A stretch of 64,000 nucleotides of DNA from assembly GCA_937872615.1 (NCBI GenBank), contig CALMTT010000400.1:1-64000 (forward strand), read 5' to 3'. A program made the position numbers and the translations under genes. Each line of letters starts with the position of its first letter. Positions within the stretch are counted from its first letter, which is position 1. The notes beneath the pieces were generated by a model that did no database searches, was not told the DNA's origin, and saw nothing but the letters and a program-made list of their open reading frames with translations. Of this stretch, positions 1 to 64,000 are shown one piece after another. The stretch comes from an uncultured Verrucomicrobiaceae bacterium. Lineage in GTDB: Bacteria > Verrucomicrobiota > Verrucomicrobiia > Verrucomicrobiales > Verrucomicrobiaceae.

Positions 1-216
1 TTCGGTCTGGAGGCGGAGGCTTGAGCGGATGGCGTAGCGGGCGAAACGGAATGAGTGAAGCCCCGAAGCCGGACCGAAGACGACAACCGCCAGACGGAAG
101 CGTGACGCTCTTGCGGTCCTCTGCGGATGCCGCTCGTGACGAGCGCAGCAAACCGCGCGTTGGTCACGGCGGACTCCCGCACTGCCGTGCCGATGATGAT
201 TTACACCCATCGTTTG
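1..216. other. No recognised gene (downstream of jetD)
   Basis: This is the stretch beyond the end of the defence operon, cut by the window edge. Open frames through it have no recognisable protein content. A short palindrome around GCTCGTGACGAGC is the only structure I noticed. Confidence 0.4.
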
Positions 217-1368
217 TCAGACCACAAGTGCCGCGGTCAAGCGCGGTGTTGAATAACCGCAGTGGATGCGCTCTTGTTCGAGGAGTTTTCCATTCTCGAC
301 CAGTGTCTCGTAGAGGGCAAGTTCCGCAGGGTTGAGGTTCAACCGTTCAGTTGCGCGCGTTGGAGAGGCGCTCACCGCGAAAATCGAATGCGTTGAATAC
401 GTGCTCTCGTCCATCAGGATGCTGGAAACGCGGGGCAACGTCCTTCGCAAATTGGACAACGTTTCAAATCCGTGGCAATCCAGGTCGCCCCAATAGAACA
501 CCCGGCAGGACTCCAACCAGCCGACGGCTGCAAGCAACGCGGCGGCATCGCCAGCGCCAAAGAGGGCAATCGTCCCCGGCAATTGCGGCAGCGTCAGGAA
601 AGTCATTTCATTCTCCACAATGAGGACTGTGTTGTTGCCGAAACGACAGTTGCAGCACGTATCCAGCGGGATGGCGAAATCATCAATGGGAAAGCCATAC
701 CGATTCGCCAGCGCGGGATGGAGAAATCGCATCCGAACCAACGGCTGCTTCAGCCGAAAGCCGAACCAGCTTTCAAAACTACTCGTGTCCGGCCCGACCG
801 TCTGCGGCGCAGCGATGGGCAGCAGTTCGCACAGAATGCCTTTGTGGCTCTCGATGAATTTTGTGTCCACCACCACGGGAAGCTCGCGGAGATAGCAGTT
901 TGGGCGGGGGTTGTTCCGCAAATGAACGCAGACATTCAGCAACTCTTGCCATACTCCGGCATGTGCTACCACTTTGAGCGGCCTATCTCTCACCCAATCG
1001 CGCAGTTCGGGGCATTGATGCTGGATCAATTCGCAATCCGCCATAAACTGCCGCACTTCTGACTGTTTCTTCAGAAAGCGGACATAATCCTCCTGGGTCG
1101 TGAACGCAACTGTTGCTGGAATCCGTTGCGCCCCCAAACGCCGAAAGGTCTTTTCCTTCCAGGTGATTTCATAGCCAAACCCGGTCTGCTCCTTGGATTG
1201 GCCTTGCAGCAAACGAATTCCGTCGCGGTCGGAAGTAAAATCCCTAGGCTTTGCCATGCCTGCGCCAAACACGATGAGCGGGAAGAATGGTTCACCACCG
1301 CACAGCGAGCGCAGGAATTCCGGGTATCGGCTCAGGGCACGGCGGTGGATTTGGTCAGGTGTTAGCAT
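217..1368 (-). CDS. jetD: Wadjet JetD, Toprim-type nuclease subunit
   Basis: JetD (DUF3322/DUF2220 family, 383 aa) is the nuclease of type I Wadjet. It cleaves circular plasmid DNA after the JetABC SMC motor has extruded it. Seen: the N-terminal part matches the DUF3322 style, and the C-terminal part carries a Toprim-like fold with the acidic motif YWGDLDCHGF (DxD). A glycine-rich FGAGDAAALL stretch lies just before it. It is the last gene of the jetABCD order. Its start overlaps the end of jetC by 14 nt, so the two are probably translationally coupled. The catalytic region looks intact. The assignment rests on the motif plus the complete four-gene context. Confidence 0.9.
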   Translation of the reverse strand: MLTPDQIHRRALSRYPEFLRSLCGGEPFFPLIVFGAGMAKPRDFTSDRDGIRLLQGQSKEQTGFGYEITWKEKTFRRLGAQRIPATVAFTTQEDYVRFLKKQSEVRQFMADCELIQHQCPELRDWVRDRPLKVVAHAGVWQELLNVCVHLRNNPRPNCYLRELPVVVDTKFIESHKGILCELLPIAAPQTVGPDTSSFESWFGFRLKQPLVRMRFLHPALANRYGFPIDDFAIPLDTCCNCRFGNNTVLIVENEMTFLTLPQLPGTIALFGAGDAAALLAAVGWLESCRVFYWGDLDCHGFETLSNLRRTLPRVSSILMDESTYSTHSIFAVSASPTRATERLNLNPAELALYETLVENGKLLEQERIHCGYSTPRLTAALVV

Positions 1369-4300
1369 TGGTAACGGGAATCGGCGCTTGGCGGGCGAGG
1401 TGTTCTCGGACCTCCTCTACCGTCACGGTGCGGACGGTCGAGTATTGCGTCGTAGGGTTCAGCGTAAGGTGATAGCTCGACACAAACGGTTCGACCACAC
1501 GGGCGCGAGCATCAAAGGGACAAACGATGAGCAGTTGCAGATGGAATTGCGCGAAGAGACGTAGCGCATATCGCGAGTTTGTTTCGTCCGAGCGCGAGAA
1601 CATCTCATCCACCACGACGAATCGGAACGACTCCGGGTTCTGCCGATCCTTGGCGATGCCGTATTGGTAGGCAACTGCGGAGGCGAGAATGGTAAACGCC
1701 AGCTTCGCCTTCTGGCCGCCAGATTTGCCGCTCGTATCTTCGTAAATGTTTTCCTGCTTGCCCGTCTCCCGGTCACGCTCCTCCACGGCAAAAGCGAGCC
1801 AGTTGCGGGTATCCGTCACCTTCGTCGTCCACTCGGGCTTTTCGCGGAACAGGTCAATCAAATCACTGATCCTCTGAAAGGCGGTTTCGCGCGCCGCGCT
1901 GTCAGGCGCAAGGCCGTAGTCCAGGCAGCCTTTGAGCCGGGCGCGGAAATTGCGGATGTCCGAGTCCTGTGTCTGCGTCGCGCGAATCGTGATGTAGGTG
2001 CGCGGAGAATACTCGATGCTTTTCAGGGCGGTGTTGAGATGTCCGATTTTGCTCTGCATCTCTTCGCAATGGCCCTCAAGGGCATCTTGGAATTTCACTA
2101 CATGCACCAGCACGTCGCGGCTCATCAATTCTTGGAATTTGAGGTCATAGCGCGGCAGGTCGTCGCGGCGCACTCCTTCTTCAAAGCGAAGAAAGTCCGC
2201 GATGAATTCCTCGCCCGCGTGAAGATCGGCCTTGAGGTCGGGAAATTCGCCTAGGAAAGTTCCCATCAGCCGAACAATGGCGGCAACGACTTTTCCGCGC
2301 TCATTTTCCAGCGCGATAAGCTTGTCGCCTAACGTCTTTTCCACCCGATGTTCGGCCATCACCGCGTTGGAGATCGTCAACTCGGTGTCAGTGAGAAGTT
2401 CCACAAGCGCCGTGTCGAACACCGAAAGATCGGCCTCCACGCAGGCCGCCAAGGTGGCTCGGCACGCTTCCAATCGCTCGCTGTTCTCTTGCGCACGGCG
2501 TTGAAGCCCACCACGGTCGCCGACTCTTGCTGTCTTGGTCGCGTCGGATTCGCTGATTTGAGCCTTCACCGCCTCAAGCTGTTCACGGAGCTTCTTGATC
2601 TTGTCTGAACTTTGCTCCAGTTCGCGCTTCCGCTGTTCGAGTTCTTCGCGCCTCGCGACCGATGAACGCCAGTCAATCTCGGTAAACAAGCGAAAACCTT
2701 GCAACTTACCCGCCTGGGTTGCCCGCGTGGTGGCCGTTTGCTGACGTCGTCCAGCATCGGCAATGAGGTCGGCCTGCTTTTGGGCAGCGGCGGCCAACTG
2801 CTTTTGCTCCTCCTCCAACCGCCGAATCTTGTCACGATTTGACCAGCCCAGAATGTGATTGCGCGGATCATTGATGGCGGTGGAATCGTCCTTGATGTGA
2901 CGTGTCCCCGCGCTGCGGATCAATCCCTGTCTGGTCAAGGCGAACCCGGTCGCGCTCTCGAATTCCTCAATGCTGTCGCAGCAACGGTAGTTGAAGTGCG
3001 TCCGCAATTCGCCTTCCACCCAGCGGGACAGCGGATGGCCGTCTTTCAACTGCATCCGTTCAATCACGCGCCCTTTGTCGTATGAGGGTTGAATCGCCGG
3101 GGCATCTTTCGGAACGCGATGGTAGACAACGCGCCCGCGCAGGTCGTTGTCATTGATGAAGCGATTGACCTGCGAATAGAGTTGTTCTGGCACAAGGAGT
3201 GAAAGCCCGAAACCACGCAACAACCGTTCAAGCGCGCCCCGCCATTGCACTTGGAATTCCGGCCTTACATCCATCAATTCGCCAGCGAATGGCAGATCGG
3301 CCTCACCAACTCCCGCGCCCCGGGAGATGAACTGGCGCATCTGGCGATGCACCTCCGGTATCAAGTCGGGACGCCTGCGGAGGGAGTCGAGTTCTTCTTC
3401 CAACTGCTTGTGATGGCCTGCGAGGCGTTTGAACTCCTGCTCCGCCGCCGCCTTCTCATTTGCGGAGGAAGTGATTGTGACAGTCTGTTCTCTTTGCTCG
3501 GCTTCCGCCCAGAGCTGCAATTCGGTGAAGCGACCGTCCGTGTTGACCTCCTCTTTGATGCCTAGTTCCCCCAGACATTTGTGATATTGCCCGCCCAAGG
3601 CGCGGCGTTGCTTTTCCGTGTCAATTGTTTCGTCGAGCTGCTCCTGCACCCGCGTCAGTTGCTTGCCGACCTCATCGTTGTCAATGGCCTGATTCAGTTC
3701 CAATTGCTGACGCCCAAGTTCCTTGAGCGTATTGGTTAGTCCTTCGATCTCACCGGTAAGCGTTCGAATCTGCTCAGACAGCGACGCTTGTTCTGCTTCA
3801 AGCAGGCTTTTGAGCCGCATCGCAAAGCAGGCGGGCAGCGCGTCGCGTAGCCGAGTGGTGGCGGAAAGCTGCTCGTCGGAAGTCCTGATCTCCGCCGCCT
3901 TTTCAACGACAGGTGCGAGCAACTTTAACTGTTGCTTCGCGATCCGGATGGCTTCCCAGCATTGTTTGAGGTCTTCATAGTGGTGCTCCAAGCGGTCCAC
4001 CAACTCCTTGGTGTCGAGCTTTTCGAGCATGTGATCGCGGATGAATCCGCTGACGTGCGTGATTTCCTTGATGGCGACGGTTTGACTGAACAACGCGAGT
4101 GTGGTGGTGGACTCCATTCGCAGGTAGCGAACGAGTTTCTCGGCATAGGGCGGAAACGTCTCGTCCACCTCGAATCCCTTGTTCCGAAAGGTCTTCTTCC
4201 ATGTCCGGGACTCACCGAGTCCGTTGAAGTCCTTCTGAATCGAGCACTCGCGCCGTGCGATCAGAAACAGATGGCGCACATCATCATCCTGAATCCAGAG

Positions 4301-4717
4301 AACCTGTGCCAGGGTGACAGCCTCGTCGGTAGCGGCATTCTTGAACGCAGCCAGCAGAATCGAGGGCGGGCCGCCCGGTTTTCGGAGGAACTTCGTTTGG
4401 GCGCGCGACTCCTCCGAGTCGCTCTGGCTGCCATAAGCGCCGAGCACATAGGTCTTCTCATCGCGTTCCCGCTTTTTCGTTCCGCCGGCGGACAGGTTGT
4501 AGTTCCGTTTGATCTTGGGCACGAGCATTGTCAGCAAAGCATCCACCAACGTGGACTTGCCAGTGCCATTCTCGCCAAGCAACAAGGCCGTTTGTCCATA
4601 GGCATCGAGCACGTGGATTTTATCATGGAACGTTCCCCAATTGCGGACCTCCAGCCGTTCCATGCGGAATCCGGGCGGTGGAACTGAGCCATTACTGGAT
4701 GTCTCGTGTGATTGCAT
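1355..4717 (-). CDS. jetC: Wadjet JetC, SMC/MukB-like ATPase
   Basis: This is the SMC-like motor of the Wadjet system (1120 aa), which extrudes loops of plasmid DNA in the cytoplasm. The Walker A motif GENGTGKS lies at about residues 48-55. Long coiled-coil arms rich in E, Q, R and L flank a hinge region near the middle. The ABC signature SGKSGGQ is near residue 996 and Walker B VVVDE near 1034-1038. The protein is therefore full length with both ATPase halves. The start overlaps the end of jetB by 26 nt; an in-frame ATG at residue 19 is an alternative start. The family resembles MukB. Confidence 0.92.
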   Translation of the reverse strand: MQSHETSSNGSVPPPGFRMERLEVRNWGTFHDKIHVLDAYGQTALLLGENGTGKSTLVDALLTMLVPKIKRNYNLSAGGTKKRERDEKTYVLGAYGSQSDSEESRAQTKFLRKPGGPPSILLAAFKNAATDEAVTLAQVLWIQDDDVRHLFLIARRECSIQKDFNGLGESRTWKKTFRNKGFEVDETFPPYAEKLVRYLRMESTTTLALFSQTVAIKEITHVSGFIRDHMLEKLDTKELVDRLEHHYEDLKQCWEAIRIAKQQLKLLAPVVEKAAEIRTSDEQLSATTRLRDALPACFAMRLKSLLEAEQASLSEQIRTLTGEIEGLTNTLKELGRQQLELNQAIDNDEVGKQLTRVQEQLDETIDTEKQRRALGGQYHKCLGELGIKEEVNTDGRFTELQLWAEAEQREQTVTITSSANEKAAAEQEFKRLAGHHKQLEEELDSLRRRPDLIPEVHRQMRQFISRGAGVGEADLPFAGELMDVRPEFQVQWRGALERLLRGFGLSLLVPEQLYSQVNRFINDNDLRGRVVYHRVPKDAPAIQPSYDKGRVIERMQLKDGHPLSRWVEGELRTHFNYRCCDSIEEFESATGFALTRQGLIRSAGTRHIKDDSTAINDPRNHILGWSNRDKIRRLEEEQKQLAAAAQKQADLIADAGRRQQTATTRATQAGKLQGFRLFTEIDWRSSVARREELEQRKRELEQSSDKIKKLREQLEAVKAQISESDATKTARVGDRGGLQRRAQENSERLEACRATLAACVEADLSVFDTALVELLTDTELTISNAVMAEHRVEKTLGDKLIALENERGKVVAAIVRLMGTFLGEFPDLKADLHAGEEFIADFLRFEEGVRRDDLPRYDLKFQELMSRDVLVHVVKFQDALEGHCEEMQSKIGHLNTALKSIEYSPRTYITIRATQTQDSDIRNFRARLKGCLDYGLAPDSAARETAFQRISDLIDLFREKPEWTTKVTDTRNWLAFAVEERDRETGKQENIYEDTSGKSGGQKAKLAFTILASAVAYQYGIAKDRQNPESFRFVVVDEMFSRSDETNSRYALRLFAQFHLQLLIVCPFDARARVVEPFVSSYHLTLNPTTQYSTVRTVTVEEVREHLARQAPIPVTNANT

Positions 4718-5282
4718 GAGCTTTTAGTTGTTCGTGAAGCGCCTTGAGCGTCTCGACAGGAAAACGCGCCTTGATGATGCGCCGCACTTCATAGCGTTCG
4801 TCTCCGTTCACGCCGGGCAGTTTGCGGAGCAGGCCCAATTCCTCGGCCCGGTTGATGGCTGCCTCGATGCGTTTGTCTGCGCGGATTTCATCGTTCGTTT
4901 CCGGGAAATAGATCGCGACCATCTGGAGGATTTCTTCCTTGGTTACGACGAGGCGGCTTTCGTCGTGAACCTTCTCATCGAATTGAAGCAGACGTTCGCG
5001 CAAAACCACCCCGACGATAGCTACTCCTCTGGCCAGTTTGTCGCGCCGGAACAGGCGGGGAATCACCGCGCCGTCTTCCTGCTCGGATTGTCTGAGGTAG
5101 GCAAACCCGTCTTCGTCGTGAACAACAAGCTGAAGTCCGATCTCCTGGAAATAATTCTCGATGTGCTGGCGGTAGCGCGACAGCATCGCCCAAAGTTCCA
5201 TATCGTCGGAATAGATCGCATCCTGCAACAGCCGGACTTTGACTGCCGCAGACGGAAACGATTTGGTTGGGTTCGGGTTCAT
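4692..5282 (-). CDS. jetB: Wadjet JetB, KITE/MukE-like subunit (DUF4194)
   Basis: A 196-aa DUF4194-type protein. In Wadjet it is the KITE (MukE-like) subunit that joins the JetA kleisin and the JetC ATPase. The sequence is a small winged-helix-like protein with mixed charge and no membrane segment. It follows jetA with a 4-nt overlap and runs 26 nt into jetC. The call rests on size, sequence style and position between unmistakable jetA and jetC genes. Confidence 0.87.
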   Translation of the reverse strand: MNPNPTKSFPSAAVKVRLLQDAIYSDDMELWAMLSRYRQHIENYFQEIGLQLVVHDEDGFAYLRQSEQEDGAVIPRLFRRDKLARGVAIVGVVLRERLLQFDEKVHDESRLVVTKEEILQMVAIYFPETNDEIRADKRIEAAINRAEELGLLRKLPGVNGDERYEVRRIIKARFPVETLKALHEQLKAHAITRDIQ

Positions 5283-6715
5283 GTGTTGGAAAAGACGATT
5301 TGCGGCACTCTGAAGCGATGATGGGGTTCACCGGGAATATCAAGTAGATCAAACCCATCCAGAACAATGTGCGGACCGTCCGATTCAGCGATGAGCAGAT
5401 AGGCGAGCACCTCCAGGATGCCGTTGCGCGGCGGATGGAGTTCCAGCAGTTCGGGCAGCGTGATCTGAACACGCGTTTGCAGACAGTCCCTGATGTTCTG
5501 GCGTAAGCGGTCGAAGTCCACCGGGTGCAAACGAAGGAATGCCTCAAGCGTGTCCTGGTAGTCGCCGCCGTCACTGACTTCCAGACTGCCGCCGAATTCC
5601 ACGTGCTCCGGCGGCGACCATGGAGACTTGGACATGAGCGACGACAAAGCCGGGGTCGTATCCAATTCGATCATCTCCGCCTGTGGCGTCATCTCGCGTG
5701 TCTCATGCGCGAGTGATTTGATGTCCTGAATCAATCGGCCAACCTCGCGTCGTTCCGCCGATTCGCGAACATCCAGCACCCGCCGAAGCTGGGCGATCAG
5801 CCGCTCATTTGACGCAACGACCTTGTTTCCTTCGGCGCGGAGACTCGATTGTAAGCGCCGCAACAGCACATCGGCTTTCAATTCGTCGGCCAGGTTTGGC
5901 AGCGAATACGCCTGTTCGACCAACTCGGTGAACTGGCGGCGACGCTCCGGCGCGAGTAGAAAGTCCCAAAACGCGTAGAAGCTTTGTCCCTGGCTGGATT
6001 GCCGCAGTTGCTCTTGCGCGTCGAGAGTCTGCCCAACGATGCTTCCGCGCGTCGCTCCCACTGATGATTGCTGGACGGAAATGATCTCCGTGACCCGCCG
6101 AAAATGGCGCTCCACCTCGCGAAAATCACCCAGAAGATTCCGGGCCGTCTCCAACACGGTTGCAAACCGCTCGTTGACTTGGGTGGGATTGTAGAGCGTC
6201 ACGACGCCGGTGCGTTCAATCTCTTCGATCTGCTGCTGGAGCTTCAACTGCTCCTCCTTCAGGCGTTGAATGCGGACATCTGGATCGCGCGTGGAATTGA
6301 CGACGATGTCCTCCAGCACAGAAGCCAGGTTCTTGAACTTGGATTCCGTGCCGACGTGGGATTTTGGTTTCAGGCTTTCCAGCCACTGAAACACTTGTTC
6401 AATTTCTGGGGTCAGCTCAAAAACCGGTTCGTCCACGCCATCGGGGTGGTGTCGGCGCAAATAGCCGTGCGCCTGGTCGGCCCACTCAAGCAGATATTCC
6501 CGCGCTTTCTTGTCCGCTGTGGATTCACCTGCGTCACGCAGTTCCTCAAGTTCGGCCTCCAGAATGGCTCGCAAGCGGCTCTCGGGAATTGTGGAGGTAT
6601 GTTCGTGTTTGAAGGCTGCGAAGAGGACTGCCAAAACAAATGGCGCATTGTCCGCCCGCAGCAACCGGAGTTGGGCGGAATCAGTAAATGAAAGTTGAAG
6701 TTCGGCGTGGTTCAC
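5279..6715 (-). CDS. jetA: Wadjet JetA, kleisin/MukF-like subunit (DUF3375)
   Basis: A DUF3375 protein, the MukF-like kleisin of Wadjet, which bridges the SMC heads. I chose the GTG start at 6715 (protein begins VNHAELQLSF), giving 478 aa, typical of the family. The frame stays open back to 6862, but that part is only the antisense-like overlap with the preceding peptidase gene. A GGAT stretch just before the GTG could serve as a weak ribosome site. The gap from the upstream metallopeptidase gene is 35 nt, the largest between the genes of this operon, so an internal start of transcription for jetABCD is possible. Helical, coiled-coil-rich middle section. Confidence 0.88.
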   Translation of the reverse strand: MNHAELQLSFTDSAQLRLLRADNAPFVLAVLFAAFKHEHTSTIPESRLRAILEAELEELRDAGESTADKKAREYLLEWADQAHGYLRRHHPDGVDEPVFELTPEIEQVFQWLESLKPKSHVGTESKFKNLASVLEDIVVNSTRDPDVRIQRLKEEQLKLQQQIEEIERTGVVTLYNPTQVNERFATVLETARNLLGDFREVERHFRRVTEIISVQQSSVGATRGSIVGQTLDAQEQLRQSSQGQSFYAFWDFLLAPERRRQFTELVEQAYSLPNLADELKADVLLRRLQSSLRAEGNKVVASNERLIAQLRRVLDVRESAERREVGRLIQDIKSLAHETREMTPQAEMIELDTTPALSSLMSKSPWSPPEHVEFGGSLEVSDGGDYQDTLEAFLRLHPVDFDRLRQNIRDCLQTRVQITLPELLELHPPRNGILEVLAYLLIAESDGPHIVLDGFDLLDIPGEPHHRFRVPQIVFSNT

Positions 6716-6750
6716 GATCCAATCGGCATGCGGCCTGTCGCGATGGCGGC

Positions 6751-7458
6751 CTACATTGGGCCGGTCCTTTCCAGCTTTGCCTTTCGGCGCTTCCAGTCCG
6801 GCAGGATTCGCGACAGCAGCCTGTAGAATTCCGGGCGGTGATGATGGCAACGAAGGTGGCAAAGCTCGTGGATGATCACGTAGTCAATGCAATCCACTGA
6901 GGTGGCCACGAGCGCGGGATTCAGCAGCACTCGGCCATGCGTGCCGCAACTTCCCCAGCGGCGCGGCATTCGACGAAGTGAGAATGGGCCACTCTTGATT
7001 CCGAAGCTCTCAACGTGTTTGGCACATCGCTGGAATCGCTCCGCGATCTTTTGGCTAGCCCGCGCTGCCAACCACGCGGCAAGCAGGCGTGTCGGTCTGT
7101 CGGTGCGGGATGTAGGGCGGGTGACGACCTCCAAACAGCCGCGTGATAGCCGGATGGCATCCTTCTCTCCCTGCCGAATCCGCAGGCGATACTGGCGACC
7201 GAGATAGCGGATGGATTCACCGCTTCGGTGGTTTCGGCCTTCGGGCAATCCCAGCATTCGGGCAAAGTCCCGCTGCTGTTTCAGAACCCACCGCCCTCTG
7301 CGACCAACCCGTCGCTGAATTTCATCCGCATCCGCATCCAGCGGTGCAACGACCTCCACCAGCCCCGCCGGATGAACGCTAATGGCGAGGCTCTTGACCT
7401 TGCGGCGTTCCAGCCTGAAGGGAATCTTCCGGCTTCCGTATTGTGCTTCGCAGATCAT
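6751..7458 (-). CDS. YgjP/M48-like metallopeptidase (DUF45)
   Basis: A 235-aa zinc peptidase-like protein of the YgjP/WLM (DUF45) class. The zinc motif HELCH is at residues 197-201, with further histidines at about 205-207 in HHHRPEFY. The N-terminal half has the usual beta-rich DUF45 layout. Homologues are commonly encoded beside hsdR of type I restriction systems; what they do there is not established. The start overlaps the hsdR stop by 4 nt (ATGA type). Active-site residues look intact, and there is no signal peptide, so it should act in the cytoplasm. Confidence 0.85.
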   Translation of the reverse strand: MICEAQYGSRKIPFRLERRKVKSLAISVHPAGLVEVVAPLDADADEIQRRVGRRGRWVLKQQRDFARMLGLPEGRNHRSGESIRYLGRQYRLRIRQGEKDAIRLSRGCLEVVTRPTSRTDRPTRLLAAWLAARASQKIAERFQRCAKHVESFGIKSGPFSLRRMPRRWGSCGTHGRVLLNPALVATSVDCIDYVIIHELCHLRCHHHRPEFYRLLSRILPDWKRRKAKLERTGPM

Positions 7459-10400
7459 TGGCGTCGGTTCATGTCGTGATAATGTGCTTCTGCGACGGGT
7501 AGCAGTTCCTTGCCGATTTCATCCAGAGCCGAAAGCGGCAGCGCAAAGCCCTTCCGCCGAGCCGCATCCAGCAGGCGATCCTCCGCCGCATTGAGCATGT
7601 GGTTTCGGACATCCGTGTTGGCGGTCCAGTTAACAATGCGCGCGTGCTCCGCAACCACTTCGTCAATGGCCAAGCCCAATTCGACGCTATGTGCTTCAGC
7701 ATCGGCCGGGAGCATGGATTCCAGCTTGGCCAAGGCCCGTCGGATGATCCCATAAAATGCTCTGGCTGCGGGCCGGTGCTGCAATGCCTCTGGCAATTCG
7801 GTCGTGCCTTGGTCGCGGACCTTCTGCATTACCTCGGTGACGCTCGCCAGGTATTGCGCATCCGAAATGCGTTTATTGCGAAAGTCCTCGATCAGGCGCT
7901 GGAGAATCCTTGAGAACCGTTCGTAGAACGCAGGGTCTTCTTCCCACTTCTCGCGAATCGTTCTTGCCGTGCGACTTGCGATGGTGTCGGCGCGCGACGC
8001 TGAACCTTCCAGCTTCTCCACTTCGGCGTCGAATCGTTCCTTGTCGAAGATGTTGACCAGCGGCGTAATCCTCGTGACCTCGGTTGCGCCAACATGCCGG
8101 TCAATCAAGGTCTGGATGCGTTTCTCGTATTCGCTGTAATCCACTTCCTCGCTGTAACGCTGCTTCATCCGTGTCCGCAGATTGAGTAAGTATTTCAAGT
8201 CGCGGCGATACTGGTTCACCTTCGCGTTTGGAGTGTCTGCGAGAAACCCGGCGGACGACATGGCAACCTGGAACGTGCGCGCGAACCTGCTCAAGCGGGC
8301 GTAGAACTCGTCCCGCTGTTCCTGGTCCTTGAGGCAGGCGGCGAACTGCTCGTCGTCCCGCTTGTTCTTCACCGTGCGGAACAACTCCCACAAGTCCGAG
8401 TATGTGTCGGGCAGCTTGCCGACTTCATCCGCCAATGGGGTCAACGTGGCGGCAAGATCGACCGGATCGAATTGGGCTAGGGCCTCGTAATGGGTGAGCG
8501 CCTCATTCAAATCGCCCAGGATGCCGTAGTAATCAATGATGTAGCCGAAGTCCTTCCCCTCGTTCTTGCGATTCACGCGGGCAATCGCCTGCAAAAGCGT
8601 GTGGTCGGTCAGTTTCTTATCAATGTAGAGGACGGTGTTCACCGGCGCATCGAAGCCCGTCAGGAGCTTGCTGACCACGATGATGACTTGCGGATCGCCG
8701 TCGCCTTTGAAGCGGCTGGTGAGGCTTTCGTTGTAGCGTTCCTCCGTGCCAAACCGCGACATCATCTCGCGCCAGAATGCCTGCACGCGCGGCAATTCGC
8801 TCTCAGCGCATTCCTCGTAATCGTCGCGGTCGTCGGGCGCGGAAATCAGAACCTCGACCGACACTCGCACGCTGGGGTCGGTCCGTCCGATGTCCTCAAT
8901 GATCTCCTTGTAGCGAAGCGCCACGTCCTTGCGCGGGGCAACAAGCTGCCCTTTCGCTCCCGTGCCGGCAAAGGTGCTGGTGAAATGCTCGCACAGATCA
9001 TAGGCGACCATGAGTAATCGCTTGTCCGCCCGGTTCAGATGATCCGCCGTGGCGAACTTGCGTTTGAAGTCGGCTTTCTGCTGCTCCGTCTTGCCTCGCA
9101 TCATGCGCTCGAACCAAAGGTCAAGCTGCGCCTGGTCCACGTCCTGTTCGACGTGACGCCCCTCGTAGAGCAGTGGCACGACCGCTTCGTCGCGAACAGC
9201 GTGATCGAGCGTGTAAGTGTGGATGAAATCGCCAAACACCCGCAGGTTGTTCCGCTTTTCGTCCTGAACGACGGGTGTGCCGGTGAACCCAATGAAACAG
9301 GCGTGCGGCAGGGCCTTCCGCATCAATGCGTGAAACGAGCCAAAGTTCGTCCGGTGTCCCTCGTCCACAAGGACGAACAGGTTCTCGTCCTCGTCCAGGT
9401 GAGACGCGCCTTTCACGGCGCGCTCGAACTTGTTGATGATGGTCGTGATAACGGCCGCCTTCTTCGCTTCGATAAGTTCACGCAACTCCTTGCCATCACG
9501 GGCGCGCAATGGTTCGTAGCCGCAATACCGGAACGTGTCGCAAATCTGGCGGTCCAACTCCACGCGGTCGGTGACGAGAATCAGCCGTGGATTGCGGATG
9601 GCGGGCGAAAGCGCCAATGCCTTTGCCAGCATCACCATCGTCAGCGATTTGCCGCTACCCTGGGTGTGCCAGACCAGTCCACCGCGACGGCTTCCGTCCG
9701 GTTCGTGCTCTTGCACGCGCGCGAGCGCAGCTTTCACCGCCGCGTATTGCTGATGCCTCGCGATCTTCTTCTGCCCGCCGTCGTAAACAACGAAGATGCG
9801 CGCCAGCTCCAGCAGCCGCTCGGGGCGGCACAGGCCGAAGACCGTGCGGTCTTGCGCAGTCACGCCGCGCTCGTGCAATTCGTTCGGGCCATCGCGCCGC
9901 CAGAACAACTTGACCAATTCATCCACGGGCAGCGCCGTGTTGAGCACCGTCTGAACATCGCCGTCGGGGACGGACTCCTGCCATGCCGACCAGAACTCCG
10001 CTGGCGTTCGGGCGGTGGCGTAACGGGCGCTCTCGCCATTCAATGCGAGGACAAGTTGGGCGAACCAGTAGAGCCGGGGAATCCCGTCGTTCTTTTGATT
10101 CCGCAGATGTTGGGAGATGCCCTGATCCAACCATTTCTTTCCGCGTGGCTTGCACTCGATCACGGCGAACGGGATGCCGTTCACGAACAAGACGACATCC
10201 ACACGATAGGTTTCGCGCGAACCGGTGCGCTCGACGGCGAACTCCTCGGTGACATGGAACACGTTTTCGCCCCAGCGCTCCCAATCCACGTATCGCAGCG
10301 TGAAGCTGCGCGTGTCGCCCTCGACCGTTTGCGGGAAGCTCTTTCCCAAAGAAAGCAGAGCGTAAACCTTTTCGCTCGTCTGAATCAGCCCTTCATCTGG

Positions 10401-10664
10401 AAGATCCCGTAGGGTGGCGATGGCGGATTCGACTGCCTCGGCGGAGAACGGCTGTTCGCGGCCACGCCACCGGACACGGTTCATCTTGGCAAGCTGTTCG
10501 CGTAGGATGGGCGTCAGCAGCACCTCGGATTTGCGCCCGCCACGCAATTGCAGCGCCTCGGTCGGCGGCAGATAGCGGAAGCCCAGCTTCATCAGCAATT
10601 CCACCGCTGGAATCTGTGACGCCAGTTTCTCGCGCGTATCAGGAGTTGTGGGTTCGTTGGGCAT
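7455..10664 (-). CDS. hsdR: Type I restriction enzyme, R (translocase/nuclease) subunit
   Basis: HsdR (1069 aa) is the restriction and translocation subunit of the type I enzyme. Domains in order: an N-terminal PD-(D/E)XK nuclease with D156 and E170-C-K172, followed by a QGISQHLRNQ motif; an SF2 helicase core with Walker A HTQGSGKS (333-340) and DEGH box (434-437), then the TGTPV motif; and a long helical C-terminus for binding HsdM. All key motifs are present, so it should be active. It begins 12 nt after the E2-like gene and is thus separated from hsdM and hsdS by the CBASS genes. Confidence 0.96.
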   Translation of the reverse strand: MPNEPTTPDTREKLASQIPAVELLMKLGFRYLPPTEALQLRGGRKSEVLLTPILREQLAKMNRVRWRGREQPFSAEAVESAIATLRDLPDEGLIQTSEKVYALLSLGKSFPQTVEGDTRSFTLRYVDWERWGENVFHVTEEFAVERTGSRETYRVDVVLFVNGIPFAVIECKPRGKKWLDQGISQHLRNQKNDGIPRLYWFAQLVLALNGESARYATARTPAEFWSAWQESVPDGDVQTVLNTALPVDELVKLFWRRDGPNELHERGVTAQDRTVFGLCRPERLLELARIFVVYDGGQKKIARHQQYAAVKAALARVQEHEPDGSRRGGLVWHTQGSGKSLTMVMLAKALALSPAIRNPRLILVTDRVELDRQICDTFRYCGYEPLRARDGKELRELIEAKKAAVITTIINKFERAVKGASHLDEDENLFVLVDEGHRTNFGSFHALMRKALPHACFIGFTGTPVVQDEKRNNLRVFGDFIHTYTLDHAVRDEAVVPLLYEGRHVEQDVDQAQLDLWFERMMRGKTEQQKADFKRKFATADHLNRADKRLLMVAYDLCEHFTSTFAGTGAKGQLVAPRKDVALRYKEIIEDIGRTDPSVRVSVEVLISAPDDRDDYEECAESELPRVQAFWREMMSRFGTEERYNESLTSRFKGDGDPQVIIVVSKLLTGFDAPVNTVLYIDKKLTDHTLLQAIARVNRKNEGKDFGYIIDYYGILGDLNEALTHYEALAQFDPVDLAATLTPLADEVGKLPDTYSDLWELFRTVKNKRDDEQFAACLKDQEQRDEFYARLSRFARTFQVAMSSAGFLADTPNAKVNQYRRDLKYLLNLRTRMKQRYSEEVDYSEYEKRIQTLIDRHVGATEVTRITPLVNIFDKERFDAEVEKLEGSASRADTIASRTARTIREKWEEDPAFYERFSRILQRLIEDFRNKRISDAQYLASVTEVMQKVRDQGTTELPEALQHRPAARAFYGIIRRALAKLESMLPADAEAHSVELGLAIDEVVAEHARIVNWTANTDVRNHMLNAAEDRLLDAARRKGFALPLSALDEIGKELLPVAEAHYHDMNRRQ

Positions 10665-10676
10665 GGATATTCCGGT

Positions 10677-11135
10677 TCAGTTCCGGCTGTGGTCCTCGGT
10701 CGGAGCAAGGTCTTCGGGTTTGGGCTGGCCATGAACGGCTGATTTTCCGAGCCACTTGCCGGTAAGCAGGAATAGCTCGTAGAACACGAGCCACTCCGCT
10801 GTCCACGGGATGATGGTTTGGTGCAGATGCCAATGCTTCTGCCAAGGCTGTTCGCGCCAGTCGAAAAGGCAGAGCGTGTCGTTGTGATACATGTGCGCAC
10901 CCTTGGTGTATTCAATCCTCGGCTCGATGACGCGGACCTCTGGCGAGTTCCACGGCGCGTAGTGGATTTCGACGCGATAGCTTGGGCTCTGCTCCGTCGG
11001 CTGGATGCGTCCCCGGCATGTCAGTTTCAACCCACTGATGCGCGAGTTCAAAAACGGGAACTTCTCCCGAAGCAGCGCTTGTTCGCTGACGACCTTGCGA
11101 TACTTGTCAGCCTTGTTTGTCGGAATCATCACCAT
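10677..11135 (-). CDS. CBASS E2-like conjugating protein (type II-short)
   Basis: A 152-aa bacterial E2-like (ubiquitin-conjugating-like) protein. The core motif YHNDTLCLFDW puts the likely catalytic cysteine at residue 89. It follows a beta-rich section (IHYAPWNSPEVRVIEP) and precedes the helix IIPWTAEWLVFYELFLL, as in E2 proteins of E2-only CBASS. In such systems the E2 acts on the C-terminus of the CD-NTase, and here the neighbouring CD-NTase ends in glycine. The ATG at 11135 or 11129 is preferred; the frame stays open to 11174. Either start overlaps the CD-NTase gene. No E1 (ThiF-like) or JAB gene is present. Confidence 0.85.
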   Translation of the reverse strand: MVMIPTNKADKYRKVVSEQALLREKFPFLNSRISGLKLTCRGRIQPTEQSPSYRVEIHYAPWNSPEVRVIEPRIEYTKGAHMYHNDTLCLFDWREQPWQKHWHLHQTIIPWTAEWLVFYELFLLTGKWLGKSAVHGQPKPEDLAPTEDHSRN

Positions 11136-12216
11136 AGAACTTGTGAGCCAGATTTGGCACGCCCGCCCCAACAAGAGTGGAGACGATCACCCCCGAACCG
11201 TTCGTCGAAGCCAGGCCGGCATTCACGAGCGCGGCCTTGCTGAACAGTGCATGAGCCTTGGCAGAATCCTTGTCGTAGGCTTCAAAGAAGTCGTCGCTTT
11301 GGAACACCCAATCCCACGCCTCGCGCGCCTGCGGCTTCGTGCAATTGGGATGATGCAGCACCAACAGCTTGTCGAGCGCCTCGCCTACGCGGGTGCGGAG
11401 TTCGACCATGTTTTCATCGTTCGCGGATTTCGTGAGTTTGTCGCGCGGGGTCTTGGTTTGCGCCCGGTTCTCGACTTCGAGGCTGGACGCAAGCCGGGTC
11501 TTGAGCTTTGAAAGCAGCCAGTAGAACGCCTCGTCGTCACGCTCGTAGTAGCTGGGAGCGCATTCCTCGACCAGCATCGTCAGCTTGAGCCCGTTCGGCA
11601 TGTCCCAATCCTCGCCGCGACTGCGGGCAAACCGTTTCATCAGGCGAATCATCACTCGCAACTGCGAGCCTCCTCCGTCCCGCTGCTTGTTCAGCGCCTC
11701 GACGCGTTCCTCAAACCAACGGTTGATTTCGGTCGGGTCAGACCCGGTGAAGCCACTCGCCCCAGCCAGTTCCTGGCGCTCCGCGTCGGTATCCGCGTCG
11801 AGCTTCCGGTAGCACGGAATGTCAACGTGATGCCCTTCCGCGTAGAAGACGCGGACGCAGTTGTTGTGAATTTCCGGCTGCTTGTTGAAATTCGGGTCTT
11901 TGACCGCGTCGCGCACCATCTCCTGGGTCTCGCGCGCGGTGTAGGCCGTGCCGTCCTTCTTTTTCAGGTCGTCTTTGTGAAACCACACCCCGTCGTCAAT
12001 GTCGTAAGCGTTGTCTTTCTCCTGCACGGTCGTGTTGATGGCCATCGAACCTTGCGGAATGAAATGGTCGTCGTTGAGCCGGATGTTCTCGGGGCGATTG
12101 CGCTTGAGGCGATTGCGGTTCGCTTCACGGTGGCCACGCAACTTGTCCTTTACCGCCTGCGGCAGATTCACACAGTCGGTTTCGTAAGCTTGAATCTGTT
12201 CGTTGTAATCAAACAT
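11107..12216 (-). CDS. CD-NTase (cGAS/DncV-like nucleotidyltransferase)
   Basis: A 369-aa CD-NTase, the CBASS enzyme that makes a cyclic oligonucleotide alarm signal on phage infection. Nucleotidyltransferase motifs: GS at residues 56-57 in QGSMAINTTV, metal-binding D72 and D74 in YDIDDGVWF, and the third carboxylate D132 in HVDIPCY. These match DncV-type enzymes. The last residue is glycine (ends DDSDKQG), fitting C-terminal modification by an E2. I chose the ATG at 12216 because the protein then begins MFDYNEQIQ; the open frame extends further but overlaps the upstream gene. The overlap with the DUF6602-type gene is 8 nt. The second-messenger product cannot be told from sequence. Confidence 0.92.
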   Translation of the reverse strand: MFDYNEQIQAYETDCVNLPQAVKDKLRGHREANRNRLKRNRPENIRLNDDHFIPQGSMAINTTVQEKDNAYDIDDGVWFHKDDLKKKDGTAYTARETQEMVRDAVKDPNFNKQPEIHNNCVRVFYAEGHHVDIPCYRKLDADTDAERQELAGASGFTGSDPTEINRWFEERVEALNKQRDGGGSQLRVMIRLMKRFARSRGEDWDMPNGLKLTMLVEECAPSYYERDDEAFYWLLSKLKTRLASSLEVENRAQTKTPRDKLTKSANDENMVELRTRVGEALDKLLVLHHPNCTKPQAREAWDWVFQSDDFFEAYDKDSAKAHALFSKAALVNAGLASTNGSGVIVSTLVGAGVPNLAHKFYGDDSDKQG

Positions 12217-12985
12217 GGGGCACTCCTTGGGTGGCAGGCTTGTTGGCGAGTTGGTTGGCGTAGGCCATCCAGTCCACCGCCGGGACTGTGGCCAGGGATT
12301 GCAGTTTCGAGAGCAGTCGGAACGCAAAATGGGCAAGCGCGTTTTCCGGTGGGCCGAACGTGTATTTGCCCGGTCCTTCGAAAACATCAAAACTCGCGCC
12401 CGTTGCGGCAAAACCGCAGTCAATCGTGCCCTCCTTCGGCAGCTTCGCGTGAATCTCCCGAAACGATTCGCCCAGACCGTCCTTCCAATCCACTTCGATG
12501 GCAAGGATGCCCGCCACAATCTCGAAGTGTGGCTTCGGCGAAAGTTTGCCGTTGGCAGTGTAGATTTCGACCGATGTCCGCTTCAGCCGGCGCACTGACG
12601 CGGCTTTGTCCGCCGCGTATTCCAGGTAGCCTTTGTCAATCTTCGGCTTGCACTCGAACACGGCATAGACGGCCTCCGCGGGAACATAGCGATGCTTGTC
12701 GTTGTCCAGCAGCGTCGGCGTGTATTGCCGGTCAAACACCACCACGTCAATGGACTGGCTCACGTTGCCGTCGCTATCGAGCACGATGGCCTTCTCAACG
12801 GTGTAGCGGTTCGGCAGATACTTGCGCAGGAAATCAATGAAGTGCTGCTCGTTCACTTCGCCCCGGTCGCCCGCGTGAGTGATGCGTCGGGACGACTTCA
12901 GCTTTGGGGCGAGGCATTCCTGTTCCGTCGCGAACGCTTCGCGGAGGAAGTCGGCGTTCTTGGGTGTGTTGTTCTCGTTGCTCAT
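12209..12985 (-). CDS. DUF6602-type PD-(D/E)XK-like protein, candidate CBASS effector
   Basis: A 258-aa protein resembling DUF6602. It shows a nuclease-like acidic layout: E43/E46, D80 in SIDVVVFDRQ, and E111-x-K113 in AVFECKP, the order expected for a PD-(D/E)XK active site. The C-terminal ~130 residues match no ligand-binding domain I know. It starts at ATG 12985, two bases after the hsdS stop, and overlaps the CD-NTase start by 8 nt, so it is tied to both systems. By position it is the only candidate effector for the CD-NTase/E2 pair. This role is inference; it could instead assist the restriction system. Confidence 0.7.
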   Translation of the reverse strand: MSNENNTPKNADFLREAFATEQECLAPKLKSSRRITHAGDRGEVNEQHFIDFLRKYLPNRYTVEKAIVLDSDGNVSQSIDVVVFDRQYTPTLLDNDKHRYVPAEAVYAVFECKPKIDKGYLEYAADKAASVRRLKRTSVEIYTANGKLSPKPHFEIVAGILAIEVDWKDGLGESFREIHAKLPKEGTIDCGFAATGASFDVFEGPGKYTFGPPENALAHFAFRLLSKLQSLATVPAVDWMAYANQLANKPATQGVPHV

Positions 12986-12987
12986 AA

Positions 12988-14220
12988 TCACTTCGCCTTC
13001 ACGCGGATTTCGCCGGTCAGGAGCTTTTGCATCAGGCCGCGCTTCTGTTGCTTGAGGGCTTCCAACTCTGCTTCGAGCAGGTGGATTTCGCGGACGCAAG
13101 CATCGAGCAGAGTGACGATTTCCAGTTGCTCTGCCTTTGTGGGCGGGACGCGAATTGGGTGGTTGAGGAATGCCTTCAGGTCAAAATTCAGCCGTAGGCG
13201 CTCGGCAAACACACCATTGCTGGCAAGGTAAGCCAAGTTCTTGAGCGTGGCGGTTTGCGACAAGTAGTGAAAAAACCGCATGTCGAACGTCGCCGGGTCG
13301 CGAACCTGCAACACTTCATATTCGTCGTTTACATCGTAGCCGTGGAATTCGGGTGGCACGATGGACATGCCGCCCCAGGTGACTTGGCGGCGCGAAATCA
13401 AAAAGTCGTTCGCGTGAATCTTCTTGCAGACCTTTACTTTGATTTTGCTGCCTGGCAGTTCGGCCCGGAAGAACACCCCGCCAGAGTTTCGCCTCACACC
13501 CGCTAGCTTGAAGATGCGTTGATCGTTCCAATCTTCGTAGCGGTTTACGGGCTTGAGTAGGTCGCCGATTTTCCGGGTCGTCCATAGGTTCTTCTTGGGG
13601 TTCGGAAAGCGGCGCACGCCTGCGACAAGTTGTTGTCTTAGCGAGGAGAGGCGATCGCGCTTTGTCGATAGCAGCAACTTGAGCCTTTCAATCCCCGTAT
13701 CCCATGTCTCCAAGATTCGGGAGAGTTTCCGCTGCTCCGGCACGGGAGGCAGGAGTACTGGGAATGCCTTGAGTTGGCTCGTATTGACGCTTGCAAGGTT
13801 CGTGGACTGTTTCGAGCAGCTCAAAAAGTAACGTCGTCCCCAAGGCGAGGCCGTGAGCTTTTCAAGGAAGTCGTTGCGGAGCTGTGAAGACGTAACGCGC
13901 ACTGCGAACACATGGTTCTGATGAACGCATGGTTCGATTTGTCCTTCCCAGATGCAGCCGCGTCCCAGCTTGTCAAAGTCGCCGCCTTCGGTCATCAGAA
14001 GGTCACCGCGTCGAAGCAGGTAGCGGTTCAGTTTACGCTCTGGGACTTCGATGGTCTTCATTTCCGTCAGGTCAACGTGGCCGTCTTGGACATTTGCCAC
14101 GCGAAGGTACGGCAGGATGACTACCGGTTTTTCTTTCTGCGCGCCCTTGGCAATGCCGGTCTGAATCTCGGCAAGCTTGTCGAGTCTCTCGATTTTCCAA
14201 CCTTTGGGCGGCTTCGTCAC
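12988..14220 (-). CDS. hsdS: Type I restriction-modification specificity subunit, two TRDs
   Basis: HsdS (410 aa) sets the DNA target of the type I enzyme. There are two target-recognition domains, at about residues 1-155 and 205-365. Each is followed by a helical spacer that starts with an EQ motif (PEQRKLSRILETWD near 160-195 and EQLEIVTLLDACVREI near 370-405). This is a complete bipartite subunit. It overlaps hsdM by 4 nt. A second, single-TRD HsdS-like gene lies upstream of hsdM, so the operon has two specificity proteins. Confidence 0.93.
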   Translation of the reverse strand: MTKPPKGWKIERLDKLAEIQTGIAKGAQKEKPVVILPYLRVANVQDGHVDLTEMKTIEVPERKLNRYLLRRGDLLMTEGGDFDKLGRGCIWEGQIEPCVHQNHVFAVRVTSSQLRNDFLEKLTASPWGRRYFLSCSKQSTNLASVNTSQLKAFPVLLPPVPEQRKLSRILETWDTGIERLKLLLSTKRDRLSSLRQQLVAGVRRFPNPKKNLWTTRKIGDLLKPVNRYEDWNDQRIFKLAGVRRNSGGVFFRAELPGSKIKVKVCKKIHANDFLISRRQVTWGGMSIVPPEFHGYDVNDEYEVLQVRDPATFDMRFFHYLSQTATLKNLAYLASNGVFAERLRLNFDLKAFLNHPIRVPPTKAEQLEIVTLLDACVREIHLLEAELEALKQQKRGLMQKLLTGEIRVKAK

Positions 14221-15740
14221 AGTCCAAGCTCCTTGAGGTAACGGCCGATTTCCTTCCGCACGCCGACGAGTTCGTCTTCGAGGCGGTTGATTTCCTTCTG
14301 CACTTTCTTCAAGTCCACCGGGGCTTCTGGCTCGAAGGTGTCCACGTAGCGCGGGATGTTGAGATTGAAGTCGTTCTCCTTCACTTCCTCGAACGTGACG
14401 CGCTTGGCGTATTTGGGCACGTCCTCGAACTTGCGGAACGTCTCCACAATCTTCTCGATGTCCTGCGGACGGAGTTTGTTCTGTTTTGCGTCTTGGGCGA
14501 AGTCGCGGCTGGCGTCAATGAACAGGATGTCCGTGCCGTGGCGGGCCTCCTTCTTGCCCTTGTTGAACAGGAGGATCGCGGCGGGAATCCCCGTGCCGTA
14601 AAACAGATTCACCGGTAGCCCGATGACGGCTTCGAGCAGGTTTTCCTCAATGAGCGTCTGTCGAATCTTGCCCTCGGCTGCTCCGCGAAACAGCACGCCA
14701 TGCGGCACAATGACACCGACGCGGCCTGAGCCAGCGGCAGCGGCCTCGATCATGTGGGTGATGAACGCGTAGTCGCCCCGGCTCTTGGGCGGGATGCCGC
14801 GATGGAAGCGGCCGTAAGGATCGGCGGCGGCTTTTTCCGCGCCCCACTTGTCGAGCGAGAACGGCGGATTTGCGACCACGATGTCGAACTTCATCAGGCG
14901 GCTGTCCTCGACGAGCTTGGGGGAGTTGATGCTGTCGCACCATTCGATGCGCGCGGCGTCGAGGCTGTGAAGGAACATGTTCATCCGCGCCAGCGCGTAG
15001 GTCTGATTGTTGTTCTCCATGCCGAACACGGCGACGTTCGTGGGCTGGGTCTTGTCCTTGCGCGGCACTTCGTGGGCGACCTTCACGAGCAGCGAGCCTG
15101 AGCCGCAGGCCGGGTCGCAAATCTTGTTGCCCGGCTTTGGCGCGAGCAACTTGGCGAGCAACGTCGCGACTTCGGCGGGCGTGTAGAACTCGCCGCCCTT
15201 TTTGCCAGCGTCCGAAGCGAACTGGCCGATGAGGTATTCGTAGCAGTCGCCGATGATGTCGGCATTTCCAAGCGTGCGCGGGCGCAGGTCCAGCGGCGCG
15301 AAGTCCTCCAGCAGATGCTTGAGGCGGCGGTTGCGGTCACGTGTCTCGCCGAGGTTAACCTCGGAATTGAAATCAATCTTGCGGAACACGCCGTCGAGCT
15401 TTGCCTTGTTCTCGTCTTCGATGGAATCGAGCGCGTGGTTGATGAGTTCGCCGATGTCGTCGGCGTCGCGCTGGGCGTAGAGGGAATCGAACGTGGCGTC
15501 CTCCGGCATGATGAACCGCTCGCGGGCAAGGCGGCGCTGCACCATGACTTCGTCCTTCGGGAATTGAGCGCGCAATTCCTCGACGCGTTGGCGGCGCACG
15601 TCGCTCAGGTATTTGAGGAATAGCATGGTCAGGACGTAGTCCTTGTAAACGGACGAATCCATGACGCCCCGGAAGGTGTCGCACGCCTTCCAGGCGACGC
15701 GGTTGATTTCGGCTTTGCGGTCAATGATGGGATCAGGCAT
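14217..15740 (-). CDS. hsdM: Type I restriction-modification DNA methyltransferase subunit
   Basis: HsdM (507 aa), the N6-adenine methyltransferase. The N-terminal HsdM_N helical domain begins with DTFRGVMDSSVYKDYVLTML. SAM-binding motif I DPACGSGSLL is at 209-218 and the catalytic motif NPPF at 291-294. The C-terminal helical tail contacts HsdS. It overlaps the upstream single-TRD gene by 8 nt and hsdS by 4 nt. All motifs are intact, so methylation should be functional. Confidence 0.96.
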   Translation of the reverse strand: MPDPIIDRKAEINRVAWKACDTFRGVMDSSVYKDYVLTMLFLKYLSDVRRQRVEELRAQFPKDEVMVQRRLARERFIMPEDATFDSLYAQRDADDIGELINHALDSIEDENKAKLDGVFRKIDFNSEVNLGETRDRNRRLKHLLEDFAPLDLRPRTLGNADIIGDCYEYLIGQFASDAGKKGGEFYTPAEVATLLAKLLAPKPGNKICDPACGSGSLLVKVAHEVPRKDKTQPTNVAVFGMENNNQTYALARMNMFLHSLDAARIEWCDSINSPKLVEDSRLMKFDIVVANPPFSLDKWGAEKAAADPYGRFHRGIPPKSRGDYAFITHMIEAAAAGSGRVGVIVPHGVLFRGAAEGKIRQTLIEENLLEAVIGLPVNLFYGTGIPAAILLFNKGKKEARHGTDILFIDASRDFAQDAKQNKLRPQDIEKIVETFRKFEDVPKYAKRVTFEEVKENDFNLNIPRYVDTFEPEAPVDLKKVQKEINRLEDELVGVRKEIGRYLKELGL

Positions 15741-16323
15741 GGGCGGCTTGTTGGTTGGCCCAGGCGCGCAAGAGGTCGCGGCGGGCGGTGGAAAGTTCGT
15801 TCATGAGATTGTGTTCCTGTTCGATCAGGGAATTGAGTTCGGCGACGTGGCGTTGCACGTCGAGCGGTGGTAGTTGCACCGGCAACGCACGTAGCACGTC
15901 GAGGGAAATCATGGGAATGGTCGTGCCGGAGTTGTTTGCGCGCATGAATTGCTGCGACACGTCCTGGTTGAGCCACCACGCGAGGAACGGCGGGAACACA
16001 AGGGTTGTGTCGGGACGCAGGACATGAAAGCTGCCCGGCACGATGGCTTGGCCACTGGTTTCGGCGACGGGCACGGCGTAGTTGCGCGGGCCGCGCGCCA
16101 TGAGAATCACGTCGCCGGGCTGAAGCAGGTGCTCGGCGAGATTCCGAATCCCGCTGGCGCTAATCTGCGTCAGCCCATCCTGGGCAGGCGCGATGCGGAG
16201 GCGATCGGCGTCCACATCGCGCCCCTGAATCAACGCGACCGTCCCGTCCGGGTCTGGCTCGATGCTCGACCGGAATGGATAGCCGGCACGTAGCGCGGCG
16301 ACTTGTCCAAGCGTTGTGTTCAC
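15733..16323 (-). CDS. Single-TRD HsdS-like protein (half specificity subunit)
   Basis: A 196-aa protein with one target-recognition domain (about residues 1-155, including the motif ISLDVLRALPVQLPPLDVQ) and one helical spacer (about 155-190). It is therefore half of an HsdS. It lies directly upstream of hsdM with an 8-nt overlap. Half-size HsdS proteins can dimerise to recognise palindromic targets in some systems; whether this one acts alone or with the full HsdS is unknown. The gene starts and stops cleanly and does not look like debris of the larger hsdS. Confidence 0.78.
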   Translation of the reverse strand: MNTTLGQVAALRAGYPFRSSIEPDPDGTVALIQGRDVDADRLRIAPAQDGLTQISASGIRNLAEHLLQPGDVILMARGPRNYAVPVAETSGQAIVPGSFHVLRPDTTLVFPPFLAWWLNQDVSQQFMRANNSGTTIPMISLDVLRALPVQLPPLDVQRHVAELNSLIEQEHNLMNELSTARRDLLRAWANQQAAHA

Positions 16324-16326
16324 AGA

Positions 16327-16500
16327 TTACTTTTCTTTGCGCACGCCTTTGAACGGTTTCGGGTTGGACTTCATGTCCATAAAGCGCCCCGTGTCGCCGT
16401 CGCGCTTCACCCAGCGTTCAGAGAGGGGATTCCAAGTTTGCGAACGGTTCGTCACCGGACCATTCCGGTGGCCGTCGCCTTTAGGTGGATTCGTTGCCAT
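16327..16500 (-). CDS. Small basic protein of unknown function (57 aa)
   Basis: A 57-aa protein starting MATNPPKGDGHRNGPV and ending KPFKGVRKEK. The PKGDGHRxGxV and RFMD...KPFKGVRKE blocks look like a small conserved family I have seen beside restriction genes, but no function is known to me. It is highly charged and lacks hydrophobic segments, so probably cytoplasmic. It sits 12 nt after the first operon gene and 3 nt before the half-hsdS gene, so it is co-transcribed with the defence genes. Confidence 0.72.
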   Translation of the reverse strand: MATNPPKGDGHRNGPVTNRSQTWNPLSERWVKRDGDTGRFMDMKSNPKPFKGVRKEK

Positions 16501-16512
16501 AGTATCGTTTGG

Positions 16513-17220
16513 TTAGAGTGATGGCCAGCGGCTCGCGATTTCTTCGCAGGCGGCGTTGATGTCCTTGCGGCGTTGGGTGTGATTCACCGGCGCGACGAAG
16601 AGCCTTTCCTGAAATACGTCAAAGACGTAGCAGTGCTTTCGGTCCACGGATTTCGGTCCGGTGAAGCGATGACTCGCGAAGGAGTGAACGAGCGTGGCAA
16701 CGTAATTTCCGGCGTCGTCCGTGAGTGGATGACTTTTGCTCAGGTAGAGCTTGAGCAGGCCGTAGCGAACCACCCCGCCTTTCCCTGTGACAACCAGTTC
16801 CAGTTCGGGCCGAATGCTGACTTCGACGCCAGCGATGAGCAGGGGCTTGGCGGATTCGGGTGCTTTGCGGAACGTGATGCCGGTGAGCGGCAGGCTGGGT
16901 GCGGTGTTGAGCAGGTGGTCGAGCGCCTGGCTGTTGACCTGACGACGCATCTCCTCGGCCTCGGTCGCGACCGTCCGGGATTGAATGGCGGTGATGGCTG
17001 CCCTTACCACCGCCGGGTTGTGTGCGGCATCAACGAAGAACCCGACAAGCGGGTCGAAGCAGTCATTGTAAATAGCCGTCTTGAACGGCTTGGGGTATTT
17101 CTGGTCCACTAGGATGGTTTTACGTCGGGCAGCGGACCGGCTGCCGACGTATTCACCAAGTTTGGTGACGCTGATGCGCGGTAAGGGCCGCGGGCCAGTT
17201 GGCTTCTTAAGGGCGATCAT
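16513..17220 (-). CDS. Uncharacterised protein, first gene of the defence operon
   Basis: A 235-aa protein, not recognised. The N-terminus (RISVTKLGEYVGSRSAARRKTI) looks like a helical DNA- or partner-binding segment. The C-terminal half is beta-rich and contains VSIRPEL followed by LKLYLSK, a spacing that could be a PD-(D/E)XK-like core; this is a weak inference. ATG 17220 is preferred over a TTG-initiated extension to 17319. It leads the operon, 160 nt downstream of the predicted transcription start, so it may be a regulator or a further defence component. Confidence 0.65.
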   Translation of the reverse strand: MIALKKPTGPRPLPRISVTKLGEYVGSRSAARRKTILVDQKYPKPFKTAIYNDCFDPLVGFFVDAAHNPAVVRAAITAIQSRTVATEAEEMRRQVNSQALDHLLNTAPSLPLTGITFRKAPESAKPLLIAGVEVSIRPELELVVTGKGGVVRYGLLKLYLSKSHPLTDDAGNYVATLVHSFASHRFTGPKSVDRKHCYVFDVFQERLFVAPVNHTQRRKDINAACEEIASRWPSL

Positions 17221-17576
17221 AATGTCGCGGTGCGAGGCGCGACTCGACCCCGAATAGTTGTTGTTTCCCGCCCGCCCCTCTGCCACCTTCTTGGTCGCAA
17301 CACCTGATCGTGGCCGCAAGGCTCGCGGTTAGTTGGAAAGGCATCCCGGTCGCCGGTGATGCCTTTCGTTTGAACCGACGAAACATACAGTATCAACGTT
17401 CGGGCGGTTGTCAAATGTGGATTTACGCCGCAGGAATCGCGATACTGCTTGCGGCATCTTGGTGAGGCACAGGCGAAGAACGCGGCGATTGGGGTGCGGC
17501 ACGGGGTTGCCTCCCCGTTTTGAAGTGGCGAATCGGTCCGTTTGGCGGGTTGGGTGTGTTCCTTGTTTCTGATCAC
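17221..17576. other. Intergenic leader/promoter region between divergent-age blocks
   Basis: There is no convincing gene here. It holds the promoter of the defence operon and its leader hairpin. The open frames through it have no recognisable protein content. It probably marks one boundary of the defence island. Confidence 0.5.
17387..17414 (-). promoter_or_regulatory. Sigma70-type promoter of the defence operon
   Basis: On the minus strand TTGACA (17414-17409) and TACTGT (17392-17387) are separated by 16 nt. This is a perfect -35 and a good -10 box. Transcription would start near 17380, leaving a leader of about 160 nt before ATG 17220. The leader can form a hairpin at about 17340-17363 (GGCATC pairing with GATGCC, with a CGG/CCG inner stem). 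Confidence 0.65.
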
Positions 17577-17945
17577 TTATACGAGGTCTATTGCTGCTGG
17601 AGTCGTGCAATCGAGGGCGATGTGGCTGAGATACCCCATGCCGAGCGCTGCAAGTAGCCGGCAGGCCGGCTCAGAGTAGTTCTCGGTATGCTTGCCTGAC
17701 ATCGCGTGCGCGACCAGGCCGGAGGCGGTGAGGCTGTGAAAGAACTTCCGATGATCCGGGCCGTCGGCTGGTTCGAGGATGTCCGGCAGCAGTGCCGCCG
17801 CCCCGGCAGCGATTGAGCAGACGAACAACTCGCCCCAGTCGAACGGCTTGGTTGGGTCGTCCACTCGGTCGAGCCATTGGATCGCGCTGTTCACTACTGC
17901 GCCCACTGCCAGTCCTGCGATCAGATGTTGTTTTGCATTCGGCAT
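17577..17945 (-). CDS. DUF457/YdjM-like membrane metal-dependent hydrolase
   Basis: A 122-aa protein of the DUF457 (YdjM-like, 'LexA-regulated membrane-bound metal-dependent hydrolase') type. Motifs: an N-terminal histidine in AKQHLIAGLAVG, LLPDILEPADGPDHRKFFHS, and GYLSHIALDCTTP, the conserved metal-ligand pattern. Several hydrophobic helices suggest an inner-membrane protein. ATG 17945 (MPNAKQHL) is preferred to a frame extending to 17996. It stands alone on the minus strand. The substrate is unknown. Confidence 0.75.
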   Translation of the reverse strand: MPNAKQHLIAGLAVGAVVNSAIQWLDRVDDPTKPFDWGELFVCSIAAGAAALLPDILEPADGPDHRKFFHSLTASGLVAHAMSGKHTENYSEPACRLLAALGMGYLSHIALDCTTPAAIDLV

Positions 17946-18081
17946 AACGTGTCGGGCTTTGGTTTCCGACTGAGGGCATGCTCGCATGACCGTCACGAGC
18001 GCGAAGGGGCAAAGTTTGGGGACATTTCGCGCACCGGTTTTGACTGCTCCTGGTGGTGCGAATCCCTTATCCTGCCATCGT

Positions 18082-19032
18082 ATGACAGCAAGCCTCCAAG
18101 CAGATCTCGCCAGGTTGTCGCGGCTGGCTTTCCGCCGAACCGAGAAGGCGCGCGAAGTCGTGCGCGAGTTTCACCGGGTCAAGAGGCAGATTCGGAATCA
18201 CCGCGACTATGCGGACGTTGAACGGCTCTGCCAGTGGCTGTTCGTTCCGCTGACGCTCTGGCCTGTGGATGTCGCCGGCCTGATGACGCACGTTTTGCGA
18301 AAGATGGTCTCAGGCGGGAAACTCAATGCGAAAACGAAGCTCCTCCTCGCCCTGTTGGGCGCACCGCCGGATCAGGCGGTTCAGGAGGTGGCTGCTGCCC
18401 ACGAGCACCTTGTTCAGCAGGGCAACTACGAGTCCTTGATCAAGTCACAACCGAAATTCGAGGAGATGGAGCAACAACTCCACCGCGATGCCGACTTCAA
18501 CCGCGCGTGGAACGAAATCAAAGAACACTTCCCTGTGGACGAATACCGGAATCCGAAGGGCGTCGTCCGGCGGCGGATGGTTCAGGAACGGAACTTCCGT
18601 TCCGCTTGGGATTTCCGATGGACGGCCAAGAAGGATCGGTTTCAAAACGTCTTCGATGCGTTTTGCCACAAGTGGAATTTGTATGGAATGGAAGGCGACC
18701 GTCCGCTGCTCCTGAAGCTGACCGTCAACTTGACACCGTTCGGAACGATGATCTTGATTCCTGCTTACTGGAGCTTCGACCCGAAGCGGGATTTGAACTG
18801 GAAGGCGATCACAGCACTACATCGCGCGCGTGGAGTTCACCGGCAAGGTCCGAAGTTGAGCAAAAATCGGATGGCAATGCGCGAAGAAGCTGTTGCCGCC
18901 AAGCGACTTTGGAGGGAGGCAAAGTCCCTCGGGCTCAAGGGGCGTCCGCGATACGAGTGGGTGCTGGCGAGACTGCACCTCGATTGCGCAAACGACGAGA
19001 GCAAACTCAAGCGCCTGCTCAGGATGCGGTAA
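18082..19032 (+). CDS. Uncharacterised 316-aa protein
   Basis: A single plus-strand gene between two minus-strand blocks; product not recognised. The protein is helical and very basic, without membrane segments. The first ~90 residues look coiled-coil (RTEKAREVVREFHRVKRQIR). The C-terminal part is W- and R-rich (RSAWDFRWTAKKDRF). ATG 18082 is chosen over an upstream extension to 17986. It lies in the mobile/defence part of the window and may be cargo. Confidence 0.6.
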   Translation: MTASLQADLARLSRLAFRRTEKAREVVREFHRVKRQIRNHRDYADVERLCQWLFVPLTLWPVDVAGLMTHVLRKMVSGGKLNAKTKLLLALLGAPPDQAVQEVAAAHEHLVQQGNYESLIKSQPKFEEMEQQLHRDADFNRAWNEIKEHFPVDEYRNPKGVVRRRMVQERNFRSAWDFRWTAKKDRFQNVFDAFCHKWNLYGMEGDRPLLLKLTVNLTPFGTMILIPAYWSFDPKRDLNWKAITALHRARGVHRQGPKLSKNRMAMREEAVAAKRLWREAKSLGLKGRPRYEWVLARLHLDCANDESKLKRLLRMR

Positions 19033-19064
19033 ACGCGCCGGGTTTCGGACCGTGCATCCGATTC

Positions 19065-20552
19065 TCAAAACATCCGCCTCCACCGAGAGAACCATTTCGC
19101 AGTTGTCCCGTCCGATTCCAGTGGCGGGAGAGTCACCCGGCGATAGCCGCGTTCGCAATGGACGAGCACGCACTCGTGGTCGCGGAGATTTCGGAGCTTG
19201 TGGGGCTTGATCTTGTGTTCCTCGGTTTCAGAGTAATTGCTGCTTGCCCGGCCGGCACTGTAGCCCCACGAGCGTTTGACCACGCGCTTCTTGCCGAGAA
19301 AATCGGCGGCCTGGACGGCGTCAGCTTCGTCGGCGGCGCGGAAGATGAGGCGGTTGCGGAGGTTCAACGTAAGCACTTTCGCCTTGTCGTTGCCGAGCGG
19401 GGGCACAAGTGAGGTCGTGCTCTGGGCGGCGGCGACAATGGTCGCGCCCGCTTCGCGGATCACGTCCACGCAATTGTAATCGCTCGTGCCATCCTCGCTG
19501 GCGGTCATGAACCGTTGCGCTTCGTCGGCCCACAGGATGAGCAGGTTGTTTTCGGCGCGGGCAGCTTTGGCTTGGTCGAATCGGCGCAAGGCGTGGTTGT
19601 AGTAGAGCAATTTTAGGAGCGTGTTCACGTAACGCCGCTCGGTCTGGAACTTCTGCGGCATCGTGGTGAGGATGATTTTGCCCTGGTCAATCGTGTTGAA
19701 ATGGAACGTGCTTTCGCCCGTGCAAAACACTTGGGCCACTTCGGGCGTGAGGAAGTATTGGAGGTAATTCGCGATGGTTTCGCGGACACCGCCAAGCTGC
19801 TCGTCGGGTTGCGTCAGAAAGCGGTTGGCGAAGTGGGCGTAAACGGCTTCGCGGCGCGGCGTTTCCAGCAGCGATTCGAGGTTTTCCATTTCTTCCTCCA
19901 GCAGTTCGCGATCAGACAGAAGCTCGAACGCGCCTCGCAGCGTCACCGGGCGGCTCAACTCGAATAGCATTTCCAGCGCATGAGCGATGTGCGTCTGCGC
20001 CTGGCTTTTGAAGAATCCCTTGTCGCCGCCCTGGCCGAGGCTGGTGGCGGTGTCCACGACGAACTTGGCGTAGGTCGTGAACGGGATGCTTCGGTCGCCG
20101 GTCAGGTTGTAGCGGTGCGGCGGCGTCCAATGAATGTCCGCGTCGTTGGCGCGGATGTGCAGATGAATCAGGTCGTGCTCACGCCCGTAGTGCCGGGCCA
20201 TAGCAGCGAGCGTTTCCCAATAGACCCCCTTTTCGTCAATGCACAGGCCGCCCCACGTCGGCTCGTTCTGGAAGACCTGGTGCGCGAGTTGATTGATGCC
20301 GGAACTCGTTTTGCCTGAGCCGGTGTCCCCGGTGATGAGCCACCCGCGACAGAACTGGTTTCGCCGCCACGACAGGCCCCCCAGGCGCGCGACAAATCCC
20401 CGTTTCGCCGGTGCGAACAAGAGCCACGCGGCCAGCAGTGCAAATGAAATACCGCCCGCAAGCAGGAGGTATTGAGGATGCCGCAACATCAATTCCAAGT
20501 CTGGCGGGAAGGCGATCGGGCTGAACGGCACGAAATCAAGCTTCATGGCCAC
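19065..20552 (-). CDS. VirD4/TraG-like conjugative coupling ATPase
   Basis: A 495-aa type IV secretion coupling protein-like ATPase that would pump DNA to a transfer channel at the inner membrane. There is an N-terminal membrane segment near residues 28-48, Walker A GDTGSGKT near 75-82, Walker B in LLILWADEAQRFM, and an AAQSTTSLVP sensor-like motif. It is shorter than many TraG/VirD4 proteins, which often exceed 600 aa. It overlaps the TraM-like gene by 10 nt. No relaxase or mating-channel genes are in the window, so the module is either minimal, mobilisable or decayed. Confidence 0.8.
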   Translation of the reverse strand: MAMKLDFVPFSPIAFPPDLELMLRHPQYLLLAGGISFALLAAWLLFAPAKRGFVARLGGLSWRRNQFCRGWLITGDTGSGKTSSGINQLAHQVFQNEPTWGGLCIDEKGVYWETLAAMARHYGREHDLIHLHIRANDADIHWTPPHRYNLTGDRSIPFTTYAKFVVDTATSLGQGGDKGFFKSQAQTHIAHALEMLFELSRPVTLRGAFELLSDRELLEEEMENLESLLETPRREAVYAHFANRFLTQPDEQLGGVRETIANYLQYFLTPEVAQVFCTGESTFHFNTIDQGKIILTTMPQKFQTERRYVNTLLKLLYYNHALRRFDQAKAARAENNLLILWADEAQRFMTASEDGTSDYNCVDVIREAGATIVAAAQSTTSLVPPLGNDKAKVLTLNLRNRLIFRAADEADAVQAADFLGKKRVVKRSWGYSAGRASSNYSETEEHKIKPHKLRNLRDHECVLVHCERGYRRVTLPPLESDGTTAKWFSRWRRMF

Positions 20553-20905
20553 GCCCTCCCGATCAGGTATCCAGCCAGCAGGCTGGCGAGCGCGGCGAAG
20601 AATGCCGCCGTCCGGGTGATTCGGGCCGCGAGATGCGTCGTGGGCAGCTTCTTCAAGGCGTCCAGCAGGGCCGCTGACTGTGCCTGAAATGTCCGTGTCG
20701 TTTCCGCGAGCTTTGCGATGTCGGCCCGCACCAGTTCAAACGACGGCATTTCGCGCCGCCGCAGGTCATCCCAATGCCGTTGGTGGATGCGGAATAACTC
20801 GACCAGCAGCAGCACCGCATCGTCCTCGCGCAGTCGGTATCGCTCGCGCCAGTCGGCCACTGCCCTCTCGAAATCGTCGTCAAAGTCGGGTTCGATGTTT
20901 GGCAT
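20543..20905 (-). CDS. Small C-terminally membrane-anchored protein (TraM-like position)
   Basis: A 120-aa acidic helical protein with one C-terminal membrane segment (AAFFAALASLLAGYLIGRAW). Size, topology and the position after a ParA/TraL-like gene match the TraM slot of IncP-type Tra1 regions, though sequence similarity cannot be judged by eye. It is tightly packed: 3 nt after the ParA-like gene and overlapping the coupling ATPase gene by 10 nt. Confidence 0.6.
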   Translation of the reverse strand: MPNIEPDFDDDFERAVADWRERYRLREDDAVLLLVELFRIHQRHWDDLRRREMPSFELVRADIAKLAETTRTFQAQSAALLDALKKLPTTHLAARITRTAAFFAALASLLAGYLIGRAWP

Positions 20906-20908
20906 AGG

Positions 20909-21601
20909 CTACTTGGTCGGCAGAAGGAGTTCGGTGACCGATTCGATTTCGCCGTAGAGCTTGCGCTGCCACGTCTGAAGACGCTGCCGGTCGAGGAGGC
21001 TGAACGCGGCGTGCTTGACCGCTGCGGTGATGGTCACGTTCTCCGCGTTGAGCATCTCCACGAGCCAATCCTGCAAGCGGGCCATCGCGATTTCACGTCC
21101 GGCGAGTTTGTCCTTGAGCTGCGCCCGCACATCCGAGGATTCAAACAGCGCGAAGCTGTCGCTGTGCGCTGCGTTACGCACCACGACGTAACCAGACTGC
21201 TTGCCGAACTGGTCGGCGAGCCGCTGCACCTGGTCCACGCTGTCGGCCTCGTGATTCACCGGCATGACGAGCGTGAGTTGCGCACCCATCGCCGCGAGAA
21301 CGGCGGGCAGATCTATCTCGGCAAAGTATTCAATGAACAGGTCGGTCGAGGCCGCCCGGCAATCCATGACGACGAGTTGCGATTTCTCCAGCGCCGCAAA
21401 GATGCCGTCGAGTTCGCGGCGGTTGTCCAGGTCGAGAAACCGTGCGTCTGGATGAAACCGCTTCAACGTCGAATTCTCGTTGTCGGAATCAATCGCGACG
21501 TGCGCGATGCCTTTGTCCTTGAGGAACTGGACGAAGTTCACGGCAAAGAAACTTTTGCCGACGCCGCCTTTGCCATTGAGGATCAAATCGAGTCGTTTCA
21601 T
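20909..21601 (-). CDS. ParA/MinD-like ATPase (TraL-like)
   Basis: A 230-aa deviant Walker ATPase: the KGGVGKS motif is at residues 11-17 (LNGKGGVGKSFFAVNF). The DSDNENSTLKRF segment follows the pattern of conjugation-linked TraL proteins rather than chromosome-partition ParA. No ParB gene accompanies it. It overlaps the HTH gene upstream by 4 nt and sits 3 nt before the TraM-like gene. Likely role: assisting assembly or positioning of the transfer machinery; exact role unknown. Confidence 0.75.
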   Translation of the reverse strand: MKRLDLILNGKGGVGKSFFAVNFVQFLKDKGIAHVAIDSDNENSTLKRFHPDARFLDLDNRRELDGIFAALEKSQLVVMDCRAASTDLFIEYFAEIDLPAVLAAMGAQLTLVMPVNHEADSVDQVQRLADQFGKQSGYVVVRNAAHSDSFALFESSDVRAQLKDKLAGREIAMARLQDWLVEMLNAENVTITAAVKHAAFSLLDRQRLQTWQRKLYGEIESVTELLLPTK

Positions 21602-22020
21602 GTGGTCTGGGGTTTGAGCATCCGCACTTGGGCAATGCGCGGCCCGCGCGGGCGCGGCTGTTGAGAATCCTCGCTGCTGCCATTGGTCGGTGGTTCTGCG
21701 GCTGGGAGCGTGTCCGGTGGCTGCTGTTGCACGGCGTCAGAGCCAGACACGGCGGGGACGACGGGCCGTTTGCGTCCGGGACGCCGGCGCGGACGAACGA
21801 TTTCGCCGAGCACCTCATGACAGAACACGGCGACGGCCGTTTTGCTCGTCGGCAGGCAGTGCTGCGTGAGCAATTCGGCAATCGCGCGATACGAGGCGCG
21901 CTTCTGTCGGAGTTCGGCGATGACTTCCTTGGCCGGGATCAAGTCCTGGAATTTCTCAGGACGGCGCGGTGTAAACTCCGCGACCGCCTGCCGGACACTG
22001 GCTGGATCAAATGAGGTCAT
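21598..22020 (-). CDS. HTH protein, TraK-like, conjugation-associated
   Basis: A 140-aa basic protein with a helix-turn-helix-like block (AELRQKRASYRAIAELLTQH) in the N-terminal half and a proline/arginine-rich tail. It is the first gene of the traK-traL-traM-traG-like order, so a role in binding the transfer origin is reasonable. ATG 22020 is chosen; longer frames are low complexity. Repeats of CGCGGACA lie just upstream, a candidate target. Confidence 0.6.
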   Translation of the reverse strand: MTSFDPASVRQAVAEFTPRRPEKFQDLIPAKEVIAELRQKRASYRAIAELLTQHCLPTSKTAVAVFCHEVLGEIVRPRRRPGRKRPVVPAVSGSDAVQQQPPDTLPAAEPPTNGSSEDSQQPRPRGPRIAQVRMLKPQTT

Positions 22021-22150
22021 ACGTGGGAGCGTGGTGGATGTGGACGGGAAACTCCGTTGTCGGCACGGTAGCCACGCAAAGGCGATGAAGCGCCGGTGAC
22101 CGGATCGAGGATAATTCCCCGTCGGCCCGCGATTGCGGCCTGTTTCTGGA

Positions 22151-22435
22151 CGCGGACATCCCGGAATCCCGGACTGAACAGGCACAAATCGAAGTCACGG
22201 CTTTTGCCTGACCTTGGCCGCTCTGGTCCGTTGACGGTTCGTGGACACGGACAATTCGTTGCCGCGACTGCGGGCGCGGACAGAACGCAACTGCGGACTG
22301 GTCGCGCTCTGGACTCTTGCGCGACTGCGCCCTGCCCGTGGCTGAATCGGGGTCGCGGACAGGCCATTGCCGTGGCCGCTGCGCGCTGCTGTTGCGCGGC
22401 TGTTCCGTGCCCGCTCCGCGACTCATTCGCGGACA
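22151..22435. repeat. CGCGGACA direct repeats, candidate oriT or binding array
   Basis: The perfect 8-mer CGCGGACA occurs four times in the same orientation, at 22151, 22275, 22354 and 22428. Near copies are at 22240 (CGTGGACA) and 22246 (CACGGACA). The repeats fall in different reading frames of the overlapping open frames, so they are not codon repeats. The 455-nt stretch 22021-22475 has no convincing gene, and it is located where an oriT would lie relative to traK-like genes. Confidence 0.55.
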
Positions 22436-22475
22436 CAGAATCCTTGTGGCAACAAGGGGTAAGGCTTGTCCTGTC

Positions 22476-22730
22476 TTAATCATGATGAGAAACGCACTGC
22501 CTCTGTTGTTGGCTGAGTTCGCTACGCCACTGCTCCAATTGAGCGGTCACGGCCTGAATGCGGGTGATTTGCTCGATGCTCACCACTTTGGCCCGATCTC
22601 CTACGTGAGCACCGAGTCGGGTCTCCGGCAGTTCAACGATGAGATTTGCGGCGTTGCGATTGATGTGTTCGCCAAACCGTTTCAGCACTTGGATGGCGGT
22701 TCGGATTTGAGCGGTCGTTGGTGCGTGCAT
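22476..22730 (-). CDS. Small mobile-element-associated protein, unknown
   Basis: An 84-aa protein starting MHAPTTAQIRTAIQVLKRFG. The style (xAQIRTAIxVLKRxGExIN, then an LPETRLGxH block and a C-terminal coiled coil) resembles small proteins found in integrative elements of Proteobacteria, but no function is known to me. It starts 2 nt after the next upstream gene ends, so the two are co-transcribed. Confidence 0.6.
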   Translation of the reverse strand: MHAPTTAQIRTAIQVLKRFGEHINRNAANLIVELPETRLGAHVGDRAKVVSIEQITRIQAVTAQLEQWRSELSQQQRQCVSHHD

Positions 22731-22732
22731 AA

Positions 22733-23011
22733 TCAGATCTGGATTCCGCGCGAAGGCTTGCGGGTGGGTTTGGGATGATGGCTTTCCCGGCACTTGGGCA
22801 CCCATTCCGCCCCTTGGACCTCCTCTGGCCGGACAGGATGTGCCCAGGGTTCACTGAACCCGATTCGAGCGGCGGCCTCCTCGGCGGCGAGCTTGGTGGG
22901 CGCTTCAACAACATTGCGAAGCGGATCTCCCATCAAGCGGGCGTGTTCCCGGTCCGTGTAGTAGATGCCCCAGAGTTGACTGGCCGACTGCTGTATCGTC
23001 CTCGTAATCAC
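22733..23011 (-). CDS. Small protein, unknown, mobile-element context
   Basis: A 92-aa protein starting MITRTIQQSASQLWGIYYTD. No family recognised. It ends in a basic tail and has the motif ARIGFSEPWAHPV in the middle. It is paired with the 84-aa gene downstream. Its context next to the transfer-gene remnant suggests element cargo. Confidence 0.55.
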   Translation of the reverse strand: MITRTIQQSASQLWGIYYTDREHARLMGDPLRNVVEAPTKLAAEEAAARIGFSEPWAHPVRPEEVQGAEWVPKCRESHHPKPTRKPSRGIQI

Positions 23012-23190
23012 ACAGTCAGTTCATCACAGGTGGTTTTTCCTTGGATGTATCAATTACACAAAGTGCGAGGGTAGTCCCGGAAGCGTCCCGTCGAAGGCCG
23101 TTGAGATGTCCCATACGAGTCAGCGCTGGCACTGGCAACGGGCAGACGATAGAATTGAATCGCCGGAGCGAGTTCGCTCCAAGCGCAACA

Positions 23191-23245
23191 GAAGGGTCTG
23201 CCGGTGCGTGCTGGCAGAGGTCATTCCGGATGGTCGGGCCGCCAT
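23191..23245 (+). repeat. Interspersed repeat, copy 3 (degenerate)
   Basis: This matches the 54-bp repeat found at 62642 and 63789: AAGGGTCTG at the left end and GGATGGTCGGGCCGCCATCC at the right, which folds as GGATGG/CCATCC. The middle is degenerate. It ends 46 nt before the antiporter start. The surrounding stretch 23012-23291 holds no gene. Confidence 0.55.
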
Positions 23246-23291
23246 CCGAGGCATGGCTTTGCAGTGAAGGCAAGGCCGGATCGGATGCGTG

Positions 23292-24566
23292 ATGACTGTT
23301 CAACCTGTTGAAATCCTTGCCACGGTCTTTTTCGGACTGGCGGTGCTGCATACTTTTTGCGTCAAACGCTTCGCCCATTGGGCACACCGCTTTCCGCCGG
23401 GTTCGGTGTTGGAGAACCTTTTGCATTTCCTGGCGGAAACGGAAGTGGTGTTCGGGCTTTGGGCGGCAGCGCTCTTTCTAGGCATCTCGGCCACCAAAGG
23501 TTCGTTCCGTGACGCGGTGGCTTACGTGGACAGCCTGAACTACACCGAGCCGAAGTTCGTGTTCGTCATCATGGTCGTGGCGGCAACGCGGCCGGTGGTG
23601 AGATTGGCCGAAGCGCTGATCTCGCTCGCCGCGCGGCTGATTCCGGCGAGTGAGAGCGTTTCCTTCTACATCGCGGCTTTGTTCCTCGGTCCGTTGCTGG
23701 GTTCATTCATCACCGAGCCGGCGGCGATGACGCTCTTGGCCCTCCTGCTCAAGCGACGCTATTTCGACCGGGGCATCAGTTCCAAACTGGCCTACGCCAC
23801 GCTGGGATTGTTGTTCGTCAATGTATCCATCGGCGGCACGCTGACGCATTTCGCCGCGCCGCCCGTGTTGATGGTGGCGGGCAAATGGAATTGGGACTTG
23901 GCCTTCATGTACGAGCACTTCGGGTGGCGGGCCGCTGCCGCCTGCGGCGTTTCCACCGGGTTGGTGACGGCGCTGTTTTGGAAAGAGTTGAGCGGATTGC
24001 AGGTGGAGCGGGACAGCGGCGCGCGGATTCCGCTCTGGTTGACGGCGGCGCATGTCGTGTTCCTGGCGCTTGTCGTCGCCTTTGCGCATCATCCCAACAT
24101 CTTCTTTGGAGTGCTGGTCCTGTTCCTGGGCCTGGTGACTGCCACGCGGGAATATCAGGACTCGCTGAAACTGCGCGAGGGGTTGCTGGTGGGATTCTTC
24201 CTCGCCGGACTGGTCACGCTCGGCTCGCTCCAAGCCTACTGGCTGAAGCCACTCCTCCAGAGCCTCAACGGCAACGCCCTGTTCTACGGAGCAACCGGAC
24301 TCACGGCCATCACCGACAACGCGGCGTTGACCTATCTCGGCTCGCTGGTGGAAGGGATTTCGGACGAACTGAAATACGCGCTCGTGGCGGGCGCGGTGAC
24401 CGGCGGCGGTCTTACGGTGATCGCCAATGCGCCGAATCCGGCGGGCGTGGGCATTTTGCAGGATGCGAAAGTGTTCGCGGAAGAAGGCATCAGTCCGCTA
24501 GGTCTGTTCCTCGGAGCATTACCGCCCACGGCGGTGGCCGTAGTGTTCTTCTGGTTGCTGCACTGA
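23292..24566 (+). CDS. Putative Na+/H+ antiporter (Na_H_antiport_3 type)
   Basis: A 424-aa polytopic membrane protein with about ten or more hydrophobic segments. It resembles the 'putative Na+/H+ antiporter' family PF07399. Supporting stretches include LGPLLGSFITEPAAMTLLALLL and GATGLTAITDNAALTYLGS, with conserved acidic residues inside helices (the E in TEP and the D in TDN). It would exchange Na+ for H+ across the inner membrane. It stands alone on the plus strand, preceded by a copy of the interspersed repeat. Confidence 0.8.
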   Translation: MTVQPVEILATVFFGLAVLHTFCVKRFAHWAHRFPPGSVLENLLHFLAETEVVFGLWAAALFLGISATKGSFRDAVAYVDSLNYTEPKFVFVIMVVAATRPVVRLAEALISLAARLIPASESVSFYIAALFLGPLLGSFITEPAAMTLLALLLKRRYFDRGISSKLAYATLGLLFVNVSIGGTLTHFAAPPVLMVAGKWNWDLAFMYEHFGWRAAAACGVSTGLVTALFWKELSGLQVERDSGARIPLWLTAAHVVFLALVVAFAHHPNIFFGVLVLFLGLVTATREYQDSLKLREGLLVGFFLAGLVTLGSLQAYWLKPLLQSLNGNALFYGATGLTAITDNAALTYLGSLVEGISDELKYALVAGAVTGGGLTVIANAPNPAGVGILQDAKVFAEEGISPLGLFLGALPPTAVAVVFFWLLH

Positions 24567-24568
24567 GG

Positions 24569-25858
24569 TCACAGGCCCTCGCCGAACAAATTCGCAAAGC
24601 GCGCGGCCAGTTTGCGGCGAGCCACGGAATAGGAGAAGTATTTCAGGCCGAGGTCGTAGTTGGTTTTGGCCCATTCCTCGCGCATCGCGGCATTGGTGAG
24701 CACTTCACGAGTCTGATCCACGGTTTCCCGCGTAACCAGTTGCGAGATTTCAATGGTCTTGAATCCCAATGGATCAATGTCCCGCGCATAGACCGTGTAG
24801 GTGTTCACGACGACGGGCTTTCGGAAGTAAATCGCCTCCAGGAACGCGTTGCCGAATCCTTCGTAGTGGCTTGGATACGTCACCAAATCCGCGTGCGGAT
24901 ACACGTCGAACAGCGTGTAAATCTTCTTTCCGTCGCCAGTCATGCCGCGATTCTCGCCAACGCGCTCCGCGATGAATCGCACGTCAATCCGCGCGTCCTC
25001 GATGCGGTCGCGCAACATCTGCATGTAGGCGTTGCCTTCGTCGCCGGCGGGATGGGAGATCACCAGTTTGGCGCGTGGGTCGCGCAGGCGGCGCACCAGT
25101 TCAATCGCGTGTTCGATTCCTTTGCGCGCGACGACTCGCGTCGGTTGCAGGATCAGCCAGTCTGTTTCCGCCAGTCCAATCTCGCGGCGCAAGTCGCGGT
25201 TGTAGTCATCAATGCCTGGCGCGGGCGTCTCGAAGTCGAGCACGTTTGGGATGATGGCGGCGGAGCGACTGCAACGGCGCGCGAGTTCCTTTTGCGCCAT
25301 CGAGTTGATGACGACGTGTTCCATGCCGGGCAGCGCGCCGGGAAAAGCCGCGCGCAGGTAATCGTTCACGGCGCTGACGACAAACCGCTCGCGTTCCCAA
25401 GCGAAGTCGTGATGGTGCGCGATGGTCGGCAACCCGGTCTCGGCAACAACTTCTGTGAACGCCAGCCCCAGCGGAACGTGCATGGGAATCGCCAGAATGT
25501 TTTGCGGGATGAGCACTTCGAGGTGGAACTTTTCGATGAACCGGTAAAGTTCATCCTTCAGCGAGTTCTTGATGGCGTGGATGTCATCGGTCACCGCGCG
25601 CGTGCGCGTGGTGACGCCGAACAATTGCGATTGAAGTGCCGCGACCTGCGGATGGTTGAAGTGCGCGAGCGGAACGAGATGGCTGATGGCCGGCGGTGTA
25701 TCCAGCAATCCCGCCATCCAGAACGATTCGTGGCCGAGGTCGCCGAGAATCTGTGCCCACTTCTTGGCCTCCAGCGTGACTCCGTCCGTGCCGTGAAAGC
25801 GGGTTGAGATGAATCCGACGCGCTTCGGTGTGCCGGCCGTCAGAACGCATTTTGTCAT
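24569..25858 (-). CDS. Glycosyltransferase family 4 (possibly glucosylglycerate-type)
   Basis: A 429-aa GT-B glycosyltransferase. The C-terminal half shows the GT4 pattern: ILQPTRVVARKGIEHAIELV, then SHYEGFGNAFLEAIYFRKPVVV, in which the E of the YEGFGNxxLE motif should bind the sugar nucleotide. The N-terminal acceptor domain includes HHHDFAWER. Overall style resembles mannosylglucosylglycerate-synthase-like proteins, which would fit the sugar phosphorylase at 55.4 kb and the GpgS-like start at 63.9 kb. The substrate is inference. It is convergent with the antiporter gene, with only 2 nt between their stop codons. Confidence 0.75.
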   Translation of the reverse strand: MTKCVLTAGTPKRVGFISTRFHGTDGVTLEAKKWAQILGDLGHESFWMAGLLDTPPAISHLVPLAHFNHPQVAALQSQLFGVTTRTRAVTDDIHAIKNSLKDELYRFIEKFHLEVLIPQNILAIPMHVPLGLAFTEVVAETGLPTIAHHHDFAWERERFVVSAVNDYLRAAFPGALPGMEHVVINSMAQKELARRCSRSAAIIPNVLDFETPAPGIDDYNRDLRREIGLAETDWLILQPTRVVARKGIEHAIELVRRLRDPRAKLVISHPAGDEGNAYMQMLRDRIEDARIDVRFIAERVGENRGMTGDGKKIYTLFDVYPHADLVTYPSHYEGFGNAFLEAIYFRKPVVVNTYTVYARDIDPLGFKTIEISQLVTRETVDQTREVLTNAAMREEWAKTNYDLGLKYFSYSVARRKLAARFANLFGEGL

Positions 25859-25915
25859 GGCGACAGGCTAACGTCGCCGCGCCCGGATGAAAAGGGGTGA
25901 GCGCGCGGGTTCGGG

Positions 25916-25955
25916 CTAGTCGTTTCACTGAGGACAGCGTCGGAACGCCGCCAAT
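25916..25955 (+). promoter_or_regulatory. Stress-promoter element E1
   Basis: Box CTAGTCGTTTCACTGA (25916-25931), a 19-nt spacer, then CCAAT (25951-25955). It points at the mscS gene starting at 25992, with CCAAT 37 nt before the ATG. Within it, GTTTCA and GGAACG are 14 nt apart. Confidence 0.7.
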
Positions 25956-25991
25956 GGTTGCGCGCATTGTCCCACCGTATCTTGATTCAAC

Positions 25992-27272
25992 ATGATTCAA
26001 TTCACGAAACAGATTCTTGGCAGGTGGCGGACATGGCTGGCCGGCGCTGCCATTCTTTTCGCCGGTTTGTCGTCGGTAAAAGCCCAAGCTGCGGCCAATG
26101 CGGCAACGAATTCGCCCGCAACGACGGCTTCACACAACGTCTGGCTCACGTTTGGGCTGGACCGCCTCGAATGGTTGCAGGTGTCCTGGCTCGGCAACCC
26201 GCTTTGGCAATACCTCGCGTCGCTCATCTTCATCGTGCTGGCGTTCTACGCGGCCAAACTCATTGATTTCGTCTTTCGGGTTCAACTGAAGCGACTGACG
26301 GCCCGCACCAAAAGCACCGTGGACGACTTGTTCGTGGACCTCGCGCGCGGGCCGGTGAAAATCATCACCTTTGTCATTCTCTTGCACGTCGGGCTGCGCG
26401 TCTTTTCGTGGCCAGAATGGGCGGCGAACTTCATTTCCAACGGCCTGAAAATTGTCGTGGCTGCCTCCATCACCTACGTCCTGCTCAAATTGGTGGACCT
26501 CGGAATGTCCGTTTGGCGCAAGCGGATGGAGTCTGCCGAAGACGCGCTGCTGGATTCGCAACTGTTTCCCGTCATCAGCAAGAGCGCGAAGGTGTTTGTC
26601 GTTGTCGTGGCCGCGCTGGTGACCACGCAGAATCTTGGCATGAATGTCACCGGATTGCTCGCGTCGCTTTCCATCGGCGGCCTGGCGGTGGGACTCGCGG
26701 CGCAGGACACGCTCTCCAATCTGTTTGGCGCGGTGGCGCTGTTCGCGGACAAGCCGTTTCGTGTCGGCGACCGAATCCAACTCGATTCCATTGATGGCAG
26801 TGTCGAAGCCATCGGTCTGCGCAGCACGCGCGTGCGCAACCTGGACGGCCATCTCGTCACCGTGCCGAACCGCACGATGGCCAACGCCAGCATCACCAAC
26901 GTCAGCAAACGCCCGAACATCAAGACGGTGATGAACGTCGGCGTTACCTACGACACCCCGGCAGACAAGGTCGAGCGCGCAATGGCCATCATCGAGGAAA
27001 TCTTCAAACCGCACCCGAAGACGGCGGACCTCATTATCAGCTTCAACAAGTTCAACGACTCGTCGCTCAACATCCTCGTCGTGCATTGGTGGAACAGCAC
27101 CGACTTCAAGGAATACCTCGCGGGCTTCCAGAAGCTGAACCTGGAACTCAAACGCCGCTTCGACGCCGAGGGCATCGACTTCGCCTTCCCGACACAGACG
27201 GTCTATGTGAAGAACGGCGCAACCGCGACACCGTCGCCCTCGACCGACACCAACCAAAGGATGGCAGCATGA
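25992..27272 (+). CDS. MscS-family mechanosensitive channel (1)
   Basis: A 426-aa small-conductance mechanosensitive channel that releases solutes on hypo-osmotic shock. There is an N-terminal signal-like hydrophobic segment, then three or more TM helices. The pore-lining TM3 and beta domain are seen in GLAVGLAAQDTLSNLFGAVAL followed by PFRVGDRIQLDSIDGSVEAI. It is the first gene of a two-gene operon behind element E1 and overlaps the second mscS gene by 4 nt (ATGA). Confidence 0.92.
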   Translation: MIQFTKQILGRWRTWLAGAAILFAGLSSVKAQAAANAATNSPATTASHNVWLTFGLDRLEWLQVSWLGNPLWQYLASLIFIVLAFYAAKLIDFVFRVQLKRLTARTKSTVDDLFVDLARGPVKIITFVILLHVGLRVFSWPEWAANFISNGLKIVVAASITYVLLKLVDLGMSVWRKRMESAEDALLDSQLFPVISKSAKVFVVVVAALVTTQNLGMNVTGLLASLSIGGLAVGLAAQDTLSNLFGAVALFADKPFRVGDRIQLDSIDGSVEAIGLRSTRVRNLDGHLVTVPNRTMANASITNVSKRPNIKTVMNVGVTYDTPADKVERAMAIIEEIFKPHPKTADLIISFNKFNDSSLNILVVHWWNSTDFKEYLAGFQKLNLELKRRFDAEGIDFAFPTQTVYVKNGATATPSPSTDTNQRMAA

Positions 27273-28162
27273 ACAACGCAACGAACTCGTTTCTGAACGC
27301 CGTTCAAGACGTTCTTGCCTACCCGCTGTTCACACTGGGCGAGCGCAGTCTCACCGTGGCGCTGTTGGGGAAGCTGCTTCTGCTGTTCGCACTCGTGTTG
27401 GCCGCCGAATTTGTGCTGCGTCGCTTCTTCACCAAACGATTGCTGAAACGCACCCGGCTCGACGCGTCGTTGCAATACGCCATCGCCCGCATCGGTGGCT
27501 ATCTGTTCATCCTGCTCGGCTTCTACGTGGCTTTGACCGCCGTGGGCCTCAACCTGAGTTCGCTGGCGGTCGTGGCGGGCGCGGTTGGCATCGGCATTGG
27601 CTTTGGTCTGCAAAACATCATCCACAATTTCGTCAGCGGCATCATCATTCTCGCCGAACGTCCCGTGGCGCTGGGCGACCGGATTGAAGTTGGCGGCGTG
27701 GCGGGCAGGGTTTCCCGAATCCGCCTGCGGAGCACGGAGATCGTCACCAACGACAACATCTCCATCATCGTGCCGAACTCGGACTTCATCACACAACCGG
27801 TGACCAATTGGAGTCACGGTGATCCGCGCGTGCAAATCCGCATCCCGGTGGGCGTGGCCTACGGCACGGACACGGAAAAGCTGAAAGCCGTCCTGCTGGA
27901 AGTGGCGGCGGAAAATCCCAACGTGCTCAAGAACCCTGAACCCACGGTCTATCTCGACGGCTTCGGCGACAGCGCCTTGCTGTTTGAACTTGGCGTGTGG
28001 ACTTCCGAAATGACGCACTCGCCGCGCCGTTTCCGCAGCGAACTCAACTTCGCCATCGAACGCAAACTACGCGAGAACAAGATCGAGATTCCGTTCCCGC
28101 AACGCGATTTGCATGTGAAATCCGGGGCGTTGGTGATGCAAAACAACCCTGTAAACCTATAG
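27269..28162 (+). CDS. MscS-family mechanosensitive channel (2)
   Basis: A 297-aa MscS-type channel with two or three TM helices, the TM3 motif VGIGIGFGLQNIIHNFVSG, then PVALGDRIEVGGVAGRV of the beta domain. It is near the length of E. coli MscS. The overlap with the first channel suggests translational coupling, and the pair may form mixed or alternative channels. Confidence 0.93.
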   Translation: MNNATNSFLNAVQDVLAYPLFTLGERSLTVALLGKLLLLFALVLAAEFVLRRFFTKRLLKRTRLDASLQYAIARIGGYLFILLGFYVALTAVGLNLSSLAVVAGAVGIGIGFGLQNIIHNFVSGIIILAERPVALGDRIEVGGVAGRVSRIRLRSTEIVTNDNISIIVPNSDFITQPVTNWSHGDPRVQIRIPVGVAYGTDTEKLKAVLLEVAAENPNVLKNPEPTVYLDGFGDSALLFELGVWTSEMTHSPRRFRSELNFAIERKLRENKIEIPFPQRDLHVKSGALVMQNNPVNL

Positions 28163-28171
28163 CTAGCATTG

Positions 28172-28936
28172 TTATCCAAGGAGCTTACGGAGAATTGCCT
28201 TCCGATAATTGTCCAGTTCAGCAACGCGAGTTTCCCAATCAGGTGGTTCAACTGGATCAGTCCAATGTAATTTGTCCACCCACGTCAGCCTTTTTGGAAG
28301 TGTGATCCGGCTGAAGCCGCCTGCATGAGATTCGCCGTAAAGATCGAAATACCTCTTGAACACTGCGATCCTTATGCCCTCTGTTCCATCTGTAGGTCTC
28401 GACATTCCTTTGGGAAGCAAGATGACATTTGATGCGCAGGTAAACAGCCCTGACAGCCCATCAATCGGAGGTCGCTTTTCAAACCACTCACTAACCCCGG
28501 TCAACTCATAGGCTTTGTGGGGCAGAACATGAGCCAGCTCAAATTTCCCTAACCCGGACTTTTTCCAGTGTTGCCCACCTCTGGAATACTTCTTTCCAGT
28601 GCAGACAAACGACCAAAGTTGACGAGGAAAGGAGTTATCATCAAGGATAGCTTTAGCAGCGTCCTGATAGACAAACAATTCTAGGTTTCTATCCGCTTCG
28701 CTCGAATGTCGTCGGACTCCGGGAAACACGCAGGCTGAACCTGGGTAAAGATAATGCGTGGGGTCAATCCTTGACCCAAATCGAGTCTCGAACTCCGTCT
28801 TCCAAGCATGGTTCAATTCCGAAACTAGCCTGACAATTCTGGGACTGATAACATAGGCGACTTTTGCAATTGCTGTGGCGACCTCCTCCTCAACGTCGCC
28901 AAGTTTGCTGACCGGAGTGAAGTTCGCGAAGGTCAT
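28172..28936 (-). CDS. Putative HNH-type nuclease domain protein
   Basis: A 254-aa protein with an HNH-like C-terminal half: FELAHVLPHKAYE followed by LFTCASNVILLPKGMS, an order of histidine and asparagine seen in HNH endonucleases. Zinc-binding cysteine pairs are not evident. By eye its codons are more AT-rich than its neighbours', suggesting transfer. It lies at the 3' end of the K+-uptake operon, 17 nt after trkA. Function is unproven; a restriction- or defence-like role is possible. Confidence 0.6.
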   Translation of the reverse strand: MTFANFTPVSKLGDVEEEVATAIAKVAYVISPRIVRLVSELNHAWKTEFETRFGSRIDPTHYLYPGSACVFPGVRRHSSEADRNLELFVYQDAAKAILDDNSFPRQLWSFVCTGKKYSRGGQHWKKSGLGKFELAHVLPHKAYELTGVSEWFEKRPPIDGLSGLFTCASNVILLPKGMSRPTDGTEGIRIAVFKRYFDLYGESHAGGFSRITLPKRLTWVDKLHWTDPVEPPDWETRVAELDNYRKAILRKLLG

Positions 28937-28953
28937 AGCGGCTGCTTAAGCAG

Positions 28954-29631
28954 TTATTCAGGCAACCCGCACTCCTTCTCGAACTTGTTGATCTTCTCCC
29001 GCAAGCCGGACACGAACAGCACGTCGTTCAACGCCATCGTCAGGTCGGGCGTGGGTTCGATGGCTTCCAGCTTCTGGCTCGGGCCGGGGCGGGTCAGGAG
29101 CACCACGTTCACGCCGTAGCGTTCCCGCAAAGAGGATTCCGCCAGCGTTTTGCCGTGCAACGGCGGGCCAAGGCGGATTTGCGCGAGTTGATGGTTGCCG
29201 CACAACTCCTGACGGTCGCTGCCCGCGTTGTCGCGCAGACGTTCGGCCAGCCGATAGGCCATGTCGCGCGAGGGCAGCACCACGAGGTCCGCACCGAGTT
29301 TTTCGAGCACGGTGGCGTGCTTGGCGTCGAGCGCGCGGCAGATGAGTTTCTTCACCTTGAGTTCCTTGAGGAGCAGCGTAGTCAGAATGCTGCCCTGCAT
29401 GTTCTCGCCTATGCTGACGACGACGGCGTCGGCTTCCTGCACGCCGGCTTCCTTGAGCGCGTCCTGGTCTTCCGCGTCCATCTCGACGGCATGGAAACCG
29501 TCCTGCACCAAATCCTCCACGCGCTTGGCGTCCTTGTCGGCCAGAACGATCTCGCTGCCGAATTCGGAAAGCCGCGTGGCGAGATGGACGCCGAAGCGTC
29601 CCGCGCCGATGATGAAAATGCGTTGTGCCAT
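28954..29631 (-). CDS. K+ uptake regulatory protein, TrkA/KtrA type
   Basis: A 225-aa cytoplasmic RCK protein. The N-terminal Rossmann NAD-binding domain shows IFIIGAGRFGVHLATRL, and an RCK_C domain occupies about 135-220. One RCK unit, as in KtrA, rather than the doubled TrkA. It gates the adjacent TrkH/KtrB channel. The start has a strong ribosome site (AGGAAAGGA), and the gene follows trkH by 14 nt. Confidence 0.93.
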   Translation of the reverse strand: MAQRIFIIGAGRFGVHLATRLSEFGSEIVLADKDAKRVEDLVQDGFHAVEMDAEDQDALKEAGVQEADAVVVSIGENMQGSILTTLLLKELKVKKLICRALDAKHATVLEKLGADLVVLPSRDMAYRLAERLRDNAGSDRQELCGNHQLAQIRLGPPLHGKTLAESSLRERYGVNVVLLTRPGPSQKLEAIEPTPDLTMALNDVLFVSGLREKINKFEKECGLPE

Positions 29632-29645
29632 GGTTTGTTCCTTTC

Positions 29646-31058
29646 CTAACCGAGCGCCAGTTCCTCGCGCGGCTGTCGAACGAGCAGCGCGTTGGCGGGA
29701 CGCGCCAAATAGACCGCCAACACCAGCGGCGCGATACGGCCAGTGAACATGAGCGCGATGATAACGAGCTTTCCACCGGCGGTCAAAAGCGGCGTGATTC
29801 CCGTGCTCAAGCCCACCGTGCCGAACGCCGACACGGCCTCGAACACGACCGCCATCCAATGTTGGTGGGTTTGCGATGCGGGCCTGCCATCTTCAAAGAG
29901 CATGAGCAATCCCACTCCCGCCACGACGCAGGCCACACCGAACAGCGCGAGCATCGTGGCCACGAACGAGACTCTTGGTGGCAACCGGCGATTCCAAAAC
30001 TGAATCTCGTCGCGTCGCCGTATCGCGGCCCAGGCGGTTAGCAGCAGCACCACGAACGTCACCGTCTTGATGCCGCCCGCCATCGAGCCGGGCGCGCCGC
30101 CGATGAACATCAAGCCCAGGGTGCAAAGCAGCGTGGGCGGGTTCATCTGCCCGGTGTCCACCACGTTGAAGCCTGCCGTGCGGGACATTGCCGAATGAAA
30201 GAACGACCACGAGACTTGATCGCTCAGGTCTTTGCCGGCCAGCGTGTGGTTGATTTCAAAGACCCAGGTGGTTAGCCCCCCCAACAGCAAGAGGACGCCG
30301 GCAGACAGGATCGAGAGTCGTGTTTGCATGGTGAGCCGCCCGCGCCGACGCGCGTCGCGCCGCCAGAAATAGTAAAAGCGGAGATTGATGAGCGTCATCA
30401 AGCCGATGCCGCCGAGGATGACGAGAAGGGAGATCGTGCCGAGGATGGCCGGCTGTTCGCGCCAATGCGTCAGATTGTCCGGGTAAATGGAAATGCCCGC
30501 GTTGCAGAACGCGCTTACGGAGTGGAACAACGATTCCCAGAGCGTTTGCCAGGTGTCGGCATGGGGGTTCGCTTCCTGCATCAGTGAAAAGAGCGCGACC
30601 GTTCCGGCCAATTCGAGAATCACGACGAAGACGCAGGCGTAAATGAACACGTCCAGTGGACGCGCCTGTTTCAACCGGCCCACGGTGGCGTGAATGGTCT
30701 GCTCGTCGGACAGCGAAAGCCGGTTGCCGCTCAAGAGCACGAGCGAAAGACTAGCGGTGAAGATGCCGAGGCCGCCCGCTTGAATGAGCACCAGCAGCAC
30801 GGCCTGCCCGAAACCGTTGAACGTCTCCGCCACGTTCACCGTGGTCAAACCCGTGACGCACGTTGCGGAGGTGGCGAGGAACAGCGAGTCCAACCAGCCG
30901 AGGGAGTGGCCGGGCCGATGCGCCCACGGGAGCATCAGCAGCACCGTGCCGACAAGGATGATCGCCGCGAAACCCATCGGCACGAGCCGCAAGTCCACTT
31001 GCCGGCGTCGCGGCTGAAAAGTGTCGGTGGGCGTTGGATTGAATGCGCGAGTGATCAC
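29646..31058 (-). CDS. K+ uptake membrane subunit, TrkH/KtrB type
   Basis: A 470-aa polytopic K+ transporter with eight or more TM helices. The selectivity-filter repeats end in CVTGLTTVN, CNAGISIYP, RTAGFNVVD and GTVGLSTGI, the four pore glycines of this family. I use the GTG start at 31058, which overlaps the M50 peptidase stop in a GTGA; the open frame extends to 31250 but is antisense-like there. It forms a system with the TrkA/KtrA gene that follows. Confidence 0.92.
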   Translation of the reverse strand: MITRAFNPTPTDTFQPRRRQVDLRLVPMGFAAIILVGTVLLMLPWAHRPGHSLGWLDSLFLATSATCVTGLTTVNVAETFNGFGQAVLLVLIQAGGLGIFTASLSLVLLSGNRLSLSDEQTIHATVGRLKQARPLDVFIYACVFVVILELAGTVALFSLMQEANPHADTWQTLWESLFHSVSAFCNAGISIYPDNLTHWREQPAILGTISLLVILGGIGLMTLINLRFYYFWRRDARRRGRLTMQTRLSILSAGVLLLLGGLTTWVFEINHTLAGKDLSDQVSWSFFHSAMSRTAGFNVVDTGQMNPPTLLCTLGLMFIGGAPGSMAGGIKTVTFVVLLLTAWAAIRRRDEIQFWNRRLPPRVSFVATMLALFGVACVVAGVGLLMLFEDGRPASQTHQHWMAVVFEAVSAFGTVGLSTGITPLLTAGGKLVIIALMFTGRIAPLVLAVYLARPANALLVRQPREELALG

Positions 31059-32152
31059 ACGGGGGCGGAATCCTCCCGGCCTTCCAGCGCGGCGTTGACC
31101 ATGACCAGTTCGCCGATGTTTTCGAGCGTCAGCAGGCCAATCAGTTGGCCGTCCTCCAAAACGGGCGCTGCGGCGCAATCGCTTTGCCGCAGATTCTCCA
31201 GCGCACTTTCCAGCGGCTCGCGGGCCTGCACCACTCGACATTCGCGGCACATCGCGCTCTCCACGCTGGCCGTCGCCCCGCGTTCAGACAATGCCTTGAC
31301 CAAGTCCTTTCGGCGCAACATGCCGACCACACGGCCATCCGTCAGCACGGGAAAATCCTGTTGCGCACCGGCCAGAAGCTCCGTCACCGCCTCCGACAGC
31401 GAATCATCGGCAGCCAGCGCGCGAAATCGCTTCTGCATTCCATCGCGAACGGTCAGGCCACGCAGGAGTGAGTTGAACTCGACCATCTGCGCCTCCGCTT
31501 GTGCGCCGATGTAAACGAAGAAGGCGATGAAGATGAGCATCGGGTTGAAAAACAATCCCAACAGTCCGAACAGGAAGGCCATGCCCTGACCGACACTGGC
31601 GGCGACCTGTGTTGCCCGCCGACGCCCCATCCGCTGCGCCAGCAACGCGCGCAGCACGCGCCCGCCGTCCATCGGGAAGGCAGGGAGAAGATTGAAGCCG
31701 ACCAGAAACAAATTCACCCACATGAGTCGCGCCAGAAAATGTCCGCGCATCAACTCAACCTGAAACAACTGTTGCACACTGCTCAGGCCGACCAGAAATG
31801 TGAAAAGGACGGCGGCGATGACGACGTTCACTGCCGGCCCTGCCAAAGCAACCCACAACTCGTGGCGCGGATTTTCCGGCATCCGCTCCAGACGCGCGAC
31901 ACCTCCGATGGGCAGGAGCGTGATGTCGCGTGTGCGGATGCCGTAGCGCTTCGCCGTCAGCGCATGTCCGAACTCGTGCAGAACCACGCAGCCGAAGATG
32001 GCGAGGATAAACGTCACCCCGCGCATCGCCGCAGCGAAGTCGTGCCCGGCGCTGAGATGGCTGATGAAAATCCACGCCAGGAGTATGGCGAACGTCCAGT
32101 GGACGAACACGTCAATGCCAGCGAAGCGACCGAGTTTGAGCGACCATCTCAC
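31055..32152 (-). CDS. Site-2 protease (M50) with two CBS domains
   Basis: A 365-aa membrane metalloprotease. Zinc motif HEFGH is in VVLHEFGHALTAK near residue 60, and the second active-site motif in LLPAFPMDGGRVLRAL. TM helices fill the first ~215 residues and a pair of CBS domains the C-terminal 140. Such proteins cleave membrane-bound regulators; the CBS pair may sense nucleotides. It overlaps the genes on both sides by 4 nt. Confidence 0.9.
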   Translation of the reverse strand: MRWSLKLGRFAGIDVFVHWTFAILLAWIFISHLSAGHDFAAAMRGVTFILAIFGCVVLHEFGHALTAKRYGIRTRDITLLPIGGVARLERMPENPRHELWVALAGPAVNVVIAAVLFTFLVGLSSVQQLFQVELMRGHFLARLMWVNLFLVGFNLLPAFPMDGGRVLRALLAQRMGRRRATQVAASVGQGMAFLFGLLGLFFNPMLIFIAFFVYIGAQAEAQMVEFNSLLRGLTVRDGMQKRFRALAADDSLSEAVTELLAGAQQDFPVLTDGRVVGMLRRKDLVKALSERGATASVESAMCRECRVVQAREPLESALENLRQSDCAAAPVLEDGQLIGLLTLENIGELVMVNAALEGREDSAPV

Positions 32153-32457
32153 GGGATGTTCGGGTAGATGTTGACGAAGCGTCGCTTAACCGCACGGCGC
32201 TGCTTTGATGCTTTAGCTTTCAGCGGGGTCTTTGCTTTGCCGACGGGCGCGCCTTTTCTTCGCGCAGGCCCGCGACGCACTGATGCTCCTGCAATCGCAC
32301 CCGCTGCCACGCCAACCGGCCCGGCGATGACACCACCAATGATAGCGCCAGTGACGGTCTTTAACACACGCCGGCGTCGTCTGCGGTTGACGCGGGCAAC
32401 GATTTCCGTCTTGGCCACTTGCCGCTTGGTGTTGTCTCGTTTCTTTCTGGCTTTCAT
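32149..32457 (-). CDS. Small basic protein with glycine-zipper-like segment
   Basis: A 102-aa protein, very rich in K and R at both ends, around one Gly/Ala-rich hydrophobic segment (GAIIGGVIAGPVGVAAGAIA). That segment could insert in a membrane as a glycine zipper. No function known. It overlaps the M50 gene by 4 nt in the K+/stress operon. Confidence 0.65.
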   Translation of the reverse strand: MKARKKRDNTKRQVAKTEIVARVNRRRRRRVLKTVTGAIIGGVIAGPVGVAAGAIAGASVRRGPARRKGAPVGKAKTPLKAKASKQRRAVKRRFVNIYPNIP

Positions 32458-32481
32458 AAAGCAATTGGGTTCGGTCAGACG

Positions 32482-34173
32482 TTACATTTTTCCATGCCGC
32501 AGGATGGAGATGAGCAACCAGAAACCCATCAAACCCGCGAGCAGATAACCGACAATGCCGACGACTGAAACATCACCCCACAGCGGCGGCACTTTGGAAT
32601 GAATAATGAGCGACGAGCCGATGATGAGCGCGGCCACGACGAGCGCGAAGGAAAGCCGGTTGGTCGAACGCTCCAGTGCATTCGTGGCCGGCTCAAGCCC
32701 CTCGTGATGGAAATTCATGCGCGTTTGGCCGGTCTTGAGTTGCGAGATGATGCGGCGCACTTCGTGCGGCAGTTCCCGCGCGGTGTCGGCGAGTTCCTGC
32801 CCGAATTCCAGCAAGCTGGTGAGCACGCGCCTGGGGCGCATCCGTTCCAGCCGCGTTTCTTTCATGAACGGCGTCGCCTGCGCGATCAGGTCGTGTTTGG
32901 GATTGAGCCGCCGCACCAGTTCTTCCGTCAGGCTGAGTGACTTGAGCATGACGACGAGGTCGGGTGGCAGTTGGAGTTGGTGTTTCGTGGTCAACTGCAC
33001 GAGGCCAGTGACGAGTTTGGCAAAATGGAGCTCCCCCGCCGCGCGGTAGAAATGCTGGTGCATGAATTCCGCCACGTCCGTCTCGAAGGCGGAACGGGCG
33101 GGTTCGGTGTCGCCCTCGGTCAGCTTGAGCAATGCCGTGGCGACGCTCGTTTCGCTGCGGCGCGCGATACCCCAGACCAAATCCACGAATGCCTCGCGCG
33201 TGCGCAGGTCGAGAAATCCCATCATGCCGAAATCCAGGAAACAAATCCGGCTATCTTCCATGATTTGAATGTTGCCCGGGTGCGGGTCGGCGTGGAAAAA
33301 GCCGTGAACGAAAATCTGCTTCATCACCAGGTCGGCGATGCGGCGGCTAAGTTCGGTGCGGTCGTGGCCGGCGGCGTCGAGTTTGTCAAGGTGCGACGCC
33401 TTGATGCCGCCCACATGCTCCATGACGAGCAGGCGCGGCGTGGTGAATTCAAGCCACACGCGCGGCAGATGGATGGTGATTTCGTCGCGAAACTGCCAGC
33501 AGAAGCGCTCCAGATGCGCAGCCTCGCTGGTGAAATCCATTTCCTTTTCCAGACTCTTGGCCAGTTCGTTGACCAGCGCCACGGGCCGGTGCAAACGCCA
33601 CTGCGGCAAGTGCGTTTCCGCGAGGCTCGCGATCTGGCGCAGAATGGCGAGGTCTTCGGCCACGGTCTTTTCGATTCCGGGGCGCTGGACTTTCACCACG
33701 ACATCCTCGCGGGAAATTAACTTCGCCCGATGGACTTGGCCGATGGAGGCCGAGCCGAGTGGCTGCTCGTCAATGCTGGCGAACACTTCGCTCAACGGAC
33801 GCTTCAACTCCTCCTCGATGACTTTCCGCACGTCGGCAAAGTCCAGCGGCGCGACCTGATCCTGCAACTTGGCGAGTTCGTCCGTGAATTCCAGCGGCAG
33901 GATGCGCGTGCGCGCGGCGGCGAGCTGGCCCAGCTTCACGAACGTCGGACCAAGCTCTTCGCAAGCTCGGCGCAATCGCACCGGCTGGCTGATCTCCTGC
34001 ATCTCGGCCTGCTGCTCGCGAACGCGCCGCAACGGAAAGCGTGCCGCGCGCGGCAACGGCAAATGTTGGGCGAGGTCGTCGTAGCCGTATTTCAACAGCA
34101 CGCCCGCAATGTCCCGCAGGCGTTTGGCCTGTTGGTAGGCAGCACCGATATTGCGGAAGCGTTGAAAGAACAT
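32482..34173 (-). CDS. ABC1/UbiB-family atypical kinase
   Basis: A 563-aa UbiB/ADCK-family protein. Kinase-like motifs: LGSASIGQVHRAKL (A-rich loop), VVKVQRPGIEKT (catalytic lysine region), FFHADPHPGNIQI and CFLDFGMMG (metal binding). Two C-terminal TM helices anchor it. Family members support quinone biosynthesis or lipid homeostasis at the membrane. The location in a stress operon, away from quinone genes, leaves the exact role open. Confidence 0.9.
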   Translation of the reverse strand: MFFQRFRNIGAAYQQAKRLRDIAGVLLKYGYDDLAQHLPLPRAARFPLRRVREQQAEMQEISQPVRLRRACEELGPTFVKLGQLAAARTRILPLEFTDELAKLQDQVAPLDFADVRKVIEEELKRPLSEVFASIDEQPLGSASIGQVHRAKLISREDVVVKVQRPGIEKTVAEDLAILRQIASLAETHLPQWRLHRPVALVNELAKSLEKEMDFTSEAAHLERFCWQFRDEITIHLPRVWLEFTTPRLLVMEHVGGIKASHLDKLDAAGHDRTELSRRIADLVMKQIFVHGFFHADPHPGNIQIMEDSRICFLDFGMMGFLDLRTREAFVDLVWGIARRSETSVATALLKLTEGDTEPARSAFETDVAEFMHQHFYRAAGELHFAKLVTGLVQLTTKHQLQLPPDLVVMLKSLSLTEELVRRLNPKHDLIAQATPFMKETRLERMRPRRVLTSLLEFGQELADTARELPHEVRRIISQLKTGQTRMNFHHEGLEPATNALERSTNRLSFALVVAALIIGSSLIIHSKVPPLWGDVSVVGIVGYLLAGLMGFWLLISILRHGKM

Positions 34174-34189
34174 GGTCGGCGGTGGCGTA

Positions 34190-34447
34190 TCAATCGCGTT
34201 TGGATTTCTTGAAACCGAAGCCCCGGCGATCCAGTGGGAATCCCGGCAGTCCGCGGGCGCGACGACGCGGCTTGGCTTCGTCCGTGCCTGTCCGGGGGAG
34301 ACGTTGTTTCGGTTTCGGCGGCCGGGTCGGCACTTTGATGACGATGCGCGTTTCGCAAGACGGACATTTCATCCGGCGGCCAGCCCAGTCTTTGCTTGCG
34401 AGAATCGGCTGGCCGCACGTCGGGCAGTTAAAGGTGAATTCTTTCAT
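34190..34447 (-). CDS. Small zinc-ribbon protein
   Basis: An 85-aa protein with two CxxC pairs (FNCPTCGQPIL and KCPSCET) forming a zinc ribbon in the first 35 residues, then a basic low-complexity tail. It is paralogous in its N-terminus to the proteins at 38662-39591 and 39649-40143. Function unknown; possibly nucleic-acid or protein binding. Confidence 0.7.
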   Translation of the reverse strand: MKEFTFNCPTCGQPILASKDWAGRRMKCPSCETRIVIKVPTRPPKPKQRLPRTGTDEAKPRRRARGLPGFPLDRRGFGFKKSKRD

Positions 34448-34481
34448 GACTCTTGGCTGCTATCCGATGCTGGATCAGGAA

Positions 34482-34769
34482 TCAGGTCCGCTTCGGCGTG
34501 CGCCGGAGCGGCGGTCGTCGCCCTGGTGTTTTCACTGCGCCTTTGATGGGCGGCGGAACTTCATGCAGTGGCGCGACGGTGGTCGTCGGCACGGGGGCGA
34601 CGATGGGCGGCGCAATCACCGGCGGCGCGGCGGACGCGACGGCGGCAGTCAGTTCCGATTCTGCGCGCGTCCAGAATTCCTCATCGCGACCGGCGGGTTT
34701 GCCCGCAGCCTCCCAAAGATAATAGGCGCGTTCGGCGATGGCTTCGCGTCGTAGCTGCGACTCATTCAT
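34482..34769 (-). CDS. DUF2934 domain protein
   Basis: A 95-aa protein with a DUF2934 domain: LRREAIAERAYYLWEAAGKP then DEEFWTRAESEL. A proline/alanine/valine-rich tail follows. DUF2934 proteins are small and of unknown function, common in soil bacteria. The ATG at 34769 is used; it overlaps the membrane-protein gene upstream in ATGA. Confidence 0.8.
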   Translation of the reverse strand: MNESQLRREAIAERAYYLWEAAGKPAGRDEEFWTRAESELTAAVASAAPPVIAPPIVAPVPTTTVAPLHEVPPPIKGAVKTPGRRPPLRRTPKRT

Positions 34770-35266
34770 GGCGTCCCTTTCATTTGATTGCTCAACGACT
34801 TCTGAAATTCGGCATACGCAGTCGCCAAGCGTTCGGCGGAGGCTTGGTCGCCACGCGCCAACAGGGTAATCAAATCGTCGCGTTGCGCCAATAGCGGCTT
34901 CAAACCGTCGGAGGCGTTGGCGGGAAGTGCCGAGCCAATGCCGCGCTCCATCTCCGCGTTGACTAGCGTGAAGAAGTTCGCCATGCGCTGCCGGGCTGGT
35001 TCGTAATCGCCGCGCCGGGCGTCGAGCGCCGCGTCGGCGAACGTAATCTGGATGGTCTGAATCCGCGCCTGCTGTTGGGCGCGAAACAGTTCGCCGTTCA
35101 GCCGCGTGGACTTGAGCCACATGGGAACGAAACCCACGAGGAACACACCCAGCAACACGAACACCGGCAGCCAGCCGGAGCTCTTCTTTGGCGTCGTTGC
35201 AGTTGGCGTGGTCGTGGCGGGAGTCACGGTGGCCGGTTTGTCCACAGGTGTGCTTTCTGGATTCAT
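34766..35266 (-). CDS. Single-pass membrane protein, unknown
   Basis: A 166-aa protein with a P/T-rich N-terminus (about 1-30), one TM helix (LPVFVLLGVFLVGFVPMWL, about 33-51) and a helical domain of about 110 residues behind it. No family recognised. It is second in the operon led by the gene at 35270-35566, with a 3-nt gap. Confidence 0.65.
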   Translation of the reverse strand: MNPESTPVDKPATVTPATTTPTATTPKKSSGWLPVFVLLGVFLVGFVPMWLKSTRLNGELFRAQQQARIQTIQITFADAALDARRGDYEPARQRMANFFTLVNAEMERGIGSALPANASDGLKPLLAQRDDLITLLARGDQASAERLATAYAEFQKSLSNQMKGTP

Positions 35267-35269
35267 GGT

Positions 35270-35566
35270 TCACCTTTCATCGTTGAAGCGTCTGGCGGCT
35301 TTTTTGCAGGACTCGGTCAAGTCGTCCCACGCCTTCTCAATACCGCCCTTCATGTCCTGCCAGGCATCGCCGCTGACGTTGCCGAGTTCCTTCAATTTCC
35401 CTTTGAGCGCATCCAGCTTGGCGGCGGCGTCGCCGATTTCCTCGTAGGCCATGATGTTCACGTCGGCGGCGGCGCGTTTGGCCTTGGCTTTGAGCAATTC
35501 CAACCGGGCGCGTTGCTCCTCGATTTGGGCTTCCAGTTTTTCGCGATAGGCGTCTTTCAAGCTCAT
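35270..35566 (-). CDS. Small coiled-coil protein, stress-operon leader
   Basis: A 98-aa, almost wholly helical, charged protein starting MSLKDAYREKLEAQIEEQ; heptad-like L/A repeats continue to about residue 60. It resembles small stress proteins in style only. It is the first gene behind weak element E6 and heads a tight run of genes down to trkA. Confidence 0.65.
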   Translation of the reverse strand: MSLKDAYREKLEAQIEEQRARLELLKAKAKRAAADVNIMAYEEIGDAAAKLDALKGKLKELGNVSGDAWQDMKGGIEKAWDDLTESCKKAARRFNDER

Positions 35567-35619
35567 AACATGGTTCTCTTTTCTCGCCTCCAGCTTACCC
35601 GAGGTCGCCGCCGGGGAAT

Positions 35620-35659
35620 AGCCGCGCACTTCCCACGGCTCTATCAGCGAAACGCTTAG
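35620..35659 (-). promoter_or_regulatory. Stress-promoter element E6 (weak copy)
   Basis: On the minus strand the box is CTAAGCGTTTCGCTGA (35659-35644), 3 mismatches from the consensus. The 19-nt spacer keeps the central GG, but CCAAT is replaced by CGGCT. It lies 54 nt before the start of the 98-aa gene and points at it. Confidence 0.45.
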
Positions 35660-35711
35660 TCGGCCGCAAATCGCCTGACTCCCGTCGTTCGAGCAGCACG
35701 TCCGTCAACCG

Positions 35712-36851
35712 TCATTCTGGCAATGAGCGCCAGAGTCGCCGGGCCAGATTCGGGTCAACCTTTACCAGAAGAAAATAGGCCAGCCGTTGCTTGAGCCGCA
35801 GCCAGAACGGATGAGACTTGTTGAGGTCGGACAATTCTATTCGTCGGCAATTTCCCAAATCGTCGGCGAATATCCTGCGAGCTTCCGCGACGGTATCACG
35901 GTCTTCGAGCCTGACCATCAGTTCGTAGTTAATGCGCAGGCTGCGCTGGTCGAGGTTTGACGAGCCGACATACACCACGTCGTCCACAATGATGAGTTTG
36001 GCGTGGAGAATCTGCGGCTGGTATTCGTGTATCTCGACGCCGTGTCTCAAGAGCCGCCCGTAAAGGCTCTGGGCCGCGAGTCGCGACAAAGGCACATCCG
36101 ATATTCCGGGGAGAATCAGTTGAACGCGCCCGCCGTGTTCGGCCACACGCATCAAATGGCGCCGCAAACGCCAGGTAGGGAGAAAGTAGCCCACCATGAT
36201 TTGCACGTTTTGCGCCCGCGCCAGATCGCCGCGTAACGCCAGCTTGATGGGATTGCGCCCCCGGCCCGGTTCACTGAAAAGAACCTGTTCCGGCGGCCAG
36301 CTTGCCGCCCGGTCCACCGGGAAGCGTCGAAGCCTGATGAAGCGTTTGTGCTGAAAGTTCGCCCGCTTGAACATCTCCTCGAACGAAGCAGCCAGCTGTG
36401 CCGCCAGCGGTCCGACCAGCTTGATTCCGAGATCACGCCAGCCGGAGTGAACTCCGTCTCCGTGATATTCACGAGCGATGTTAAAGCCTCCGATAAACGC
36501 CACCTGATCATCGCAAACCAGCAATTTGCGGTGGTCGCGAAATGAGAACCGCATCAGAGCGGCCGGATTGAACCACCGCACTTCGCCGCCTGCGGAAATC
36601 AATTCATCCCAGAAATGATAAGGCAGCCCCATCGAGCCTAGCGCATCCAGCAGCACACGCACGCGCACGCCGCGTTGTTGGGCACGCACCAGGGCTTCGC
36701 GAAACTTCTGTCCGACCGGCCCTCCGGCGTAGATGTAGCTTTCCAGGCGCACGGACGACCGCGATGCCTCGATGGCATCCAGCATGGCGGGGAATATCTC
36801 CCTGCCGCTGCGCAACCACTGGCATTGTGTCAGGGTGCTCATGCTGGACAA
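35712..36851 (-). CDS. Cardiolipin synthase-like phospholipase D
   Basis: A 379-aa PLD-superfamily protein with two HKD motifs: FRDHRKLLVCDDQVAFIGG and LHAKLIIVDDVVYVGSSN. The shape is that of cardiolipin synthase B, without the N-terminal TM pair. It likely remodels anionic phospholipids at the inner membrane, fitting a stress role. It follows the SLC13 carrier gene by 15 nt. Confidence 0.9.
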   Translation of the reverse strand: MSSMSTLTQCQWLRSGREIFPAMLDAIEASRSSVRLESYIYAGGPVGQKFREALVRAQQRGVRVRVLLDALGSMGLPYHFWDELISAGGEVRWFNPAALMRFSFRDHRKLLVCDDQVAFIGGFNIAREYHGDGVHSGWRDLGIKLVGPLAAQLAASFEEMFKRANFQHKRFIRLRRFPVDRAASWPPEQVLFSEPGRGRNPIKLALRGDLARAQNVQIMVGYFLPTWRLRRHLMRVAEHGGRVQLILPGISDVPLSRLAAQSLYGRLLRHGVEIHEYQPQILHAKLIIVDDVVYVGSSNLDQRSLRINYELMVRLEDRDTVAEARRIFADDLGNCRRIELSDLNKSHPFWLRLKQRLAYFLLVKVDPNLARRLWRSLPE

Positions 36852-36866
36852 GTGGCCGGTGCTGAT

Positions 36867-38645
36867 TCAGAACGGCCAGAATTTAGGGATGAAATAGACT
36901 GCCAGCGCACAGAATAGCAGGTTCAGTGGCAGGCCCACCTTAAGATAATCGCTGAACCGATAGCCGCCCGCGCCATAGACGAGTGTGTTCGTCTGATAAC
37001 CAATCGGCGTGGCGAAGCAGGCAGACGCGCCGATGGCCACGGCGATGATGAACGGCCGTGCGCTTACATTCAGCGACGCGGCGGCTTCGATCACGATGGG
37101 CGTGAGCAACACCGCCACAGCGTTGTTGGACAGAAACGCCGTCATCACGGAAGCGATCACGACGATGGCAGACAGCACGGCCAGTGGGCCGAACGAACCC
37201 AACCCGCCGATGATTGCATTGGCAACGAGTTCCGCGCCCTTGGTTTTCTCCAGCGCGACGCCGAGCGCGAGCATCCCGAAGATGAGGAAAATGATCTTCC
37301 ATTCGACAGCTTCGTAGGCTTCCTCCACGTCGAGACATCGGGTAAGGAGAACCAGCACTGCGCCCATGATGGCCAGCGGTCCAATGGGCATGACGTTCAG
37401 CGCCGCGAGCGCGACTACCACCGCAATGACGCCGACGGCAAGCCATTGCCTCTGACGGCGCTTGGGCGTGTGCGGCACGTCGAGCAAGAGCAGAAAGGCG
37501 CGGCCCTCGCGCAATTCCCCGACCGCTGACTCCGTCCCTTCCACGAGCAGCGTGTCGCCGTATTGCAGCCGCACGTCGGCGAAGTTCTCCCGCAGGCTGA
37601 CGCCCTGCCGATGCACTGCCAGCACGAGCACGCCAAAGCGACGGCGGAAGTTCATCTGGCGGATGCTGCGGCCAATCAAGCTGGAGTGCGGGCCGACAAC
37701 ACATTCCGCCACGATGGCTTTTTGCGCACCGACGACTTCCACGCCAAGTTTCGTCTTGGGCACAATCTCGATTCCGGCCAGGGATTTGAGGTCCACCACG
37801 GAAGCCAGTTCCATCGTCAGCCGCAGGCGGTCGCCGCGCTCCAGAACGATTTCGGGCATCGGACCAGACACCGGCGCTCCCGACCGGATGATTTCCAACA
37901 CGCGCGCCTTGGGCTGGTTCGCGAGCGGCGTGTCGGCAAGTTTCTTTCCGATGAGCGGCGAATCGGCGACCACCACGGCTTCGGTCAGGTATTGTTTGCT
38001 GTCAGTAGTTTGAAGAACTGAAGCCAATGTCTCGCGATCCGGCAGCAATTTCCGTCCTAAGAGAAGCAAGTAGGCCAGCCCGGCGAGGGTGAGAATGAAT
38101 CCGACTTTCGCCAATTCAAACATGCCGAGCGGGGCGTGGCCCATCTGCTGCGCCGTGGAACTGACGAGGATGTTCGTTGAAGTGCCGATGAGCGTGCATG
38201 TGCCGCCAAAGATGGAAGCGAACGAAAGGGGAATAAGCAGTTTGGACGGTTTGATGCCGCGCGAAGCTGCCAGCGAAATCAGAATCGGCATGAACACGAC
38301 CACGACGGGCGTGTTATTGATAAACGCGGAGATGAGCGCGACGCTGGGGAGCACCACGAGCAGTAGCGACCAGTCCGATTTGCCGACGAGCCGGTTCAGT
38401 CTGTGGCCGAGCGCTTCGATGACGCCGGTGCGCTCCAGCGCCGCGCTGAGGATGAACATGCACGCGACCGTGATCGCGGCGTCATTGCTGAAGACTTTGA
38501 ATGCCTCGGCGGGCGTCAGGACGCCGGTGGCGAGCAACACGCTGAACGCCAGCATCGCCACGAGATCGAGCGACAGTTTTTCCCAGACCATCAACGCGAA
38601 CGTCGCGGCCAGCAGTCCGAAGACGATAAACAATTGCCAGGTCAT
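36867..38645 (-). CDS. SLC13/DASS-type anion carrier with TrkA_C domains
   Basis: A 592-aa membrane carrier with about 11 TM helices in two halves, and two RCK_C (TrkA_C) domains in the middle cytoplasmic part (about 205-385). Typical stretches are INNTPVVVVFMPILISLA and LSNNAVAVLLTPIVIEAA. Family members move sulfate, dicarboxylates or similar anions with Na+. The substrate cannot be told. Confidence 0.87.
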   Translation of the reverse strand: MTWQLFIVFGLLAATFALMVWEKLSLDLVAMLAFSVLLATGVLTPAEAFKVFSNDAAITVACMFILSAALERTGVIEALGHRLNRLVGKSDWSLLLVVLPSVALISAFINNTPVVVVFMPILISLAASRGIKPSKLLIPLSFASIFGGTCTLIGTSTNILVSSTAQQMGHAPLGMFELAKVGFILTLAGLAYLLLLGRKLLPDRETLASVLQTTDSKQYLTEAVVVADSPLIGKKLADTPLANQPKARVLEIIRSGAPVSGPMPEIVLERGDRLRLTMELASVVDLKSLAGIEIVPKTKLGVEVVGAQKAIVAECVVGPHSSLIGRSIRQMNFRRRFGVLVLAVHRQGVSLRENFADVRLQYGDTLLVEGTESAVGELREGRAFLLLLDVPHTPKRRQRQWLAVGVIAVVVALAALNVMPIGPLAIMGAVLVLLTRCLDVEEAYEAVEWKIIFLIFGMLALGVALEKTKGAELVANAIIGGLGSFGPLAVLSAIVVIASVMTAFLSNNAVAVLLTPIVIEAAASLNVSARPFIIAVAIGASACFATPIGYQTNTLVYGAGGYRFSDYLKVGLPLNLLFCALAVYFIPKFWPF

Positions 38646-38661
38646 GCGCTCGCATTTCGCC

Positions 38662-39591
38662 TTACTTCTCCTGTGGTGCGCGATTCTCCAGCCGGTCCAG
38701 TCGGCGGCGGAGTTCCATGACTTCGTGATACAGCGCGGTGGCTACGTCCGCCGATTCGATGCGCGCCTTCTTTTCGAGCTTCTTGATCAAATCGGGCAGA
38801 CGCGTCGTGCCCAGACGCCGCTTGGCCTTCTCCGCACGCTGCTGGTTCATGCGTTGCGAATAGGTTTCCTCCAGCGCATCGAGGGCGGCGAGACATTGCG
38901 CGTGGGTGGCGAGCAACCAATCCTCGGCTGTGGGTGACGCTTCACTTTGCGTTCGCGCTTCGTCCGTCATTTCTTCCATCAGCACATCGCGGACTGCATC
39001 GGGAATCTCTTGATCAAGAAGCCGCGTGCGTCCGGTCGCGGTTCTGACGACCTGGCGCTGGCGGAGCTCGATGAGGAATGCGCCGAGCAAACTGAAGCGC
39101 GTGGCCTGCGGCTCTTTCACTTCCACGAGCACAGGTTCACCGTTGACCATCTTCGCTGCGTAGGCATTTTTGCCGCTGACCTTTCCCGGCAACCACGCAG
39201 CTTCGTTCGCGATGCGACGCCGCACCGCGCGAACCATCTCCAACTTCACGGCAGGAGTGAGCACGGCAATGCGGAGTTGCTCCGGTTGCGCTGGAGTAGA
39301 GGCAGGGGGCGTGGGCTGGGCAGCGGATGCCGCCAGCTTGGGTGTGCTCGCAGGAGCGGGTTCTTTCGCCGGCAAATCCACACGAATCGGCTTGCTCGAA
39401 TAATTAGGATGCGTCGCCGGGTTGGGCGGCATCACCGGCGCGGGTTTCTTCTTTTCCTTCGGCGGCTCGGGAATCGTGATTCCCGCCTGGCAGGAAGGAC
39501 AGTTGATTTGGCGTCCGCACCACTCCGTCGCCGCCAGGATATGCTGGCCGCAGGTCGGACAGTTGAATTTGAATTCGGTTTTGGTCGGCAT
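38662..39591 (-). CDS. Zinc-ribbon protein with C-terminal coiled coil (paralogue A)
   Basis: A 309-aa protein. The N-terminal zinc ribbon has FNCPTCGQHIL and NCPSCQ, then a P/A-rich linker, a middle domain of about 130 residues of unknown type, and a C-terminal helix ending in a RRRLDRLENR coiled coil. ATG 39591 is used. Its ends match the next upstream gene (paralogue B), so the pair arose by duplication and one copy gained or lost the middle domain. Confidence 0.7.
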   Translation of the reverse strand: MPTKTEFKFNCPTCGQHILAATEWCGRQINCPSCQAGITIPEPPKEKKKPAPVMPPNPATHPNYSSKPIRVDLPAKEPAPASTPKLAASAAQPTPPASTPAQPEQLRIAVLTPAVKLEMVRAVRRRIANEAAWLPGKVSGKNAYAAKMVNGEPVLVEVKEPQATRFSLLGAFLIELRQRQVVRTATGRTRLLDQEIPDAVRDVLMEEMTDEARTQSEASPTAEDWLLATHAQCLAALDALEETYSQRMNQQRAEKAKRRLGTTRLPDLIKKLEKKARIESADVATALYHEVMELRRRLDRLENRAPQEK

Positions 39592-39648
39592 GGTTTCTCC
39601 TTCCATTCTGCGATTTTCGCGGGCGACTGGCAAACTCTGAACGTGGGT

Positions 39649-40143
39649 CTAATTCCCTGTGACAGTTGCGAGCTTGGTATCAGCGCCATTCGCGACCGGA
39701 TTCGGGTGCTGGGTGGCGAGTTGTCTTTCTACTGCTTCCAACCGGCGGCGCACATTGGTCAATTCACGGAACAGTGCAGTTGCCAGGACGGCTGGCTCGA
39801 CGAGCGCGCCTTTCTCCAGACTTTGAACCAAGTCCTGCCACGGCTCATTACCCGTCACGCTCGTCGGCGTAGTCGCGGCGCTAGTGCAGCGTGAGGCGAG
39901 TTCGCCGTTCAGACCTGCGGCGTCCTGTCGCGGTTTGGACGGCAGTTCAATCCGAATGGTTGGTCTGGTTTGATTCTGTGACGCTGCCGGTTTTGTATCC
40001 GCGCCGTCGTCGAATGACTTCGGAATGGAGATTCGTTGCTGGCACGAGGGACAACTGATCCCAAGCCCTTGCCATTCTGTGGCTACCAGGATGCGCTGGC
40101 CGCACATCGGACAGTTGAACTTGAATTCGCTTCTTGTCGGCAT
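39649..40143 (-). CDS. Zinc-ribbon protein with C-terminal coiled coil (paralogue B)
   Basis: A 164-aa protein with zinc ribbon FNCPMCGQRIL and SCPSCQQ, a linker, and a C-terminal helix (LATALFRELTNVRRRLEAVE) matching paralogue A. An in-frame ATG at 40158 would add five residues. It is the first gene behind element E3 and is followed after 57 nt by paralogue A. Confidence 0.7.
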   Translation of the reverse strand: MPTRSEFKFNCPMCGQRILVATEWQGLGISCPSCQQRISIPKSFDDGADTKPAASQNQTRPTIRIELPSKPRQDAAGLNGELASRCTSAATTPTSVTGNEPWQDLVQSLEKGALVEPAVLATALFRELTNVRRRLEAVERQLATQHPNPVANGADTKLATVTGN

Positions 40144-40193
40144 GGCTTCTGTCTTCATGCCACCAATCTTATTCGGGCCGCGTGGATTGGGCC

Positions 40194-40233
40194 ATTGGCT
40201 GACTCCCGTCGCGGGACTGAGTGAAACGACTAG
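40194..40233 (-). promoter_or_regulatory. Stress-promoter element E3
   Basis: Minus-strand box CTAGTCGTTTCACTCA (40233-40218; one mismatch), a 19-nt spacer with GGG at its centre, then CCAAT (40198-40194). It lies 36-51 nt before the paralogue B start. Confidence 0.7.
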
Positions 40234-40261
40234 ATTGCCAACTGGGCGCGTGAATCGGGAG

Positions 40262-40927
40262 CTACGGCCTTACGCCCAGAACAATCTCCACGGGAATCCA
40301 CATGTGCTTCTTTTGGGCTTTGGTGATCTTGAATCCGGCGCGCTCCAGCGATTCGCGCACGTAGATGGGCCGGCAATCAAGGAAGTTCGGGAAGTGTTTG
40401 TGCGTCCACTCAAACACGCCGATGAGCGGATCGTGTTTCGCGTCCTTCGACATGGCGACGACAACGATGCGTCCGCCGCGCCGTAGCACGCGCTTGCACT
40501 CACGCAAAATCTTCGGGATTTCCGGCGTGTCGAACAATTCGAGCGTGAAGCTCATGAAGATCGCGTCGAGGCTGCGGTCGGTGTAAGGCAGTTGAGTTGC
40601 ATCGCCGCAGCGCAATCGCGCGCGTTCGAGCAGCCCGGCTTTGGCGAGATTCGCCTTCGCCAGCTTCAGCATCTTGTCGGATAGATCGAGACCGAACACC
40701 TTACCCTTTAGTCCAACCGCCTTGGCCAGCGCAACGAGGCTATGTCCTGTTCCAAAACCGATTTCTAACATTTGCTCGCCGACACCTGGCTTCAGCAGCA
40801 CCAGCCCTGCTTTGCGCATCGGGGCTTCACTACGGTCGGAAAGCAGGTCATAGACGCGGGCGATCTTGTTGTAGAACGCGCGGGTCTGTTCCTTCGATTG
40901 GAGGACACGCAGGATTCGGTCTTGCAT
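40262..40927 (-). CDS. Class I SAM-dependent methyltransferase (UbiE-like)
   Basis: A 221-aa methyltransferase. SAM motif I is MLEIGFGTGHSLVALA, motif II FGLDLSDKMLKLAK, and post-motif DAIFMSFTLELFD. It resembles UbiE/menG-type C-methyltransferases, but the acceptor is unknown. It is the last gene of the universal-stress-protein operon, directly before element E3. Confidence 0.87.
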   Translation of the reverse strand: MQDRILRVLQSKEQTRAFYNKIARVYDLLSDRSEAPMRKAGLVLLKPGVGEQMLEIGFGTGHSLVALAKAVGLKGKVFGLDLSDKMLKLAKANLAKAGLLERARLRCGDATQLPYTDRSLDAIFMSFTLELFDTPEIPKILRECKRVLRRGGRIVVVAMSKDAKHDPLIGVFEWTHKHFPNFLDCRPIYVRESLERAGFKITKAQKKHMWIPVEIVLGVRP

Positions 40928-40957
40928 AAACGCTAACGCGAGTCTGCTTCAATCTGT

Positions 40958-41230
40958 TTACGCCACTTGTCGCACCGCATTCTCGCCGCCGTAGGAATTG
41001 GCGACGCGCACCGTGCATTCCGGGTCTCCGCGCCATTCGCCATCCACGATGAACCGATATTGATATGCGCCCGGCGCTAAGGCTACCGATGTTTTCCATT
41101 CACCACCCTTCAGTTTCTGCATTTCGATAGGTTCATCCTGCCAGTGGGTAAAATCACCAACCAACTGGACACTCGTCGCCGCTGGAGCAGTGAAGGTAAA
41201 AGTTTGTCGTCGGTTGTTCTTGCGAGCCAT
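40958..41230 (-). CDS. Stand-alone CBM48 / glycogen-binding domain protein
   Basis: A 90-aa protein made of a single CBM48/AMPK-glycogen-binding fold: FTFTAPAATSVQLVGDFTHW, then the YQYRFIVDGEWRGDP motif. No catalytic domain is attached. A strong ribosome site (GAGAAAGGACAA) precedes ATG 41230. It may tether a partner to glycogen or act as a scaffold; the partner is unknown. Confidence 0.85.
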   Translation of the reverse strand: MARKNNRRQTFTFTAPAATSVQLVGDFTHWQDEPIEMQKLKGGEWKTSVALAPGAYQYRFIVDGEWRGDPECTVRVANSYGGENAVRQVA

Positions 41231-41305
41231 GATTTGTCCTTTCTCTTTGGGTTTATTTGTTGATGTGCCTGCCGCGCAATGACACCGCCCGGCGGCGAAG
41301 TATAT

Positions 41306-41590
41306 TCATGAGCCTTTCAGTGCTTTTGCGAATCGGAGTGCTGTCAGTGCGGTCGGAATCCAGCGCGCCAGCTTGCGCCAGTGTCGCATGGCCAGCAGAC
41401 CGGCGACTGCCCCGCCTGCAATCAAAAGCGGACTGTGCGATGCAACCTTCCCCCGCGCCTCCCGCAAGCCGTCCAGCCGCGCACGGAGACTCTCGCGTTC
41501 CAGCGTGATCAGGCTGCGATGCAGGTCCGCTTCCATCACAAGCAAGCGACGGCGTTCGGCCAGTTCGTTCAGTTGGCGTTGTGCAAACAT
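41306..41590 (-). CDS. YqjK-like small membrane protein
   Basis: A 94-aa protein with an N-terminal charged helix and one hydrophobic segment (HSPLLIAGGAVAGLLAMRHW), followed by a basic tail. Its position directly after DUF883 and YqjE-like genes matches the E. coli yqjD-yqjE-yqjK order. It overlaps the previous gene by 22 nt. Confidence 0.7.
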   Translation of the reverse strand: MFAQRQLNELAERRRLLVMEADLHRSLITLERESLRARLDGLREARGKVASHSPLLIAGGAVAGLLAMRHWRKLARWIPTALTALRFAKALKGS

Positions 41591-41958
41591 TCGCCGTCCT
41601 TTCTGAATTCAGCCACGGTGTGCGCAAAGGGCGTCGGGCCGGTTTGAATCTTCTTGCGGATGCTCCAGATGATGCCGCCCGCCACAGCCAGTGCGACGGC
41701 GGCTAATCCGACGAGTCCCGCGTATCCCGCCACGGCCCACAACCAGAACGCCAGCGCGATCAGCGCAATGAAGATTCCCGCCGCGCCGATGGCCGCCGCC
41801 AGACCGAGCCACACGAGCAGGTTGAGCAGCCGCAGCTTCTCCTCCTGCAACTCGACGGTGAACAGCTCGAACCGGCTGCGCAACAGGGCCGACAACGACC
41901 CGCCGATGCGCCGAAGCGATTCGAGCCATCCACCGTGGTTGGTTTGGGCGGTGTTCAT
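41569..41958 (-). CDS. YqjE-like / holin superfamily III membrane protein
   Basis: A 129-aa protein with an amphipathic N-terminal helix (about 10-45) and two TM helices (about 48-75 and 80-105), the layout of the YqjE/phage holin III superfamily. Starts 2 nt after the DUF883 gene ends. Probably a membrane stress protein rather than a true holin. Confidence 0.8.
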   Translation of the reverse strand: MNTAQTNHGGWLESLRRIGGSLSALLRSRFELFTVELQEEKLRLLNLLVWLGLAAAIGAAGIFIALIALAFWLWAVAGYAGLVGLAAVALAVAGGIIWSIRKKIQTGPTPFAHTVAEFRKDGECLHNAN

Positions 41959-41960
41959 GG

Positions 41961-42296
41961 TTACTTGCGGGCGACCACGACGCCGAGCAACAGGCCGATG
42001 CCGAAGGCGACGCCGATGGATTCATACGGGTGTTCGCGGATCACGGTGTCCGCCTTCTTCGCCGCGGCTTTCGCGGTGGCGACGGTTTGTTCCTGCAAAT
42101 GCGTGCAGGTGGTCTTGGCGCGTTCCAACGCCGCGCTGACGCGGGCACGGGCTTCCTTCGCCTTTTCACTCACGTCGCCGGCGGTGGCTTTCAACAAGTC
42201 CTCCGCATCGCGGCTGAGTGTTTGCAGGTCGGTCAGCACGCGCTCTCGGGCAACAGCACTGTGCGCCTTTTCAATGGCTTGATAGTTCGTTTCCAT
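41961..42296 (-). CDS. DUF883 protein (ElaB/YqjD-like, ribosome-associated type)
   Basis: A 111-aa protein: a long amphipathic helix followed by a C-terminal TM (ESIGVAFGIGLLLGVVVARK) after the conserved REHPYESIG motif. ElaB/YqjD proteins anchor to the inner membrane and bind ribosomes in stationary phase. The start at 42296 has a clear GAAAGGAC ribosome site. Confidence 0.9.
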   Translation of the reverse strand: METNYQAIEKAHSAVARERVLTDLQTLSRDAEDLLKATAGDVSEKAKEARARVSAALERAKTTCTHLQEQTVATAKAAAKKADTVIREHPYESIGVAFGIGLLLGVVVARK

Positions 42297-42350
42297 TGTG
42301 TGTCCTTTCTCTTTTGGTTTTCCCAGTTTCAAAAGCGTTCAGTCTGCCCA

Positions 42351-43346
42351 TCACAAACCGCGCGGTTTGCGCACTACGAACACCGGGCACTTGGCGGAGC
42401 GGACAACCTGTTCGGCGGTGCTACCCATCAGCAACCGGTCCAATCCCGTGTGGCCGTGAGTCGAGAGCATGATCAGGTCCGCGCCTTTCTCTTCCGCCGT
42501 TTTCACGATCACGTCAGCGGCCCGACCATTTCCAACCAGTGAAGTCACGGGAATGGATTTGGGCACGAATCGCCGCGCCACTTGTGGCAACTGCTTCTTG
42601 GCGTTTCGCGCCACAGTGACTTCCGGCAACACCAAGACCGCACCCTCCATTCCGGTGGCATACGGATTTGGCTCGATCACATTCAACAACAGAAGTCGCG
42701 CCTCGCTTCGCCTGGCCAACGGCACCGCCAGCTTCAAAGCGCGCAGCGAAGTCAGCGAGAAATCGAGCGGCACAAGAATTCGCCGCCAAGGCAGTGTTTT
42801 CGGATACAACGGCGGCTGCAACGCCAGCAAGCGCTTCGCCGATTCGTTCATCTGCCGCCGGACGGTGAGCACAGGACAATGCGCGTGGCGGATAATCCGT
42901 TCAGCCGTGCTGCCAAGCACGACCCGCTTCAATCCTGAACGCCCGGTATTCGAGAGCACAATCAAGTCCGCTTTGATGGCTTTGGCAGCCGCGACAACTT
43001 CGTAGGGGGGATTGCCCTCACGGACAACCGTGCGTCCCTGCAACTCGTCGGGCAACAGTTGTGCGGCGAGATCGTCGAGATGGGTTTTCGCCACATCCAC
43101 CAGGCGGTGCATGTTCATGGAGAGGTAGTGGCCGCCTCCGGGGATTCCGCGCCAGGTGGAAACGGTGGGCGGCTGAACCACATGCACCAGGCTGACCTTC
43201 GCGCGAAGCGCCCGCGCCAGCGGCACGGCGCAAGTCAGTGCCTGTCGCGCGTAGCCAGAGAAATCCATTGGGACAAGGATCTGCCGCACGACCAGCTTTT
43301 CGGTTGAAGGCCCGCGTTTCCGCGTCGCACTCTGTTTCTTGTTCAT
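42351..43346 (-). CDS. Tandem universal stress protein
   Basis: Two Usp domains in one 331-aa protein. Each has the ATP-binding GxxG-type loop: VLGSTAERIIRHAHCPVLTVR in the first and LMGSTAEQVVRSAKCPVFVVR in the second. Both begin with ILVPxDFS. Cytoplasmic. I prefer ATG 43346; an upstream ATG at 43430 would leave almost no leader after the E4 promoter. First gene of the operon with DUF883, holin-like, CBM48 and methyltransferase genes. Confidence 0.92.
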   Translation of the reverse strand: MNKKQSATRKRGPSTEKLVVRQILVPMDFSGYARQALTCAVPLARALRAKVSLVHVVQPPTVSTWRGIPGGGHYLSMNMHRLVDVAKTHLDDLAAQLLPDELQGRTVVREGNPPYEVVAAAKAIKADLIVLSNTGRSGLKRVVLGSTAERIIRHAHCPVLTVRRQMNESAKRLLALQPPLYPKTLPWRRILVPLDFSLTSLRALKLAVPLARRSEARLLLLNVIEPNPYATGMEGAVLVLPEVTVARNAKKQLPQVARRFVPKSIPVTSLVGNGRAADVIVKTAEEKGADLIMLSTHGHTGLDRLLMGSTAEQVVRSAKCPVFVVRKPRGL

Positions 43347-43441
43347 CGTCTTTCGCACGTTTTTGCCTTTCTGGTTGGGCCGCCGGTCTCGGCATGTCTC
43401 TGTTTCTGCTTCAAAGTTAAACGTGTTCATCGCGCCATGCC

Positions 43442-43481
43442 ATTGTCCCACTCCCGATGACCGCCTCAGTGAAACGACTAG
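43442..43481 (-). promoter_or_regulatory. Stress-promoter element E4
   Basis: Minus-strand box CTAGTCGTTTCACTGA (43481-43466), a 19-nt spacer with central GGG, then ACAAT (43446-43442). It points at the tandem Usp gene. Confidence 0.7.
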
Positions 43482-43490
43482 CGACGCGGC

Positions 43491-43655
43491 TCACAGGCCG
43501 TCGCTTTCGAGCTTCCGCGCGAGGTCCTGCTCCGCCAGCCGCCACTCGCGCGGCGTGAGCGGGCGTTTGCCGAACACGTCGCGAAACAACCGCTCCGCGT
43601 GCAGCCGCACCATGCAACGCGACAAGCCGGGTATGCGCGGCAGCGGCTGATTCAT
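43491..43655 (-). CDS. Small ORF, possible fragment of a frameshifted gene
   Basis: A 54-aa open frame, MNQPLPRIPGLSRCMVRLHA onward, ends in a plausible helical tail (LTPREWRLAEQDLARKL). Upstream to 43930 two other minus-strand frames stay open with protein-like composition (for example one starting MKQFKPTNSPAK at 43914), so this may be one gene broken by frameshifts. It lies behind element E5, which suggests a once-expressed gene. No family recognised. Confidence 0.4.
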   Translation of the reverse strand: MNQPLPRIPGLSRCMVRLHAERLFRDVFGKRPLTPREWRLAEQDLARKLESDGL

Positions 43656-43951
43656 GGATCGCGGCCAACGACTCTTCATCGGGAGAAAGCGAGAGGCTTT
43701 GGTGGACGTGCAAGAATCGGCGCGTGGCACAACCCGCGCGCACTGGCGCTGCCGCGTTGGAGCATCGCCAGCCGGAATTGGAAACCGGCATTCGCTCGAT
43801 GGCTACCACGAATTGCACCGGGGCGAATCCCGCCACGGCGATGACGTTGCGACGCCGCGAGCCAGTTGTTCTGGCGGGCTTCGCCGGGCTGTTTGTTGGT
43901 TTGAATTGCTTCATGCATGGTGAAGTTTAGGCGTGTCGAGCGTTGCATACT

Positions 43952-43991
43952 ATTGGCCGAATCCCTTCCGGCGGTTCAGTGAAACGACTAG
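43952..43991 (-). promoter_or_regulatory. Stress-promoter element E5
   Basis: Minus-strand box CTAGTCGTTTCACTGA (43991-43976), 19-nt spacer with central GGG, then CCAAT (43956-43952). It points at the possibly frameshifted small gene region 43491-43914. Confidence 0.7.
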
Positions 43992-44005
43992 CCCGCCCGG
44001 GCCGG

Positions 44006-44194
44006 CTATTCACCCTCCGAGCGTTCACTGCGAAGACTCACCTGGTCGCCCAACGGACCTTCCGCTTCTGACGCCACTGTCGTCGGCTCGGGAGTCCGGA
44101 ACGTGGAGACGAATTGAAACAAGTCCGGTCGCCGGTCCGGTCGTGGAGTGACCGTGCCGGCACTGCGGGAGTTGCGCAGACTGTCGAGATCAAG
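44006..44194 (-). pseudogene. Duplicated 3' end of the carbon-nitrogen hydrolase gene
   Basis: 44015-44194 copies 47977-48156 with 2 mismatches in 180 bp. In the same frame it reads on through codons for EGE to a TAG stop at 44008-44006. This is probably the original end of the hydrolase gene, left behind when the 3.96-kb segment was inserted. It has no start codon and is only about 60 codons long. Confidence 0.75.
44015..44194 (-). repeat. 180-bp direct repeat, copy A
   Basis: 178 of 180 bases match 47977-48156 in the same orientation, 3962 bp apart. The two copies flank the NHL and WD40 genes. The left boundary is sharp at 44015 and the right at 44194. Confidence 0.85.
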
Positions 44195-44230
44195 TCTCAG
44201 CGCTGCCAGGGCAGGGCTTACGTGAGTCCT

Positions 44231-46687
44231 TCAATTCCCGCGGAACTCCAGCCTCCGAATCGACACTTTCCCGTCGATGGTCCTGGCCTGAAGCTCCAGG
44301 ATGTAGAGACCCGGTACATCGGGAGTAAAGTCGGTGCGAGGCATATCTGGGCCCTCAACGCGCGCCGTAGAATTCGCCGGTCTTCGCACAACGCGCCAGA
44401 GCACATGGCTCGCCGAGCGAGGCGCGACATCCAGGCGCCGGGCGACTGCGATTGGTCCTTCTTGCTGATCGATCGTCGGGTGGTCAGGGCATGCAGAGGC
44501 CGTAGTCCTCACGGAGTGATTCTCGGCATCGGCTACGTAGATCCTGCCATCAGGCCCAACAGCGACGTCGCTCGGCGAAAAGAAACGGGCAACAGATAGA
44601 CCTCCGTTGCTGCTTCCCGGTTCATGGGACTTCCCGCCCCAGGTGCTCGTGAGCCCATCGGATCCCACGAGCAGGACGGTGTGGTTCATGGCGTCGGCGA
44701 CATACATCATGCCGCCTGCATTCATCCCCAAACCTCGCGGAGAGCCAAAGCGGGCGCCCTGACCTTGTCCATCCCGAGCACCAAGGTCGCCTGGTTGACC
44801 AGCCAGAAGTCTCACCTGGCCGCCGGGATCGATGCACCAGAGCGAATGCGTTCCTCGGTCTGCGGCGTACACCTTCCCCGCTGAATCCACTGCCACGTCC
44901 GTGGGCTCAGGTTGCCCCACACCGGGGCGGGATTTCAGCAGGGAACCGAGAGGGGCTCGCAGGATGGCCAACGTGGAGACCTCTCCCGCAGCACTGATTC
45001 GTCTTATACAAGCATTCCCGGTATCGGCTACAAAGAGGTCGCCGGCTGCGTTGAACGCCAACCCGGCAGGTCCCCGAAAGAGCGCCGAGCTCCTCCTCCG
45101 ATTTCGCAACCCGCTGTTGCCGGCCCATCCTGCCCAGGTTTCGACCCGACCGTCCGCATCCACGCGACGGATCACGTGATTCCCTGTATCTCCGACATAG
45201 ATAAACCCATCTGAGCCAACACAGACGCCTTGAGGAGCCCGAAACCGGGCTTTGGATCCGATTCCGTTTGCCTTACCTGGGTGGCCGGGCGATCCCGCAA
45301 GGGTGCGAACGAAACCCGAGGGATCGATCAGACGGAGGACATGAGTTCCTCGATCGACGACGTATACGTTGCTCTGGCGGTCCACTGCCAGGCTGGAGGG
45401 AGTGTAGAATCGCGCATTGGCCGGTTCACCGTCCGCGTGTCCGTATGCCCCGCTCTGGCCAGCGCTGACGGCGAGCTGACCATCCGGGTACAACCGGCAG
45501 ACACGGTGGTTCGAGGTGTCTGAAACCCACAGCGTTCCCCCAAGTCCGAGGGCAATCCGTTGTGGCTGGAGCAGCGTCAGTTGCCGGGATGTGGTTCGAG
45601 CCGATGCGGAGAGTGACGTCGCCTTCGTCATGGTCGACACGGTCCGATCAGCGCCGATACGCCGCACCGCACCGTTCAGGCTGTCAACGACATAAACTGT
45701 CCCGTCATGTCCTGCGACGAGATCCGTCGGCATGAAGAAGCGTGCTCTGTTTCCAGGTCCGTCCACCTGTCCTGGCGCGCCTACTCTTCCCGCCAGGGTG
45801 CTCACCAGTCCCTCCGGGCTGATCTTGCGCACAACATGATTGCCTGTGTCTGCGACGTAGATCGTTCCGCTGGGAGTGACGGTGATGCCCGTCGGATCGC
45901 GAAACAACGATTCGCCTGCCACGCCATCTTTGCAGCCAACTTTGCCTGGTATGCCAGCAAGCGTGTCTACGAGCCCCGCCAAAGTGATCCGCCGAACCGT
46001 GGCGTTGCCACGGTCGGCGACGTACACGAAGCCTTGGCTGTCGATCGCAACTCCCGCAGGTTCCCTGAACCGCGCTTCGCCCACCGGACCGTCCTTATCC
46101 CCCGCCTCACCGGCAAGACCCGAGAGAGTCACCGCAGTCCCGTCGGGAGCTATTTTGCGAATTGTATGGTTTCCCGTGTCTGCGATGATCACGTAGCCCT
46201 GCTCGTCCGTGGCCACACCACGGGGAGCACGGAAGCGAGCGCGGTCTCCGCAACCATCCGATGAACCCGGGGCTCCCGCTAGACCCGCCAAGGTGGAAAC
46301 CTCGCCCCTAGCGCTGATCTTGCGGATTGTGCAGTTAGCGCGATCAGCCACGTACATAGCCCCGTTGCTATCGAATGCGATCCCGTCAGGGAAGGAGAAC
46401 CGGCAGTCTCGGGAGTTCCCGTCCACAGAGTCTGGCCCGCACTCGGCAGGACCCGCCAGCGTGATGATTACCTGCTCCTCTAACTCCGACGAGGCAGCGT
46501 GTCCCAGGACAAACACGAGAAGTAACGCCACAGTGACCGCTCCCCTTATGAAAGAGGCCGGTGTGGCGACATAACTCGTGATCCCAAGTGCAGCGTGTGT
46601 CCTCGTGACTTGGCTGTAACCTGAGCTTGGTCGTGGATGTGGAGCGAGCATTTGCCTCATAGATAGGACCGAAACATCGTTTGTCAC
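44231..46687 (-). CDS. Secreted NHL-repeat beta-propeller protein
   Basis: An 818-aa protein. After an N-terminal hydrophobic segment (about 50-65, GAVTVALLLVFVLGHAA) come about a dozen NHL repeats of the type GVAxDxxGxVYVADxGNHxIRKI...TLAG...DG...ARFxxP. They should form one or two six-bladed propellers outside the cytoplasm. The C-terminal ~80 residues form a beta-rich domain. No enzyme motif. NHL propellers bind proteins, RNA or ligands; the target is unknown. It lies in the inserted 3.96-kb segment with the WD40 gene. Confidence 0.85.
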   Translation of the reverse strand: MTNDVSVLSMRQMLAPHPRPSSGYSQVTRTHAALGITSYVATPASFIRGAVTVALLLVFVLGHAASSELEEQVIITLAGPAECGPDSVDGNSRDCRFSFPDGIAFDSNGAMYVADRANCTIRKISARGEVSTLAGLAGAPGSSDGCGDRARFRAPRGVATDEQGYVIIADTGNHTIRKIAPDGTAVTLSGLAGEAGDKDGPVGEARFREPAGVAIDSQGFVYVADRGNATVRRITLAGLVDTLAGIPGKVGCKDGVAGESLFRDPTGITVTPSGTIYVADTGNHVVRKISPEGLVSTLAGRVGAPGQVDGPGNRARFFMPTDLVAGHDGTVYVVDSLNGAVRRIGADRTVSTMTKATSLSASARTTSRQLTLLQPQRIALGLGGTLWVSDTSNHRVCRLYPDGQLAVSAGQSGAYGHADGEPANARFYTPSSLAVDRQSNVYVVDRGTHVLRLIDPSGFVRTLAGSPGHPGKANGIGSKARFRAPQGVCVGSDGFIYVGDTGNHVIRRVDADGRVETWAGWAGNSGLRNRRRSSALFRGPAGLAFNAAGDLFVADTGNACIRRISAAGEVSTLAILRAPLGSLLKSRPGVGQPEPTDVAVDSAGKVYAADRGTHSLWCIDPGGQVRLLAGQPGDLGARDGQGQGARFGSPRGLGMNAGGMMYVADAMNHTVLLVGSDGLTSTWGGKSHEPGSSNGGLSVARFFSPSDVAVGPDGRIYVADAENHSVRTTASACPDHPTIDQQEGPIAVARRLDVAPRSASHVLWRVVRRPANSTARVEGPDMPRTDFTPDVPGLYILELQARTIDGKVSIRRLEFRGN

Positions 46688-46764
46688 GCCATCATTCTAC
46701 CCTACGCTCCGCCGGTCAGATCCTCGCAAGCGGCTTTCCTGATGACATTTGATCTCTCCACTCG

Positions 46765-47811
46765 TTACTCGCCAAACGACCGGACCAAGCTCAAATCCGG
46801 TATCCGTCGGAGCTGCACTGTGCAGTCGCTGCTCGCGGAGGCAAGGGTGCTTCCGTCGGGGGCGAACGCAACGGAGTTTACCAAGTCCCGGTGTGCCTTG
46901 AAACTTGAGAGGAGTCGCAGGCTCGGCGCTGACCACAGCTTGATCGCATCATCCCATCCTCCAGAGGCCAAGGTTCCGCCATCCGGGGAGAAGGCCAAGC
47001 CATAAACCAGCCGCGACTGCGCCCGAACAGACCGGACAATGGACAACCGCGGCGGAGACCAGATGCGGATGAGATCGTCAAAGCCTGCCGTCGCAATGTA
47101 ATCCCCCGTTGGAGAAACGCGCGCGCAGGAAACCGCCTTAGAGTGCCCTTTCACGCTCGCTTGCAGGCTGTCATTTTCGGTGCTCCAGAGCCTCACCGTA
47201 CCTCCGTAATCACCTGAGCACAGATATCTCCCGTCCTTGGAATAGGCAAGGGTTGTGACGTCGCGCGCGTGGGCGGTCCAGGACTTGCGGACACTGCCGT
47301 CCTTGATCTGCCATAGCACGATTCGGTTCGCCGAGGTGCCGGCCGCCAACGTCTCCCCGTCTGGACTAAAGGCCACGCTTGTCACGCTTCCCATGCGGTT
47401 TGTTAGAGTCCGGCTCAGCGTGCCGGTACGGCTGTTCCACAGCCTGATCGTCTTCTCGCCAGCAGACGCCAAGAGATTCGTCGTCGGCGCGTGTGCGGCG
47501 GCGACCATTGCTTGCTTGTCCCCGGAAAGCGTGTAGAGCAATCTGCCGTCCGCCACTCGCCATAGCTTGGTTGTCCCTTCCTGTCCCGCAGATACCAACT
47601 CCGCTCCATCCGGCGAGAATTCTACAGCCATGACGGGACGGCGGTGGGCGGGATTCGTAGAGACTGTGCCAGCCGTAGCCCACAGCGCGCTCACCACCGT
47701 GAACGTGAGGACAAGCGCCGGAATCTCAGAGCCAGGCCTGATCCATTCCCTTGAACCTCCGCCGGAAAACCACTGGTCCGAGGAGCCACCTACTGATAAC
47801 GCGTGTGCCAT
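46765..47811 (-). CDS. WD40-repeat beta-propeller protein
   Basis: A 348-aa protein with seven WD40 blades (about residues 55-345), such as VAFSPDGETLAAGTSANRIV and LAFSPDGGTLASGGWDDAIK. A hydrophobic segment near 30-50 suggests export or membrane anchoring. It precedes the NHL gene in the inserted segment, so the pair may be a matched surface module. No partner domain is fused. Confidence 0.87.
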   Translation of the reverse strand: MAHALSVGGSSDQWFSGGGSREWIRPGSEIPALVLTFTVVSALWATAGTVSTNPAHRRPVMAVEFSPDGAELVSAGQEGTTKLWRVADGRLLYTLSGDKQAMVAAAHAPTTNLLASAGEKTIRLWNSRTGTLSRTLTNRMGSVTSVAFSPDGETLAAGTSANRIVLWQIKDGSVRKSWTAHARDVTTLAYSKDGRYLCSGDYGGTVRLWSTENDSLQASVKGHSKAVSCARVSPTGDYIATAGFDDLIRIWSPPRLSIVRSVRAQSRLVYGLAFSPDGGTLASGGWDDAIKLWSAPSLRLLSSFKAHRDLVNSVAFAPDGSTLASASSDCTVQLRRIPDLSLVRSFGE

Positions 47812-47922
47812 TGGTTGGTCCTTCGTATTGAGTGCCTCGCCACTGCACGGCCCTGATCACGAAGCGGGCGTGATTAAACCTGATAGAATGTGTGCCCTTT
47901 AGACACCCGTGGTTTGCTGCTG

Positions 47923-49263
47923 TCAACGTTTCTCCGCCCTCGAAGCGATTCGACCATCCTGGGCAGCCTCCCGACTCTCCGAGCGTTCACTGCGAAGACT
48001 CACCTGGTCGCCCAACGGACCTTCCGCTTCTGACGCCACTGTCGTCGGCTCGGGAGTCCGGAACGTGGAGACGAATTGAAACAAGTCCGGTCGCCGGTCC
48101 AGTCGTGGAGTGACCGTGCCGGCACTGCGGGAGTTGTGCAGACTGTCGAGATCAAGATCACAGATGAGCACCGTTTCCTCGTTCGAGTCGGCTTCGGCGG
48201 CGATGCCATCGCGGGCGAAGGCAAAGTCCGACGGCGTGAACACGGCGGCTTGTCCATATTGCACGTCCATGTTCGCCACGTCGGGCAGATTGCCCACGTT
48301 GCCGGCGAGCGCGACGTAGATTTGGTTTTCGATTGCCCGCGCTTGTGCGCAATAGCGCACGCGCTGATAGCCCTGGCGATTGTCCGTGCAGAACGGCACG
48401 AAGAGAATTTCCGCGCCGTCGTCGGCGAGTTGCCGGACGGCTTCGGGAAATTCGACATCGTAACAAATCAGCACGCCGATCTTCGCCTTGGGGGTCTCGA
48501 TGACACCGAGCTGTTGTCCGCCGCTGATGCCCCACCACTTCCGCTCGTTTGGTGTCACGTGAAGTTTCGGCTGTTCGACGATGCGGCCATCCGGCAGACA
48601 GACGTGCGCGATGTTCAGCAGTTTCTTGCCGACGAAGACCGGATGGCTGCCCGCAATGATCGTCAGGCCGTATTTGGAGGCCAGTTCACTCATCAGCTTC
48701 TTGAAGCGCGGCGTGTAGTCGGCCAGCTTCTTCATGCCCTCCTGCGGTGAGACGGCATCGAGCCGCGAAAGCAGTTGCACGCTGAACAACTCCGGCAGCA
48801 GCACCAAATCCGACTGGTAATCTGCCGCCACGTCCACGAAACAGGAAACCTGCCGCGCGAACTCGGCGAAGGCGCTGACCTTGCGCATCTGATACTGCAC
48901 GCACGCCACGCGCACTTTTCGCGCCCCGGTGGGACGCGGCTTGTAATCCGGGTTCAACCACTCGATGAGGCTGGCGTGATTGTGACTCTTGGGGTCGCGG
49001 AGATAATTCGCCATCACACCGCGCAGGTGAAACCCCTCGCGCAACTGGAAGCTCAGGACCAGATCGCGGAATTCACCCGCCGCGACGCGCTGCGCGTATT
49101 CGTGCGGGAACACGCGCAGATGGCTCAACAGATGGGTTTCGCCCCAGACGACGTTCTCGCCCGCGAGCACGGGATACGCAGCGCGATTCAATTCCATCAG
49201 CGCCGGAATATCTTTGCGCGTCGCTTCGCGCACCCGAACAGTAATTTGCTTCTTCTCAGCCAT
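47923..49263 (-). CDS. Carbon-nitrogen hydrolase with reduced GNAT-like N-terminus
   Basis: A 446-aa nitrilase-superfamily protein. Catalytic triad: E in LLPELFS, K in QPKLHVTPNE and C in VLICYDVEFPE. It resembles proteins that fuse a GNAT acetyltransferase domain to a C-N hydrolase, but only ~130 residues precede the hydrolase. The acetyl-CoA loop (RxxGxG) is missing, so the GNAT part is probably inactive. The final 17 codons (47926-47976) come from inserted DNA; the original C-terminal end is the copy at 44006-44194. Element E2 drives it. Confidence 0.85.
   Translation of the reverse strand: MAEKKQITVRVREATRKDIPALMELNRAAYPVLAGENVVWGETHLLSHLRVFPHEYAQRVAAGEFRDLVLSFQLREGFHLRGVMANYLRDPKSHNHASLIEWLNPDYKPRPTGARKVRVACVQYQMRKVSAFAEFARQVSCFVDVAADYQSDLVLLPELFSVQLLSRLDAVSPQEGMKKLADYTPRFKKLMSELASKYGLTIIAGSHPVFVGKKLLNIAHVCLPDGRIVEQPKLHVTPNERKWWGISGGQQLGVIETPKAKIGVLICYDVEFPEAVRQLADDGAEILFVPFCTDNRQGYQRVRYCAQARAIENQIYVALAGNVGNLPDVANMDVQYGQAAVFTPSDFAFARDGIAAEADSNEETVLICDLDLDSLHNSRSAGTVTPRLDRRPDLFQFVSTFRTPEPTTVASEAEGPLGDQVSLRSERSESREAAQDGRIASRAEKR
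47977..48156 (-). repeat. 180-bp direct repeat, copy B
   Basis: This lies within the 3' part of the carbon-nitrogen hydrolase gene and matches copy A at 44015-44194 (2 mismatches). Beyond its 47977 edge the reading frame continues for 17 codons that are not in copy A. Confidence 0.85.
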
Positions 49264-49352
49264 AGTTCCTTTCCACCCGGCGTCGCCTTTGCGCGCCGGG
49301 ATGATGGTTCAAATTGACGCTTCCATTCTGACAAGAAGCGTCATGGGGAACT

Positions 49353-49392
49353 ATTGGCCGAAACCCGTTGGGCGACTCAGTGAAAGGACTAG
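49353..49392 (-). promoter_or_regulatory. Stress-promoter element E2
   Basis: Minus-strand box CTAGTCCTTTCACTGA (49392-49377; one mismatch), 19-nt spacer with central GGG, then CCAAT (49357-49353). It lies 90 nt before the carbon-nitrogen hydrolase start. Confidence 0.7.
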
Positions 49393-49408
49393 CCTAGCAA
49401 CGGACGAT

Positions 49409-49951
49409 TCAGGTTGGTATGCGAGGCAGGATGCTCTTCAGCGCGATTCTCGTCATGTTACGCGCATCGTCCAGCGCACGATGAGATCGTCCTTCTGGCG
49501 ACAATTCGCACAAGGCCATCGCGCGTTTCGGTCCGCACGGATGGATACCGTTGAGCCGCGCGAATTCGCGCTTGAGGTTAAGGTGATTCAAGAAACCTTC
49601 CGGCAAAGAGAAGCCGTGGCGGGCGCAGTCGGTCTTGAACTGACAGAGATCAAACACACTCCAGGAACACAGCCGATAAGGTTCTGGTCCGATCCATTTC
49701 AGGAAGCTCGGAAAGACCTCGGCGAAATCTTCAGCCTCATCAATCTCGTGTTGCTGAATGCCGGTCAGCCCCATGCAAAATGCACTGAGAGTGGGGCGTT
49801 TGATCGGTCGAACCAGCGAGGAGAATTCCTTCTGAATCGGGCCGCGCTTGGACGCCAGCAGCACCGCACCAATTTCAATGATCTCCATCCGCTCCGGAAT
49901 TGGCCGCCCCATCCAACACGTCGCCTCCAAGTCCACGATCACATAGCGCAT
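49409..49951 (-). CDS. DnaQ-like DEDDh 3'-5' exonuclease
   Basis: A 180-aa exonuclease of the DEDDh group. ExoI motif YVIVDLEATCW near residue 4, second acidic motif in FCMGLTGIQQHEID, and the final HRALDDARN with the catalytic histidine. It resembles eukaryotic-type 3'-5' exonucleases (ERI1/KapD-like), acting on RNA or DNA ends. It is the last gene of the histidine-kinase operon (18-nt gap). Confidence 0.87.
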   Translation of the reverse strand: MRYVIVDLEATCWMGRPIPERMEIIEIGAVLLASKRGPIQKEFSSLVRPIKRPTLSAFCMGLTGIQQHEIDEAEDFAEVFPSFLKWIGPEPYRLCSWSVFDLCQFKTDCARHGFSLPEGFLNHLNLKREFARLNGIHPCGPKRAMALCELSPEGRSHRALDDARNMTRIALKSILPRIPT

Positions 49952-49969
49952 GGCAGTCGCGGAATCGGT

Positions 49970-50653
49970 TTATCGCACGGCTTCCACCCACAGCACTGCG
50001 TGGCGCGTGAGTTCCGGGCCGGTCTTGAGCTTGAGCTTGCGCTTGATGCTCGCGCGGTGGGCTTCGACGGTCTTGGCGCTCATGCCAAGGCGACTGGAAA
50101 TCTCCTTCGTCTCCTTCGCCTGTCCGATGAGGTTGAACACTTCGAGTTCGCGGTCGGTGAGCAATTCCACGGGCGAGAGAGTCTTTGGCCGTTCGGTTTT
50201 GCCGGTAAAACTGCCGAGTAGGCGGGTGGAGACTTCCGCGCTGAGATAAATCTGTCCGCTCAGGACATGGCGGATGGCTTTGAGGAGTTGGCCGCCGCTC
50301 TGTTGCTTTGAGATGTAGCCGCGTCCGCCGGCGCGCAGCACGCGCTCGGCGAACAATGACGCATCGTGCATCGAAAGCACCAACACTGGCAGGTCTCGGC
50401 GCAGCGCGCGCAGGTCTCGAATGAGTTCCAATCCGTTGCGTCCCGGTAGCGTGATGTCCGCCAGCACGAGGTCCGGGTTGAGTTTTTCGACCGCTTCAAT
50501 CGCGGCTCGCGCGGTTTCTGCTTCGCCACAGACCACGAGGTCCGCTTCGCGATTGATTTGCGCGACGAGTCCTTCGCGCAACACCGCGTGATCATCCACG
50601 ACGAGAATTCGCTTCCGTGTCGCCGCTGTTTTCGAGGTTTTGGGTTTCGCCAT
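49970..50653 (-). CDS. NarL/FixJ-family response regulator
   Basis: A 227-aa regulator. Receiver domain with D20-D21, phospho-acceptor D66 (ADITLP) and the conserved K in GYISKQQ. The LuxR-type HTH at the C-terminus has LLTDRELEVFNLIGQAKETK and SAKTVEAHRASIKRKL. ATG 50653 is used; a longer frame is antisense-like. It lies 17 nt after the sensor kinase gene. Confidence 0.95.
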   Translation of the reverse strand: MAKPKTSKTAATRKRILVVDDHAVLREGLVAQINREADLVVCGEAETARAAIEAVEKLNPDLVLADITLPGRNGLELIRDLRALRRDLPVLVLSMHDASLFAERVLRAGGRGYISKQQSGGQLLKAIRHVLSGQIYLSAEVSTRLLGSFTGKTERPKTLSPVELLTDRELEVFNLIGQAKETKEISSRLGMSAKTVEAHRASIKRKLKLKTGPELTRHAVLWVEAVR

Positions 50654-50670
50654 AGAGTGCCTGGTTCGGA

Positions 50671-52143
50671 TTACCGCGACCGCTTTCGCGACTTGGCTTC
50701 GCTGGCGGGCGCGGTGCAAATCACTTCTGTGCCGCCGCCACGACGCGGTTGCACCGTCACCGTGCCCTGAATCAATCCGGCGCGGTATTGCATGATGTGC
50801 AGGCCGAGGCCTTGTCGGGTCGGCGAAAGTGTCCCAATGCCCTTGCCATCGTCCGCTACGACGAGCTTGAAGTGGTTGCGCACACGGCCCAATCGGATGG
50901 TGATGTGGTGCGGTTTGCCATGCTTGAGCGCGTTGCTCACTGCTTCCTGCGCGATGCGAAATAAGTGCCCGGCCAAAACAGAATCTTCGACCGGCACTGG
51001 CTTGCGGCATTGCAGCCGGCAACGCACGCGGAACAACTCTGTGGTCTGATGCGCCAGTTCCCGCAATGCCAACACCAAACCCTCCGGCTCGGGGCGGATG
51101 GGCGAAAGGCCACGCGAGATGCGGCGCGTGTGTTCGATGGCTTCTCGCACGAGATTGAAGATGCGTTCTGCATCGCTGGCTTCCCCCGCGCCGCGTTCGG
51201 CCAGTTTCTCGCGCAGCACGTTGCCCAAATAGGCGATGCCGCCAAGCTGCTGCCCGAGGCCGTCGTGCAATTCCTGCGCGAAGCCGCGTCGCTCCCGGTC
51301 GCTTAACTCCAACAATTCGCGTTCAAGCTGCTTGCGTCGTGAAATGTCGCGCACGAACCAGCGCGAATGAACGAAGTTGCCATCCTCCCAGAGCGCGTTG
51401 GCGTCCACCAGCACTGGACGCGTTTGTCCATCGGAGGCACGCAATTCAGTGGGAACATTATGCAGCGTCTGCCGCGAAGCCAGTTGCTTGAGCAGCGTCT
51501 CCGCCGCCATCGCGTCGGCATGAAGTTCTACCAGGGCGTGACCGTTCACGCCGTCTGCCGGGCGGCCCACGATGTCGAGAAACGCCTGATTGGTGCGGAG
51601 TATTGTTCCTTCCTTTGCGATCAGCGCCAGCCCCACCGACGCCTCGTCGAACAGGTCCTGCAACTGGTGTTCCCGGCGAGCGATCAACTCCTTCATCCGG
51701 CGCTCATCGGTCACGTCGCGAGCGATGGTGGAAAAACCAATCAAGTGCCGCCGCGAGTCGCGCACCGGCGACAGCGTGAGCGAGACGTGAATGCGCTGGC
51801 CGTCCTTGCGGAGTCGTTCCGTCTCGTAATGTTCCACCACTTCGCCGCGCCGGATGCGCGCGACGAGTTTGCGAAAATCATCGCGCTTGCCCTGCGGCAG
51901 CAGCACCCGGCTGGAGCGACCGACAATTTCTGCCGCCGTGAAACCAAAGATGCGTTCGGCTGCCGCGTTCCAGGTGGTGACAATCCCATCAAATGTGCGG
52001 CTGAAAATGGCGTCGTTGGAATGCTCGACGATGGCGGCAAGCTGGCTGCGCATCTCCGGCCAGGCAAAACGCGCGGCGCGGGTCGCAACCTTGGAATTGC
52101 GGCGCGTCGGGCCTTTTGTGTTTGCGCGCGAAGCTCGGGTCAT
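50671..52143 (-). CDS. PAS-PAS histidine kinase (NarX-type HisKA_3)
   Basis: A 490-aa soluble kinase: PAS domains at about 32-150 and 155-275, HisKA_3 with the phospho-acceptor H293 (FAQELHDGLGQQLGG), then HATPase_c with EAVSNALKHG and DDGKGIG. There are no membrane segments, so it senses a cytoplasmic signal. The pair with the following NarL regulator is complete. A basic N-terminal tail of about 25 residues precedes the first PAS. Confidence 0.94.
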   Translation of the reverse strand: MTRASRANTKGPTRRNSKVATRAARFAWPEMRSQLAAIVEHSNDAIFSRTFDGIVTTWNAAAERIFGFTAAEIVGRSSRVLLPQGKRDDFRKLVARIRRGEVVEHYETERLRKDGQRIHVSLTLSPVRDSRRHLIGFSTIARDVTDERRMKELIARREHQLQDLFDEASVGLALIAKEGTILRTNQAFLDIVGRPADGVNGHALVELHADAMAAETLLKQLASRQTLHNVPTELRASDGQTRPVLVDANALWEDGNFVHSRWFVRDISRRKQLERELLELSDRERRGFAQELHDGLGQQLGGIAYLGNVLREKLAERGAGEASDAERIFNLVREAIEHTRRISRGLSPIRPEPEGLVLALRELAHQTTELFRVRCRLQCRKPVPVEDSVLAGHLFRIAQEAVSNALKHGKPHHITIRLGRVRNHFKLVVADDGKGIGTLSPTRQGLGLHIMQYRAGLIQGTVTVQPRRGGGTEVICTAPASEAKSRKRSR

Positions 52144-52340
52144 GCAAGCGACACAAGCGCTGAGATTTCGTTTGCGTCGCGCCTTTTAGAGTAGGCGAAG
52201 CGGCAATCGCTGCCAAGCTTCAGAACGGCTTCAGAACAACCGCAAACAATCCGTGCGGCGCTCGCAGCGAATGACTATCCTCGCGACAGTCACCGCGCCC
52301 GCTCGGGATCGCGCACAAACCTCGAAAAGGCGCTTGAGTT

Positions 52341-53654
52341 ATGAACGACACCACGCCCGTTTATCTGGATGAATATCTGAAGCTTCACGCCGCCGACCTG
52401 GCCGACCGTTTGCAACGGCTCGACGCCGAAGAAGGCCGCGCGTTGCTGCGACAGTTGCCCGCCGACAAGGCTGCTGCCACTCTCGCCGAAGTGGAGGAGG
52501 AGAAACTCCCGGAGTTGTTAACCACCTTCGATGCGGCGCAGTTGGCTGGAATCCTTCAACACATCGCGCCGGACGATGCCGCCGACTTGCTGCAACAACT
52601 TCCTCCCGCTTCGCGACGCGAGGCGCTTGCCAAACTGCCAGTTGAATCAGCCGATGGTCTTCGCGCGTTGTTGCGGTATCCCGAAGACTCGGCGGGCGGC
52701 GTGATGACGAACAGATTCATCGCGTTGCGCGAGGACATGACCGTGGAGCAAGTGCGTGAATTGCTGCGCGCCCGCGCGCAAGAGGAGCGCACCGAAGACA
52801 TCGCCTACCTCTATGTCACCGACGCGGCGCAGCGGCTCGTCGGCATCGTGAGCTTGCGCGACCTCGTCTTTCGCCGCGCCGAGCGACGCTTGGGTGAGGT
52901 CATGAACCGGGAAGTGAAGTTCGTTCGCGCCGATGCGGACCAAGAAACCGTCGCGCGACAATTTGAGCATTATCATTACCTCGGTCTGCCCGTGCTCGAT
53001 GCAGACGGAAGGCTCGTTGGCGTGGTCAAGGCGAGCGACGCGCTCGAAGTCGCGGCCAAGGAAGCCACCGAGGACATGCAGTTGATGGTTGGTTTGTCTG
53101 GCGAGGAACGCGCGCTGACGCCTTGGCAACATTCGGTGAAACGCCGCCTGCCGTGGCTTTACATCAATCTCGCGACGGCCTTTCTCGCGGCGTTCGTGGT
53201 CGGGCTGTTCGAGGACACCATTGCGAAGTGGACGGCGCTGGCGATTTTTCTGCCCATCGTTGCCGGTCAGGGCGGCAACGCGGGAATGCAAACACTGACG
53301 GTGATCATTCGCGACCTGGCACTCGGCGAACTCGCGCCGGGCGATGGCCGCCGCGCGTTGGTGAAGGAAATCATCCTCGGCCTGTTGAACGGACTGGCCA
53401 TCGGCGTTGTGGTTGGGCTCATCGGTTGGTGGTGGAAAGGCAGCCTGACGTTGGGCCTGGTGGCGTGCGCGGCGATGTTGCTCAACCAACTTGCCGCCGC
53501 GATGTCCGGGGTATTGATTCCGCTCGGCCTGAAAGCGCTACGTCTCGACCCCGCGCTGGCCTCAAGCATCTTCCTAACAACGGTGACAGACGTGGCGGGC
53601 TTCTTCTTCTTTCTCGGCCTGGCGACGGCAGGACTCAAATGGCTCGGTGCTTGA
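52341..53654 (+). CDS. mgtE: MgtE-type Mg2+ transporter
   Basis: A 437-aa Mg2+ channel/transporter. The N-terminal superhelical domain (about 10-130) is followed by two CBS domains (about 135-255) and five TM helices. The conserved transmembrane stretch FLPIVAGQGGNAGMQTLTVIIR carries the family signature. A single gene, divergent from the sensor kinase operon. Confidence 0.95.
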   Translation: MNDTTPVYLDEYLKLHAADLADRLQRLDAEEGRALLRQLPADKAAATLAEVEEEKLPELLTTFDAAQLAGILQHIAPDDAADLLQQLPPASRREALAKLPVESADGLRALLRYPEDSAGGVMTNRFIALREDMTVEQVRELLRARAQEERTEDIAYLYVTDAAQRLVGIVSLRDLVFRRAERRLGEVMNREVKFVRADADQETVARQFEHYHYLGLPVLDADGRLVGVVKASDALEVAAKEATEDMQLMVGLSGEERALTPWQHSVKRRLPWLYINLATAFLAAFVVGLFEDTIAKWTALAIFLPIVAGQGGNAGMQTLTVIIRDLALGELAPGDGRRALVKEIILGLLNGLAIGVVVGLIGWWWKGSLTLGLVACAAMLLNQLAAAMSGVLIPLGLKALRLDPALASSIFLTTVTDVAGFFFFLGLATAGLKWLGA

Positions 53655-53663
53655 ACCGCACCC

Positions 53664-54848
53664 TTACCTTGCGGCTGACTTCTCGACTTCCGCTGTTGTC
53701 AAATCGCTGTTCGAGGCGACGGGCGGTTTGCTCGGCTGTGATGATTCACCCGACGGAAGCAGCAACAAGGACGGAATCGTCATAAACAAGCCCGTGAGCA
53801 CCAGCCAGGCGGTGAGCTTGGCGTCCGTGCCATGATCGAGCATTGCCTTCGCAGCGAGCGCGACGATGGTGAGATTCGGGCACAACAGCAGGAACGCGCG
53901 CTCGTCGCCGCCGCTCTTGAGCCAACGCCGATGCAGGACTTCTCGCACACCGAGAAGCAATCCCGCCGTGCCGAGCGCCAACAACGCCGTCCAATCCAGC
54001 AGCCAGCGCCATTCGATTTGAAGGCCGAGCGCGACGAAGAACACGGGAATCAGGAAGCGATGGCTGATGGGCGCGATGTATTCTTCCAGCGGCAGGGCGT
54101 CATGTTTCGCGCGGCTCATCGCGAGTCCGAGGAAGAACGCGGTCTTGGTGGCGTCCAAGCCGAGTCGTTCGCCGATGGCGCAAACCGCCAGCACGAGCAG
54201 CACAAGCCAGTGAATGCGCCAGTGCGTGGTGCGTTCGAGAATTGTCTGGAACAGCGTCTTCAAATGCGCCGCAAAGCGCGCGATGAGATAGATCGTCACC
54301 ACGATGCCAACGAGTTTCAGCAGGACGAGCCAAGTCAGGCCGCTCTTGAGGACTGTGGTTTCCACTGCCAGCACAATGATCGCCATCACTTCGAGCGCGA
54401 CCATGACGTGCAGCAGGAACTGCTTTGGATCGGGCGCGAAGCCAGGATAGCTCTTCCACGCGGGATGGGCCATACCAACCGAACAGGCCGTCAGCGCGGC
54501 TGCCGCAACGAATGCTTGCAACCAATCCAGTCCGGCCAGCGTTGCGAGACCGAACGCGAGCGGATACTGCAAAAACGCCCAACTCGCCGCATGGCGTAGC
54601 GGGCGGGCGAACTCGCGCGGTGGCGGCAAGTCAATTTCCAAACCAACTTCAAACAGCAGCAACAGGAAGCCGACTTGCCCGGCTTGCTCCAGCATCGTGC
54701 GGACTTGTGGATTGGCAAACGGACCGAGCAGAAAACCGAAAACGACAAACGCGGAAAACACCAGCGCGGGCCGTCCGATCTTGTGGCACAAGTCAGGCAC
54801 AGCCATGAACAGCAGCACCAGGCAGACGATGATTTCGATGTTGTTCAC
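53664..54848 (-). CDS. Kef-type cation:proton antiporter (CPA2)
   Basis: A 394-aa polytopic membrane protein with about 11-12 TM helices, from VNNIEIIVCLVLLFMAVPDL. The family core shows LLLLFEVGLEIDL and FFLGLAMSRAKHDAL. Start GTG 54848 gives the expected N-terminal helix; the frame runs to 54977 without sense. No TrkA_N domain follows. Convergent with mgtE. Confidence 0.82.
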   Translation of the reverse strand: MNNIEIIVCLVLLFMAVPDLCHKIGRPALVFSAFVVFGFLLGPFANPQVRTMLEQAGQVGFLLLLFEVGLEIDLPPPREFARPLRHAASWAFLQYPLAFGLATLAGLDWLQAFVAAAALTACSVGMAHPAWKSYPGFAPDPKQFLLHVMVALEVMAIIVLAVETTVLKSGLTWLVLLKLVGIVVTIYLIARFAAHLKTLFQTILERTTHWRIHWLVLLVLAVCAIGERLGLDATKTAFFLGLAMSRAKHDALPLEEYIAPISHRFLIPVFFVALGLQIEWRWLLDWTALLALGTAGLLLGVREVLHRRWLKSGGDERAFLLLCPNLTIVALAAKAMLDHGTDAKLTAWLVLTGLFMTIPSLLLLPSGESSQPSKPPVASNSDLTTAEVEKSAAR

Positions 54849-54990
54849 TGCGTTGTTTTGCGCGTGTTGCGCCGCGACAGGATAATCACTGCGCAGCAAA
54901 TGGCAATGCAGCTTGCCGGTTTCCCCTCGCTCGTTATCATCCGCACCATCAAACCGTGGCTTGAAACAGCCACTCAAACGGAAAGAACTT

Positions 54991-55419
54991 ATGGTTAATG
55001 CAGACAGCCTGAGACTCTATCTCGCGGTGAAGAAACGCGACGACCGTTCGCAGATGGAAGACACGTTGGTGCTCGACGGGTTCAACATCCGCACTTTCGC
55101 GACCGCCAGCGAACTTTGGGAAGCCTTTCAGCAAAGTCCGGCGCGTTTGGTTGTTTCTGAACGACGCTTTACCGATGGATTCAGCGGCTTGGACTTGGTT
55201 GGCAACATACGGAAGCATCACCTGACGCCCTACGTCTATACCGTCGTCCTCAGCACCATGGGCAACCTCAAGGAAATGAAAGAAGCTCTGGCGGTGGGAG
55301 TGGACGACTACCTGGTGCGCCCATATAACCGTCTTCAGCTTCGCTCCCGCGCGCTCGTCGGAATGCGCTGGCTCAATTACATTGATTCGCTCTACGAATC
55401 GAAGTCCGGGAAGCAGTGA
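54991..55419 (+). CDS. Receiver-like protein with altered phospho-site
   Basis: A 142-aa stand-alone receiver-fold protein. The usual phospho-acceptor aspartate is replaced by E57 (VVSERRF), and the conserved lysine by R110 (DDYLVRPY). T89 in VVLSTMG is kept. It is probably unable to accept phosphate and may be locked in one state. ATG 54991 follows a good GAAAGAA ribosome site. It overlaps the sugar phosphorylase start by 1 nt (TGATG). Confidence 0.75.
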   Translation: MVNADSLRLYLAVKKRDDRSQMEDTLVLDGFNIRTFATASELWEAFQQSPARLVVSERRFTDGFSGLDLVGNIRKHHLTPYVYTVVLSTMGNLKEMKEALAVGVDDYLVRPYNRLQLRSRALVGMRWLNYIDSLYESKSGKQ

Positions 55420-57209
55420 TGGCGGATGGCGATGACATCAAGCCCACACCTCAAGCGAGGTTGAACATATTGGTGCGCTCGCTCTACGGCGAGCAGACGG
55501 GCGCGGAGACGATTGCCAGAATCCGCGAGTTGATTGACCGACATCCCGCGCCGGATGGTTCAGGTCAGGAGGCTGGCGCACTTTCCGAACGCGACGCGTT
55601 GCTCATCACTTACGCCGATCAGCTTCGCGAACCGGGCGTTGCGCCGCTGCGAACCCTCGCCGCCTTCTGTGAACGCCGGCTTGCCGGTGTTGTCAGGGGC
55701 GTTCATATACTGCCGCTTTATCCGTGGTCGTCGGACGACGGCTTTTCGGTGAAAGATTTCTTCGCCGTCGCGCCGGAATACGGCACATGGCAGGACATTG
55801 CGGCCTTCCGCCCGCGTTTCGACCTGATGTTCGACGCCGTCTTCAACCATGCGTCGGCGCAAGGGGATTGGTTTCAACGCTTCCTCCGTGACGAACCGGA
55901 GTTCCGCGAGTTCTTCGTCACCGTCCAAGGCAATCCCGACTTGTCGCAAGTCGTCCGTCCGCGCGCGTTGCCGTTGCTGACCGAGTTTCAAACCGCGCGC
56001 GGCCCGGAAAAAGTGTGGACGACGTTCAGCGCTGACCAGGTGGACGTGAACGTGAAGAATCCGCGCGTGCTGCTGGCGCTGTTGGAGGCGCTGCTGTTCT
56101 ACGTCAAGCACGGGGCGCGGTTCATCCGGCTCGATGCCATCGCATACCTTTGGAAGGAAATCGGCACGAGTTGCATCCACTTGCCGCAGACGCACGCGAT
56201 CATCCAACTCATGCGCGCGGTGCTGGACGAAGTCGCGCCGCAAGTCAAACTCATCACCGAGACGAACGTCCCGCACGCGGACAACATCTCCTATTTCGGC
56301 GACGGCACGAACGAGGCGCAACTCGTCTATAACTTCGCTCTGCCGCCGCTCGTGTTGCACGCGCTGTTGCGCGGTGACGCCACGCACCTGACACAGTGGG
56401 CCACAACCCTGAAAGCGCCATCGGACCGCACCACGCTCTTCAACTTCCTCGCCTCGCACGACGGCATCGGGCTGAATCCGGCGCGCGGCATCCTGCCGCC
56501 GGCGGAGATTGATTTTCTCGTCGAGCGCTGCCAAGCGCACGGCGGCTTCATCAACTACAAGCACAACGCCGATGGCACGAAGAGTCCGTATGAGATGAAC
56601 ATCGTCTATTTCGACGCGGTAAACGATCCGGCAGCGGGCGAATCGCTGGAGACGAGGGTGAACCGGTTCATGGTGGCGCAGGCCATCATGCTGGCGCTGG
56701 CGGGCGTGCCGGGAATCTATTTCCATTCGCTGTTCGGTTCGTGCAACGACCGCGAAGCCGCGCTTAAAACCGGCATTAACCGCCGCATCAACCGGCAAAA
56801 GCTCGCGCTGGCGGACCTAGAGGCTGACTTGGCGGAAAAGCGCGGCTTGAGGACCTGCGTGTTCGGGCGCTATCAGGTGTTGCTCAAAGCTCGGCGTAGT
56901 CATCCGGCGTTCAGCCCGCACGCCGCGCAGCGGGTTTTCGAGGGCGATGGTCGCGTATTTGCCGTCCTGCGCAACGCAGCAACCGGAGACGATTGGGTGC
57001 TGTGCCTGCACAACGTCACCAACGCGCGCGTCACCGTGGACATTGCGACCGCCGAGGTCGCCGCCGCATCGGTGTGGACGGAGATTTTGAGTCACCGCCC
57101 GTATTCTGTTGGCGCGAACGGCACGGTCCGCGTGACGCTGCGGCCTTACGAAGTGAACTGGCTCGCCGCGCAAGGAGCGAAACCGTTGCAGCTTGCTCTC
57201 GTGGAGTAA
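55419..57209 (+). CDS. GH13_18 sugar phosphorylase (sucrose/glucosylglycerate type)
   Basis: A 596-aa GH13 subfamily-18 enzyme, retaining, which phosphorolyses an alpha-glucoside to glucose-1-phosphate. Catalytic residues: nucleophile D239 in FIRLDAIAYLW, acid/base E281 in LITETNVPH, third carboxylate D348 in FLASHDGIG. Glucosylglycerate phosphorylase is one likely role, given the GpgS-like gene at 63.9 kb; sucrose phosphorylase is the alternative. Coupled to the receiver-like protein upstream. Confidence 0.87.
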   Translation: MADGDDIKPTPQARLNILVRSLYGEQTGAETIARIRELIDRHPAPDGSGQEAGALSERDALLITYADQLREPGVAPLRTLAAFCERRLAGVVRGVHILPLYPWSSDDGFSVKDFFAVAPEYGTWQDIAAFRPRFDLMFDAVFNHASAQGDWFQRFLRDEPEFREFFVTVQGNPDLSQVVRPRALPLLTEFQTARGPEKVWTTFSADQVDVNVKNPRVLLALLEALLFYVKHGARFIRLDAIAYLWKEIGTSCIHLPQTHAIIQLMRAVLDEVAPQVKLITETNVPHADNISYFGDGTNEAQLVYNFALPPLVLHALLRGDATHLTQWATTLKAPSDRTTLFNFLASHDGIGLNPARGILPPAEIDFLVERCQAHGGFINYKHNADGTKSPYEMNIVYFDAVNDPAAGESLETRVNRFMVAQAIMLALAGVPGIYFHSLFGSCNDREAALKTGINRRINRQKLALADLEADLAEKRGLRTCVFGRYQVLLKARRSHPAFSPHAAQRVFEGDGRVFAVLRNAATGDDWVLCLHNVTNARVTVDIATAEVAAASVWTEILSHRPYSVGANGTVRVTLRPYEVNWLAAQGAKPLQLALVE

Positions 57210-57292
57210 CTGTCACTTCCCCATTCCGCCTAGAATTCGCAAAAGCCAAATCCGTTCTTGGGCGGCTCAGCCATTTGCGTTAAGTTGGTAGC

Positions 57293-57358
57293 ATGGTGTT
57301 CATTTTGAAATTACTTCTCGCCATTGGAACGGGCTTCCTGATGTGGGCGCTGGTATGA
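57293..57358 (+). CDS. 21-aa single-TM microprotein
   Basis: An ATG at 57293 opens a 21-codon frame, MVFILKLLLAIGTGFLMWAL, ending in V and TGA. It is almost entirely one hydrophobic helix. Its stop overlaps the ATG of the next membrane-protein gene (ATGA at 57355). Too short for homology; it may be a real small membrane protein or a leader for translational coupling. Confidence 0.45.
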   Translation: MVFILKLLLAIGTGFLMWALV

Positions 57359-57741
57359 ATCGGTTCGGCTATCTGAGCGATCCGCTGTTCCTGACGGCAG
57401 CGACTGCCTACGCACTCAATCGCTGGCTGCTCAAGCCGCTCCTGCCATCGCCATTCCTGCACGGACACTTTGCCGACCTGCTCCTCATCCCGGCGGCGTT
57501 GCCGGTGGTCTTGTGGCTGCAACGGCTCACCGGTCTTCGCCAACACGATCTTGCGCCGTCGTGGTCGGAAATGATTTTGCATCTCGCGGTGTGGTCACTC
57601 ATCTGCGAGTTCATTGGCCCGCGCTGGCTGCATCACGGAACGGTAGACGTGTGGGATGTCGTGGCGTATGCAGTCGGCGGAGTCGTGGCGTGCCTGTGGT
57701 GGAATCGCCCGGCGAAAACAATCTCCATCCGCACGCCATGA
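57355..57741 (+). CDS. Membrane protein, VanZ-like size, unknown
   Basis: A 128-aa membrane protein with about four hydrophobic helices (for example FLTAATAYALNRWLLKPLL). No clear family. ATG 57355 overlaps the microprotein stop; a GTG at 57343 is a less likely start. It overlaps the methyltransferase gene by 4 nt. Confidence 0.65.
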   Translation: MNRFGYLSDPLFLTAATAYALNRWLLKPLLPSPFLHGHFADLLLIPAALPVVLWLQRLTGLRQHDLAPSWSEMILHLAVWSLICEFIGPRWLHHGTVDVWDVVAYAVGGVVACLWWNRPAKTISIRTP

Positions 57742-58376
57742 GTTTCGACACGCTCGCGCCCTATTACCGAATCATGGAGTGGGTCACGGCAGGCGGCGTC
57801 CTGCAACGCTGTCGCATCGCCTTCCTCGCCGAGGCGGGGAATTCGCGCCGGGCGCTGCTGCTGGGCGAAGGTCCTGGTCGTTTTCTCGCGGAATTGTTGC
57901 GAACGAATCCGCGCGTGGAAGTAACGTGCGTTGAACGCAGCCCGCGCATGATTGAGGAGGCGCGGAAACGACTCAACGAATCAGAACTGGCTCGCGTGCT
58001 ATTTGTGCAGGCGGATGCGCTGACATGGCAGCCGCCGCGAAGCACATTTGATCTGGTGGTGACGAATTTCTTCCTCGACTGCTTCCGGTGTGAGGAACTG
58101 GCGGAGTTGGTCGCCAAGGTGTCAGCAAGCACTACAGCGGACGCGCGCTGGCTGCTGGCGGATTTCCGCGAACCGGACTCGGGCTGGCGGCGTTGGCGCG
58201 CTCGCGCCGTGCTCGCATTGATGTATGGATTCTTCCGAGTCGCAACTGGACTGTCCGCCTCCCGGCTCACCCCGCCGGAGGAATTTCTGGAAGCCAGCGG
58301 TTTCCGGCTCGCAGCCCGGCGGCTGGCAAAGTTCGGCCTGGCTCACTCGGACCTTTGGCGGCGCGCCGCAGCATGA
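57738..58376 (+). CDS. Class I SAM-dependent methyltransferase
   Basis: A 212-aa methyltransferase. SAM motif I is weak-variant ALLLGEGPGRFLAEL, motif II VTCVERSPRMIEEA, then FDLVVTNFFLDCF. Acceptor unknown. It overlaps its neighbours by 4 nt on both sides in the ClC operon. Confidence 0.82.
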   Translation: MSFDTLAPYYRIMEWVTAGGVLQRCRIAFLAEAGNSRRALLLGEGPGRFLAELLRTNPRVEVTCVERSPRMIEEARKRLNESELARVLFVQADALTWQPPRSTFDLVVTNFFLDCFRCEELAELVAKVSASTTADARWLLADFREPDSGWRRWRARAVLALMYGFFRVATGLSASRLTPPEEFLEASGFRLAARRLAKFGLAHSDLWRRAAA

Positions 58377-60193
58377 ATTCCTTTCCTGCCAACATTTTGA
58401 AGCGCCTGCAAGACCAACGGGTGTTGTGGCTGCGCCTGCAAAGTTGGTGGCTGCGTGCGCAACAACTCCTGCTCCAACTTCAATCCCTGGTGCGCCGACT
58501 GCCTTCCCGGTGGCGCGCCGTGCTGACGACGTGCGTTTACGGCTTGGGTGCGGGTGCGGCGGCAGTCGCGTTCCAACTCGGGATGAACTGGTTCTACCAA
58601 CTTGGATTGGTCCGGCTGTCGCACCAATCGCACACGGCATTTTTTGTTGGGAGCTTCGTGTTGCTGGTCGGTTCATCGCTCCTCGTCGGCTGGTTGTTGA
58701 ATTCGTTCTGTCGCGAGGCGGCGGGCAGCGGCATCCCGCAACTCAAACTCGCCTTCTGGAAGGATTTCGGCCTCGTCCCGTTTCGTGTGTTGTGGGTGAA
58801 ATTCGTGGCGGGCATTCTCAGCATCGGCGGCGGATCAAGTCTTGGACGCGAAGGGCCAAGCGTGCAACTCGCGGGAGCGGTAGGGTCGAACCTCGCTGCG
58901 GTCGCAGGGGAAGCCAAACAAAGCCGGCGCGCTCCGGCAGCCGCGGGCGCGGCGGCAGGATTGGCGGCGGCGTTCAACACGCCGCTCGCGGCGACGACCT
59001 TCGTGCTGGAGGAAATTATCGGCGATTTGAACAGCCGTTTTCTCGGCGCGGTGCTGCTGGCCTCGGTCATCGGCGCGTTCGTCGTGCATGGCATCATCGG
59101 CAAGCAACCCGCGTTCACGCTCACGGGTGTGCAATCTCCCACCTGGATGGCTTATGTGCTGACGCCCGTCGTGGCGGCACTGGCCAGCGTGGTCGGCGTC
59201 TATTTTCAACGCGCGTCGCTGGGGTTGCGCGCCCGGACACGGCGCGTCCGAAGATTCCCAGCGTGGTTGATGCCCGCGTTTGCTGGTCTGCTCACCTGGC
59301 TGCTCGGGTCACTCGTCTTCTGGCGCACCGGACACCTTGGGGTGTTCAGCCTGGGCTATGATGATTTATCCAGTGCACTGGCCGGAGACCTGGGCTGGCA
59401 ACTCGCGGCAGTGTTGCTCGTGACGAAGTTCATCGCGACGTTCAGTTGCTACGGTTTCGGCGGCTGCGGGGGAATCTTCTCACCGACCCTGTTCTTCGGC
59501 GGTATGACGGGTGTGTTGGTGGCGGGGCTGGTGGGCCTTGAATGGCACGTCTCCCGGGCGGACACGTTGACGCTCGCCGTGGTCGGGATGAGCGCCTGTC
59601 TGGGTGGCGTGGTCTTTGCGCCGGTGACCGGCATCCTGATTGTCTTTGAGATGACGCATGAGTTTGCGCTTGTGCCGGCCCTGATGATCGGGGCGCTCGT
59701 CAGCCAGACGATCAGCCGCAAGATGAACCGTGAGAGTTTCTACGACGCGCTGCTGGCTCAGGATGGACATCAACTGGAGCACGTCCGACCACCGCGTGAT
59801 TTGCATAGCTGGCAACAATTGCCCGTGTCGGCCATCGCCAACTTCAAACCGGTGACGGCGCGCGAACTCAACGCGACGGCTTTGCAGAAGTTGTTGAATG
59901 AACATCCTTATCAACAGTTCCCCGTGGTGCAGGCCGGCAAACTGACGGGCGTGTTGACCCGGAAAGAGGCGGAACTGGCCTTATTGCAGAAACGCGCGCC
60001 CACCCTTGCACCCGCCGCCACCTGTTTGCGCGAGCAGACGGTGGCGGAGTTGCAGAAGGGATTGATCGAAGCCGACACGCACTTTGTCCTGGTTCTGGAC
60101 CGCAAGGACGGCGAAGTCATCGGCCTCGTCACCCTGCATGACTTGTTGCGCGCCGAATCCGCGATGGCGCAACAGGCACAGGAAGGGCAATAG
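58373..60193 (+). CDS. ClC chloride channel/antiporter with CBS domains
   Basis: A 606-aa ClC protein. Anion-pathway motifs: GSGIPQLK, GGGSSLGREGPSV with the gating glutamate of GREGP, and YGFGGCGGIFSPTLFFGG. Two CBS domains occupy about the last 130 residues, with NATALQKLLNEHPYQQFP in the first. The N-terminal ~40 residues are a helical extension. Start ATG 58373 overlaps the methyltransferase stop. Confidence 0.93.
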   Translation: MNSFPANILKRLQDQRVLWLRLQSWWLRAQQLLLQLQSLVRRLPSRWRAVLTTCVYGLGAGAAAVAFQLGMNWFYQLGLVRLSHQSHTAFFVGSFVLLVGSSLLVGWLLNSFCREAAGSGIPQLKLAFWKDFGLVPFRVLWVKFVAGILSIGGGSSLGREGPSVQLAGAVGSNLAAVAGEAKQSRRAPAAAGAAAGLAAAFNTPLAATTFVLEEIIGDLNSRFLGAVLLASVIGAFVVHGIIGKQPAFTLTGVQSPTWMAYVLTPVVAALASVVGVYFQRASLGLRARTRRVRRFPAWLMPAFAGLLTWLLGSLVFWRTGHLGVFSLGYDDLSSALAGDLGWQLAAVLLVTKFIATFSCYGFGGCGGIFSPTLFFGGMTGVLVAGLVGLEWHVSRADTLTLAVVGMSACLGGVVFAPVTGILIVFEMTHEFALVPALMIGALVSQTISRKMNRESFYDALLAQDGHQLEHVRPPRDLHSWQQLPVSAIANFKPVTARELNATALQKLLNEHPYQQFPVVQAGKLTGVLTRKEAELALLQKRAPTLAPAATCLREQTVAELQKGLIEADTHFVLVLDRKDGEVIGLVTLHDLLRAESAMAQQAQEGQ

Positions 60194-60220
60194 TCCGCGG
60201 GGCAGCGCTTGTTGTCGATT

Positions 60221-60946
60221 TCAACCTGACGAAAGTCTCATCCACGCAAGCAGGTCGCGCCAGTTGCCGGATTGGGCGTCGCGCTTCGCGGAAACCAATT
60301 GCCACGTCTGCCAGCCGAAGGCGCGGGCGGGTTCGATGTCGTTGTCCAAGCGATCACCGACCATGAGCGTTTCCGCCGGGCTGATGCCGCGCGCTTCGAG
60401 TCGCGCGGTCAGGATGCGGAAGACGTGCGGGTCGGGTTTGCTGAAACCGTTCTCGAAGGACCAGAAGCGCACGTCGCGGTCGAAGCTGGAGAGGTTCAGC
60501 CCCGCCCCTTGGAGCGCGCCGGTGAGTTCGCGGAGTGTGTAGGCTTGGGAATTCGAGGCGATGCCCAACAAAATCCCGTTGTCGTTCAAATGCCGCAGGC
60601 ATTCCACAGCGCCATCGGCGAGCCGTAGCGCGCGGCCGATTTGCATCTGCTGGAAGATGAACTTCTCCTGTCTCGCGGCATTGAGGCAGGCCAGCGCGGG
60701 AATCACTTCCAACACCACGGCGGGCCAGAGGATTTCCGGCCACGGAATGCCGCGCGCCTTCGCGGCGGTGTGCAACCGCGCCACGACCTGGCTGCTGCGA
60801 ATCGAGAATTCCGTGCAGCTCAAGGGCGGCGGTGTGCCAAACGAATCCTCAAAGAGTTTTCGCCACAGCGCGTCGGCGTTGGCTGGCGGCGGGCCGACTT
60901 CGAGGATCGTCGTGTAAATATCAAAGACGGCGGCCCGGATGTTCAT
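60221..60946 (-). CDS. HAD-family phosphatase
   Basis: A 241-aa HAD hydrolase. Motif I reads AVFDIYTTILE, so the nucleophile D is present and the second conserved D is replaced by Y, as in some HAD branches. Motif II is GIASNSQAYTL, motif III/IV FGKPxP-like FSKPDPHVF and MVGDRLDNDI. It follows the glycosyltransferase gene with a 4-nt overlap, suggesting a sugar-phosphate substrate. Confidence 0.85.
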   Translation of the reverse strand: MNIRAAVFDIYTTILEVGPPPANADALWRKLFEDSFGTPPPLSCTEFSIRSSQVVARLHTAAKARGIPWPEILWPAVVLEVIPALACLNAARQEKFIFQQMQIGRALRLADGAVECLRHLNDNGILLGIASNSQAYTLRELTGALQGAGLNLSSFDRDVRFWSFENGFSKPDPHVFRILTARLEARGISPAETLMVGDRLDNDIEPARAFGWQTWQLVSAKRDAQSGNWRDLLAWMRLSSG

Positions 60947-62547
60947 GCGTTCTTGCTCCATAAAAGCGGGTAGAGATTACGGGCGTCCAGTTTCGCGCCG
61001 ATGAAGTTGGACTGGATTGCAATCGGCAACGACTGTGGCGGCGACGAGGCGTCGCGACCACCTTGCAGCGCGGCGAAACACCTTCGGGCGTAAGCTTCAC
61101 CACCCAGCCAGCGTTTTGCGGTGCGCGGCCACGGAGTCACTTGGAGCTTGCCCGTTGCCGCGCGTTGCCGCCAGGTATCGAGAAACGGGTTGAGCGGGGC
61201 GCACACTGCCCACGTCTCGCGCGCCGGTTGCGCGAGGATTTCCAGTTGCGCTGTGAGCGTGAAACGGCTGAACGGCACGGCGCGCGGACGTTTTGCGACG
61301 AGCAGCACTGGTTCGGAAACTTGCTTTCGCACGGAAGCTGGCATTGAGGCTCGCCATGTTTTGAACCGTTCTCGTTGCCGCGCTCGCTCGGCCTGCCAGT
61401 CGAACAGTTCGGGCGAGATGAGGATTTCATCGTATGCCTGCGGAAAACTGAAGCCGAAGCGGTCGAGGTCAGGCGCGATGTTCGGGAGACGACGGGCAAT
61501 CAACGGTCGCTGCGCGGCGGCGGCTTCGAGGTAGGGCAGGCCAAAGCCTTCCTGAATGGAAGTGAGCAGCACGGCTTCGCTGGCGGCGAGCAATTCCGGG
61601 ACGCCAGGCTTGCGCGACTCGTCACCCGCCAGCACGCCGAGTCGCAACCGCCAGTGATGCCGGTGCGCCGCGCGTTCGAGCGCGTGGAAATAGGGGACTT
61701 CATCGGCGGAACTCGCCGCACCCGTCACCACCAGCCACGCTTCGGGGCGCAGCCAGCGCGTGAGCAGCAGCGCTTCGGCGATGTTCTTTCGACGGAGCGA
61801 ACGACATGGCAGCAACCAGACAGGCGCGCCGTCGTGCGCGAGTTTGTTCCGCAACCAGCGATGGGCAACACGAACACGGGTTGCGGGCGGTGAAGGGGCG
61901 GGTTCGGTGAGATTAGGAAGCCAGAGCGAACGCTTTCCGAAATGTCGAGAGAGAATGCTGGCATCGGCATGGTTGATGGCGGCATGAAGTGAGTTGCCAC
62001 GCCAGGGAAACACCACTTTTGCGGGGTCTGCGAGATTGCGAAAACCGAAGCGTCGCATCTCGGGCCAGCGCACCCAGCGGTTGTCAAACCACCAGTCGTG
62101 ATGATGTGCGACGAGCGGAACGTCGCGCTCCGCGCAAGCGTTGGCGAGTTCGCGGGATAGTATCAGGTTGCGCCCCACACCGAGGTTGTGCGCCCAGACG
62201 AGGGTGTTTGTTGAATCACAATCCGCGAACAACTTCGTCAAAGCGCGGCGGAGTCGCGCGGTGATTCGTTTGGATGAACCGCGTTGCTCGGAGAGATAAT
62301 TGAACGAAGGTGCGACCACCACTTTCACCGGGATGCCGGACAGTTGCCGCGCGAAGTGGTCGTGCCAGGGGCGGTCGGCGCTTTGGCCTGTCGCAAGCAC
62401 GACGCGCGTGATGGGACGCGGCGCTTCACGCACGAGATGCGGCGTGGCGAGTTCGATGATGCGCCGGATGCCACCGGGACGAAGGTGGTAGTGAACGATG
62501 ACCAGTTGCACAGATTGTATTGTGCGACCGACAACGTGACATGGCAA
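60943..62547 (-). CDS. Glycosyltransferase, GT-B type
   Basis: A 534-aa GT-B glycosyltransferase. The C-terminal half has LLTSIQEGFGLPYLEAAAAQ, the GT4-like sugar-nucleotide E motif, and the N-terminal half HYHLRPGGIRRIIELA. A GTG at 62511 (before QLVIVHYHLRPGG) is an equally good start. Probably makes a glucoside or cell-surface sugar; substrate unknown. Paired with the HAD phosphatase. Confidence 0.8.
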   Translation of the reverse strand: MPCHVVGRTIQSVQLVIVHYHLRPGGIRRIIELATPHLVREAPRPITRVVLATGQSADRPWHDHFARQLSGIPVKVVVAPSFNYLSEQRGSSKRITARLRRALTKLFADCDSTNTLVWAHNLGVGRNLILSRELANACAERDVPLVAHHHDWWFDNRWVRWPEMRRFGFRNLADPAKVVFPWRGNSLHAAINHADASILSRHFGKRSLWLPNLTEPAPSPPATRVRVAHRWLRNKLAHDGAPVWLLPCRSLRRKNIAEALLLTRWLRPEAWLVVTGAASSADEVPYFHALERAAHRHHWRLRLGVLAGDESRKPGVPELLAASEAVLLTSIQEGFGLPYLEAAAAQRPLIARRLPNIAPDLDRFGFSFPQAYDEILISPELFDWQAERARQRERFKTWRASMPASVRKQVSEPVLLVAKRPRAVPFSRFTLTAQLEILAQPARETWAVCAPLNPFLDTWRQRAATGKLQVTPWPRTAKRWLGGEAYARRCFAALQGGRDASSPPQSLPIAIQSNFIGAKLDARNLYPLLWSKNA

Positions 62548-62641
62548 TCATTGCGGTGAGCGCGACAATGCCACTTCTTCTGCGGCTCGCATGGCCGCTT
62601 GCCCAACAAGAGCTCGACGACTATCTTGGCAGTGCAGTCTG

Positions 62642-62695
62642 AAAGGGTCTGGGAGAGCGTTCTCCTGGAGGTAACTTGGATGGTCGGGCCGCCAT
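62642..62695 (+). repeat. Interspersed repeat, copy 1
   Basis: A 54-bp unit matching 63789-63842 at 47 of 54 positions. It can fold as two hairpins: GGGAGA/TCTCCT with loop GCGT, and GGATGG/CCATCC with loop TCGGGCCG. It lies 203 nt before the membrane-protein gene at 62898. Confidence 0.65.
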
Positions 62696-62736
62696 CCGAT
62701 GAACTGAATTGCATTCCATGCAATGAATCATCGGAT
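62694..62736 (+). promoter_or_regulatory. Long inverted repeat (hairpin) after repeat copy 1
   Basis: ATCCGATGA (62694-62702) pairs with TCATCGGAT (62728-62736), and inside it TTGCAT pairs with ATGCAA around loop TCC. No U-tract follows, so it is not a classic terminator. It may be a regulatory leader. Confidence 0.5.
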
Positions 62737-62897
62737 CATGTTGCGCCTGGAACATCAACTTCACTGAAACCGGTTTCGCTCACTTTCGCGTGAGTGTTCT
62801 CTCATGCTCTTCGGCAGGTTCATACAAGCCGCCGAAGTGCGCGAGGTTTTTCCGGTTGTCAGGCATTGCTTCAACGCGCAGCGGAGTCCTTCAAGTT

Positions 62898-63338
62898 ATG
62901 AGCAAGAAAATGGTGGGTATTCTTATCTCTTTCGGCGTCGTGTTGGCGTGTCTTGGTCTGGTTGTGGGCAAAATCGCTCCTGCGGTTGAACGAGTCGCCT
63001 TCATCACGGGGCTGGTTGGCGGTGGGTTGAGCGTGTTGTGGGGCATTGCCACTTTGGCGGGCATGAAAGGTCGCAAATGGCCGATTCTCACCGTCATCGG
63101 CACAATTGTAGTGTTGTTGACGCGGGCAGTGCATGTCTGGACCACTTCCAGTGCGGCAGCAGGCGGAACAGCGGTGCGACTGGTTGTGACGCTGATGTTC
63201 TTCATGACGATGGGCGTGTTGCTGTATCTGTTCCACGGCGAGCGCCCGCCGGAATTCTACGAACGCGGAAGGGTTCGGCATGATGCTCCGTTCTCGGGAC
63301 ACGATGAGAAGCAATCGCAAATCGGCAGGGTGCGCTGA
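62898..63338 (+). CDS. Small membrane protein, four TM (1)
   Basis: A 146-aa membrane protein from MSKKMVGILISFGVVLACLG, with about four hydrophobic helices and a charged C-terminus. No family recognised. It overlaps the next gene by 1 nt and resembles it in layout, so the two may be a duplicated or heteromeric pair. Confidence 0.65.
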   Translation: MSKKMVGILISFGVVLACLGLVVGKIAPAVERVAFITGLVGGGLSVLWGIATLAGMKGRKWPILTVIGTIVVLLTRAVHVWTTSSAAAGGTAVRLVVTLMFFMTMGVLLYLFHGERPPEFYERGRVRHDAPFSGHDEKQSQIGRVR

Positions 63339-63700
63339 TGAACGAGAGTGTAGATGTTGATCTGCTCATCTTCGGCATTTTGCTCGTCGGCCTCGGCGTG
63401 GTGGCGCACAGACTTGCACCAGAGTCCGGCGGTGTAACGCTGATCATTGGCATTACCGGCGGCGCTGCGAGCGTCACATGTGGGGTGCTTCGTTTGCGGC
63501 GATTGTGCCGGCGAATCTGGCCGATTGGAACACTGGCGGCAGTGGTTGTTGCGCTGTCTGTTCAAGTCATTCGAGCGTGGCTCAAGGTCAATGCGGGGAC
63601 AAACGAGTTGAAGCCGGTGGCGGTGATTCTGACAGTGCTGCTGGTGTTTGGGATCGGACAACTGGTCAACGTCGCGAGGACGAAGGATTGCGCCGAGTGA
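63338..63700 (+). CDS. Small membrane protein, four TM (2)
   Basis: A 120-aa protein with about four hydrophobic segments (DLLIFGILLVGLGVVAHRLA; VILTVLLVFGIGQLV). The layout is similar to the preceding gene product. Function unknown. ATG 63338 overlaps the preceding stop (TGATG). Confidence 0.65.
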   Translation: MNESVDVDLLIFGILLVGLGVVAHRLAPESGGVTLIIGITGGAASVTCGVLRLRRLCRRIWPIGTLAAVVVALSVQVIRAWLKVNAGTNELKPVAVILTVLLVFGIGQLVNVARTKDCAE

Positions 63701-63788
63701 CTCCACTGGTTGTGCAGTTGCAGCCTGAAGACTGAGCGGCAGCTTGCGCAGTGCGATGCCAGCCAACTAGACTCACCGCATTGACAGC

Positions 63789-63842
63789 AAAGGGTCTGGG
63801 AGAGTGTTCTCCCGGAGGCGCACTGGATGGTCGGGCCGCCAT
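63789..63842 (+). repeat. Interspersed repeat, copy 2
   Basis: The cleanest copy: GGGAGA/TCTCCC with a 4-nt loop, then GGATGG-N8-CCATTC. It ends 69 nt before the start of the partial glycosyltransferase gene at 63912. The stretch 63701-63911 has no gene. Confidence 0.65.
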
Positions 63843-63911
63843 TCACAAACCATTTGTTCGCGGCTTTGAGCCTTGAACGAAGACAACTCGGTCGAACGAC
63901 CGCCCTGAATT

Positions 63912-64000
63912 ATGCCTGACTTTTTTCAAACCGGCGCAGTCACCACGCTGCATCGCCTTGGCAAACTCGACACGCCGCGCCTGGAGCGTGACCTAGATGA
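63912..64000 (+). CDS. GpgS-like glycosyltransferase, 5' part only
   Basis: Only 29 full codons are in the window: MPDFFQTGAVTTLHRLGKLD then TPRLERDLD. This start resembles family-2 glycosyltransferases of the glucosyl-3-phosphoglycerate synthase type, but it is too short for certainty. If correct, the pathway makes glucosylglycerate, a compatible solute, and fits the GH13_18 phosphorylase at 55.4 kb. Confidence 0.5.
   Translation, partial: MPDFFQTGAVTTLHRLGKLDTPRLERDLD

Follow-up and report, generated by a model that had tools for sequence, protein, structure and literature searches.

To our knowledge, the way in which proteins of the TraK/StbA kind organise the DNA beside oriT is poorly understood. 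The closest described systems are those of R388 and RP4. In R388, StbA binds the stbDRs, 9-bp repeats with 2-nt gaps that lie beside oriT and next to StbB, and StbA and the ParA-like StbB together control both stability and transfer (PMC3098194). In RP4, TraK binds between nic and traK (Ziegelin 1992, as cited in PMC3098194). Here we compare with these a locus in a 64-kb stretch of DNA from an uncultured Verrucomicrobiaceae bacterium (the window, by which we mean the whole stretch), where copies of a short word probably form part of a 421-bp array on which an adjacent TraK/StbA-like HTH protein would assemble beside oriT.

Four perfect copies of the word CGCGGACA (TGTCCGCG in the orientation of the module) lie on the + strand, at 22151–22158, 22275–22282, 22354–22361 and 22428–22435, and a pair of near copies on the same strand, CGTGGACA at 22240 and CACGGACA at 22246 (together 22240–22253), carries one mismatch each. 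Recounting gave the same copies, the same spacings of 124, 79 and 74 nt and the same spread over differing reading frames as a preliminary description, which had also placed the repeats upstream of a traK-like HTH gene. This placement holds: the spacer that contains the repeats ends at the start codon of the HTH gene, after which come TraL, a gene in the TraM position and the coupling ATPase gene.

These genes all lie on the − strand. The HTH protein (21598–22020, 140 aa) consists of an HTH core, a disordered linker and a conserved C-terminal RGPRIAQVRMLKP tail. The structural model has a confident helical core (helices 28–39, 44–53 and 60–69) ahead of the linker, and the layout of domains is the same as in TraK-family proteins. 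Searches of Pfam and NCBIfam with the protein gave no family above threshold, and a fold search with the model matched no solved structure in the PDB; its kinship with TraK and StbA therefore rests on position, layout and partner. That partner is a ParA-like ATPase of the TraL/StbB kind (20909–21601; Pfam CbiA, 1.7e-8; NCBIfam TraL, 8e-19, below the curated cut-off), followed by a small protein placed at the TraM position by synteny only (20543–20905) and a coupling ATPase (T4CP; 19065–20552; Pfam TrwB_AAD_bind, 5.8e-15). On the far side of the repeats, also on the − strand, are genes for two conserved module proteins: the 84-aa ORF84 (22476–22730), whose gene ends at the probable oriT core and which occurs at 11 loci in 7 of the 384 genomes of the class, and the 92-aa ORF92 (22733–23011), which adjoins the relaxase in most relatives.

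Two close paralogues of the window's TraL gene are present in the genome (89 and 88%, on contigs C593 and C618); the DNA similarity to these copies restarts directly outside the repeat region and spans the two small upstream genes. A TraL profile search returned 55 loci, mostly from Verrucomicrobiota assemblies, and the module is widespread in Verrucomicrobiota. The usual order is a divergent TrwC relaxase, ORF92, ORF84, the hairpin described below, the spacer, HTH, TraL, the TraM-position gene and the coupling ATPase. At two loci in other assemblies (L080 and L102) the 4 kb from 19.08 to 23.03 kb are common with the window at about 92% and the flanks are unrelated, which marks it as a discrete mobile module. 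Other arrangements were also seen. In L110, relaxase and ORF84 are inverted with respect to HTH–TraL, as if the stretch had been flipped. In L036 and L037 (G053:C5 and G034:C6), related HTH–TraL–T4CP modules with a divergent TrwC differ in the intergenic region, which has an inverted repeat of its own, GCGATGCC...GGCATCGC, and seems to be a different type of oriT. Coupling ATPase gene fragments that stand without the rest of the module (G000 C593 36079–36579 and C323 6973–7119) are remains of further copies.

The relaxase divergent to the module in most relatives is of the MOBF (TrwC) class. On the contig of the window, a TrwC (MOBF) relaxase gene lies past the window end and points away (C400 65216–66601; L042 5216–6602). 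The 42 kb that separate it, at 65.2 kb (C400:65,248), from ORF92 may be either inserted cargo, as in L070, L072 and L104, or a piece of host DNA with a copy of the element at each end. PF08751 (TrwC) occurs eight times in the genome; the relaxase classes PF03432 and PF03389 were rejected, being absent from it. VirB4 (PF03135) was not found in the fragmented assembly of this genome, and the element is thus more likely to be mobilisable than self-transmissible. Between ORF92 and the displaced relaxase lies a palindrome, TGTATCAATTACACA (23046–23060), conserved as TGTATCnGnTACACA; in L072 and L104 a similar copy stands on either side of a 3–7-kb insert. This suggests that the palindrome is a recurrent insertion site. 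Right past the module, the window holds a defence island (217–16323) comprising a Wadjet-type JetABCD, a type I restriction–modification system (HsdR, HsdS, HsdM) and a CBASS cGAS-like cyclase, and in the sister copy L035 the neighbours are a helicase, a WYL regulator and a SMODS cyclase that has an S_4TM effector.

The probable core of oriT lies at the end of the spacer remote from the HTH gene, where a putative relaxase-binding hairpin, CCTTGT-GGCA-ACAAGG (22442–22457, + strand), is followed directly by a conserved tail, GGTAAGGCTTGTC (22458–22470, + strand), the probable nic region. When the single copy was folded as DNA, no signal emerged (z 0.32), and the hairpin is evident only by covariation across copies. 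Over 23 distinct sequences, pairing holds in 99.3% of cells, double changes number 25 as compared with 6.0 in shuffles, and the covariation score is 0.468 as compared with 0.085 when shuffled, none of 500 shuffles scoring as high. The consensus of these sequences reads CCTTNN-loop-NNAAGG and then GGT..NGC(T/G)T(G/A); this tail persists in relatives whose hairpins and flanks differ, and in close relatives part of it overlaps the end of ORF84, so that its conservation there is partly coding. Alignment of the three copies in the genome shows that the letters of the hairpin differ while the pairing stays, and that the repeat region is poorly conserved in its letters. Hairpin and tail thus resemble, and probably are, a hairpin recognised by a relaxase and the nic region that belongs to it. 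Two features of a MOBF oriT are found here, an inverted repeat (the covarying hairpin) adjoining a putative nic region and a TrwC-family relaxase in the element beside the site, the window's own copy of the latter being 42 kb away. A MOBQ-type nic region (GGTAA...GC) was dropped as a candidate because the associated relaxase is MOBF. In F and R388, the hairpin sits 5′ of nic; a like arrangement here would put the HTH–TraL genes on the trailing side, as judged from the orientation of the hairpin only. In L071, a group II intron with a reverse transcriptase ORF (12856–15035) lies between ORF84 and the oriT hairpin, its end adjoining a conserved TTTAAGACAGG. The preliminary suggestion that the repeats are binding sites of the HTH protein or part of an oriT gains comparative support from the covarying hairpin and tail beside the array, from the TraK–TraL gene order, and from a shift of the repeated word with the recognition helix that is described below.

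The same gene order bears on a second reading, in which the array is mainly a centromere or incompatibility site, HTH protein and ParA-like TraL form a partition system, and transfer is secondary. The array lies upstream of the operon, as it does in type Ib par loci, and the ParA-like partner is directly downstream. StbA of R388, for its part, serves stability as well as transfer (PMC3098194). The array, however, always abuts a hairpin of the relaxase type, its module includes a relaxase and a coupling ATPase, and the HTH protein carries no ParB-type domain by Pfam or NCBIfam, which sets the locus apart from ParABS systems. We consider it unlikely that partition is the main role; by analogy with R388, where one complex does both, partition and transfer need not be exclusive.

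The evidence that decides whether the repeats are real is a 5.64-nt period rather than the 8-mer. The spacer runs from the hairpin of the probable oriT core (22442–22470 with the tail) to the HTH start codon (22021–22441), and is the proposed binding region of the HTH protein. It is exactly 421 nt long in 19 copies, 18 from the first automatic set together with L103, and in the remaining copies measures 420, 409, 338, 248 nt and less. Within the 421-nt set, pairwise identity falls to 0.48, with a median of about 0.60; the adjoining HTH gene is better conserved in letters, yet its length varies from 398 to 428 nt among these copies. A degenerate period of 5.64 nt (11.3/2) runs through the window's spacer at a height that none of 200 shuffles reached, and the strongest non-codon period of the 64-kb window falls exactly on it. 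The spectral peak lay at 5.65 nt in all seven copies first compared, no shuffle being as high; a period of 5.64–5.65 nt was present in every 421-nt copy tested, each exceeding its own shuffles, and the mean spectrum of 17 copies stood at 8 times the highest shuffled mean. Autocorrelation peaked at lags of 6, 11, 17, 23, 28, 34, 45, 51, 62 and 79. Periodic power is limited to the spacer and at background level outside it, and phase coherence inside is 0.96–0.99 in 17 copies, which, since the copies are homologous, reflects conservation and not independent origin. In distant relatives (group B) a pooled period of about 11.8 nt was significant for the set, though not for most single copies. A coding origin was rejected: the overlapping ORF (22007–22483) is broken in both sister copies (C593 and C618), so that the spacer is non-coding there, and a period of 17/3 nt is no codon period.

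The repeated word falls on this lattice. The spacings of 124, 79 and 74 nt correspond to 21.99, 14.01 and 13.12 steps of 5.64 nt (about 22, 14 and 13 periods). Counted from 22428, the copy closest to the hairpin, in which GTCCGC is kept in 7 of the 7 copies first compared, the perfect copies at 22354, 22275 and 22151 stand 13.1, 27.1 and 49.1 steps away; the two near copies are one step apart. The copies of the 8-mer are real, but the 8-mer, offered earlier as the repeat, is not the true unit of repetition, which is a degenerate 5.64-nt lattice across 421 bp.

These dimensions count against a plain autoregulatory operator, by which the HTH protein would do no more than repress its own promoter through many weak sites. 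Such an operator would account for the array ending at the HTH start codon, and GTCC words are present between relaxase and ORF92 too. Nevertheless, about 70 phased half-sites over 421 bp without drift in length far exceed what a repressor needs, and an operator leaves the covarying hairpin at the opposite end of the array unaccounted for. We regard this explanation as improbable.

Copies of the module differ in their words, and the words change together with the recognition helix of the HTH protein. The helix of the window type, PTSKTA(V/I)A.FCH, pairs with GTCCGC words. Among distant copies, those with a CVMRFC or LMRFC helix have G(C/T)TGC or CTGCG words, and those with a CV(N/T)NFC helix have GCTTCG words; L113 and L133, from one genome (WY5.bin105), differ in both word and helix. 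The pairing is drawn from related loci, which are not independent, and with that reservation the co-change is the best indirect sign that the HTH protein reads the array. A recognition code may also be discerned (L106, L108, L109, L113, L114, L116, L124 and L133), with Met-Arg going with G(C/T)TGC/CTGCG and Asn/Thr-Asn with GCTTCG. If period and words instead reflected the shape of the DNA, which HU/IHF-like proteins of the host would bend or wrap, or a structured RNA transcribed there, the word would not be expected to follow the helix. Such an origin would suit the antiphase of G and C at 5.64 nt in the array and the closeness of 11.3 to the A-form repeat; for an RNA, an Rfam search at the array gave no family at threshold (best 17 bits, 40 being required). 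We hold either form of this explanation to be very improbable.

The 8-mer taken by itself gives only modest evidence. It is the sole 8-mer with four copies inside 285 bp in the 64-kb window; when the whole window was dinucleotide-shuffled 60 times, 2 of the shuffles contained some four-copy 8-mer cluster of that span, and none of 5000 local shuffles did. The expectation that it would be rare in the genome, on which the preliminary description had staked its reading, failed: there are 517 copies in 6.8 Mb (265 on the + and 252 on the − strand), as compared with 116/83 for the reversed 8-mer. Even at this density, four same-strand copies per 285 bp are far from expectation. A chance cluster of a GC-rich word, for which the genomic frequency and the shuffled windows might speak, is contradicted by the conservation of period, phase and length across genomes, and its probability is negligible.

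If the HTH protein does assemble on the array beside oriT, one protomer would touch the DNA about every 5.64 bp and a dimer every 11.3 bp. The resulting ordered nucleoprotein complex would cover the spacer and may mark or shape oriT for the relaxase. The complex might be positioned by the ParA-like ATPase, in the manner of StbA–stbDRs–StbB in R388 and of TraK at the RP4 oriT, and a further probable role of the HTH protein is to repress its own operon. On this model the length of the spacer would be fixed because phase matters, and the weakness and degeneracy of each site would let its letters drift. Since the helical repeat of free B-DNA is shorter than a step of 11.3 bp, strict same-face stacking would require twisted or wrapped DNA. 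A bolder form of the model, which we put forward tentatively and think rather doubtful, is a rigid nucleoprotein filament with one HTH protomer per 5.64 bp over exactly 421 bp, in which selection acts on length and phase and not on sequence; the word, set by two to three recognition-helix residues (Met-Arg for G(C/T)TGC, for instance, or Asn/Thr-Asn for GCTTCG), would be an identity tag for each coexisting copy in transfer and segregation. With dozens of natural copies of fixed length and phase and varying letters, the geometry of such a complex may be readable from sequence. Mobile elements of Verrucomicrobiota, among them at least one with a defence island, can be recognised by an oriT signature made up of the hairpin, a GGTAANGCKTGY-like tail and the 421-nt array.

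Centromere arrays of the ParR, TubR and Omega kinds are likewise short direct repeats near 11–12 bp, cooperatively bound, beside a motor gene. The window's binder, in contrast, has no homology to theirs, a relaxase-type hairpin is attached, and the array is far longer and more degenerate. RP4/IncP and other TraK-family plasmids are closer, with oriT between a relaxase and small gene(s) and, on its other side, TraK, TraL and the TraM position; their TraK proteins share the HTH, disordered linker and conserved C-terminal tail. In the intergenic regions of these TraK–TraL loci, other, element-specific short words occupy the same place, several at steps of about 10 nt. Periodicity was significant alone in three full plasmid TraK spacers (Acinetobacter, Citrobacter and Synechocystis) and suggestive or absent in others; that of Acinetobacter has a spectral peak at 4.9 nt and repeat lags of 10 and 20. 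RP4-type loci differ in their MOBP relaxases and TraJ, in a period of about 10 as compared with 11.3/5.64 nt, and in sharing no protein family match. The R388 stbDRs–StbA–StbB system (IncW, MOBF11) shares the MOBF (TrwC) setting; its repeats, too, lie beside oriT, immediately upstream of genes for a small DNA-binding protein and a ParA-like ATPase, and have a similar step, 9 bp + 2 nt = 11 nt (PMC3098194). It differs in having two sets of five clear 9-bp repeats, where the window has about 421 bp of degenerate 5.64-nt half-units of fixed total length; in addition, the window's TraL carries a classical KGG motif, its coupling ATPase gene is in the same gene run, and, by the inferred nic strand, its genes are on the opposite side of oriT, those of R388 Stb being on the leading side (PMC3098194). 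In the window, as in these systems, the probable oriT core and the start of the binder gene flank an array, a TraL/StbB-like ATPase follows, and an element-specific short word recurs at about helical spacing; on this comparison the best reading of the array is that it is of the TraK/StbA type and lies at a MOBF element's oriT, as a variant of known systems.
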